This document shows, piece by piece, positions 1 through 38,266 of a stretch of DNA of 38,266 nt. Each line of letters starts with the position of its first letter. Position 1 is the first letter of the stretch. Below the pieces are notes generated by a model, which was not told where the DNA came from, did no database searches, and saw nothing but the letters and a program-made list of their open reading frames with translations. The DNA is from Defluviitaleaceae bacterium. Its GTDB lineage: Bacteria; Bacillota; Clostridia; Lachnospirales; WQUN01. The position numbers and the translations under genes were made by a program. Location: assembly GCA_009785615.1 (NCBI GenBank), contig WQVX01000008.1:1-38266 (forward strand). The letters are read 5' to 3'.

Positions 1-786
1 GGTTTCAACTCTACGGCTTTGACCTTTAGCTATTGTTGGGTTGGTTCCGATACTGGTAACACCTATGCCTAAAGGATAAAACGCCCGGTTCCATACAAAA
101 ACCTTGGAAGCATATACCCCGTCAGGAGGTAAAAATTTATCATTATGCGGATAAATATTAGCTGTAGGAAAGCCTATAGTTCTCCCTAGTTGACGCCCCA
201 TTTCTACTACCCCATGTATAGTAAACGGACTGCCTGATAATCTATTGGCTTCTTGAATTTCTCCTCTAGCCAAACGTGTTCGTATTTTTGATGTGCTAAT
301 CTTTTCACCATCTAATTGTGTGGTTGGGATTGTAATAATTTCTATGCCCAATTCTCTACCAAGATCCTGTAGTATGGATTGTGTACCTGCTTGGTTATAG
401 CCAAACCGAAACCCTTCCCCCACCAGCAATGCTTTGCAATTAAATTGACTTTTAAGTAGCTGACAAAAATCTTTAGGGGACATCCGGCTGGTATTCTCAT
501 CAAAAGGGTATTTTATCCAATAAGAAACCTTAGTCGTTTCAAGTAAATAATAACTCTCTTTAGTAGTAAGTAGTGGTTTATAATTTTTATCATGTAATAC
601 TTGAACAGGGTTTGGCACAAAACTTAGTACTGCCGGACACAGACTATTGTTATTTGCATAATTTATTGTAGCCTTTATAAGATCATAATGCCCCTGATGC
701 AAAGCTTCAAATTTCCCAACAGTTATAGCTGTTTTGATGTTTGATTTATCTGTAAGGCCAGGGTACAAGGAATCAATGATTATCAT
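1..786 (-). CDS. ribF: Bifunctional riboflavin kinase / FAD synthetase RibF (3' end outside window)
   Basis: Makes FMN from riboflavin and then FAD, in the cytoplasm. I translated this from the reverse complement: it begins MIIIDSLYPGLTDKSN and reads open for 262 codons to the window edge. The FAD-synthetase nucleotidyltransferase loop is visible near residue 25 (VGKFEALHQGHYDLI; family GxFDGxHxGH), followed by the kinase-domain signature GRTIGFPTANI near residue 205 and NPTIAKGQ near 252. Family members are about 305-315 residues, so roughly 45-50 C-terminal residues are missing only because the window ends. The ATG at 786 overlaps the truB stop by 14 bases, so it is the last visible gene of the operon and translationally coupled. 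TruB followed by RibF is the usual order in Firmicutes. Confidence 0.92.
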   Translation of the reverse strand, partial: MIIIDSLYPGLTDKSNIKTAITVGKFEALHQGHYDLIKATINYANNNSLCPAVLSFVPNPVQVLHDKNYKPLLTTKESYYLLETTKVSYWIKYPFDENTSRMSPKDFCQLLKSQFNCKALLVGEGFRFGYNQAGTQSILQDLGRELGIEIITIPTTQLDGEKISTSKIRTRLARGEIQEANRLSGSPFTIHGVVEMGRQLGRTIGFPTANIYPHNDKFLPPDGVYASKVFVWNRAFYPLGIGVTSIGTNPTIAKGQSRRVET

Positions 787-1762
787 ACATCATAACCTCC
801 GGCTTAAACATTCCTTTTTTTAAAGTATATAACCCAATCAGATCTTCTTTTCCATATAGCCAACAAAGTTGGCCTTCCGATAGCGGCTCAGATAACGAAA
901 CCTGCTCATAAGGTACCGGCAAACCGTTAATAGCTTGCTTAATAAAGTTTGTAATTATCCCTTTTGGAACAGGCAAGGCTTTATCTACGGGCATAAGAAA
1001 ATCCCGGCGATTTTCTTCAATAGCCGGTTTTAACTCTGATAAATATATTGAGTCTTTTAAATGAAAAGTGCCGGATTTAGTACGAATCAAATCGCCCATA
1101 CATCCACCGCAACCCAATTTTTGGCCAATGTCTGCACAAAGGCTCCTTATGTAAGTACCTTTGCTACAATCTACTTCTATCCAAAGACGGTTATTTTCTA
1201 GGTTTATATCAGTAATGGCAATACGTGGGATATCCACATGCCGTGATTTACGCTCTACCGTTTTACCGGCTCTGGCTAGATCATATAATTTTTTTCCTTC
1301 AATTTTTATAGCAGAATACATGGGTGGCGTTTGCATATATCCGCCTATAAAAGAGGTAATTACTTCTTCTATGGCGGATATCTTTATACCATCAGTAGAA
1401 CCGGTAGTAAGAATTTTACCGGTATGGTCATCAGTGTCTGTGGTCATTCCCAAAATAAGTTCTGCCCTATATGACTTATCTGATGTTGAGTGCCCAATTC
1501 CAACGGTTAAGTAATCTGCTAATTTTGTAGCACGCCCTACACAGATAGGAAGCACACCTTCTGCTTGTGGGTCTAAAGTACCTGTATGACCTGTTTTAAT
1601 TTTACGCTTTTTGCCCTTTTTATCCGTATTATCTTTTTCTTGACTTTCTTCGATGTCCTTTTTATAGTTGCTTAACAGCTTGCGCACTATAGCCACTACA
1701 TCATGGGAAGTATAGCCTTTTTCTTTATAAATATTGATTATTCCGGTCATGCTTTCAATCAT
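773..1762 (-). CDS. truB: tRNA pseudouridine(55) synthase TruB
   Basis: Isomerises U55 of tRNA T-loops to pseudouridine. The family start is clear (GIINIYKEKGYTSHDVVAIVRKLL), as is the catalytic block GHTGTLDPQAEGVLP with the catalytic Asp at residue 64, then KxYRAELILGMTTDTDDHTG and the substrate loop YSAIKIEGKKLYDLAR. At 329 residues it is longer than most TruB proteins, because a Lys/Glu-rich stretch (about residues 33-55) is inserted just before the catalytic block. The start may be residue 1 or the internal Met5 (MTGIINI, ATG at 1750), which matches homologues equally well. One base separates it from the end of nrnA and it overlaps ribF, so it is cotranscribed with both. Confidence 0.95.
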   Translation of the reverse strand: MIESMTGIINIYKEKGYTSHDVVAIVRKLLSNYKKDIEESQEKDNTDKKGKKRKIKTGHTGTLDPQAEGVLPICVGRATKLADYLTVGIGHSTSDKSYRAELILGMTTDTDDHTGKILTTGSTDGIKISAIEEVITSFIGGYMQTPPMYSAIKIEGKKLYDLARAGKTVERKSRHVDIPRIAITDINLENNRLWIEVDCSKGTYIRSLCADIGQKLGCGGCMGDLIRTKSGTFHLKDSIYLSELKPAIEENRRDFLMPVDKALPVPKGIITNFIKQAINGLPVPYEQVSLSEPLSEGQLCWLYGKEDLIGLYTLKKGMFKPEVMMYDNH

Positions 1763-1763
1763 T

Positions 1764-2741
1764 TTAATTCAACGCCTCTAAAATTAAAAGTAATATTTTA
1801 TCTTTTACTTCAAAAACACTATACTGTCCCTTTATTGTTGCACCTGCTGCCAATGTATGCCCGCCACCACCAAAGTGCTGGGCAATTGCACCTACATTTA
1901 CACTACGAGACCGCAGGCTTATCTTGACTTCCTTGGTATCTCTTTCATATACCAGCAAAGATACCCTTGCATTACGTATGTTAAGGAGGATTTCTACTAC
2001 TCCTTCTAAATCTTGGGAGGTAGCATCGGGTGCGTTTTCAAAATTTTGCATCATTTCTTGAGATACGCAAGCATATACCACTTGCCCATCTTTAATGCAA
2101 GAGCAAGAGTTTAATATTCGGGCAAGAAGTTTTACTTCTGTAAAGGATCGAAGATGTACTAATTCTGTATATATTTCTGTAAAAGGGATACCTAAAGACA
2201 TTAATTTGCTTGCAACATCTAAGGTATCTTGGCTTGTGGCAGCATGACGAAAGCCTCCTGTATCACTTACCATTCCGGCATATAGTGCTGATGCTATATC
2301 ATGGTTTAAATCCACAAAAGAATCCAACAGACGGTACACCATCTCGCAAGCTGAGGATGCTGTACCGTCTACGAAATTGTACATGGCAAAATTAGTATTG
2401 GTGTAGTGATGATCTATGCATATGGAGTAGGGTAACGTTTCTGCTAATTCTTTGGCCCTATCCGAAAGACGGCCTATATCAGCACAGTCCACACAGATTA
2501 AAACACTATCGGGCGTAGGTTGTTCAATACCATCCCACATAAGGTGCTTACCAGGGATCACGTCATATTTAAAATGGAAAGGTTCCATAAATACATGAAC
2601 ATTTTTCCCCAATTTTTCTAATGCAAGGCCAAGCCCAAAACATGAACCAATAGAGTCTCCGTCCGGGTTTATATGGCCTGTAATATAGAAATTTTTTTGC
2701 TCACTAATGAAGGTTTTTATTTCGCCAATGTCATGAGTCAT
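1764..2741 (-). CDS. nrnA: DHH-family bifunctional oligoribonuclease / pAp phosphatase NrnA
   Basis: Degrades nano-RNAs of 2-5 nucleotides and dephosphorylates 3'-phosphoadenosine 5'-phosphate; Mn-dependent and cytoplasmic. The DHH superfamily motifs appear in order: GHINPDGDSIGS (about residue 21), CVDCAD (about 84), CIDHHYTN (about 108), MVSDTGGFR (about 156), and the DHHA1 glycine loop GGGGHTLAAGA near residue 290. The length of 325 residues is typical. Its start lies 11 bases inside the end of rbfA and it ends 1 base before truB. rbfA-nrnA-truB is a standard Firmicute arrangement linking ribosome maturation and RNA turnover. Confidence 0.94.
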   Translation of the reverse strand: MTHDIGEIKTFISEQKNFYITGHINPDGDSIGSCFGLGLALEKLGKNVHVFMEPFHFKYDVIPGKHLMWDGIEQPTPDSVLICVDCADIGRLSDRAKELAETLPYSICIDHHYTNTNFAMYNFVDGTASSACEMVYRLLDSFVDLNHDIASALYAGMVSDTGGFRHAATSQDTLDVASKLMSLGIPFTEIYTELVHLRSFTEVKLLARILNSCSCIKDGQVVYACVSQEMMQNFENAPDATSQDLEGVVEILLNIRNARVSLLVYERDTKEVKISLRSRSVNVGAIAQHFGGGGHTLAAGATIKGQYSVFEVKDKILLLILEALN

Positions 2742-3126
2742 TACGAACTACCTCATCTATAAGTTTGTGCATACGCATAGCAGAAGCAATGCTGTCATCC
2801 AGTAAAAAAGTAATCTCCGGAGTATGGCGAAGGTTAAGAGTTTCAGCAATACGCTTACGTATAAAACCTGAAGCATTTGCGAGGGCTTCTAAAGTTTCTT
2901 CAGGCGGAACATTTTTTTGTCCGTTTCCCTCTAAAACACTTACGGATATTTTGCAAAATTTTAAATCCGTAGTTGTGTTAGCCCCCACTACGCTTACTAC
3001 AGTGCCTATGCGCGGATCCGACATCTCAAAGCGGATTATGTCTGCTGCGGTTCTTGCAATTTCGTCATTGATGCGCGCTATGCGTTGGTTATTTTGGCTT
3101 TTGCCATGGCTTTTGTTTTTAGACAT
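2731..3126 (-). CDS. rbfA: 30S ribosome-binding factor RbfA
   Basis: Late 30S-subunit maturation factor that binds near helix 1 of 16S rRNA and is needed at low temperature. The 131-residue product has the single KH-like fold signatures: [25 protein letters not shown] at the N-terminus, the [25 protein letters not shown] strand block, and [37 protein letters not shown] at the end. These are canonical RbfA motifs and the length is normal. It overlaps the infB end by 8 bases and the nrnA start by 11. A Lys/Asn/Ser-rich stretch of about 14 residues precedes the core. Confidence 0.95.
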
Positions 3127-6109
3127 GTGGTACTTCCTCCATTACATAAGCTTCCACAACATCATTTTCTTTGATATCGTTAAACCTATGGAATACCATA
3201 CCACATTCGTAGCCGGAAGCTACTTCTCGCACATCATCTTTAAAACGACGTAAAGTATCTAGGGTTCCGTCGTACACTACAATACCGTCACGGACAATAC
3301 GAACTTGAGAATTGCGCAAAATTTTACCATCTTGTACATGACAGCCGCCTATAGTGCCAATGCCGGATGCTTTAAACAATTGCCTAATTTGTGCATGACC
3401 CAATATCTTTTCTTGGAAAACCGGGGCAAGCATACCTTTCATAGCCGCTTCAATATCTTCTATAGCAGCATAAATAACACGGTACATGCGCAGGTCTACC
3501 TTTTCAGCTTCTGCTACAGATCTGGCTTGGGCATCCGGGCGAACATTAAAACCAATAATAATAGCATTGGAAGCACTTGCTAACATAACGTCAGATTCAG
3601 TGATAGCACCAACACCACCATGTATGGTACGCACCCTTACTTCATTATTGGATAATTTTTCTAAACTTGCTTTAAGAGCTTCTACAGAACCATGAACATC
3701 TGCCTTAACTACCACATTAAGATCTTTTACATTACCGGCTTGTATCTGCTGGAACAAATCATCCAAAGAAACTTTATTAGGTGTAGCTTTAATCAGATTT
3801 ACTCTGCCACGGGCTACAACACTTTCTGCAAGCTGCCTTGCATGTTTGTCGCTGGAAGCAACATAAAACATATCTCCGGCGGTAGGAACATCATTTAATC
3901 CTACAATTTCTACAGGGATAGATGGGCCTGCTGTCTGTGCTCTGTTGCCTTTGTCATCTAACATTGCTCGTATGCGTCCATAGCTTTGACCGGATACTAC
4001 AGGATCCCCTTCACGCAAGGTTCCGCTTTGTATAAGCACTGTAGCTACAGGGCCTCGGCCTTTATCCAGTTTAGCTTCAATAACATGGCCACGAGCGTTC
4101 TTGTTTGGATTAGCTTTTAATTCTTTAACTTCTGATGCCAAGATGATCATTTCAAGCAAATCTTCTATGCCAATTCTCTTTTTAGCAGATACAGGAACAG
4201 ATATTGTACTGCCGCCCCAATCTTCTACCAAAAGCTCATGTTCTGTTAATTCTTGTTTTACTCTGTCCGGGTTTGCATCAGGCAAGTCAACTTTGTTAAT
4301 TGCAACAATGATTTCAACGCCGGCCGCCTTTGCATGGTTAATGGCCTCTACAGTTTGAGGCATAACACCATCGTTGGCTGCTACCACCAAAACTGCAATA
4401 TCTGTAACTTGGGCACCACGCATACGCATAGCCGTAAAAGCTTCGTGACCCGGGGTATCCAAAAAGGTAATGGGTTTACCGTTAATCTCTACAGTATAAG
4501 CACCAATATGCTGAGTAATGCCGCCCGCTTCACCTTCTGTTACATGAGTATTACGGATTGCATCAAGCAAAGATGTTTTGCCATGGTCTACATGCCCCAT
4601 AACAACTACAACCGGTGGACGGTTTTCCATGAGTGTATCGTCTTCTGTTTCTTCTGAAAAAGCCGCTTCAAAAACGTCTACTTCCACATATTCTTCAACT
4701 AAACAGTTAAATTGCTCGCCAATATATACTGCTGTTTCAAAATCTATTTGTTGATTGGCAGTAGCCATTATGCCTTTTTTCATCAAAGTTTTGATGATCT
4801 CCGGAATGGATTTGTAAAGTTTTTCTGCCATTTCACGTACAGTAACATCCGGGCCTACAGTGATTTCTGTAACTGTGGGTATAACTGTTTCCGGCATTAT
4901 GCGCTTTGGAGCTTTTTTAGCAGCACCTTTATTTGTTGATCGTGCAGGACGTTTAGATTGATTGTTGCGGCGGTTTGAAAATTCTTTATCCTTGAAAGAA
5001 GTAGTATCTTTTTTATCCTTTGCCTTAACTGCATCAGTACGCTTTTTCCATTCTTGCTTACGATCGCTTTTTGAAGGTTCTGTAGTACCCGGTTTTGCAT
5101 CCGGCTTTTTACCAAAAGTGGCTGGTCCTCTGGCACCGGCAGCACCGGCAGAAGGGCCTTTACCACCGGCATAAGGCTTGTTTCCCGGTGGGCGATTGCC
5201 TGCGGGCCTTCCGTCTTTGTTAAAAGGCCGCCTATCTCCCTGTGGTCTTGGTGGACGATCTCCTTGTGGTCTAGGAGGGCGGTCTCCTTGTGGTCTAGGA
5301 GGGCGGTCTCCCTGTGGTCTTGGTGGACGATCTCCCTGTGGTCTTGGTGGGCGGTCTCCATATTGTCTTGGCGGACGATCGCCATGTTGCCTTGGCGGGC
5401 GATCTCCTTGTGAATGCCCATCCTCTGTTCGTGGCCTATAAGTGCGTTCTGCACCTTCAGCACCCTCCGGCCTTGGCCTTCTGGGGCGGTCATCGCCTTC
5501 TTGACGTGGTCTGCGTGGCAATTCTTTACCATCAGAGCCTACAGGACGCGGCCTACGTGGTAACTCTTTACCATCAGGGCCTACAGGACGCGGTCTACGT
5601 GGCAATTCTTTACCATCAGGGCCTACAGGACGTGGCTTACGTGGTAACTCTTTACCATCAGGGCCTACAGGACGCGGCTTGCGTGGTAATTCTTTACCAT
5701 CAGGGCCTACAGGACGCGGCCTACGTGGTAACTCTTTACCATCAGGGCCTACAGGACGCGGCCTGCGCGGCAATTCTTTACCATCAGGGCCTACAGGACG
5801 CGGCCTACGCGGGCGGTTTTCACCATCCTGGCCTGAAGGGTTTTGTGAACGTTCTGCTCCGGCATTATCTGCTGAACGAGGCTTAGGTGCCTCATTATTA
5901 TCAGAACGAGGGGGGGATGAAGTACCGGCATCTGTTTTTTGCGGCTGAGAATTTGATTTTAAACCGCTAATAACTTGCTTTACTTCAGAATCTTCCAATG
6001 AACTCATATGGTTATTAACTTCCCTTCCGTGCGACTTGAGTAGCTGAATAATGTCTTTGGAATTTTTGCCTAATTGGCGGGCTAATTCATAAATACGGGT
6101 TTTGGGCAT
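3119..6109 (-). CDS. infB: Translation initiation factor IF-2
   Basis: GTPase that delivers fMet-tRNA to the 30S subunit and promotes subunit joining. The 996 residues contain: an IF2-N domain at 1-55 ([21 protein letters not shown]); a basic low-complexity region from about 60 to 400 with two tandem-repeat arrays; a second IF2-N-like helix bundle at about 410-465 ([23 protein letters not shown]); a G domain with [10 protein letters not shown] near 501, DTPGHEAF near 550 and NKVDLPD near 603; then the beta-barrel, C1 and C2 domains ending [28 protein letters not shown]. The start is supported by GAGGTGA eight bases upstream. It is larger than typical Firmicute IF-2 only because of the repeat linker. 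It follows ylxQ and overlaps rbfA. Confidence 0.97.
5231..5406 (-). repeat. 24-bp tandem repeat within infB (GDRPPRPQ units)
   Basis: About seven 24-nt units code for GDRPPR followed by PQ, QH or QY. It lies downstream of the 42-bp array in the same linker and adds another strongly basic, proline-rich stretch. Some adjacent units are identical at the DNA level, so copy number could change by slippage or recombination without breaking the frame. Confidence 0.88.
5514..5809 (-). repeat. 42-bp tandem repeat within infB (seven copies of PVG[P/S]DGKELPR units)
   Basis: Seven near-identical 42-nt units code for a 14-residue unit with core [11 protein letters not shown] joined by RPR or KPR; the last unit (low-coordinate end) has Ser for Pro. 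Most base differences between units are synonymous (for example GGTAACTC versus GGCAATTC), which suggests older duplication held by protein-level selection. The array lies in the disordered linker between the two IF2-N domains. Confidence 0.9.
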
Positions 6110-6123
6110 TCAGTCACCTCACG

Positions 6124-6435
6124 TTAGCTCAAACTGTCATCTATCAAAGCCTGCAAGCGTACGGCAAAACCATTGTCTGTAATAACATATACAGTACGAC
6201 CGGACTTGCCCACGCATTTAGACATAACATCTCTTTCTCCAAAAATCCGTATTGGCCTTTTGTAGAAAAAGCATTTGTTAACAAACTTCTTTTTTGTATT
6301 ATCCGACGCATCTACAGCAATTATAACCAGTTGTGCATTTCCTCTTTGAAGAAGCTTTTCCGCAGTTTCTTCCCCGGTATAAAGCATTCCGGCTTTAGTG
6401 GATAAACTCAAAAGGGAGGCAATTCTACGATCCAT
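6124..6435 (-). CDS. ylxQ: L7Ae/L30e-family ribosomal-type RNA-binding protein (YlxQ)
   Basis: Small RNA-binding protein of the L7Ae/L30e/Gadd45 fold; homologues between nusA and infB are thought to bind kink-turn RNA, but their role is unsettled. The motifs are MDRRIASLLSLSTKAGMLYTGEETAEKLLQRGNAQLVIIAVDASDNTKKKF, the usual N-terminal helix, G-loop and LVIIAxDASxNT block. I prefer ATG 6435 (103 residues), which follows AGAGGTGA at about 11 bases. A GTG at 6450 (108 residues) is also open but has no well-spaced ribosome binding site. It overlaps the 3' end of ylxR by about 11 bases, as is common for this pair. Confidence 0.88.
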   Translation of the reverse strand: MDRRIASLLSLSTKAGMLYTGEETAEKLLQRGNAQLVIIAVDASDNTKKKFVNKCFFYKRPIRIFGERDVMSKCVGKSGRTVYVITDNGFAVRLQALIDDSLS

Positions 6436-6706
6436 GTTCTGCAAGTTCACCTCTCAACCGGTCATATATTTTTGGCGGGATGGATTGTTTAAAAGATCGC
6501 TCTAAGCCTTTTTGTTTACGCGCTCTTTCTAAACATACAGTATCAGGACATACATAAGCACCCCGACCGGGTGTTTTTCCTGTAAAATCTAAAGTAAACT
6601 CAAAAGATGCGTCTGCTTCTATCCTAACCACACGTATAAGATCCTTTTTGTTTTTCATTTGAAGGCATCCTGTACATTTACGCATGGGGATTTTTCTTTG
6701 TTTCAC
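6425..6706 (-). CDS. ylxR: YlxR family protein (RnpM, RNase P modulator family)
   Basis: Small RNA-binding protein; recent work on Bacillus relatives names this family RnpM because it modulates RNase P. The 93 residues carry the family signatures KIPMRKCTGCLQMKNKKDLIRVVR at the N-terminus, DFTGKTPGRGAYVCPDTVCLERARKQKGLERSF in the middle, and a short C-terminal tail. The start codon is GTG at 6706, whose last bases form the TGA stop of nusA (GTGA overlap), implying translational coupling. An internal ATG (Met8) exists, but the upstream GTG gives the usual N-terminus. Confidence 0.93.
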   Translation of the reverse strand: MKQRKIPMRKCTGCLQMKNKKDLIRVVRIEADASFEFTLDFTGKTPGRGAYVCPDTVCLERARKQKGLERSFKQSIPPKIYDRLRGELAEHGS

Positions 6707-8127
6707 TTTTCATCTTCCTCCGGAGTTACAGGCAGTTGATTGTCTGTACTTCCCACATCGTAATATTCATCATCGTAGTATTCGTCATCGTAGTATTCGT
6801 CATCATAATATTCATCATCATAGTACTCATCATCGTAGTATTCATCATCGTAGTATTCTTCTCCTTCAAAAGTTTCAACAAGAGTTTCCGTTTCATCAGA
6901 TGATGTAACATCGTCAGTTATTGTTGGCTCATTAACTGCTGCAACTTCATCATTTGCTATATCTTCAGCTCCATCGACTGTTGCAACCTCATCAGCAATT
7001 TTTGTAGATTCTTTTTCCAATTTTTGCTTTTCTTTCAGGAAAGCTTCGTAATCTACATTAAGCTCTTCTTTTGTAATAAAATTGAGTCCTTTTGCTTGAG
7101 TCTCACTTTTTATATCAATACGCCACCCGGTAAGGCGAGCAGCAAGCCGTGCATTTTGCCCCTCTTTACCTATGGCCAAAGATAGCTGATGATCCGGTAC
7201 AATAACCTTTGCTGTCATTTCATGAGGATTAATAGCTACTGTATTAACCTTGCTGGGGCTTAAAGCGGAAGCAATAAACTTGACCGGGTCACTGCTCCAG
7301 GGGATAATGTCCATTTTTTCGCCTCTAAGCTCTGCACTTACAATATTAACACGATAACCACTTTGGCCTACGCACGCACCTACAGGATCTACATGGGGAT
7401 TTTTTGAATACACAGCCATTTTGCTACGTATCCCCGGATCTCGTGCTATAGATTTAACTTCTACAGTACCATCATAGACCTCCGGCACCTCTTGTTCAAA
7501 CAACCGCTTAACCAACTCCGGATTAGTACGTGAGACATTGACCACGGGGCCTTTATTGGTTTGTTTAACTTCTAATATATAAACCTTAATCCGATCTTGA
7601 AATTCATAAGGTTCTTTATGCATTTGCTCGCCGGGGTTAAGTATAGCCTCAAGCTTGCCTATGCTTACTATTACATTACGTCTGTCGCGGCGTTGAACTA
7701 CGCCTGTGATGATATCGTGCTCTTTGGTAATATACTCGTTATAGAGTATTTCTCTTTCAGCTTCTCTAAACTTTTGTACTACAACCTGCTTAGCTGTTTG
7801 TGCTGATATTCTGCCAAAATCTTTTGGAGCCACTTCAATTTCTACAATATCCCCAATTTCGTAATCTATTTTGTATTTACGGGATTCTTGCAACGAAATT
7901 TGAGTAACTTCGTCCTCAACTACTTCTACAATTTCCTTTTGGTTAACTACTTTTACTTTGCCTGTTTTTTCATCTATGTGTACCTTTATGTTGGCATTTG
8001 CACCAAAATTCTTTTTGCAAGCTGATACCAGCGAGGTTTCAATGGCTTCAAAAATGATTTGCTTATCAATCCCCTTTTCTCGAGTTATTTGAGATAAAGC
8101 TTCCATCAACTCCGTCGTGCTATCCAT
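6703..8127 (-). CDS. nusA: Transcription termination/antitermination factor NusA with acidic repeat tail
   Basis: Binds RNA polymerase and nascent RNA to control pausing, termination and antitermination. I place the start at ATG 8127 (MDSTTELMEALSQI, 474 residues): it follows AGAGGAGG with ideal spacing, and the longer reading frame from 8151 would put this Shine-Dalgarno inside the gene. Order of domains: NusA N-terminal domain (to about 125), S1 domain (VQRRDRRNVIVSIGKLEAILNP), KH1 and KH2 (VGACVGQSGYRVNIVSAEL and LAIGKEGQNARLAARLTGW), ending near residue 350. A further 120 residues form an acidic tail with EYYDD repeats. The gene overlaps ylxR by three bases (shared in GTGA). Confidence 0.95.
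   Translation of the reverse strand: MDSTTELMEALSQITREKGIDKQIIFEAIETSLVSACKKNFGANANIKVHIDEKTGKVKVVNQKEIVEVVEDEVTQISLQESRKYKIDYEIGDIVEIEVAPKDFGRISAQTAKQVVVQKFREAEREILYNEYITKEHDIITGVVQRRDRRNVIVSIGKLEAILNPGEQMHKEPYEFQDRIKVYILEVKQTNKGPVVNVSRTNPELVKRLFEQEVPEVYDGTVEVKSIARDPGIRSKMAVYSKNPHVDPVGACVGQSGYRVNIVSAELRGEKMDIIPWSSDPVKFIASALSPSKVNTVAINPHEMTAKVIVPDHQLSLAIGKEGQNARLAARLTGWRIDIKSETQAKGLNFITKEELNVDYEAFLKEKQKLEKESTKIADEVATVDGAEDIANDEVAAVNEPTITDDVTSSDETETLVETFEGEEYYDDEYYDDEYYDDEYYDDEYYDDEYYDDEYYDVGSTDNQLPVTPEEDEK
6757..6858 (-). repeat. 15-bp tandem repeat coding the EYYDD tail of NusA
   Basis: Six full copies plus a degenerate seventh of a 15-nt unit encode EYYDD near the NusA C-terminus, ending EYYDVGS. 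Units differ mainly at third positions (GTA/ATA, ATC/ATC). The product is highly acidic and tyrosine-rich, unlike the rest of NusA. Confidence 0.92.
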
Positions 8128-8158
8128 AATTCCTCCTCTGCATGTTTTCATATATTTA

Positions 8159-8656
8159 TCATACCATATAAACTAAACGACAGTATATTAGATGTTCTCG
8201 GGGGAGTTTCAACTCAGTATCAGTTGTATCTCCGGCTAACGCATCTATAGAAATTATTACCGCATTTTCTTCCAATCGCACCAAAGTACCTTGGATTTTT
8301 TTTTGATTATTAAGAACATCAATTGGCTTGTCTAGTTTTACCTCTACTAGTTGGCCAATGTGTTTAGTATAGTGGATGTCTTTAACCAATTTACGTTCAA
8401 TACCCGGAGAGCTAACTTCTAAAACATAAGCACCGGGTATAGGATCGTTAGCGTCCAAAACGGGTTCTACAGCGTAAGTGATCCTTTCGCAGTCATCTAA
8501 AGTTATGCCGCCATCCTTTTCTATATATAATCTAAGAACCTTGCGACCATGTTCTGTTAAAAGCTCAAGGTCATACAGCTCTACATGCTGAGCTTCTATA
8601 ATAGGCTCAAGTAGTTGCTGTACAGTGGCCAAGATGGGGCTTTTGGGATTTAGCAC
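8159..8656 (-). CDS. rimP: Ribosome maturation factor RimP
   Basis: Needed for 30S subunit maturation. The 165 residues show the RimP N-terminal domain (VELYDLELLTEHGRKVLRLYIEKDGGITLDDCERITYAVEPVLDANDPIPGAYVLEVSSPGIERKL) and C-terminal SH3-like domain (GQLVEVKL, KKIQGTLVRLEENAVIISI). These motifs are unmistakable and the length is normal. The start is GTG at 8656 preceded by AGGTGA with about nine bases spacing. It is the first gene of the nusA operon, 31 bases before nusA. No convincing sigma-A promoter was found upstream on this strand, but a hairpin lies in the leader. Confidence 0.93.
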   Translation of the reverse strand: MLNPKSPILATVQQLLEPIIEAQHVELYDLELLTEHGRKVLRLYIEKDGGITLDDCERITYAVEPVLDANDPIPGAYVLEVSSPGIERKLVKDIHYTKHIGQLVEVKLDKPIDVLNNQKKIQGTLVRLEENAVIISIDALAGDTTDTELKLPREHLIYCRLVYMV

Positions 8657-8727
8657 TTTAATCTTTCACCTATCCTTCTTTATTTTCGCTAAGCCGCGAG
8701 TTCACTTTTTGCAAATGAACAAATAAT

Positions 8728-8751
8728 AAGAGTGGGCACTGACCCACTCTT
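8728..8751 (-). promoter_or_regulatory. Leader hairpin upstream of rimP (possible attenuator)
   Basis: A 9-bp perfect inverted repeat (AAGAGTGGG / CCCACTCTT) with a 6-base loop sits 72 bases upstream of rimP. Read on the minus strand it is followed by TATTATTTG, a weak U-rich tail. As both neighbouring genes point away from it, it is not an ordinary gene-end terminator. It could attenuate the nusA operon, as NusA often controls its own synthesis, but this is inference. Confidence 0.45.
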
Positions 8752-8870
8752 TACATTACTAACTACGTATTTTATAGATTGGTTAAAGAAACCTTAGCAT
8801 ATTTCTGGGAAATTTGCAATGGTTTTTTGCAAAAAATACACGCATTTTTTTGTGCAGCGACCGTGCTCAA

Positions 8871-8897
8871 CCGGTCTCATTTTGTTACCGGTTGGAT
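8871..8897. repeat. 27-bp intergenic motif, copy 1 (inverted relative to copy 2)
   Basis: On the minus strand this reads ATCCAACCGGTAACAAA then ATGAGACCGG and matches 25 of 27 positions of the motif at 15088-15114. Around it lies a perfect 8-bp dyad, CAACCGGT (8868-8875) and ACCGGTTG (8887-8894), with an 11-base centre. It sits 14 bases upstream of the -35 box of the small gene at 8982 and about 210 bases upstream of rimP, so it could be an operator. Confidence 0.6.
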
Positions 8898-8911
8898 GGT
8901 GCGATTCATTC

Positions 8912-8940
8912 TTGAAAATGCAAAAATAGTCGGTTATAAT
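8912..8940 (+). promoter_or_regulatory. Sigma-A-type promoter for the gene at 8982
   Basis: TTGAAA (8912-8917), a 17-base spacer, and TATAAT (8935-8940). The start codon lies about 42 bases downstream. This is one of the best vegetative promoter matches in the window. Confidence 0.78.
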
Positions 8941-8981
8941 CACAATAAAAGGAAAACCCAAAAACGAAATAGAGGGAAAAA

Positions 8982-9227
8982 ATGAATAATCCTATCGATA
9001 AAAGAGGCATACTTGATGACGAAATTTTTGCATATAAGATTACAAAAGATAAGAAAGTGTTTATTTCTTGCGAGGGAAAACAGGTCACTACGCTAAGCGG
9101 TAGTAAAGCCGAAAAATTTATTGCTGACATTGAAAACGCTAAAGGCAAAGACGTTCAACTTATTATGGCCAAAGTAACAGGCAATTTCAAAAGAGGCAAT
9201 GAAAAATTATTTAAAGGAAAAAAATAA
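8982..9227 (+). CDS. Conserved small hypothetical protein
   Basis: An 81-residue, lysine-rich soluble protein beginning MNNPIDKRGILDDEIFAYKITKDKKVFISCEGKQVTTLSG and ending NFKRGNEKLFKGKK. It resembles small uncharacterised proteins found across Firmicutes with the pattern F.YK.TKD..V.I...GKQV.TL, but I know no function. It has no signal peptide or membrane segment. Gene status is well supported: a consensus promoter 42 bases upstream, GAGGG five bases before the ATG, and an intrinsic terminator just after the stop. It is monocistronic, divergent from rimP and convergent with the membrane protein gene at 9321. Confidence 0.85.
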   Translation: MNNPIDKRGILDDEIFAYKITKDKKVFISCEGKQVTTLSGSKAEKFIADIENAKGKDVQLIMAKVTGNFKRGNEKLFKGKK

Positions 9228-9247
9228 ATCTCCAAACATTAATATAA

Positions 9248-9292
9248 ATAAAAAGGCTGTATTTACACAATCGTAAACACAGCCTCTTATTT
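9248..9292. terminator. Bidirectional intrinsic terminator
   Basis: Stem AGGCTGT (9254-9260) with ACAGCCT (9279-9285), extended inside by TTTAC/GTAAA after one mismatch. The minus-strand tail is TTTTTATTTATATT and the plus-strand tail CTTATTT. It lies between two convergent genes and can serve both, more strongly the minus-strand one. Confidence 0.8.
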
Positions 9293-9320
9293 ACTCTAAT
9301 CAATTAACATTCCTGATACT

Positions 9321-9779
9321 TTATCTTCCAATAAGTCGCTTATACCAAGGCCCTGCCGCCCCTTTGCGCTCTTTACGCAAAGTTTCCATCTCTTTTTTAG
9401 ATTTCATCCCCTTCATATGCACTATATACATTCCGGCTACATCAACTTTAACAGTTTTCTTTATAGGTAAGGCATCAAATACAACTTTATCACACATTAA
9501 AGTTACTATTTGCGGCCCTACTTTTGCTTTTACCAGTGGCATCTTCATAAATTTATTCCACCTAGGCATTTGATCATGAACTGCTTTAGGAAAATTTGCA
9601 TTTGAAAGTTTATCCTTTTTTTTATCAATTACGTAGATAGACATAGGCTGTTTACTTCGCTCAATCATAGAGTTATGGTCAGCCAGTTTAGAGCCGGCCC
9701 AGCGATTAAAAAAATATATTGCTGCAATTATCACTGCCACTACTATAAAACCTATGACTAATATATCCCAAAGATCCAT
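9321..9779 (-). CDS. Membrane-anchored conserved hypothetical protein
   Basis: I take ATG 9779 (152 residues) as the start because AAAGGGGA precedes it by nine bases and a promoter -10 lies at 9826-9831, inside the longer frame that opens at 9959. The product has one N-terminal membrane segment (about residues 5-27, DILVIGFIVVAVIIAAIYFFNRW) followed by a basic cytoplasmic-looking domain with PMSIYVIDKKKDKL, GPQIVTLMCDKVVFDALPIKKTVKVDVAGMYIV and a Lys/Arg-rich C-terminus. I do not recognise a named family. It is divergent from cardiolipin synthase and shares its promoter region, which hints at a membrane-related role; that is inference. Confidence 0.82.
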   Translation of the reverse strand: MDLWDILVIGFIVVAVIIAAIYFFNRWAGSKLADHNSMIERSKQPMSIYVIDKKKDKLSNANFPKAVHDQMPRWNKFMKMPLVKAKVGPQIVTLMCDKVVFDALPIKKTVKVDVAGMYIVHMKGMKSKKEMETLRKERKGAAGPWYKRLIGR

Positions 9780-9825
9780 CAGAAAAGTCCCCTTTCGCTG
9801 TATGCGGTCTGTTGTATTGACCCAA

Positions 9826-9877
9826 AGTATAGCACGATTCATATGAATTTTGCAATGCATCAAAAACCATGTATAAT
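9826..9877. promoter_or_regulatory. Divergent promoters sharing one palindromic -35 box, with a 12-bp palindrome
   Basis: TTGCAA at 9850-9855 reads the same on both strands. To the right: 16 bases then TATAAT (9872-9877), toward cardiolipin synthase. To the left on the minus strand: 18 bases then TATACT (9826-9831), toward the gene ending at 9321. A perfect palindrome ATTCATATGAAT (9837-9848) fills the leftward spacer and could be an operator. Confidence 0.6.
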
Positions 9878-9966
9878 TGTAACTTAGAAAGGGGTATGCA
9901 GCAATCTTTGATCTTACTTTTTCAACCATAACATTTACCATTAATATCATCTTCGCCATAATCGTA

Positions 9967-11379
9967 GTGTTTTACGAAAGAAGAAACCCTGCGGCTACTT
10001 GGGCATGGCTTATGGTTATTGCTCTTATACCCATTGGCGGATTTTTTATATATTTGATATTAGGTCGTGACGGGCGCAAATATCGTGTTTTTGCAGAAAA
10101 AACCCGCTATGATGAAGCACTTTTAGTTAGCTATTTAGAGATGGACGACAATGTTGACACCTTTTGGAGACAGCAAACTCGATATGTAACCCAAGAAAAT
10201 ATCATGCAGATGCAGGGTGCAGAACATATGAATGATTTGGTTTACCTCAATTTTTTTGCGGGTAACGCTGCTTTTTCTTCTAATAATAAATTGGAGCTTT
10301 ACCATGATGGTAATTCTGCTTTTGAATCGCTTATTGAAGATATCAGCAATGCAAAACATTTTGTCCATATCCAATATTATATTTTTCGTAACGATTCAAC
10401 AGGGCGGCGTCTGGTTGATGCTCTTGCTAAAAAAGCTTCTGAAGGGTTAGAAGTGCGGTTGTTGATAGATGGCACGGGTAATGTCTTTAATCCTTCTTCT
10501 TTGTACCGGCCACTTATAGCCGCCGGGGGACATTTAAGTGTATTTTTGCCGCCACATTTTATTAGGTTAAATTTTCGTAATCATCGTAAAATAGCTGTTA
10601 TGGATGGTGTTATAGGTCATATTGGCGGTATGAATATTGGTGATGAATACCTTGGGCTTTCCAAGCGTTTTGGCTACTGGCGGGATACCCACTTACGCAT
10701 GACCGGGGACGGAGTTAATCACTTAACTTTACGTTTTATGATGGATTGGAATTTTTGTGTAGCAAAAGATAGCCGAGCTTTAGAATTGCATAATAAGTAC
10801 TTCCCAAAACATACATATGTATCCGGGTCCGGTATTCGGATGCAAATAGTATGTAGCGGGCCGGATACGCGCCACCCCAGTATTTTGTATGGCTATAATA
10901 AAATGCTTACAGAAGCTAATAAATCTATCTATATACAAACACCTTACTTTGTGCCTGACGAAAGTATGTTTGTTAACCTTCGCATGGCAGCATTATCCGG
11001 GCTGGATGTACGTATTATGATACCGGCCAACCCCGACCACCCATTTGTCTATTGGGCAGCTTTATCTTACCTTGGTGATCTGCTGGATGCCGGAGTCCGT
11101 TGTTATGAATATGAAAATGGCTTTATCCACAGCAAAGTAGTTATGATTGATTCTAAAGTTTGCTCTGTTGGTACCGCTAATATGGATGTACGCAGTTTTA
11201 AGCTTAATTTTGAAAGCAATGCATTTATCTACGACGAGCAAACAACTATTAAATTAGAGGAAGCTTTTATGCGGGACATTGTTTTTTGTAGGCAATTAAC
11301 ATTAGAAATTTACCAAAATCGCTCAAAGTGGACAAAAATAAGAGAATCTTTATCCAGACTACTATCACCATTGTTATAA
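9967..11379 (+). CDS. cls: Cardiolipin synthase (phospholipase D family), N-terminus apparently frameshifted
   Basis: Transfers a phosphatidyl group between two phosphatidylglycerols at the membrane. Two HKD motifs are present, HRKIAVMD near residue 206 and HSKVVMID near 388, with GGMNIGDEY and VGTANMDVRS after them. The N-terminal membrane segment is NPAATWAWLMVIALIPIGGFFIYLILGR. The frame from GTG 9967 gives 470 residues but has no ribosome binding site and lacks the usual first hydrophobic helix. That helix (TITFTINIIFAIIVVFYERRN) is encoded just upstream in this frame, while the only good start, ATG 9896 after AAAGGGG, is in another frame and meets a stop at 9929. One extra T in the run at 9918-9922 would join them. 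See findings. Confidence 0.9.
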   Translation: MFYERRNPAATWAWLMVIALIPIGGFFIYLILGRDGRKYRVFAEKTRYDEALLVSYLEMDDNVDTFWRQQTRYVTQENIMQMQGAEHMNDLVYLNFFAGNAAFSSNNKLELYHDGNSAFESLIEDISNAKHFVHIQYYIFRNDSTGRRLVDALAKKASEGLEVRLLIDGTGNVFNPSSLYRPLIAAGGHLSVFLPPHFIRLNFRNHRKIAVMDGVIGHIGGMNIGDEYLGLSKRFGYWRDTHLRMTGDGVNHLTLRFMMDWNFCVAKDSRALELHNKYFPKHTYVSGSGIRMQIVCSGPDTRHPSILYGYNKMLTEANKSIYIQTPYFVPDESMFVNLRMAALSGLDVRIMIPANPDHPFVYWAALSYLGDLLDAGVRCYEYENGFIHSKVVMIDSKVCSVGTANMDVRSFKLNFESNAFIYDEQTTIKLEEAFMRDIVFCRQLTLEIYQNRSKWTKIRESLSRLLSPLL

Positions 11380-11392
11380 TTTCGCAAGAGGC

Positions 11393-11446
11393 TTAATTTT
11401 GATGTGTGGTTTAATTTTGATGTAACAATATACATGATTTCATGTA
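11393..11446 (+). repeat. 13-bp direct repeat and small palindrome ahead of the diguanylate cyclase
   Basis: TTAATTTTGATGT occurs at 11393-11405 and again at 11411-11423 (18-base period). It is followed by an inverted repeat TACATG-ATTT-CATGTA (11431-11446) that ends five bases before the AGGAG ribosome binding site. Tandem sites upstream and a hairpin beside the ribosome binding site could be regulatory. No clear promoter or terminator separates this gene from cls. Confidence 0.4.
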
Positions 11447-11462
11447 CGAGAGGAGTATAAAA

Positions 11463-13583
11463 ATGAACGCAAGTAGTAAAAGTGTAGAGGTTCCTATAAC
11501 TGAGGATCAAATACAAAATATGCTTAATTTAAGTGAGTATTGCTTTATTTTATGGGATCAACAAGGCAAAATTATTGATTGCAGTTTAGCAACATTAAAA
11601 TTTTTTGGAATTTCAACTAAAGAAAAATTTAATAAAAATTTTGAAAAACTCTCCCCGGTGTATCAACCAAATGGAGAGCTTTCCAAAAATACGCTGGCTA
11701 AAAAGATAGGGCACGCTTTTTTATTTGGCAGCACATCTTTTGACTGGCTACATAAAAAAAGTAATGGATGCCATATAGATTGTTGCGTTCATTTAGCCCC
11801 TATGGAATATTTGGATCAAAAAGTTGTATGTTTATACATCAAAGAAAATTTTTGCAATTTGATTGATATTAAAAATCCTGAAAACACCACTCAAAATCAG
11901 CCTAATGTAAATATTATAAATGATTATATTCACGTTCTATTGGACTATGCCCCCATTGCCTGTTTCCTTTTCAACAGCAATTTTGATGTTATAGATTGCA
12001 ATCATCATGCTATAAAACTGTTTGAAATGGATTCAAAAGGAGAAATGAACCGCTCATTTATAGCTAATAATGCTCCTAAAAATCAGCCTAATGGGCAAGA
12101 TTCAACTGAATATGCTGCCAGTTATCTTATGCAAGCTTTCCAACATGGCATGGTAGAAACAAAGTGGACAGTTAAAACAAAATCAGGAAAAGAATTTGTT
12201 AATGATGTTACTGCCGTAAGAGTACCGTATCAAGATGATTTTGCTGTAATGGTTTATCTTAGGGAAAATAATAAGCATTTTGAATTTGCAAAACAAATGC
12301 ATGAAAGACGTTTAACAGAACGCAGGTTACAAGCTATGTTAGATTCATCACCTCTATGCACTTTTCTTATGGATGAAGATTTTAGTGTAGTAGACTGCAA
12401 CCAAGTAGCTGTTTCCCTATTTGAGTTTAAAAGCAAAAAAGAATTTATGGATAGTGTACACCAAATTGTTGCCTATCATCAAGGAGGCATTTCTTCGGAA
12501 GCCGAAATATTGGGCAAGGTAAAAGAGGCATTTGAGGTAGGCCATGCCAAATTGGAATGGATGGCCGGAACAATGTCTGAAAAAGAGATTCCTTTAGAAT
12601 TTACAATTGTGCGAGTCAAACTTGAAGATAAAAACCTTGTAATTATCTATGCGCAAGATTTGACAGAATTTTACAAATATCAAGAGGCAGAAAGAAGAAC
12701 TAAACAAAGACTACAAACCATGCTGGACTCATCGCCCATAGCCTGCATAATAGCAGACAAAGACTATGTAGTTTTAGAAGCTAATCAAAAGGCAGTTGAG
12801 CTTTTTGAATTAATGGATAAAGATGAGTTTTTCAGAAGATTTAATGAACTTTCTCCTGAGTATCAACCCGATGGAAGAGGATCTAAAGAAAAATTTTATG
12901 AAAAAGCACGTATAGCTTTTGAAGCGGGCAATGTACATTTTGAGTGGATGCATGTTACTGCATTTGGCGAATTAATGCCCTGTGAAGTTTCTCTTGTAAA
13001 GGTAGAATTGCAGGACAACAATTTACTGCTTGGCTATATACGAGATTTGCGCGAGCTTAAAAAGGCAATTTCTATGAAAGAGCATTTAGAAGAACTAGCC
13101 TATAAAGACCATTTAACAGGTTTATATAATAGACGCTATTTTATGGAAGAAGCAAAACGTACGTTTGAATTAAGTAGCCAAAACAACTTTCCGTTTTCTA
13201 TACTAATGCTCGATGTAGATCATTTTAAAAAAATCAATGACACTTACAGCCATATGGTAGGTGATGAAGTTCTTAAAATTTTGACAATGCGCGTACTAAG
13301 AGTGTTGCGCGACAACTCCATAATGGCAAGATATGGCGGCGAAGAATTTATTATCATGTTAAAAGATACAAATTTAGAAAATGCCCTTAAAGCTGCATCA
13401 AGGATACAAAAAACTATTGCAAGCTCAAATTTTTCAATTGATAGCCTAGATATTAAAATTACAGCATCTGTAGGTGTGGCCTCAAATACAAATTTAAATT
13501 TGAGTTTACAAGATATTATAGCAAATGCTGATGCTGCAATGTACCGTGCAAAAAAAGCCGGGCGTAATACTATATCAGACTAA
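11463..13583 (+). CDS. Diguanylate cyclase with four PAS domains (GGDEF protein)
   Basis: Makes cyclic di-GMP from two GTP. I use ATG 11463 (706 residues), preceded by AGAGGAG at seven bases. No membrane segment is seen, so it is probably a cytoplasmic sensor. Four PAS-like domains lie at about 15-130, 155-260, 285-405 and 410-530; domains 1 and 4 share the P.YQPNG/YQPDG loop and FEW/FDW motifs, and domains 2-4 start LD.(S/A)P. The GGDEF domain is at about 540-706: YKDHLTGLYNRRYF, DVDHFKKINDTYSHMVGDEVL and the active-site RYGGEEF. The inhibitory I-site position reads RDNS instead of RxxD, so product inhibition may be lost. The gene ends one base before the convergent spmB stop. Confidence 0.93.
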   Translation: MNASSKSVEVPITEDQIQNMLNLSEYCFILWDQQGKIIDCSLATLKFFGISTKEKFNKNFEKLSPVYQPNGELSKNTLAKKIGHAFLFGSTSFDWLHKKSNGCHIDCCVHLAPMEYLDQKVVCLYIKENFCNLIDIKNPENTTQNQPNVNIINDYIHVLLDYAPIACFLFNSNFDVIDCNHHAIKLFEMDSKGEMNRSFIANNAPKNQPNGQDSTEYAASYLMQAFQHGMVETKWTVKTKSGKEFVNDVTAVRVPYQDDFAVMVYLRENNKHFEFAKQMHERRLTERRLQAMLDSSPLCTFLMDEDFSVVDCNQVAVSLFEFKSKKEFMDSVHQIVAYHQGGISSEAEILGKVKEAFEVGHAKLEWMAGTMSEKEIPLEFTIVRVKLEDKNLVIIYAQDLTEFYKYQEAERRTKQRLQTMLDSSPIACIIADKDYVVLEANQKAVELFELMDKDEFFRRFNELSPEYQPDGRGSKEKFYEKARIAFEAGNVHFEWMHVTAFGELMPCEVSLVKVELQDNNLLLGYIRDLRELKKAISMKEHLEELAYKDHLTGLYNRRYFMEEAKRTFELSSQNNFPFSILMLDVDHFKKINDTYSHMVGDEVLKILTMRVLRVLRDNSIMARYGGEEFIIMLKDTNLENALKAASRIQKTIASSNFSIDSLDIKITASVGVASNTNLNLSLQDIIANADAAMYRAKKAGRNTISD

Positions 13584-13584
13584 T

Positions 13585-14115
13585 TTAAGAATAAAGCCTT
13601 ATCGTAATCAGTAAAGATGCAATGATGCCCACAAGGTTTGCAAACAATGCTCCGGCAAGGGTAAACCTTGTCTTTGTGATTTTTAGGCTCATAAAATAGA
13701 CACTCATAGTATATACTACTGTTTCAGTACTGCTCATCATAATTGAAACAAACCTGCCTAAAAAACTATCCGGCCCATATCGTTCAAACAAGTCTAAAAG
13801 CAGACCGGTAGATGCTGCTGAAGAAATAAGCCGCATTATAGTCAAAGGAACAGCTTCCGTTGGATATCCCAAATGGTCTGTTAACGGAGCAATAAGATAA
13901 TTTAAAATATCTAAAAATCCGGAAGCTCTAACCATACCTACGGCTATCATTAACCCTATTATGGTAGGAAGGATATTTAAAACGGTAGTAAATCCGTCCT
14001 TTGCACCTTCTATAAATGTATCATATACAGGAACTTTTCTGCTAAGTCCGTACAGCAATATGGAAGCAAATGTGAGTGGAATCATCAAATCTGATATAAT
14101 CATCAACCATCTCAT
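13585..14115 (-). CDS. spmB: Spore maturation protein B (SpmB), nucleoside-recognition/Gate domain
   Basis: Integral membrane protein of the SpmA/SpmB family, involved in spore core dehydration and heat resistance in Bacillus and Clostridium. Motifs: ILLYGLSRKVPVYDTFIEGAKDGF, then NILPTIIGLMIAVGMVRASG, MRLISSAASTGLLLDLFERYGPDSFLGR and MMSSTETVVYTMSVYF. ATG 14115 gives 176 residues, the usual size; the longer frame starts with TTG at 14139 and swallows the GAAAGGAG ribosome binding site. spmA, normally just upstream, is absent and the upstream sequence is noncoding. The stop is one base from that of the convergent diguanylate cyclase gene. Confidence 0.92.
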   Translation of the reverse strand: MRWLMIISDLMIPLTFASILLYGLSRKVPVYDTFIEGAKDGFTTVLNILPTIIGLMIAVGMVRASGFLDILNYLIAPLTDHLGYPTEAVPLTIMRLISSAASTGLLLDLFERYGPDSFLGRFVSIMMSSTETVVYTMSVYFMSLKITKTRFTLAGALFANLVGIIASLLITIRLYS

Positions 14116-14155
14116 AATTTGAAACCTGCTCCTTTCCAAAAGATAGCTAAAAGTA

Positions 14156-14187
14156 AGTGAATTTCTCCTATTAGGAGCTTATTCACT
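14156..14187 (-). promoter_or_regulatory. Leader hairpin upstream of spmB
   Basis: Outer stem AGTGAAT (14156-14162) with ATTCACT (14181-14187), inner stem CTCC/GGAG around a TATTA loop. The minus-strand sequence after it is TACTTTTAGC, too poor in U for a confident terminator. It ends about 40 bases upstream of the spmB start, so it would be in the mRNA leader. Confidence 0.4.
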
Positions 14188-14298
14188 AAACGCTATAATA
14201 TGCTTGAAATAATGGAGCAAGGCTCGTTGCCGTGTCTATAGGCTCATTTCGTATATTTTTATCATCAACTGATCAATAGCTTCTGCGTTTTGTATATA

Positions 14299-14326
14299 AT
14301 TGTATCATACGGATTTGCACATATAA
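14299..14326 (-). promoter_or_regulatory. Possible sigma-E-like promoter for spmB
   Basis: On the minus strand, TTATATG (14320-14326), 13 bases, then GATACAAT (14299-14306). This resembles the sporulation sigma-E pattern (ATA-containing -35; CATACAnT -10), with G for C at the first -10 base and a slightly short spacer. B. subtilis spmAB is expressed in the mother cell, which fits, but the match is by eye only. Confidence 0.28.
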
Positions 14327-14361
14327 AAGTGGACGACCCCAACACCAATATAATCCTTACG

Positions 14362-14390
14362 TTGACAATAAAAGGGCTTCCATGTATTAT
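14362..14390 (+). promoter_or_regulatory. Sigma-A-type promoter for the gene at 14485
   Basis: TTGACA (14362-14367), 17 bases, TATTAT (14385-14390). The mRNA would begin near 14397 at a perfect 7-bp inverted repeat, AGACTTA-GA-TAAGTCT (14398-14413). A second palindrome, GCCCAT-A-ATGGGC (14456-14468), lies just before the GGAGG ribosome binding site, giving a leader of nearly 90 bases with two hairpins. Confidence 0.72.
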
Positions 14391-14484
14391 TTTGTTAAGA
14401 CTTAGATAAGTCTAAACAGTCACCAATTTATGTTAAGTCCTTTGGTGGCAAAATTGCCCATAATGGGCGGATAGGAGGTTTAGA

Positions 14485-15012
14485 ATGAGTGTTGTCAATT
14501 TAGGTGGGCTTTCAGTTTCAAAAAATTCTTACCGTAGGGCAAGACAAATTGTTGAAAACAAACAAGGAGGCACTAAAAAAACAGCCGCTGACGTTTTAGC
14601 TTCTCTTCGTCAAATGAAACCCGGTTGGACAATTGATACAAGCTCAAGCAATTGGGGGCCGGGTGTACGTAACCTTGAGATATGCTCCGACATACTTAAC
14701 CGAATGGCAGAAGATCCTGACGCAATGGTAAAATACAAGGCTTTTATACTGGATTTAGAGGATCTTGTCCCGGAATTGGAAAAATGGGCACAGCAAAACG
14801 AAGGGAAATCTCTAGACTTTAAGTTTGTTTTGGATACTGATGGTACCAGAGCCATAAGTATGGTTAAAACTTTGCTGGGCGGAGAAAAGCGCACTACTTT
14901 TGAATTACCAAACGACGGTTCATCTTGGGCAGAGCTTATAAATCAAAAGCTTGCTGCTTTAAATGAAGGCCGTGCAGAAAGTGCAGACGGATCAAGTAGC
15001 TGGCTTGGATAG
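14485..15012 (+). CDS. Hypothetical protein, 175 residues
   Basis: Soluble protein without signal peptide, beginning MSVVNLGGLSVSKNSYRRARQIV. Visible features are a Lys-rich N-terminal third, a central WTIDTSSSNWGPGVRNLEICSDILNRMAEDPDAMVKYKAFI block, an acidic helix (LEDLVPELEKWAQQNEGK), and a Ser-rich end SADGSSSWLG. It may belong to one of the uncharacterised families common in Lachnospiraceae-type Clostridia (DUF6033 came to mind), but I cannot verify this. Gene status is strong: near-consensus promoter, AGGAGG seven bases before ATG, and a strong terminator after the stop. It is transcribed alone, which suggests its own regulation. Confidence 0.82.
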   Translation: MSVVNLGGLSVSKNSYRRARQIVENKQGGTKKTAADVLASLRQMKPGWTIDTSSSNWGPGVRNLEICSDILNRMAEDPDAMVKYKAFILDLEDLVPELEKWAQQNEGKSLDFKFVLDTDGTRAISMVKTLLGGEKRTTFELPNDGSSWAELINQKLAALNEGRAESADGSSSWLG

Positions 15013-15026
15013 TAGCTAAACTAAAA

Positions 15027-15071
15027 ACAGGTGATTGATTCCGATTTATCAATCATCTGTTTTTTTATTTT
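15027..15071 (+). terminator. Intrinsic terminator after the 14485 gene
   Basis: A 13-bp stem (15027-15039 with 15048-15060, one G-U pair) and 8-base loop, followed by TTTTTTATTTT. This is the strongest terminator in the window and ends the single-gene transcript. Confidence 0.92.
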
Positions 15072-15087
15072 CACTCTGTAAACCGGT

Positions 15088-15114
15088 ATCCAATCGGTGA
15101 CAAAATGAGACCGG
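15088..15114 (+). repeat. 27-bp intergenic motif, copy 2
   Basis: Reads ATCCAATCGGTGACAAA then ATGAGACCGG and differs at only two positions from the reverse complement of 8871-8897. Here the dyad is imperfect (CAATCGGT versus ACCGGGTTG). The 3' end runs directly into TTGACC (15116-15121), a possible -35 for the nuclease-helicase gene, though no good -10 follows at normal spacing. Confidence 0.6.
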
Positions 15115-15166
15115 GTTGACCATAATAAAAACCTGTCCGCTACAAGCTATGGAAGGAAAAAAGCAA

Positions 15167-15193
15167 ATGAGTAGCTTTTGGAAATATGCATAA
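15167..15193 (+). CDS. Possible 8-codon leader peptide overlapping the helicase start
   Basis: ATG 15167 follows GGAAGG by ten bases and encodes MSSFWKYA, stopping at 15191-15193, inside the helicase gene whose ATG is at 15186. The helicase itself has only a weak ribosome binding site (TGGAAAT). The arrangement suggests translational coupling; it may also be chance. Confidence 0.35.
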   Translation: MSSFWKYA

Positions 15194-17498
15194 AATTAAT
15201 GTGTCTGTAAGGCACCTGGTAGAATTTATATTGCGGGGCGGAAGCATTGATTCCGGCTTTTTTTTAAGCCCGACTCGGGCTTTAGAGGGTACTAGAGTTC
15301 ATCAGCGAATCCAACGATTGCGCAAAAATGAGGCGGAGGATGTAGGAGGCATATACAAAAAAGAAGTGCATTTAAGTGCTGAATACGAATATGAAGGTAT
15401 CTGTTTTTGTATAGAGGGACGAGCAGACGGTATATTTACCTTAGATGGTGAAGTTACTATTGAAGAAATTAAGTCCACTTTTATGACACTATCCCGGATT
15501 GAGAAAAATACCGATCATTGGCATTGGGCACAAGCTAAGTGTTATGCTTACATGTATGCGCTTTTTCAGAAAATTGATGAAGTATCTTGCGCTTTGATAT
15601 ATGGACATATTGAAACGAATGACTTGATCACTTTTGTTGAGTCTTTTTCTACTAAAGTCTTAGAGTCTTTTGTTTTGGGGCTTATAGAAAAATATTGGGA
15701 TTTTGCCCAATTAGAAATAGATCGTAAAGCTGAAGTTTGTCTAACAGGTAAAGCACTTCAATTTCCATTTGGAAGTTATCGTGAAGGGCAGCGGGAATTA
15801 GCTGTTTCCATATATGCTGCAATCCGTAATAAGAAGAAGCTCTTTGCACAAGCACCTACAGGTATTGGTAAAACTATGGCGGCCTTATTTCCTGCTGTTA
15901 AGGCACTATCTGAGGGCATGGGCGAGAAAATTTTTTACCTCACTTCTAAGGTTGTACAACGGCAGTTAGCTGAAAACACTTTAAAATATATGGTTGACAA
16001 AGGTTTGGTTATCTGTTCGATTACCTTAACCGCAAAAGAAAAAATTTGCATTCAAGAAAAACGAAGCTGTAACCCGCTTCATTGCAATTATGCTAATGGG
16101 CATTTTAATCGTGTTAATGCTGCCATTTTAGATTGCATCCGCAACGAAATTATTATTACCCGTGACATTGTAGAAGAATATTCACATAAACATCAAGTAT
16201 GCCCGTCAGAGTATGCTTTAGACTTGGCAATATTTTGTCATGTAGTTATTTGTGATTATAACCATGTATACGACCCAAAAGCTAAACTAAGGCGATTTTT
16301 TCAAGATGGTGGAGATTTTATTCTTTTGCAGGATGAGGCTCATAATCTGGTTGACCGAGGACGAGAAATGTTTTCTGCCGGTGTCCACCGAAAAGAATTT
16401 GCTGCGTTACGCAAAGATCTGGGGCGTGAGCATTCTCTGTATAAGTCTCTTGGTTTGGTAACTAAAAAAATACGTTCCGGCGATTTTCAGCTTAAAGAGT
16501 TGACCGATAGCTTAGGTGAGTTTAGCTCTACATGTGAATTGTGGCTTAAAGAAAATTCCGGTGAGAACTCAAATGATTCACTGCCGGACGAGTTAGAAAA
16601 AATATTATCAGTGTATTTTACCACCTTAGATTTTTTGCGGATATCGGACCTTTATGATGAAAGATATATCACTTATAAGGATTCTGATTATATCAGGCTA
16701 TTTTGCCTGGATCCATCTTACTTATTGGGGCTGGAGCAAAAGAAATCTCGGGCATGTATATTTTTTTCTGCAACGCTTACTCCATTGCCATACTTTCAGG
16801 GAATTTTAGGCGGCTGTAGTGATGACTTTCTATTACGCATTAAATCTCCTTATCCAAGAGAAAATCTGTGTTTGGTAATTGATAGTCGCGTTTCTACCAA
16901 ATATAAGCATAGGGATCAAAGTTTGGAAGCAATTGTAGAAAGTCTATATGCGATGGTAACAGCTAAACCGGGTAACTACATGGCTTTTTTCCCTTCTTAC
17001 GCTTATTTAGACCAAGTTTATGAACGTTTTGCAGATAAATACAAGCACATAGAGGTTATGCAACAACAGCAAAAAACAGTGGATGAAAAAGAATTTCTTG
17101 CCCGATTTGAACCATCATCATGCTTGCTGGGATTTGTAGTACTAGGCGGTGCATTTTCAGAAGGTATTGATTTAAAAGGGGATCGTTTGATAGGTGCTGC
17201 AATAGTTGGAGTAGGACTTCCTCAAATTTCGCATGAAAGGGATGTAATTTCGGAATATTTTACTGCAAATGGAAAAAACGGCTTCGATTACGCTTATATA
17301 TATCCGGGAATGAACAAAGTTTTGCAAGCAGCAGGAAGAGTAATACGTACAGAAACTGACAAAGGAGTAGTGTTTCTAATTGATAGCAGATATACAGAAC
17401 TAAGTTATCGCAGGCTATTTCCAAAGGAATGGGAAGGATATATAAAATTAACAAACAGAGATAGGCCGGAAGATGTGTTAAGAGATTTTTGGGGATAA
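15186..17498 (+). CDS. PD-(D/E)XK nuclease fused to XPD/DinG-type Fe-S DNA helicase
   Basis: Predicted ATP-dependent DNA helicase of superfamily 2 with an attached nuclease domain, acting in DNA repair. Residues 1-190 look like a Cas4/RecB-type PD-(D/E)XK nuclease: EGRADGIF near 77, TIEEIKST near 92 and HWAQAKCYAYMYA near 115, the D...ExK...QxxxY layout. The helicase follows: Walker A APTGIGKT near 222, four cysteines for a 4Fe-4S cluster (near 287, 294, 299 and 339), DEAH box QDEAHNLVDRGRE near 382, and C-terminal motifs FFSATLTPL, GGAFSEGIDLKGDRLIG and QAAGRVIRTETDKG. The 770-residue length matches fused forms common in Clostridia. Preceded by copy 2 of the 27-bp motif and followed by a bidirectional terminator. 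Confidence 0.92.
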   Translation: MHKINVSVRHLVEFILRGGSIDSGFFLSPTRALEGTRVHQRIQRLRKNEAEDVGGIYKKEVHLSAEYEYEGICFCIEGRADGIFTLDGEVTIEEIKSTFMTLSRIEKNTDHWHWAQAKCYAYMYALFQKIDEVSCALIYGHIETNDLITFVESFSTKVLESFVLGLIEKYWDFAQLEIDRKAEVCLTGKALQFPFGSYREGQRELAVSIYAAIRNKKKLFAQAPTGIGKTMAALFPAVKALSEGMGEKIFYLTSKVVQRQLAENTLKYMVDKGLVICSITLTAKEKICIQEKRSCNPLHCNYANGHFNRVNAAILDCIRNEIIITRDIVEEYSHKHQVCPSEYALDLAIFCHVVICDYNHVYDPKAKLRRFFQDGGDFILLQDEAHNLVDRGREMFSAGVHRKEFAALRKDLGREHSLYKSLGLVTKKIRSGDFQLKELTDSLGEFSSTCELWLKENSGENSNDSLPDELEKILSVYFTTLDFLRISDLYDERYITYKDSDYIRLFCLDPSYLLGLEQKKSRACIFFSATLTPLPYFQGILGGCSDDFLLRIKSPYPRENLCLVIDSRVSTKYKHRDQSLEAIVESLYAMVTAKPGNYMAFFPSYAYLDQVYERFADKYKHIEVMQQQQKTVDEKEFLARFEPSSCLLGFVVLGGAFSEGIDLKGDRLIGAAIVGVGLPQISHERDVISEYFTANGKNGFDYAYIYPGMNKVLQAAGRVIRTETDKGVVFLIDSRYTELSYRRLFPKEWEGYIKLTNRDRPEDVLRDFWG

Positions 17499-17554
17499 CT
17501 TAAATTCAAACCTAAAATGAAAAGTTTGATCAAAAACTCATTTTTAAATTTATG

Positions 17555-17594
17555 TAAAAAAGATCTGCTGCTAATTAGCAACAGGTCTTTTTTA
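17555..17594. terminator. Bidirectional intrinsic terminator
   Basis: Stem AAGATCTG (17560-17567) with CAGGTCTT (17582-17589) plus inner TGCT/AGCA around AATT, flanked by a run of A on the left and T on the right. It serves the helicase gene on the plus strand and the end of the glutamate-mutase operon on the minus strand. Confidence 0.88.
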
Positions 17595-17665
17595 TAATGC
17601 CATCTTTAGCTGTGAACATGATCAAAGTTTGGTGAACGATTTTTGTTCATCGAACTCACGTTAAT

Positions 17666-18601
17666 TTAAAACGCAAAGCGATTCAAGTCCTCATCAGTAA
17701 TTTGGGTTTTATTGCCAACCAGCCCTACAATCAAATGACTATTATCATGATGATCAAATATCATGCGGTTTAATAACTTAAATCCTTCAATATCGCCTGT
17801 ATTGTTAACATGAAAGCGAGGTCTGGTGCAATAATGCATGATATCTTCAATTTTAATATGTTTCTCATCTATAAAAGAAACAGGGATCTTTTGAGAAATC
17901 AACTCTTCCATACGTCCGGTTAATTCAGCTAAATCAATTTTAGGATCGTTTTTAAAGCGTAGCACAAAGCCATTACGAACATCACCATGCTCATAACGTT
18001 CTTCGGTCATTTCTGAAAGAAGATGTTGTATCAGATCTTCCGCAGTATGAGCCATTTTGCGATATTTGATAGTATCAAATGAAATTTTTGCAATGTCCTC
18101 CGGAGCAGGCCCAAATATAGATGTCCGTGTAATGACTATTTCTGATCCTACGCCTATTAAAAGTTCTGCGTTCCGCTTGTCAAGAAGCGGGTACAATAAT
18201 TCAAAATGTTCTACCACTACCCGCTTACCTTGTTTAATCGCTGCCTTAACTGCTTCAGCCATTGTACCTAATTGCGTAAAAGCCGATTCAAAGCGGACAT
18301 CTAAATGATATGTGTGATTTGAATAAAAGCTACTACTTTCTTCTTCGTCCAATAAATCTAAAATGGGTAAAGGTCGTATATTAACTCCTGCATCATCGTT
18401 GGTAAGCTCCAATCCCGGGAACATGCCTTTTATAAGAAGGCTTTTGCCGGAAGCCGGCTCGCCCATTACTCCAATTAACTGATCTAGCGGACTTAAATGG
18501 AGATGAGATAATTGCATACCCAACTGCACCATACGTTGGTCGCCTCTGGGAGCAAAATACAAACTGTATAAGTGGTTTTTTTGTAAAGGATTAATAGTCA
18601 T
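17666..18601 (-). CDS. P-loop protein of the glutamate mutase operon ("alanine-tRNA synthetase second additional domain" family)
   Basis: A 311-residue protein with a Walker A-like loop GVMGEPASGKSLLIKGMF near residue 44-61. I recall homologues in clostridial mutase clusters under the uninformative name given in the call; it is not an alanyl-tRNA synthetase. Other features are an acidic LLDEEES stretch, GKRVVVEHFELLYPLL, and a C-terminal block HYCTRPRFHVNNTGDIEGFKLLNRMIFDHHDNSHLIVGLVG rich in His. No signal or membrane segment. It is the last gene of the operon, and its ATG overlaps the glmL stop (ATGA), so it is tightly coupled to the mutase reactivator. A role as nucleotide-dependent partner in B12 handling or reactivation is inference. 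Confidence 0.75.
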   Translation of the reverse strand: MTINPLQKNHLYSLYFAPRGDQRMVQLGMQLSHLHLSPLDQLIGVMGEPASGKSLLIKGMFPGLELTNDDAGVNIRPLPILDLLDEEESSSFYSNHTYHLDVRFESAFTQLGTMAEAVKAAIKQGKRVVVEHFELLYPLLDKRNAELLIGVGSEIVITRTSIFGPAPEDIAKISFDTIKYRKMAHTAEDLIQHLLSEMTEERYEHGDVRNGFVLRFKNDPKIDLAELTGRMEELISQKIPVSFIDEKHIKIEDIMHYCTRPRFHVNNTGDIEGFKLLNRMIFDHHDNSHLIVGLVGNKTQITDEDLNRFAF

Positions 18602-19980
18602 ATGGATACATCCTCCAATTCTTTTTTCATGATTGAAAGTGCTACGTCCGGATACTCTATGCTAAGTAGACCCATAGCAGATAAAATATATTGGCGGTCA
18701 ATTAATATCCGGGATGATTTTGGTCGCAAAGATTCCGGCACAGATTCATTATATAAAGCGTGGGTGACAATTTTTGAGACATCACGATTATGAATCAGTG
18801 CGCCCCCTGTGGCAATAAGTGTTTTCACTTTTGTTAAATCCTTGCCGGATTGCAACCAAGTTTGACCCAGAGGTGTATATGTTTCTTCAATGATTCCTGC
18901 GTGCCGCGCGGATGCTGTTTCAACTGCCGCCGCTGCTAAGGCAAAATCTAATGCTGATTGTTCCGGGGTATTTGGCATAGTATCAGGATTTTGCTCTGTA
19001 TGTTTTATCATTTCAACTATTTTTTGAGGCTTTAGACCGGATAACTGAGAAAGCCTCTCAAGACCTACGGCTGTAGAAATTCCCGCCGCGCTGTAGCGCA
19101 TACCAATATCGCCTTCAACTGTCCTTTTTGCCCAGGGTTCCGGCAATCCCTTTATTACGGTATTTTCCAGTGTTGGCGCACCTGATGCCATAGAGTAGAC
19201 ATCGGTTGTTGCTCCGCCTAAATCTACAGCAAATAATTCACCTAAGCCGGGCCGGGAGTCCGTTCCCTTTGCCAATAATTCCATAGCTTGCAATACGGCC
19301 GCAGGGGTGGGCATCATAATCCCACTTATTAACTCTGCTTCGCGAGATAATCCCTTCGCATTAATAATCTGACGAAGAAACAGATCTCGAATATGCCGTT
19401 GAACAGGTTCAATATTTAGCTTTTCCAGTTGAGGCAGTACATTTTCACAGCGATAAACTTCACGTTTGGATAAAATTTTTTCGCATTCAGCGGCACAAGA
19501 CCGATTTCCCGCCAAAAGTATTGGGAAATCGGCCTTGCAATCTACAAGCATTCCGGCATTGTGTAAAATACAATCTTGGTTGCCGCCATCAGTGCCACCT
19601 GTAAGCAAAAAAATATCCGGCTTTATATTCGCTATCTCTTCAATATCTTCGTCGATCAATTGATACGAGTAAACTTTCATTACCTTTGCGCCTGCACCTA
19701 AAGAGGCTACTTTTGCCGCCTCAGCAGTAAGAGCGGGAACAAGGCCGCTTGCGACCATTCGTAAGCCGCCTGCTGCACTGGAACATGCCAAACGCTTTTG
19801 AAAATTTTCAAGCCCCGTTTGCTTTTTAAGTTTTGCTAATGCAAACTCAAGACCCTCACCCACATCGGTTTCTACTGTGGTATATGAAGAAGCAGTGTCT
19901 ATTAATTGTCCCGCTTCAATGTCAACAGCGGTTACTTTGGTAAAGGTACTGCCAAAATCAATAAGCAGGATAGCTTGCAA
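18598..19980 (-). CDS. glmL: Glutamate mutase reactivating protein GlmL/MutL
   Basis: Actin/ASKHA-fold ATPase thought to exchange damaged B12 cofactor from glutamate mutase. The 460 residues start MQAILLIDFGSTFTKVTAVD (phosphate-1 loop); LLTGGTDGGNQD, FPILLAGNRS, ELFAVDLGGATTDVYS (phosphate-2) and TLIATGGALIHNRD (adenosine loop) follow. Length and motifs match the GlmL family. The start is TTG at 19980, supported by AGGAGG eight bases upstream. It lies 12 bases after glmS and overlaps the P-loop gene by four bases. Its place next to glmS is the usual one. Confidence 0.93.
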   Translation of the reverse strand: MQAILLIDFGSTFTKVTAVDIEAGQLIDTASSYTTVETDVGEGLEFALAKLKKQTGLENFQKRLACSSAAGGLRMVASGLVPALTAEAAKVASLGAGAKVMKVYSYQLIDEDIEEIANIKPDIFLLTGGTDGGNQDCILHNAGMLVDCKADFPILLAGNRSCAAECEKILSKREVYRCENVLPQLEKLNIEPVQRHIRDLFLRQIINAKGLSREAELISGIMMPTPAAVLQAMELLAKGTDSRPGLGELFAVDLGGATTDVYSMASGAPTLENTVIKGLPEPWAKRTVEGDIGMRYSAAGISTAVGLERLSQLSGLKPQKIVEMIKHTEQNPDTMPNTPEQSALDFALAAAAVETASARHAGIIEETYTPLGQTWLQSGKDLTKVKTLIATGGALIHNRDVSKIVTHALYNESVPESLRPKSSRILIDRQYILSAMGLLSIEYPDVALSIMKKELEDVSI

Positions 19981-19992
19981 TTACAGTTCCTC

Positions 19993-20406
19993 CTATTCGA
20001 TACGCAGATCTTTACGCAAATCTTCAATGGCAGTTTCGGGAGATGTTCCCGCAGGATACACTCGGCTAAAGCCCATTTCTAAAAAGCGTTGTTCCACTTC
20101 TTCAAAAGGCTGTTTGCCCACCACGATATTGCCACCCACATATAACAGGATATCTTTAAGACCGGCCTCATTGCATCTGTCACGAAAGCCGCGGCAGTCC
20201 AGTTCTCCATGACCATATAGGGAAGAAACAATTATGGCATCGGCAGCAGACTCAATAGCTGCTTCAATATATTCTTCTTGTGATACCATTACGCCTAAGT
20301 TAATAACCTCAAAACCAGCATCAGTAAATGCGTGATAGAGGATCTTATTACCTACTGCGTGAACATCAGCACCGATTACACCGATGACTAGTTTTTTCTT
20401 TTCCAT
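19993..20406 (-). CDS. glmS: Glutamate mutase sigma subunit (B12-binding)
   Basis: Small subunit of adenosylcobalamin-dependent glutamate mutase (EC 5.4.99.1), converting L-glutamate to (2S,3S)-3-methylaspartate with GlmE. The 137 residues have the base-off/His-on cobalamin motif DxHxxG as D14-V-H16-A-V-G19 ([15 protein letters not shown]), then [33 protein letters not shown] and [18 protein letters not shown], all standard. Length equals that of characterised clostridial sigma subunits. It follows the DUF4387 gene by 23 bases and precedes glmL. Confidence 0.96.
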
Positions 20407-20429
20407 TACTCACTTCCTTAATGTATCAT

Positions 20430-20744
20430 CTATAACACGTCAAACTCCAGATCTAAGAGTGGGCCGTGTTGCTGCGCACCGTAAACATCGGTTTCTCCCA
20501 AGTCTCCGGAAGCAATTGGACGTATGATGGTAATTTTAATTGCGTTAGCCTGATAAAACTCCACAATATTGATAATATCTATTGGACTAATTTTATATAA
20601 GTCGCAAATAAGTTGCTCGTTGATAATATTTGCCTTGCAGACTTTTTCAAACCATTGATAATCTTTAAACATGATATCAAATGTGAGTTCATAAGGCCCT
20701 GCATTCTTACTTCGGATAACTTCAGTAATATCTATCAATTTCAT
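20430..20744 (-). CDS. DUF4387 family protein, partner of the AtuA-family protein
   Basis: A 104-residue soluble protein with DUF4387 features: LIDITEVIRSKNAGPYELTFDIMF at the N-terminus, ITIIRPIASGDLGETDVYGAQQHGPLL at the C-terminus. DUF4387 is known to occur next to, or fused with, AtuA/DUF1446 proteins, and is presumed to form one enzyme with them; no reaction is established to my knowledge. Here it follows the AtuA-family gene by 15 bases inside the glutamate-mutase operon. The conserved SKNAGP and GDLGETDxYGAQQH segments are candidate active-site parts. Confidence 0.85.
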   Translation of the reverse strand: MKLIDITEVIRSKNAGPYELTFDIMFKDYQWFEKVCKANIINEQLICDLYKISPIDIINIVEFYQANAIKITIIRPIASGDLGETDVYGAQQHGPLLDLEFDVL

Positions 20745-20759
20745 TTATTAAACCCTCCC

Positions 20760-22172
20760 CTACAGTTGAATAATATCTATGGGAAACATACCGGCCGGTT
20801 CATACTTTTCCAGTTTTAGCAGATGGTAGACACTAAATGCATAGACTTCTCCGGCTTGAAAATCACTTGGGGAATAAGGAAAGGCTAAATTTCCGGCAGT
20901 GGAGCGTCTACCCTCATAGCCATAATGGAGCATTGTTGATCTGGCAAAAGCACAGATGGTATCAGCTTCTTTTTGAGTAGGAGCAGTAACATCAATTATT
21001 ATGCCAAGCTCATGGCAGCCTTCAGTTGTTGGATTAGGCTCTAACTCTGCCATTACGCCATCGCGACCATATATTTTAAAGTTAAGATTATAACTAAGTA
21101 ACGCATCCATCTCCGCAAAGTTGTCAGCAACTCGATCCCTAACACCTTCTATAATTTCATCAATTTTAGAAATCATCATCGGATCTCTGGTACCTGCGAT
21201 AGAAACAGTTCGGTAGCCAACAAGTTTAGCCCCTTCCAATTTAATCGTATAAGGATCTGAAGGGACAAATTTAGTTCCGCGAACCAGTACAGTATTTTCT
21301 GTTTCCTGTTCAAATTCGCAATTGTGCAAATCAAGGTGTCCACCGGGGCCGGGTAAAATATAAGGGTTAGTTTTTTCATAGAGAGTATGAGCAGCTACTG
21401 ATAAAGTTGTGCATTTTCTGGCCGGAGAGAGAGGTTCCACACGGAAGTAGTCCTCACCTATGTAGCCAAACATGCAATCGCTGCCACTTCCCGGAGTAGC
21501 GCAGATGGCTGCACATTCCAATATTTTTCCCAAATGAAGAGACAGAGCAATATCGTAACCCATCTTAATAGGCAATGCAGCAAAACATGCCGGGTCATAA
21601 GCACGGCCTGCTAAGATTACACTAGGTTTTACGCCATTGCTGCCTTCTTTATCAAATGCTCTGATAAAAGGCTCTACTCCAATTTGCCCTACTATTCTGC
21701 TGGTAGCATCTATTTCTTCTTCCGTCAAAGAAGATATTAAATTACCCTTTTTCAAGGACACCATAGTGTCTTGCACCAGTTCACACTTTATCCTTTCCTT
21801 GAACAGTTCAGAGTAGATTAATGCCAAATTAAAATGCAGATCATTTTCCTTTGCGATTTCTTCCACAATCTCATAGCACCAATTTAAATGAGGTACACCC
21901 CCACTGCCTCCCGCTGTACCAACAACAACAGGAATATTGTTTTTAACTCCTGCTTTTATCATTATTTCAAGATCGCGCTTAACAGCATCGCGGTCAGTAA
22001 AAGATTTACCTGAACCCAAATAATATGGGCCGGGATCAGTAGATCCTCCATCAGCAGCAATCAAATGAGGTTTTCTTTTCATTCCCTCTTCAAAAGATGA
22101 CATAGGAAAGCCATAACCAAGAATTGCTGTAGTTGATAGAATACGAAATTCTTCTTTTTTAGTTTCTTCCAT
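20760..22172 (-). CDS. AtuA-family (DUF1446) protein in the methylaspartate operon
   Basis: Named after AtuA of acyclic terpene use in Pseudomonas, but members in anaerobes have no fixed function. The 470 residues carry GYGFPMSSFEEGMKRKPHLIAADGGSTDPGPYYLGSG at the N-terminus, VVVGTAGGSGGVPHLNW, VILAGRAYDPACFAALP and GPGGHLDLHNCEFEQ, all typical of the family. It is intact. It lies 15 bases after methylaspartate ammonia-lyase and 15 bases before DUF4387. The operon lacks a fumarase-like mesaconase, and a conserved gene at this place could act on mesaconate or citramalate; that is inference from context only. Confidence 0.86.
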   Translation of the reverse strand: MEETKKEEFRILSTTAILGYGFPMSSFEEGMKRKPHLIAADGGSTDPGPYYLGSGKSFTDRDAVKRDLEIMIKAGVKNNIPVVVGTAGGSGGVPHLNWCYEIVEEIAKENDLHFNLALIYSELFKERIKCELVQDTMVSLKKGNLISSLTEEEIDATSRIVGQIGVEPFIRAFDKEGSNGVKPSVILAGRAYDPACFAALPIKMGYDIALSLHLGKILECAAICATPGSGSDCMFGYIGEDYFRVEPLSPARKCTTLSVAAHTLYEKTNPYILPGPGGHLDLHNCEFEQETENTVLVRGTKFVPSDPYTIKLEGAKLVGYRTVSIAGTRDPMMISKIDEIIEGVRDRVADNFAEMDALLSYNLNFKIYGRDGVMAELEPNPTTEGCHELGIIIDVTAPTQKEADTICAFARSTMLHYGYEGRRSTAGNLAFPYSPSDFQAGEVYAFSVYHLLKLEKYEPAGMFPIDIIQL

Positions 22173-22187
22173 AATGTAGTAATCCCC

Positions 22188-23429
22188 TTAATCTTGTTTG
22201 AGCAGGGCAATAATCCGCTGCATTTCGTTGTTAACAATCATGTAGCCTTCATCTACCCCCATGCCGGGTTTAGCCAGTATTTGAACCGGCCGGGTTGCCA
22301 TAGCAAGATGTACGCAAATTTGAGCGGAGCGATCAGTTTCATTGCATGTACCGCCTTGATACGCTCCAACGCCTTTTTCTTTGCAATAGAGAACTGCCTC
22401 CACAGTATTTCCGATACCACCTAAATCCGGTGTTTTAATTTGCACCATATGGCCTGCTTTGTTGTCAGCAAAATATTTGATATCTTCTAATGTGTTGCAC
22501 CACTCATCGGCTACCAATTCTACATTAATGTTTCGCTCGTCTAATAACTTGGTTAATGTAGACAAAGCTATCATTTGTTGTTCTCGATCCTCTACATCCA
22601 TGGGGCCTTCAATTCTCAGCTTAAAAGGAGCCGCCGCTTTTTCCAGCGTAGCCAGATAATCAGCCATTGCGGAATAATTATCATTGCCAAACACAATCCC
22701 AATGGTGCCGTAAACATCAAGATGAAGTATGGGGGCATAATTGTTATCTAAGCGTAAATCTAAAATTCGATTTCGCAACCAAGTAACATACTCTAACAGC
22801 AATTCCCCTTTTTCTCCTAACTTGGTTTTAACATTATTTATCAGACCATGAGGTAATACATGTGCTCCCTTTAAAATCATTTTGTCAGAGTTATCATACC
22901 GATTATCTCCCGACTGAGTGAAAATAGGGATAGGGCTTGCAATTAACCGAGTTCCATACTCTTGAGCGATAACCTGACACATCATCTGCTTTTTAGATTT
23001 AGCCACAGCATCCAAAATAGCCTGAGATATACCGTAACGAATGGCAGTATGCAATGGCTGATTATTTATAGTCATAGCTTCAAGCGCATCTGCCATTTGC
23101 CGAAAAGTAGTAATCTCCCGGCCTACCAACGCAGGAAAAACATGTTCTTCAATCAATGGGATAAAGTCTTTGGCTAAAAATAGCGGATCTCTTCCCCCTG
23201 CACCTGAATATTGCACTGCTGCACAATCTCCATGGGCTACTTGGCCATCCTCCAAAACCAACATAACCGAAATAGATTCTCCGGCCTGACGTACTGCTGA
23301 AAATCCGGGCGTTACCGGAGAGCCTTTATAAGCGGAGCCATCGGCAACGGCACCTTCTTTAATTGCTCGCTGGTCATCAAAAAAGAAACCCGTTCTTCCC
23401 GGTGAACATACACCTTTAATGATTTTCAT
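22188..23429 (-). CDS. mal: Methylaspartate ammonia-lyase
   Basis: Eliminates ammonia from (2S,3S)-3-methylaspartate to give mesaconate (EC 4.3.1.2); enolase superfamily. The 413 residues match the clostridial enzyme in length. The catalytic general bases are in place: His194 (VLPHGLINN) and Lys332 (MVQIKTPDLGG, equivalent of Lys331). The Mg-binding region follows HLDVYGTIG, IEGPMDVEDREQQ and LVADEWCNT, and the family N-terminus GRTGFFFDDQRAIKEGA is intact. It lies 9 bases after glmE and 15 before the AtuA-family gene. Confidence 0.97.
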   Translation of the reverse strand: MKIIKGVCSPGRTGFFFDDQRAIKEGAVADGSAYKGSPVTPGFSAVRQAGESISVMLVLEDGQVAHGDCAAVQYSGAGGRDPLFLAKDFIPLIEEHVFPALVGREITTFRQMADALEAMTINNQPLHTAIRYGISQAILDAVAKSKKQMMCQVIAQEYGTRLIASPIPIFTQSGDNRYDNSDKMILKGAHVLPHGLINNVKTKLGEKGELLLEYVTWLRNRILDLRLDNNYAPILHLDVYGTIGIVFGNDNYSAMADYLATLEKAAAPFKLRIEGPMDVEDREQQMIALSTLTKLLDERNINVELVADEWCNTLEDIKYFADNKAGHMVQIKTPDLGGIGNTVEAVLYCKEKGVGAYQGGTCNETDRSAQICVHLAMATRPVQILAKPGMGVDEGYMIVNNEMQRIIALLKQD

Positions 23430-23438
23430 GATTCCCCC

Positions 23439-24887
23439 CTATTTTGGACGCCCAACTAAACGACCATTACTTATAGCATACACATCATCTATAACCATTT
23501 GGAATGATGCTTTTCGATTTTCCTCTTTGGCTCTTGCATCAACTTTCTGCTTGTGGAAGTCCAACAACTCCGGAGTCAAAGGCAAATTACCGGGGTTAAA
23601 AATACGAACAGCACCATCATTGTCTCTAACAGGTAATAATTTACCGGCATTAACACGAGCAGGAGCAAATGGAATATCAAGTACACCTGCTTGAAAAGCG
23701 CGTACTGTTCCAACAGCAATATCACCTTCACCAAGTTCAAAGACTTTTTCGATAATGCAACGAGTTTCGGAAGAGATGATTTCACTTTCGTCATTCATGT
23801 CTTTACCACTGACTGTTTGATCTGACAGCATAGAAATTATCTGCTTAGTACAGCGTAATCCCTGGGCATTAGCTTCCATAGTAGGAATGCCGATAGCTTC
23901 ATGAGGTGTCTTGACTATAACTTTTGTTGCACCGGAAAGTGCAGCTACTGTACTTCCCCATGAAATAACAGAAAATGCTTTAGCTTCATCTTGGGGGAAC
24001 CCGCCCATCCATTGATGCAAAACAGTGGTGACATCAACATTATCGTAGCCATATTTACGCAAGTATTCTTCTGTTAGAGCTTGAAGAGTTTTGATGGCGG
24101 CAACATCTTGCAAAAGATTGCCACACTGCCCATAACCAACTGTAATATTTTTTACGCCCTGTTCTGCTGCAAGGAGACTTTCAATAATCGCTACAGAGTG
24201 AGAAATACATGGGGGCACTAAAGTTCCGGTAAGCGGCCCAAAAGGTTCCCTATTTATAGAAGCTCCCGCTTCTTCATACATTCCGGTAAGCCTATCCACA
24301 TACTGCCAATCAAGAAGAGTTTGAGTCAAGTCAGCATTTTTGGCATAAGGAATGTTATAACTGATTCCTCCGCCCTCGTTACTTGTAAAACCACCGTTAT
24401 AGGTTATCTCGGCTAATAATCTGGCATCGGGGGTACCATGACGTACTTGAACAGGAACATCCATAGCCTCTATAATTTGGCGGCAACCATATATGCCATG
24501 GTTAACAGCCGGAAATCCATTGAGCAGGGATTTTCCTTCTTTAATGGATTCTTCAATTCCCATTTGAGCTTTTCCAAAACGATTTTGCCGGGTATAACTG
24601 TCTATGGTTGTGGGCAAAAGGTCGGCCTCGCCCTCATTTTGCAGATATTTTAACAATTTAATATGATCAGGGATCAATGCAACACCGGCACGTGGTTGGA
24701 TCAATGTCTTTCCTGACTCTTTAGCTTTTAACAGCTTGAGGGCAAAAATCTTGTTTTCCGGCAAATTTTTATGATACTCAATGGCCTCGTCCATGTTTAC
24801 ATATCTTCCGGTAGACCACTGTTGAAGTACTTCTTCTCGCTGGGCGTAAAATGTTTCATCACTAAGCCGTTTGTTTGTGAGAACCAT
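23439..24887 (-). CDS. glmE: Glutamate mutase epsilon subunit
   Basis: Large catalytic subunit of glutamate mutase; binds glutamate in a TIM barrel and pairs with the B12-carrying GlmS. The 482 residues are the normal size. Recognisable blocks: [84 protein letters not shown] and [27 protein letters not shown]. The arginine-containing segments LIQPRAG and QVRHGTPD fit the substrate-carboxylate arginine clamp of the family. Starts 48 bases after the shikimate-dehydrogenase-like gene. Confidence 0.96.
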
Positions 24888-24935
24888 ATCTTGGCTCCTT
24901 TTGGATAAAATTAGATAAATTTTTTTGGTAGGTCA

Positions 24936-25808
24936 TTAGACTTCCATTTCTTTTAAGATTTCGTTAACTTCGGCTGTCATAATTTCATATGGCTCCGGAT
25001 GACCGGTCCACAGCCTAACTTGCAGTGCTCCTTGATTGACTAACATACCAAGCCCATTAATAATTTTACAACCCATCTCCTCAGCTTCGATAAGAAATTG
25101 CGGTTTTAAGGGATTGTATGTAGCATCAAGGCATACAGGTTTATGGTTAAGCTCAGTTTTATCAATCCATGTTTCATTGGTGTTAGGATACATTCCTATA
25201 CCGGACATATTCATTACAACTGTGGAAGCATTAACCATTTTAAGCATTTTTTCTTTTTCAGAATAACGACAGGATTTGGCTATAGGCCCAAAGTTACTGT
25301 TTAGCTCTTCTGCAAGTTTTTCAGCAGATTCGTTGATATCACAGACATAAAAATTTTTTGCTCCATGGTGGGCAAGAGTAAAGCACACAGCTTTGCCGGC
25401 TCCGCCACAACCTAAGTTAAAAAATGTGTTGTTGGCCGGATCAACTCCGTTTTGTTTAAGATCAGATACGCATCCTTCACCATCAGTATTATAGCCCTTG
25501 AGAGTGCCACTATTATTGACCACTGTATTGACAGCACCCATTTTTTTTGCTAAATCATCCAATTCATCCAAATATTTGAGAATTTCAACTTTATTTGGTT
25601 TGGTAACAGCAAAACCGGGCACATTCATCCAGCGCAAAGCATTTACAACATTACCTAAATGCTCATTAGTAATTTCAATTGGAAAATAACAGCCATCAAA
25701 ACCTATGGATTTATACGCAGCATTTTGCATACGTGCAGAAAATGATTGACGCAAGGGCATTCCCAATAAAGGAATCAGTTTTGTATCAACAGAAATTGGA
25801 ACAAACAC
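24936..25808 (-). CDS. Shikimate-dehydrogenase family oxidoreductase, first gene of the glutamate mutase operon
   Basis: AroE/YdiB-fold NAD(P)-dependent dehydrogenase of 290 residues. The substrate residues of shikimate dehydrogenase appear conserved: SxS in QSFSARMQN, the catalytic Lys in VTKPNK, Asp in NTDGEG, and Gln in MLVNQGALQ. The dinucleotide loop is GCGGAGKAV. At the end of the next strand the sequence is YVCDINES, with Asp where NADP-specific AroE has Asn-Arg, so NAD is the likely cofactor (inference). It starts at GTG 25808 after AAGGAGG. It stands between a promoter and glmE, so it is coexpressed with a catabolic pathway rather than aromatic synthesis; the substrate may not be shikimate. 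Confidence 0.85.
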   Translation of the reverse strand: MFVPISVDTKLIPLLGMPLRQSFSARMQNAAYKSIGFDGCYFPIEITNEHLGNVVNALRWMNVPGFAVTKPNKVEILKYLDELDDLAKKMGAVNTVVNNSGTLKGYNTDGEGCVSDLKQNGVDPANNTFFNLGCGGAGKAVCFTLAHHGAKNFYVCDINESAEKLAEELNSNFGPIAKSCRYSEKEKMLKMVNASTVVMNMSGIGMYPNTNETWIDKTELNHKPVCLDATYNPLKPQFLIEAEEMGCKIINGLGMLVNQGALQVRLWTGHPEPYEIMTAEVNEILKEMEV

Positions 25809-25870
25809 GATTACCTCCTTCCATTTGTTGGAATAACTTTATTTTCGCAAAGCAGCCCACATCTATATAC

Positions 25871-25911
25871 ATTATACCACCCTTAGGAAATATTTCACGA
25901 AAATTTCCTAA
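25871..25911 (-). promoter_or_regulatory. Promoter with overlapping palindromic operator, glutamate mutase operon
   Basis: Minus-strand -10 TATAAT (25871-25876) with a poor -35 (GTGAAA at 25893-25898). A perfect 9-bp inverted repeat, TTAGGAAAT (25883-25891) and ATTTCCTAA (25903-25911), covers the -35 and spacer with half-site centres 20 bp apart. A weak -35 under a palindrome is the usual picture of a regulated promoter. The leader is about 55 bases, too short for a cobalamin riboswitch. Confidence 0.6.
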
Positions 25912-25999
25912 GATTCATTCTAATTATGGTATGTCCCGTTAATCTGAATATTATGAATTGGTAATGTTCTAAAACTATTGCGACAAAAACCTGCATCCA

Positions 26000-26043
26000 A
26001 AAAAGAGCCTATGGCGATTAAAAAATCGCAACAGGCTCTTCTA
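26000..26043 (-). terminator. Intrinsic terminator after bofA
   Basis: Two-part stem: AAGAGCCT (26003-26010) with AGGCTCTT (26033-26040), and GCGATT with AATCGC inside. The minus-strand tail is TTTTTTGG. It ends the yaaL-bofA transcript before the glutamate-mutase promoter. Confidence 0.85.
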
Positions 26044-26051
26044 TTAGGTGG

Positions 26052-26303
26052 TTATAACATCCATTGTGTTAAATAAAGCAGAAAAAACCCCGGTATACCT
26101 AAAACTCCAACAACAAACATTGTCATCAAATTAACACCCACGGCAAGACCTATGGGTGCAAGCAACATATTAAAAGCTAAAATACCAAACACACCTATAA
26201 CAATATTTCGTGCTACAGTAAAAACGATTTTTAAGTGCCGACTAAAAAATAAAATCGACATAAGACCTAATCCAACTAACATCATCCAAAGCCAGTAATT
26301 CAA
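26052..26303 (-). CDS. bofA: Pro-sigma-K processing inhibitor BofA
   Basis: Small membrane protein that in Bacillus holds the SpoIVFB protease inactive until engulfment is complete. The 83 residues have two hydrophobic segments, a short linker VARNIVIG, and the family end block APIGLAVGVNLMTMFVVGVLGIPGFFLLYL (NxxT...GxxGIPG). Size is typical. It starts at TTG, preceded by GGGGAGG at five bases. It lies 40 bases after yaaL, the standard order, and just ahead of a terminator. Clostridia often keep BofA even where other parts of the sigma-K checkpoint differ. Confidence 0.9.
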   Translation of the reverse strand: MNYWLWMMLVGLGLMSILFFSRHLKIVFTVARNIVIGVFGILAFNMLLAPIGLAVGVNLMTMFVVGVLGIPGFFLLYLTQWML

Positions 26304-26343
26304 AAGAGCCTCCCCTCCCTATCAATAGCACATTTATAATATA

Positions 26344-26649
26344 TTAATCTACATTGTAATGCTTTAGTCGGCTCATTTTTTCAGAAATAAGGCCCTTTTT
26401 TTTACACATATCCAAGTAATACATGTATTTCAATTGCACCGATTGGATTTCATAAATGATACTGTCTATTAGCAGAGGCTCAATGGCTTCATTAAATCTG
26501 CTATGTAAATCATCAAGCTCCCATCGCAACGCTTCTGCAGCAGACATTATGCTCAAGTTTTCCTCCTCAACGGTTAATTTAGATAATTTAACAGGTTTGC
26601 CTTGTTCATCTAAAAGATGCTCTCGTACTTCCGAAACTAATGCTGACAT
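26344..26649 (-). CDS. yaaL: YaaL family protein (DUF2508)
   Basis: Small soluble protein of unknown function usually found between recR and bofA. The product shows EALRWELDDLHSRFNEAIEPLLIDSIIYEIQSVQLKYMYYLDMCKKKGLI, matching the family pattern of a helix pair with a conserved D..LIYxIxxxQxRYxYLL-type end. I use ATG 26649 (101 residues), which has AAAGGAGG five bases upstream; the frame from 26676 would place this site inside the gene. recR is not next to it here; the upstream side is a divergent hydrolase gene. Confidence 0.85.
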   Translation of the reverse strand: MSALVSEVREHLLDEQGKPVKLSKLTVEEENLSIMSAAEALRWELDDLHSRFNEAIEPLLIDSIIYEIQSVQLKYMYYLDMCKKKGLISEKMSRLKHYNVD

Positions 26650-26709
26650 AACTGCCTCCTTTGTTTTTAGTTTCACTCACTGAGAGATTAGCACTAAGCC
26701 TATCTCGTA

Positions 26710-26739
26710 CATACACTATTACATATATATTTTAGTCAA
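26710..26739 (-). promoter_or_regulatory. Possible promoter for yaaL-bofA
   Basis: On the minus strand TTGACT (26734-26739), 18 bases, TGTATG (26710-26715). The -10 is weak. The -35 touches the palindrome at 26738-26764. Confidence 0.3.
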
Positions 26740-26764
26740 TTAAGGAAAAATTTATTCCTTAATT
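26738..26764. promoter_or_regulatory. Perfect 10-bp palindrome in divergent intergenic region
   Basis: AATTAAGGAA (26738-26747) and TTCCTTAATT (26755-26764) with a 7-base centre. Neither strand has a U-tract after it, so it is not a terminator. It lies between yaaL and the hydrolase gene, 22 bases before the latter's start, and could be a shared operator. Confidence 0.5.
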
Positions 26765-26785
26765 TGGAAAAAAAGAGAAGGTGTT

Positions 26786-28240
26786 ATGTATAATATCAAT
26801 GAATTTTCACAAATAGAGATAAAAAAAGAGCAATTGATAGCAGAACGACTAAGTACACTTATATATCTTGACAGTTTATTAATATATAAAGATGTAGGCA
26901 GGCTTTGGGATGTAGTTGCTGAAATGAAAAAAGCAGAGCAAAATTGGCCTTGCAGAATGAGGCGTGATGAATGGTTTAAAGTAATGGATGATATACAAAC
27001 TGACATTAATTTATCTAATCTATGGATTGTAACAGTAGAAGATATACAAGAGAATGTACCGGGTGCAATTGTAGGGCACCGCGCAGTACTGTTTGAAAAT
27101 AATAATGGAGATATCTATGTAATATTTAGAGGCACAGGAAGCCATGAAGAATGGGAAGATAATGCCAAAGGGATGTATCAACCGGATACATTAGGGCAAA
27201 ATATAGCAGCGCAGTTTGTAAAAAGAATCTATGAGCATTATGGAAAATATAAAAAATTTAAACGTATAATTGTAGCAGGGCATTCTAAAGGAGGAAACAA
27301 AGCGCAATATGCTACTATAACCTTACCAAACGAATATATTGATCTATGTTTTTCTTTTGATGGCCAAGGATTTTCTGCTGCTTTTTTAGAAAAATACAAA
27401 AATGAGATAGAACAGAGAAAGCAAATAATACATCTGGTATCAGAAAGACGTGGATTTGTTCATGCTTTAGGATTTCAGATAAAAGAAACAATCTATTATT
27501 CAGGCCGAAGGGGGGATCGTCGTGACAATCTTCCTTATGGTGAGCCTCTTGGAAACTTTCATGCTCCTGATGCCCTGCGCAATGCTATTGGTATGCTAGG
27601 GATGCAAAGCATGGATTACTATATCCCATACATTGTTAATCTAATAGTTAGGTATTATTTAGAGACTCCAAAATATCTCCTTCGCTTAGAAGAAACAGCA
27701 CTAGGTTTAACAGCTTTAATACATGACAATATAGTTAGTAAACAATCTGTTAATGCTATTACCAATATGCTGTTAGCTCTTATTGATTTAATTGCTGAAT
27801 CTAAATCTTTCCGCAAACAAGTCAAAGATATGGCATTTAAGGAAGCTGACGTAATATTAGCTACTATTGATAAATCACATATAGCATACTCCGGTCAATT
27901 GTCGGGAGAGTTATCTGATTTAGTCAAAGCAGTCATCCATAATCTAGCCAATACTCTGGGAAAAGATCGGCGTACTCGCATTAATTTTATAAAGACCATT
28001 CGATTTGTTATTGATTTGCGGCATGAATTTACCACCGGCAAACATGCAAAGCTAATAGAATATATTGTTGAATCAATACACCTTGTTTTAACAATTCTTA
28101 CCAAGTTGATAAAAGATTTAGCACCAATTTTAAATCTAATACAAACTTTTTGGCGTAATAATAAAAAGAACCATTTACTATTAATAGGACTTTTGGATAT
28201 CTGGAGAATTATAGAAAATAAAATCTATGGGAAAATTTAA
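26786..28240 (+). CDS. Alpha/beta hydrolase, lipase-3-like (DUF2974/Mbeg1-like)
   Basis: A 484-residue predicted serine hydrolase. The N-terminal half holds the fold: VIFRGTGSHEEWEDNAKG near residue 110 (oxyanion-side motif), then VAGHSKGGNKAQYATI with the nucleophile Ser in GHSKGG near residue 168, and FSFDGQGFSAAFL. A His near HAPDALRN or NFHAPD (about 255) may complete the triad. The C-terminal 200 residues are helical and basic, unlike short lipases. No signal peptide is seen, so substrate and location are unknown. It starts after GAGAAGG and is divergent from yaaL, with a small membrane protein gene following at 57 bases. Confidence 0.82.
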   Translation: MYNINEFSQIEIKKEQLIAERLSTLIYLDSLLIYKDVGRLWDVVAEMKKAEQNWPCRMRRDEWFKVMDDIQTDINLSNLWIVTVEDIQENVPGAIVGHRAVLFENNNGDIYVIFRGTGSHEEWEDNAKGMYQPDTLGQNIAAQFVKRIYEHYGKYKKFKRIIVAGHSKGGNKAQYATITLPNEYIDLCFSFDGQGFSAAFLEKYKNEIEQRKQIIHLVSERRGFVHALGFQIKETIYYSGRRGDRRDNLPYGEPLGNFHAPDALRNAIGMLGMQSMDYYIPYIVNLIVRYYLETPKYLLRLEETALGLTALIHDNIVSKQSVNAITNMLLALIDLIAESKSFRKQVKDMAFKEADVILATIDKSHIAYSGQLSGELSDLVKAVIHNLANTLGKDRRTRINFIKTIRFVIDLRHEFTTGKHAKLIEYIVESIHLVLTILTKLIKDLAPILNLIQTFWRNNKKNHLLLIGLLDIWRIIENKIYGKI

Positions 28241-28296
28241 TAGGATATAACAAAAGAAATAAGCTTATACTACAAACAGAGAAAGGAGTAAAACAA

Positions 28297-28464
28297 ATGA
28301 ATCTTTTTGCAACAGGAGTAGTGGCCGGTAGCGTAATAGGTGTTATAAGCATGGGTATACTCATGTCTGATACAAAAACTCGCCGCTTAGTGATTCGTGG
28401 TCAACGCCGTGCTATGAGTAAGACTGAAGATCTCCTAAATGGAGTTACAGATGCAATTCATTAA
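28297..28464 (+). CDS. Small single-span membrane protein (55 residues)
   Basis: ORF read directly from the sequence: starts MNLFATGVVAGSVIGVISMG and ends LNGVTDAIH. The first 25 residues form a Gly/Val-rich membrane segment; the rest is basic (TKTRRLVIRGQRRAMSK), so it would be a membrane-anchored protein with a positive cytoplasmic tail. It resembles YtxH-like small proteins of spore formers in layout only. AAAGGAG eight bases upstream of the ATG and a strong hairpin after the stop support it as a gene. It may be cotranscribed with the hydrolase. Confidence 0.75.
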   Translation: MNLFATGVVAGSVIGVISMGILMSDTKTRRLVIRGQRRAMSKTEDLLNGVTDAIH

Positions 28465-28488
28465 ATAAAAAATATATAAACAATGAAC

Positions 28489-28529
28489 AAGCCCCTTTCA
28501 CGGTAATTAAAATTCCATGAAAGGGGCTT
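28489..28529. terminator. Hairpin between convergent genes (probable bidirectional terminator)
   Basis: Perfect 12-bp stem AAGCCCCTTTCA (28489-28500) with TGAAAGGGGCTT (28518-28529). Neither flank has a long U-run, so termination strength is uncertain, but it lies between the ends of two convergent genes. Confidence 0.65.
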
Positions 28530-28562
28530 ATTAATGGATTTAATAGGGTGTTTTAATGCTGG

Positions 28563-29504
28563 TTACTGAATTTCAGCAAGTATAAGCTTTGGATCCATCA
28601 AAATATTTTCGTGTAAAACTCGTAAACTTACATGGTGGCCGTTAAGCACACTAAAGACAGATGGTCGTCCTACCCCACCAATAACTTGTCCGGTTTGTAC
28701 AATGTCACCTTCTACTACCAATATACCATCCATTAGTTGTCCATAGATAGTTTCCCAGCCATTGCCATTATCAATGCGAACGAAATTCCCATACTCCCGG
28801 TCGTTGCCTATTTCTGTAATTTTTCCGGCAGCCGATGCCCTAACAGGGGTACCTTCTTGGGCAGAAATGCGCAAGTCATCGTTAGTTCGCCACTGGTCTA
28901 ATGTTGGATTGTAGATAAGACGATCTTGGCTAAAGATCATAGCAATGTCACCATATACCGGCCATATCAAACGATCATTTTCGGTAAAAGGTTCAAACGT
29001 TGCCACTCTTGGAGCCGGGGTTGGTGCGGGAGTTGGCGCAGGTGCCGGGGTTGCTGCGGCTTCTCCTGTCGGTGTTTGATTCTGCTGCTCATTAGGAGTT
29101 ACATTAGAATCATTTTCTGCTTGTCCACCCGGAGGGGTGGTTGGGGCAGTTTCAGGAGTTGCTTGCGGAATTGGCCCGGTAGATGGTGCTTCAGGGCTTG
29201 GCGTTGGAGTTGTCGTAGGGCTTGGTTCCGGACTTGGAGTCGCTCTTGGTCTAAAAAGAGCTTGATCCATATCCGTCTGTGCTAAATAGGGTTGTGTGTA
29301 GTCATGGCCGGCCAAAACTGTTTCTTCGTCATCATCATCTGAATAATGCGTCAGTTGCTCCGGGTCGGGATTTCTTGTAGTCAGATTGCTAAAGGATAAC
29401 ACCAGTGCCAATACCAGCACTGCACCTGCACCTGCTGATAAGGCGGCGTAAAACCCTTTCCTTTTTCTGTCCCCGGTTCCCTTAAATTTGTTTTTCACTT
29501 TCAT
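28563..29504 (-). CDS. spoIIQ: SpoIIQ-like M23/LytM-domain protein, active site degenerate
   Basis: Forespore membrane protein of the engulfment channel in spore formers (partner SpoIIIAH) is the best fit. Start at ATG 29504 (313 residues) after GGAGG; the GTG at 29510 lies within that site. Layout: basic N-terminus, one membrane segment (about 17-42), a Pro/Thr/Ser-rich linker (about 85-170), then a LytM domain from WPVYGDIAMIFSQD to the end. The metal residues look lost: TNDDLRI where active enzymes have TH.G.DI, and GHHVSLRV where they have GPHLHFEV. A sigma-F-type promoter precedes it. A general M23 peptidase name is the alternative; the promoter and degenerate site favour SpoIIQ. Confidence 0.8.
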   Translation of the reverse strand: MKVKNKFKGTGDRKRKGFYAALSAGAGAVLVLALVLSFSNLTTRNPDPEQLTHYSDDDDEETVLAGHDYTQPYLAQTDMDQALFRPRATPSPEPSPTTTPTPSPEAPSTGPIPQATPETAPTTPPGGQAENDSNVTPNEQQNQTPTGEAAATPAPAPTPAPTPAPRVATFEPFTENDRLIWPVYGDIAMIFSQDRLIYNPTLDQWRTNDDLRISAQEGTPVRASAAGKITEIGNDREYGNFVRIDNGNGWETIYGQLMDGILVVEGDIVQTGQVIGGVGRPSVFSVLNGHHVSLRVLHENILMDPKLILAEIQ

Positions 29505-29520
29505 AATCACCTCCAGCCGT

Positions 29521-29550
29521 AATTATTGCCGTGCCGGAAATGGAATATAC
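29521..29550 (-). promoter_or_regulatory. Sigma-F/G-type forespore promoter for the spoIIQ-like gene
   Basis: On the minus strand GTATA (29546-29550), 15 bases, GGCAATAATT (29521-29530), matching every fixed position of the sigma-F pattern GyATA-N15-GGnnAnAnTw. The transcript would start about ten bases before the ATG, leaving just enough room for the GGAGG site; this tight leader is the only doubt. Confidence 0.6.
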
Positions 29551-29563
29551 AGGAACTAAAACT

Positions 29564-30550
29564 TTATATTTTTATTAACCGTTCTGCTTCATACCATGCT
29601 ACAAATTTTTCTATACCCATATTAAAAGGGGTACCGGGATTATAACCTAATACCTGTTTAGCCTTGCTAATATCGGCACATGTCACATTAACATCTCCCG
29701 GTGGTACAGGCATTTGTAATATATTAGCAGCTTTTTTAGTTGTATTTTCAATAGTTTTAAGCATATCTTTTAAAGACACTGTATAAGATTCACCCAAATT
29801 AAATATTTCATACAAATTTACACCTGTATGTGTCCAGTCTAAAGCAAGTAATATACCACTTACAATATCGTCTATATATGTATAATCTCGTCCCATACTA
29901 CCATCACCATAAAAAGGGATAGATTCATTTTTATATATTTTGTCAGTAAATTTATAAATTGCCAAATCCGGTCTCTGCCTAGGGCCATATACTGTAAAAA
30001 AGCGGAGACAAGCTGTGTTAATATCATATAAATGGTGATACGTATAGCAAATCAACTCACCTGCTTTTTTTGTAGCAGCATAAGGCGAAATTGGATTGTC
30101 AACAGCATCACTTTCTCTAAATGGTGTCTTTTCACTATTGCCATAAACTGAAGACGAAGAAGCAAATACAAGCTTCTTTATTTCATGATTTTTCATGCAT
30201 TCCAATATATTTGTGGTTCCCATTAGGTTTACATCAATGTACAAAGGTGCATCTTCTATAGAAGGGCGCACTCCCGCACAGGCTGCCAAATGAATAACCG
30301 CATCTAAAGAATGTTGGCGAAAACATTGATCTAATGCTTCCGAATCTTGAATATCACCTTCAACTATTACCAAGCTTCTGCAACATTCTTTAGCAGTAAA
30401 TTGTACATGTTTCACATTATCGCGTTTATATTCAGGTAAGTAATAATCGCTAAAGTTATCATAAATATAAACGTCATGTCCCGTTTTAAGCAAAGCTTCA
30501 CACACGTGAGATCCTATAAACCCGGCACCACCGGTTACTAAAATTTTCAT
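29564..30550 (-). CDS. NAD-dependent epimerase, UDP-glucuronate 4-epimerase type
   Basis: Short-chain dehydrogenase (extended SDR) that inverts a hydroxyl on a nucleotide sugar. The NAD loop is TGGAGFIGSHVCEALL; the SDR catalytic set is Ser in FASSSSVYG and YxxxK in YAATKKAG. Motifs YDNFSDYYLPEYKRDNV, GVRPSIEDAPLYIDVNLMG and RFFTVYGPRQRPDLAIYKF are more like UDP-glucuronate 4-epimerases (CapI/LspL) than GalE. The 328-residue length fits. It sits at the 3' end of the glycan cluster, 2 bases after the flippase-like gene, and probably supplies a uronic or related sugar for the surface glycan; the exact substrate is inferred. Confidence 0.88.
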   Translation of the reverse strand: MKILVTGGAGFIGSHVCEALLKTGHDVYIYDNFSDYYLPEYKRDNVKHVQFTAKECCRSLVIVEGDIQDSEALDQCFRQHSLDAVIHLAACAGVRPSIEDAPLYIDVNLMGTTNILECMKNHEIKKLVFASSSSVYGNSEKTPFRESDAVDNPISPYAATKKAGELICYTYHHLYDINTACLRFFTVYGPRQRPDLAIYKFTDKIYKNESIPFYGDGSMGRDYTYIDDIVSGILLALDWTHTGVNLYEIFNLGESYTVSLKDMLKTIENTTKKAANILQMPVPPGDVNVTCADISKAKQVLGYNPGTPFNMGIEKFVAWYEAERLIKI

Positions 30551-30552
30551 AT

Positions 30553-31506
30553 TTAATGACCGCCTTCTTTTTTATTAATCATTAGACCAATTTCCATACC
30601 AATACCTGCTAGTGCCTGAATTATAGTTAAAGCCAAAAAGCCAAACGAAACAGCTAACGCTTGTTCCGGCTCTACACCAATTTGACCTAACAAGCCAATC
30701 AAGCTACCTTCACGTATGCCTATTCCACCTAGTGATATCGGGAGTATAAGCACAAAGGTAAGCACAGAATTAATCCACAACCATTCTAAAAAACTTGCCT
30801 CTGCACCTACTCCATATGACAAAATAACACCTATTATAGCCACGGACAATTGAAACAACAATACAAATAAAAATACCTTAACCATAAGTCCTATATTACG
30901 TGTGTATCCATGCCAATGCTCTGCCATTTGTGCTAAAACATTAAAAAATTTACCAAATCCGGCTACTCTTTGCGAAAGAAAGAGTAGTAATCTATTTATT
31001 CGATTGTAGAAGAACAAAGAAGCCAAAGAAAACAACATCAAAGTTAAAACAATTCCTGCAATAACAAAAACATAAATCAATATATACCCTAAGCTACCAG
31101 CAAATATCAAACCCACAGTACCAAGGAATAAAAGTACAATAACAGTAATTATCTTATTTAATGCAACAGCAGCACTTGATTGTCCAAAGGATTTTTCATC
31201 CTTCCCAAGTAAATATGCCCTAACTCCCTCTGTAGCCAACTGTCCGGGCAAAATAAAACCATAAGCAAATGAAACTAAACGCACATAGAGTAAAGATAGA
31301 AATGTTTGGTTAGGCATGAAAAGCATAAATACTACTACAGAAATAATCACTTGAACAACCATTAATAAAAAAACAAAGCCCCATAATAGTAAGGGAATAT
31401 TCAATAAATGTGAAATAATTTTGCTTATATCATGAGTTAGTAATATGTAACCTAATAAAAATATTGCTATAAATAACTTTAACAAAATACCAATGTTTTT
31501 TTTCAT
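30553..31506 (-). CDS. Flippase-like membrane protein (lysylphosphatidylglycerol synthase TM-region family, UPF0104)
   Basis: Polytopic membrane protein with about eight hydrophobic segments: LLKLFIAIFLLGYILL, GFVFLLMVVQVIISVVVFMLF, YGFILPGQLATEGVRAYLLGKDEKSFGQSSAAVALNKIITV (the most conserved loop), and PISLGGIGIREGSLIGLLGQIG near the end. These PGQ...E.RA and GGIGIREG motifs define the family, also found beside glycosyltransferases (AglD/YbhN-like). I prefer ATG 31506 (317 residues, MKKNIGILLK); a TTG at 31527, overlapping the methyltransferase stop, is an alternative. It probably has a role in lipid-linked sugar or lipid translocation in this cluster, unproven. Confidence 0.85.
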   Translation of the reverse strand: MKKNIGILLKLFIAIFLLGYILLTHDISKIISHLLNIPLLLWGFVFLLMVVQVIISVVVFMLFMPNQTFLSLLYVRLVSFAYGFILPGQLATEGVRAYLLGKDEKSFGQSSAAVALNKIITVIVLLFLGTVGLIFAGSLGYILIYVFVIAGIVLTLMLFSLASLFFYNRINRLLLFLSQRVAGFGKFFNVLAQMAEHWHGYTRNIGLMVKVFLFVLLFQLSVAIIGVILSYGVGAEASFLEWLWINSVLTFVLILPISLGGIGIREGSLIGLLGQIGVEPEQALAVSFGFLALTIIQALAGIGMEIGLMINKKEGGH

Positions 31507-31527
31507 ACATCTGTTCCAATCGTTCAA

Positions 31528-32373
31528 TTATCCTTGGCTTTTTTGTGCAACGAGGAGTACACTACAACCAAAAGGTATTTTAAGAGTACGCTTTATCAAA
31601 AATTGTTCAAATTTCAATAAATAAAGTGCAATGGATTGCCCCACTGACTCATGCTCCTTTGCAAATTTATCAAAACTATGATGATTTTTATTTTTACTGA
31701 ATAATCTGTATGGTAATGCTTTAAGAAAAAACATAGGAGGTAAAAGTAAACTAAAAAAATATGTGGAGTACACTATATTAAAGCCGTTGTTGCAAAACAA
31801 TTCTTCAAACTGCTTTAGAGAATATCGCCTATGATGGAGCATATAGTTATCTTTTGCTGACCAAAGAAATTTATGTGCAGGAACAGTTGCAACAACTTTT
31901 CCATTTTCAGATAATAATGAATGTAAGTCACGAACAAACTTACCATCATCTTCAATATGCTCTAAAACATCAAATAGTCCAACAGCAGGCATACTACATT
32001 CCTTAACTGTAGACGAATCAAAAAGTCCCCAAACAATATTTTTTACCCCTCTTTTTTTTGAACTTAAAACGCCATTTTGCGTAGGTTCAAATAAAATAAC
32101 AGGATATCCCTGATTTGATAGTTGAACAGCATTGTACCCATTTCCGCCACCAATGTCCACAAAACCTTGATTTTCTTGCAATGGTACAAAAGTTTTTATT
32201 GCAGTAATAATACAAGCAGTTCTATGTTTGTGCCAAAAACTAGTACTATTTACGATGTCTATTCCATCTAATCCTTCAATTGGCATATCTATTTTAGAAG
32301 TATCCGGAATGTTATTTGCACAGTAAATTCCGTTTTTAATTTCCATATTTTCAAGTTTCAAATTTTCTAACAT
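31528..32373 (-). CDS. Class I SAM-dependent methyltransferase
   Basis: A 281-residue soluble enzyme with the SAM loop VDIGGGNGYNAVQLSNQG near residue 73, acidic residue in ILFEPT, and GLFDVLEHIEDDGKFVRDLHSLL followed by KVVATVPAHKFLWSAKDNYMLHHRRYSLKQFEELF, the pattern of many methyltransferases in surface polysaccharide clusters. The start follows GGGAG at ten bases. The C-terminal part has a hydrophobic SLLLPPMFFLKALPYRLF segment that may touch the membrane. Substrate unknown; the context suggests a lipid-linked glycan. It is 23 bases after the GT2 gene. Confidence 0.88.
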   Translation of the reverse strand: MLENLKLENMEIKNGIYCANNIPDTSKIDMPIEGLDGIDIVNSTSFWHKHRTACIITAIKTFVPLQENQGFVDIGGGNGYNAVQLSNQGYPVILFEPTQNGVLSSKKRGVKNIVWGLFDSSTVKECSMPAVGLFDVLEHIEDDGKFVRDLHSLLSENGKVVATVPAHKFLWSAKDNYMLHHRRYSLKQFEELFCNNGFNIVYSTYFFSLLLPPMFFLKALPYRLFSKNKNHHSFDKFAKEHESVGQSIALYLLKFEQFLIKRTLKIPFGCSVLLVAQKSQG

Positions 32374-32396
32374 TAATCAAACACTCCCTGACACAA

Positions 32397-33398
32397 TTAC
32401 TTAGCTAAAGTATTTGTGGATTTATCAAAATTATCAGCTTCTATTTCATTAAAAAGCTCACCATTAATTCTCACCTCTTTAATTGAGTACGACCTATCCA
32501 TTTGACTACCATAATAAATTTTACTAAGCACATCACTCATTAGTCCACAAACAAACAAAAATAGCCCGGCCATCAAAAAAGCTAAAGTAAGAAATGCTTG
32601 AAAATCATCAGTCAGACTTTGCCCGGATATAAAGTTAATTGTTGTCCAAATTCCACTTGCCCCACCAAGCATAAGCATAAGTATACCTATGCCACCTAAC
32701 AAGTGAAGTGGGCGTACGGAGTATTTGTGCCAAAACCAAACTGATACCATATCAATAAATCCTTTAACAGTGCGTTTCCAATTATATTTGGTTTTTCCGG
32801 CAGCTCGTGGACGATGATTTACCACAAGTTCGCCTACAGTAAATCCTTTTATTCTTAAAAGTGCCGGTATAAAACGATGCATTTCACCATACAAAGTTAA
32901 ATGATCAAAACATTCTTTTTTGTATACTTTTAAAGAACATCCACTATCATGTATATCGTCTTTTACAATAATGCTACGTAATAAATTGGCTCCTCTTGAA
33001 GTGAACCGTTTAAAGAAAGTATCTTTACGATTTTTACGCCATCCGGATACTACATCCCAATCTTCTTCAATTAAATAATCAACTAATCGTGGAATATCCA
33101 CAGGATCATTTTGACCGTCCCCATCCATAGTAATAATAAGAGGGTATTGGGCGGCTTTTATTCCGGCATCCATAGCAGCAGTTTGCCCAAAATTACGGCG
33201 TAGGCGTATAAGTTTTAAAGGATGAAGGTGTTTACATGCTTCAAATGTGCCATCTGTAGAGCCATCATCTACAAATATTATTTCATAGACATAACTTGCA
33301 TCTTCACAAGCTTGATTGATTTCTCTATGTAAATTAGCAACATTTTCCCTTTCATTGTACACAGGTACTACTATTGAAATTTTAATTAATTCATCCAC
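32397..33398 (-). CDS. Polyprenol-phosphate-type glycosyltransferase, GT2 family (DPM1/GtrB-like)
   Basis: Transfers a sugar from a nucleotide donor to polyprenyl phosphate on the cytoplasmic face. GT-A motifs: ISIVVPVYNERENV, IIFVDDGSTDGT, MDGDGQNDPVDIPRL and HDSGCSLKVYKKE. Two C-terminal membrane helices (LLGGIGILMLMLGG and FLTLAFLMAGLFLFVCG) are as in GtrB/ArnC enzymes. I use GTG 33398 (333 residues), spaced eight bases from GGGAG; the GTG at 33407 is too close to it. The lipid-linked sugar it makes is a plausible donor for the GT39-like enzymes upstream. Confidence 0.9.
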   Translation of the reverse strand: MDELIKISIVVPVYNERENVANLHREINQACEDASYVYEIIFVDDGSTDGTFEACKHLHPLKLIRLRRNFGQTAAMDAGIKAAQYPLIITMDGDGQNDPVDIPRLVDYLIEEDWDVVSGWRKNRKDTFFKRFTSRGANLLRSIIVKDDIHDSGCSLKVYKKECFDHLTLYGEMHRFIPALLRIKGFTVGELVVNHRPRAAGKTKYNWKRTVKGFIDMVSVWFWHKYSVRPLHLLGGIGILMLMLGGASGIWTTINFISGQSLTDDFQAFLTLAFLMAGLFLFVCGLMSDVLSKIYYGSQMDRSYSIKEVRINGELFNEIEADNFDKSTNTLAK

Positions 33399-33430
33399 TT
33401 TGTACACTCCCTTGTTTTTAGTACTTTATT

Positions 33431-33607
33431 CTATTTTGGACTTGTTAAGCTAACCCCATTCCATTGTCTTTTCGGCTTATTTTCTATCAGGACTTCGTAA
33501 AGGATTCCTAACAAAAGCTTTAGCATTGCGCCGTCATCCTTTTCTTGTCCGGAAAAAAACGCACGAAAATCCGGCGAAAGCAGATTAGCAGACAGGTCTA
33601 TTGTCAA
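33431..33607 (-). CDS. Small ORF of uncertain status between the GT39-like and GT2 genes
   Basis: A 58-codon frame (TTG start, TAG stop) reads LTIDLSANLLSPDFRAFFSG...MLKLLLGILYEVL...KRQWNGVSLTSPK. The composition is protein-like and visibly more GC-rich than the surrounding intergenic DNA. There is no ribosome binding site at the TTG; an internal ATG at codon 28 is possible. I do not recognise it. It may be a remnant of a longer gene, for example of a former mobile element, or a real small gene. The remaining parts of this 214-base gap hold nothing else I can name. Confidence 0.3.
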   Translation of the reverse strand: MTIDLSANLLSPDFRAFFSGQEKDDGAMLKLLLGILYEVLIENKPKRQWNGVSLTSPK

Positions 33608-33612
33608 TAAAT

Positions 33613-35829
33613 TTAACGTATAATGCGATAGGCATAAAAGCCTCTATGAGAATACACCCTCACTCTATCTTCATAGAGAAGAATTTCAGATGCTAATCCA
33701 AAAACTTCCTCTTCATCTAAAGTACTGCGCATATAAATAAATACAGCTTCTGATGGTTTCACATCATTCAAAGCTTCAGTAAATGCATCTAAATTACTCG
33801 CAATAAAAATTCTTTGGAATTCAAAAAAATCTGTATGAATGGTACGCAGGGTGCTTCCGGTAACGCCAAATGACGCAACAATTAGAGAATGAGGTTCGTA
33901 ATCTGCAACAATATTAGCTACATTAGGAGTTTCAGGAAACATATTTTGTACATTTCTATTGTAAAAGCTAAAGAAAACTAAAATTATAGTAGTTAATGCT
34001 AAAGCTCCAATTTTTATATGCTTATGTATATATCCGGAAGTATGGTGTATTATGAATAAAAAACACAGTATTATGCTTGGAGAAATAGCGATTATATATC
34101 GAACACTCATAAGCGGTGCAATTGCAGAAACAATTAGAAAATATGGTACTGTAACAAACAATAAATAAACTATTGGAGTATAATCATGTCTGACAGTGAT
34201 AAAATTAATTTTCTTATAAAAAAGCATACACAAAACAACAGAAACAATTGCCAGAACAAATATTATCAGTAGGCAGGAACTCCAAAAATCACCAAATAGT
34301 TGTCGGTTAAGGCTTGCTGCAAATTCACCAATTCTATAAAAATTATCTTCAGGATCTAAAAAATTTCTAACCGCTTCTGTTCCACGCCCGGATTGGCTCA
34401 AATGGTGTATTATATGAGGCCAAAACAAGAGGTATGCACTTGCTGCTATCACAGTAGTTATAATACAATTGCGAAGCTTTATATATTCTTTTGAAAACAA
34501 AAGCCATAATAATAACGCCAACGAAGAAAATGAAAAAAAGATTAAGAAATAATAGTGAGTAAGTGTACCGAAAAAAATCACAAACGCCAAACTAACATAA
34601 AATTTCCAACCTATATTCACTTTTTTACTGATTAGCATAAGGGCTAGATAACTTAAAGCTGTAAAAAAGAATATAAGGGTACTATACATACGAAAAAGAA
34701 CAGCATTAGACATTGCTGCATTGCTAAAACCCCAAATAATTACGGGTAACAAAGCCATCCAAGATTTATCAAAAACTAATTTTGCAGCTTTATATAGAAC
34801 TATTGCCGTAGCTGTCAACCAAAAAATATTTATTCCCGCACCCATCCAATTATTCCAAGTGTTAGGAAATAACGAGCCAACAAAATGCAATTGCATATGA
34901 TAAAATAACGGATGATTGTTAAGAGTAAGCGTATTGTATACATAACTAAAGTCGAAGCGTTCTCCTTGTTGTACTGTTATTAAATTCCAAAAATATTCAG
35001 GATAGTGCCAACTATTCCGAAAGTTTGGCTCCATATGTAGTGACATTCCTCCTGTTAATCTACCATTTGCTTGTCCAAGCGATGTAATTTCATCTGTATG
35101 ATATCCTCCCTTTTGATCTACATAGTAAACCATAGACAAGGTTTGGAAAATAATCACAAAAGCAAAAATTACCCATTGGTGAGCGATAAGCCATGTGCCA
35201 AATCCGCGAAAAACAATAAAATACCACAAAACACTTATAGTAGTAGCAACTAATAAAAATAAAAATAAAAAATAATTCGGTAGTACAACAAACCTACTAA
35301 GTGTAATACCATCAACTATCATAGACATATAATGTCTATGACCCAGACGAAGTTCCAATCCTGCCCATTCATTATTAGGGATGCGTATAGTATTTTGCCC
35401 TTCATTTAATCTAAACTGTGTAGAGTATCCATCAGAGAAGCGTGCACTTTCTTCCCTAGCTCTAAGTCTAACATTTCTATTTGGATCACTAAGACGAGAT
35501 ATAAAAACTGTTACATGGTTAAATCTCCCAATAGTACCATTCAGATTTTCAATATCTATATTCACAAATCCACGTTCGTCTGAAGTGAAAATGATATCAC
35601 CTCTAACTTCAAAGCCTTCAAGGTGATTGTAAACTTCTTCTTGATTTAAAGTTATAGTACGTTGCATCATTTGTGGTATCCCAATCCCATCAGAAATTAC
35701 TAACGAAAGAACGCAATACGCTATAATTAATGATGCAATCAATATCAAAATAGATGCATGTAGTTTATAATTTCCAAATAGATCTTTTAAATATAAACTA
35801 TGTATAGATTTAAACCAATTTTTTTTCAT
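33613..35829 (-). CDS. GT39-like membrane glycosyltransferase, copy A
   Basis: GT-C fold enzyme expected to transfer sugars from a polyprenyl-phosphate donor on the outer face of the membrane. The 738 residues hold a first membrane helix (ILILIASLIIAYCVLSLVI), an extracytoplasmic domain of about 140 residues unusual at this position (FEVRGDIIFTSDERGFVNI, ...NEWAGLELRLGHRHYM), then about ten further helices. The acidic catalytic-type motif YHTDEITSLGQANG is near residue 243, in the first large loop of the catalytic region as in PMT/GT39. The C-terminus has no membrane helix. AAAGGAG precedes the ATG by 11 bases. The right-hand neighbour is a close paralogue, so this is a tandem duplication. 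Confidence 0.82.
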   Translation of the reverse strand: MKKNWFKSIHSLYLKDLFGNYKLHASILILIASLIIAYCVLSLVISDGIGIPQMMQRTITLNQEEVYNHLEGFEVRGDIIFTSDERGFVNIDIENLNGTIGRFNHVTVFISRLSDPNRNVRLRAREESARFSDGYSTQFRLNEGQNTIRIPNNEWAGLELRLGHRHYMSMIVDGITLSRFVVLPNYFLFLFLLVATTISVLWYFIVFRGFGTWLIAHQWVIFAFVIIFQTLSMVYYVDQKGGYHTDEITSLGQANGRLTGGMSLHMEPNFRNSWHYPEYFWNLITVQQGERFDFSYVYNTLTLNNHPLFYHMQLHFVGSLFPNTWNNWMGAGINIFWLTATAIVLYKAAKLVFDKSWMALLPVIIWGFSNAAMSNAVLFRMYSTLIFFFTALSYLALMLISKKVNIGWKFYVSLAFVIFFGTLTHYYFLIFFSFSSLALLLWLLFSKEYIKLRNCIITTVIAASAYLLFWPHIIHHLSQSGRGTEAVRNFLDPEDNFYRIGEFAASLNRQLFGDFWSSCLLIIFVLAIVSVVLCMLFYKKINFITVRHDYTPIVYLLFVTVPYFLIVSAIAPLMSVRYIIAISPSIILCFLFIIHHTSGYIHKHIKIGALALTTIILVFFSFYNRNVQNMFPETPNVANIVADYEPHSLIVASFGVTGSTLRTIHTDFFEFQRIFIASNLDAFTEALNDVKPSEAVFIYMRSTLDEEEVFGLASEILLYEDRVRVYSHRGFYAYRIIR

Positions 35830-36122
35830 AATTTTAATAGCTCCTTTAGCTTTACTTGTGGATCACAAGGAATATAGCTAATATGCATTATGCAAAAGTA
35901 ATTATTTAGTGAAGGATGTATAATCTATTTATATTGCACATTATTGCATAGTTTTAATTAGAGTTCAAGTGGCAGTTATCTTTCTCTCATGCCAAAAGCA
36001 TGAAAAAAAGAGGTTATGATAGTGAGGTATAGCAAACTCATTTTATTTATTAAATTTAAATCCTTCATTGCAGAATGTTGTTTAAATTTCCTTAAAACTC
36101 AGATTTCACGTTGTTTTTAAAT
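35830..36122 (-). other. Intergenic region between the two GT39-like genes
   Basis: AT-rich 293 bases with no ORF I can support. On the minus strand there are scattered -10-like hexamers (TATATT near 35879, TATACA near 35920) and a TTGCAT, but no convincing promoter pair, and no good terminator hairpin after copy B. The last few bases before each stop and the AAATTTAACG after it are shared with the 3' flank of copy A, marking the edge of the duplication. Confidence 0.5.
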
Positions 36123-38266
36123 TTAACGTATAATACGATAAGCATGAAATCCCATACTATGATACGCTCTTACTCTATCTTCATAAAGAAGAATTTCAGA
36201 TGCCAACCTCAAAATTTCCTCTTCATCTAAACGATGGTGTATATAAATGAACACATCTTCTGATGGTTTCAAATCGTTCAAGGCTTCAGTAAATGCATCT
36301 AAATCGTAAGCAATAAAAATTCTTTGAAACTCAAGAAAATCTATATGGATGTGACGCAGATTAGGCCCGGAAACACCTGATGCAACAATTAAAGAATGAG
36401 GTTCGTAATCTGCAACAATATTAGCTACACTAGGAGCTTCCGGGAATAGATTTAATACATGCCTATTATGAATATTAAAGAAAACTAAAATTATAGTAGT
36501 TATTATTAAAACCCCAATTTTCACATTCTTTTGTAGATATTTAGCAGTACAATATATCACAAATAAAAAACACAATACTATACTTGGAAAAATGGCAGAT
36601 ATATATCTAACATTCATAATTGGTGCAATTGAAGCAACAATTAGAAAATATGGTAATGTAACAAATAATAAGTAAATGATTTGAGTATAATCTCGCTTGA
36701 TAGTGATAAAATTAATTTTCTTATAAAAAAGCATACACAAAACAACAGAAATAATTGCCAGAACAAATATTATCAGCAGATAAGAACTCCAAAAATCACC
36801 AAATAGTTGTCGGTTAAGGCTTGCTACAAATCTACCAATCCTATAAATATTATCTTCAGGGTCTAAAAAATTTCTAACCGCTTCTGTTCCACGGCTAGAT
36901 TGAGTCAGATGGTATATTACATGAGGCCAGAACAATAGATATGCACCTGCTGTTATTGTAGTAGTTATAATACAATTGCGAAGTTTTATATATTCCTTTG
37001 AAAACAAAAGCCATAATAATAACGCCAATGAAGAAAATGAAAAAAAGATAAAGAAATAATATTGAGTAAGTGCACCAAAAAAAATCACAAACGCTAAACT
37101 AACATAAAACTTCCAACTTATATTCACTTTTTTACTGATTAACATAAGAGCCAGATAACTTAAAGCTGTAAAAAAGAATGTAAGAGTACTATACATACGA
37201 AAAAGAACAGCATTAGACATTGCCATATTGCTAAAACCCCAAACAATTACAGGTAACAAAGCCATCCAAGATTTATCAAAAACTAATTTTGCAGCTTTAT
37301 ATAGAATTATTGCCGTAGCTGTCAGCCAAAAAATATTTATCCCCGCACCCATCCAATTATTCCAAATGTTGGGAAATAACGAACCAACAAAATGCAATTG
37401 CATATGATAGAATAGCGGATGATTATTAAGAGTAAGCGTATTGTATACATAGCTAAAGTTAAATCGTTCTCCTTGTTGCACTGTTATAAGATTCCAAAAA
37501 TATTCAGGATAGTGCCAACTATTCCGAAAGTTTGGCTCCATATGTAGTGCAACTCCTCCTGTTAATCTGCCATTTGCTTGTCCAAGTGATGTAATTTCAT
37601 CTGTGTTGTACCCCCTCTTTTGATCGACATAATAAACCATAGACAAAGTTTGGAGAATAACTATAAAAGCAAAAATTACCCACTGATGAGCAATTAGCCA
37701 TGTACCCAATTTACGAAAAACAATAAAATACCACAAAATGCCTATAATAATAGCAGTTAATAAAAATAAAAACAAAAAATAATTTGGTAACACAGTAAAC
37801 CTACTAAGTATAATGCCATCGACTATCATAGACATATAATGCCTATGACCCAGACGAAGTTCCAACCCTGCCCATTCATTATTAGGGAGGCGTACAGTGT
37901 TTTGTCCTTCACTCAATCTAAGTGACGTAGATAACCCCCCCCCCCCGATAGAAAAGCCCGTATTTTCTTCCCTGGCTCTAATTCTAACATTTCTATTCGG
38001 ATCACTAAGGCGAGATATAAAAATTGTTACATGACTAAATCTCCCGATAGTATCATCCAAATCTTCAATATCTATAATCACAAATCCACGTTCGTCTGAA
38101 GTGAAAATGATATCACCTCTAACTTCAAAGCCTTCAAGGCGATTGTAAACATCTTCTTGATTTAAAGTTATAGTACGTTGCATCATTTGTGGTATCCCAA
38201 TCCCATCAGAAATTACTAACGAAAGAACGCAATACGCTATAATTAATGATGCAATCAATATCAAAA
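36123..38266 (-). CDS. GT39-like membrane glycosyltransferase, copy B (5' end outside window), with a G12 tract
   Basis: Same architecture as copy A and nearly identical over the central region (about 93% by eye across the segment FSYVYNTLTLNN to KKVNI.WKF), more diverged toward the C-terminus. The frame runs off the right edge; comparison with copy A shows about 25 N-terminal residues are missing. The motif YNTDEITSLGQANG is intact. About residue 106 of the visible part, twelve consecutive G encode four Gly (FSIGGGGLSTS), where copy A reads FSDGYSTQ with no homopolymer. The present length keeps the frame open. Either neighbouring length would truncate the protein within the extracytoplasmic domain. 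Function inferred as for copy A. Confidence 0.82.
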   Translation of the reverse strand, partial: LILIASLIIAYCVLSLVISDGIGIPQMMQRTITLNQEDVYNRLEGFEVRGDIIFTSDERGFVIIDIEDLDDTIGRFSHVTIFISRLSDPNRNVRIRAREENTGFSIGGGGLSTSLRLSEGQNTVRLPNNEWAGLELRLGHRHYMSMIVDGIILSRFTVLPNYFLFLFLLTAIIIGILWYFIVFRKLGTWLIAHQWVIFAFIVILQTLSMVYYVDQKRGYNTDEITSLGQANGRLTGGVALHMEPNFRNSWHYPEYFWNLITVQQGERFNFSYVYNTLTLNNHPLFYHMQLHFVGSLFPNIWNNWMGAGINIFWLTATAIILYKAAKLVFDKSWMALLPVIVWGFSNMAMSNAVLFRMYSTLTFFFTALSYLALMLISKKVNISWKFYVSLAFVIFFGALTQYYFFIFFSFSSLALLLWLLFSKEYIKLRNCIITTTITAGAYLLFWPHVIYHLTQSSRGTEAVRNFLDPEDNIYRIGRFVASLNRQLFGDFWSSYLLIIFVLAIISVVLCMLFYKKINFITIKRDYTQIIYLLFVTLPYFLIVASIAPIMNVRYISAIFPSIVLCFLFVIYCTAKYLQKNVKIGVLIITTIILVFFNIHNRHVLNLFPEAPSVANIVADYEPHSLIVASGVSGPNLRHIHIDFLEFQRIFIAYDLDAFTEALNDLKPSEDVFIYIHHRLDEEEILRLASEILLYEDRVRAYHSMGFHAYRIIR
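37935..37946 (-). repeat. Homopolymer of 12 C (12 G on the coding strand) inside GT39-like copy B
   Basis: The only long G/C homopolymer in the window, inside an AT-rich gene. The codons are TCT ATC (GGG)x4 TTA TCT. One extra G gives VIYVT then TAG; one fewer gives GYLRHLD then TGA. Confidence 0.95.

Follow-up and report, generated by a model that had tools for sequence, protein, structure and literature searches.

Does a run of twelve guanines switch a membrane glycosyltransferase on and off in an uncultured member of the Clostridia? The window, meaning the whole stretch of DNA analysed, has 38,266 nucleotides. It covers all of contig C8 from a genome that was assembled into 240 contigs, measures 3.29 Mb and is 97% complete. 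Its plus strand has twelve C at 37935-37946, which is a G12 homopolymer in the minus-strand open reading frame 36123-38264. We refer to this gene as copy B. The tract reads ATC GGG GGG GGG GGG TTA and occupies codons 107-110 of the in-window reading frame, and the protein around it is ...FSI-GGGG-LSTSL... The first-pass annotation had described the run as lying in the coding strand and encoding four glycines in frame, and the sequence confirms it. It had also predicted what the neighbouring lengths would do, and a check of the sequence by hand gives the same answer. With G13 the next codons are V I Y V T followed by TAG (5 codons), and with G11 they are G Y L R H L D followed by TGA (7 codons). 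A contingency locus should have a G/C tract of at least 8-9 in a coding frame, beyond chance, whose neighbouring lengths abolish the product, and such tracts should be biased towards surface genes. G12 is such a tract, and both G11 and G13 would abolish the product. One can imagine reading the early stops as a sign of design. We reject this because the median distance to an off-frame stop in the copy B gene is 8 codons, and the G11 and G13 stops are no closer than usual.

It is worth considering what kind of protein would be switched. Copy B looks like a polytopic membrane transferase of GT-C type, with 713 aa in the window, and its 5' end lies off the contig. The full-length paralogue, copy A, is at 33613-35829 on the minus strand and has 738 aa. 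Over aligned codons the two are 84% identical in protein and 88% identical in DNA. The alignment bears out the earlier claim that the neighbouring paralogue is tract-free, as copy A has no tract at that site and is three codons shorter there. The dN/dS between A and B is 0.27 by NG86 and 0.22 by YN00. Selection is purifying downstream of the tract too, so both copies look functional.

The enzyme class is another matter. The first-pass annotation called these genes GT39-like, and that label finds no support in the Pfam PMT/PMT_2 or NCBIfam GT39 models. Neither copy has a Pfam match at E 0.1 or an NCBIfam match at E 0.01. Copy A does not match a PMT model even at E 10, and it has no sequence match in the PDB. 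Distant homologues in two relatives (G040 and G002) are 21-25% identical and align over the C-terminal two thirds. An Asp-Glu pair is invariant over all four sequences. In copy B it is encoded at 37596-37601 on the minus strand (D246-E247 of copy A), and some 335 bases separate it from the tract, which comes first. The G13 and G11 stops both fall before it, in line with the earlier view that truncation comes ahead of the catalytic helices. Copies A and B also have an extra N-terminal transmembrane helix and beta-rich domain of about 200 residues, which holds the tract in B and is missing from both homologues. Many hydrophobic helices, a D-E pair near the beginning of the core and a soluble C-terminal portion fit a GT-C transferase as far as can be judged from sequence, with the helix pattern known only from a low-confidence AlphaFold2 model built from two sequences (pLDDT 37). 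On this reading copies A and B would share with the GT-C enzymes of GT39/PMT, ArnT and GT83 a polytopic membrane build, a conserved Asp-Glu placed in the core's first large loop, a soluble C-terminal portion and an adjoining GT2 polyprenyl-phosphate transferase. Copies A and B differ from them in matching no Pfam PMT/PMT_2 model and in carrying the extra N-terminal helix and beta domain.

Downstream of A and B on the same minus strand are a GT2 polyprenyl-phosphate glycosyltransferase-like gene (32397-33407; its ArnC/PgfS-type scores are below cut-off), a SAM methyltransferase (31528-32373), an LPG_synthase_TM or flippase-like membrane protein (30553-31527; TIGR00374) and a GalE/GDP-mannose dehydratase-like sugar-nucleotide epimerase (29564-30550). 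Going by these gene assignments, the operon with copies A and B looks like a lipid-linked sugar or glycan pathway. The gap between copies B and A is 293 b, and promoter and terminator scans of that gap did no better than on shuffled sequence. Elsewhere in the window, at 17666-25808, there is a methylaspartate mutase (MutE, MutL) and methylaspartate ammonia-lyase cluster for glutamate fermentation. The best MutE matches include termite-gut Oscillospiraceae and Clostridiales MAGs, which is consistent with a Clostridial affiliation. The closest MutE sequences come from termite-gut Clostridia and Treponema MAGs, which suggests exchange between them.

Is a run of this length more than chance would give? 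Run statistics were taken from a 400 kb sample of the source genome and from pattern searches of the whole genome. In the sample the longest G/C runs are of 7, and there are three of these. A first-order Markov model predicts too many runs of 5-8, yet it expects merely 0.06 runs of at least 12 per genome. Four consecutive GGG codons are expected about 0.02 times (0.022) per genome from glycine codon use. The whole genome actually has nine runs of at least 8, five of at least 9 and two of at least 12, so the tail of run lengths is heavier than geometric. Such a tail would be what slippage-driven expansion produces. The G12 tract is more than chance.

The rest of the source genome is less helpful. 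The first-pass annotation had proposed looking for other G/C homopolymers of at least 9 in surface genes, and that search left G12 as the single glycan-gene tract of this genome. This counts against the contingency reading. The remaining long runs are intergenic (contigs C29 and C70), near a protein C-terminus (C217) or at a GGG motif (C202), and their genes and positions mostly reject them as supporting surface loci. The C202 run is a run of GGG codons in a histidine kinase, and the four G8 runs are ordinary; all were rejected. The others may be described in their own right. A C10 run at G000:C217 (L024) 1785-1794 is near the stop codon of a FliS-like gene, where slippage would alter the C-terminal tail only. 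At G000:C29 (L021) 3521-3562 a hairpin with C7 and G10 arms follows recJ. A G18 run at G000:C70:16557-16574 (L022 4558-4575) precedes the ATG of a methyl-accepting chemotaxis protein by 38-55 b and adjoins a -10-like TACTAT. It might act as a switch of promoter spacing, but past the run the contig tail resembles sequencing noise.

The family of this genome is rich in G/C tracts. Of 38 family genomes, 37 have G/C runs of at least 9. Runs of at least 12 occur in 18 of 26, versus 31 of 209 genomes from the other families of the order, with contig-end runs included and with the caveat that the family assemblies are drafts, which may inflate this count. Two classes of run were kept apart. Runs at contig ends are G17-G99 and often broken by single other bases, and in public drafts they are probably base-calling or assembly artefacts. 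Poly-G of 17-99 is seen at contig ends of G002, G011 and G001 (L164, L165, L172, L175, L223). The interior tracts are 10-21 long and mostly intragenic. They lie in glycan genes at 11 of 28 loci on a strict count and 17 of 28 on a broad count, while among 20 control loci there is a single glycan gene, a glycan transferase (Fisher p = 0.008 and 7e-5), where the 28 genes were named from their flanks by Pfam or by reading and the glycan labels were assigned by the analyst, not blind. The strict eleven are two TylF, one PS_pyruv_trans, two FkbM-type, one AlgX, two GT2, two NAD epimerases and a cytidylyltransferase. The broad count adds three methyltransferases, two radical SAM proteins and a transketolase in a sugar cluster. 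Control loci came from four of the same genomes, with two Mur ligases excluded from the glycan count, and no G/C run in this DNA, 6-21 kb from each genome, is longer than 7. The surface-gene bias of contingency loci is thus found both in the operon of the window and in these family counts. It must be noted that some tracts fall outside surface genes. In G004 a G14 in prfA (L159, G004:C7, 1520-1533) lies at the conserved Gly-rich motif, which there reads GGGGG; this could be an unusual natural variant, or else the sequencing may be wrong.

Some of the family tracts are in frame, including G12 on contig C55 of G002, G11 on C1 of G032 and G14 on C14 of G011. At least two genes instead have their reading frame broken precisely at the tract. 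A two-domain TylF-type methyltransferase gene of G004 changes frame at a G11 (L030, G004:C1, 1499-1509). The G002 glycan cluster L271 (G002:C106) has tracts C11, G13 and G13 at 7315, 11948 and 13539, and its FkbM-type gene is split at the last G13. The only other homologue of A and B in the family is on this same contig with its three intragenic tracts. Slipping tracts would be expected to give assemblies in which some genes are in frame and others split, and one-base homopolymer errors would give the same picture. Conservation of a tract in the same gene between species was considered and rejected. For the PS_pyruv_trans gene of G002 the family offers no homologue, and the homologue of the G004 TylF gene in G007 (L275), at 51% identity, encodes one intact protein of 635 aa and is tract-free. 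No tract-bearing orthologue of A or B was found in 60 relatives, nor in a search of genome contigs with copy A as query. An A3 profile search over the family returned only the G002 homologue, which has no N-terminal domain. The relatives searched include no member of the same genus, and each species is represented by one genome.

Could the tract, or its length, simply be wrong? Dark-G calling, homopolymer error or repeat collapse near the contig end might each do this, and the position of the tract invites suspicion. Contig C8 ends 320 b upstream of G12, which is why the copy B frame has no start. The last 115 b (38152-38266, minus strand) are identical to copy A at 35636-35750; this exact repeat is the probable cause of the contig break and of the missing 5' end. 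Contig-end poly-G is common in related assemblies, the C70 contig tail with its G18 in this genome looks like sequencing noise, and difficulty with Illumina sequencing at G tracts has been reported (PMC9187656). However, G12 is not a read tail or a duplicate of copy A, because the 320 b beyond it are clean in-frame coding sequence homologous to A and the bases flanking the tract differ from A. A one-base error would have broken the frame. We consider an artefact improbable.

A second alternative accepts the tract and denies it a role. Here G12 is a slippage-prone Gly4 loop of the beta domain that was expanded by drift, with off-frame variants purged. The glycines are in frame, copy A tolerates a length three codons different at this site, the genome has a single glycan-gene tract and the off-frame stops are no closer than average, all of which suits a neutral loop. 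It does not explain the low chance expectation, nor why the family tracts are concentrated in glycan genes and include frame-split examples. Even if the loop is neutral, a tract of this length is expected to slip anyway, which would make the gene phase-variable in effect. This explanation is possible, but we think it unlikely. One can also imagine that the tract tunes structure, with in-frame steps between G9, G12 and G15 altering the glycine loop of the extracytoplasmic domain and no ON/OFF switching. The tract does encode a loop-like Gly stretch, and copy A differs in length there. Slips of one base greatly outnumber steps of three, so ON/OFF would dominate, and we regard tuning as very improbable.

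We argue that copy B is probably a functional GT-C-type membrane glycosyltransferase that is switched by slippage of its intragenic G12 and that the assembly captured it ON. Lengths of 12, 9 or 15 would keep the frame, and any other would end translation within 5 or 7 codons. The OFF product would be a stub that lacks the catalytic core and keeps the first transmembrane helix plus a portion of the extracytoplasmic beta domain. Copy A, being tract-free, would stay on, and cells would differ in whether a second transfer step on a surface glycan or lipid-linked sugar takes place. The tract would have to change length at a high rate in this organism, copy B would have to transfer sugar, and the phenotype would be a change of glycan between one-enzyme and two-enzyme states. 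The family context strengthens this interpretation, which we consider plausible. We would give about even chances to the wider claim that this uncultured gut-type Clostridia family (Oscillospirales-like) has a poly-G phasome that independently switches surface-glycan enzymes, the window gene included. On that claim the targets would be methyltransferases, pyruvyl and acetyl transferases, epimerases and glycosyltransferases.

Slippage switching is a known mechanism. In Campylobacter, Helicobacter and Neisseria, poly-G contingency loci lie in surface-glycan genes (PMC8355987, PMC6321876, PMC2823697). Copy B resembles them in having a G/C tract of at least 9 in a glycan gene with both neighbouring lengths truncating, and many tracts are likewise spread over glycan genes, here at the level of the family. 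It differs in its Clostridia lineage, in having one glycan tract in its genome and in being seen at a single assembled length. Its target also differs, being a membrane transferase of GT-C type whose tandem paralogue is tract-free. Bifidobacterium breve offers a precedent. In its sortase-dependent pilus genes, G10-G12 tracts undergo slippage in vivo, and the length given in the reference assembly turned out not to be the majority one (PMC9187656). It too is a Gram-positive gut bacterium with an intragenic G tract of the same length affecting a surface structure, but the gene is a pilus gene, the phylum is Actinomycetota and the variation was measured by maximum depth sequencing (PMC9187656). 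Clostridioides difficile belongs to the Clostridia like copy B's host and has stochastic ON/OFF of surface and signalling genes. Its phase variation, however, works by DNA inversion, that is by site-specific recombination and not by slippage (reviewed in PMC11868660). The literature searched has no published poly-G contingency locus in Clostridia, so it is plausible that the lineage is new for this mechanism.

Phase variation in Clostridia has been described mainly as DNA inversion. If the family phasome is true, slippage loci would be a regular strategy of gut Clostridia as well. Many poly-G runs in MAGs are artefacts and must be removed first, and a gene of this kind in a MAG may look like a pseudogene when it is merely OFF. 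If the tracts slip, uncultured gut Clostridia would diversify their surface glycans in much the same way as Campylobacter, and phages or host factors may be what this protects them from.
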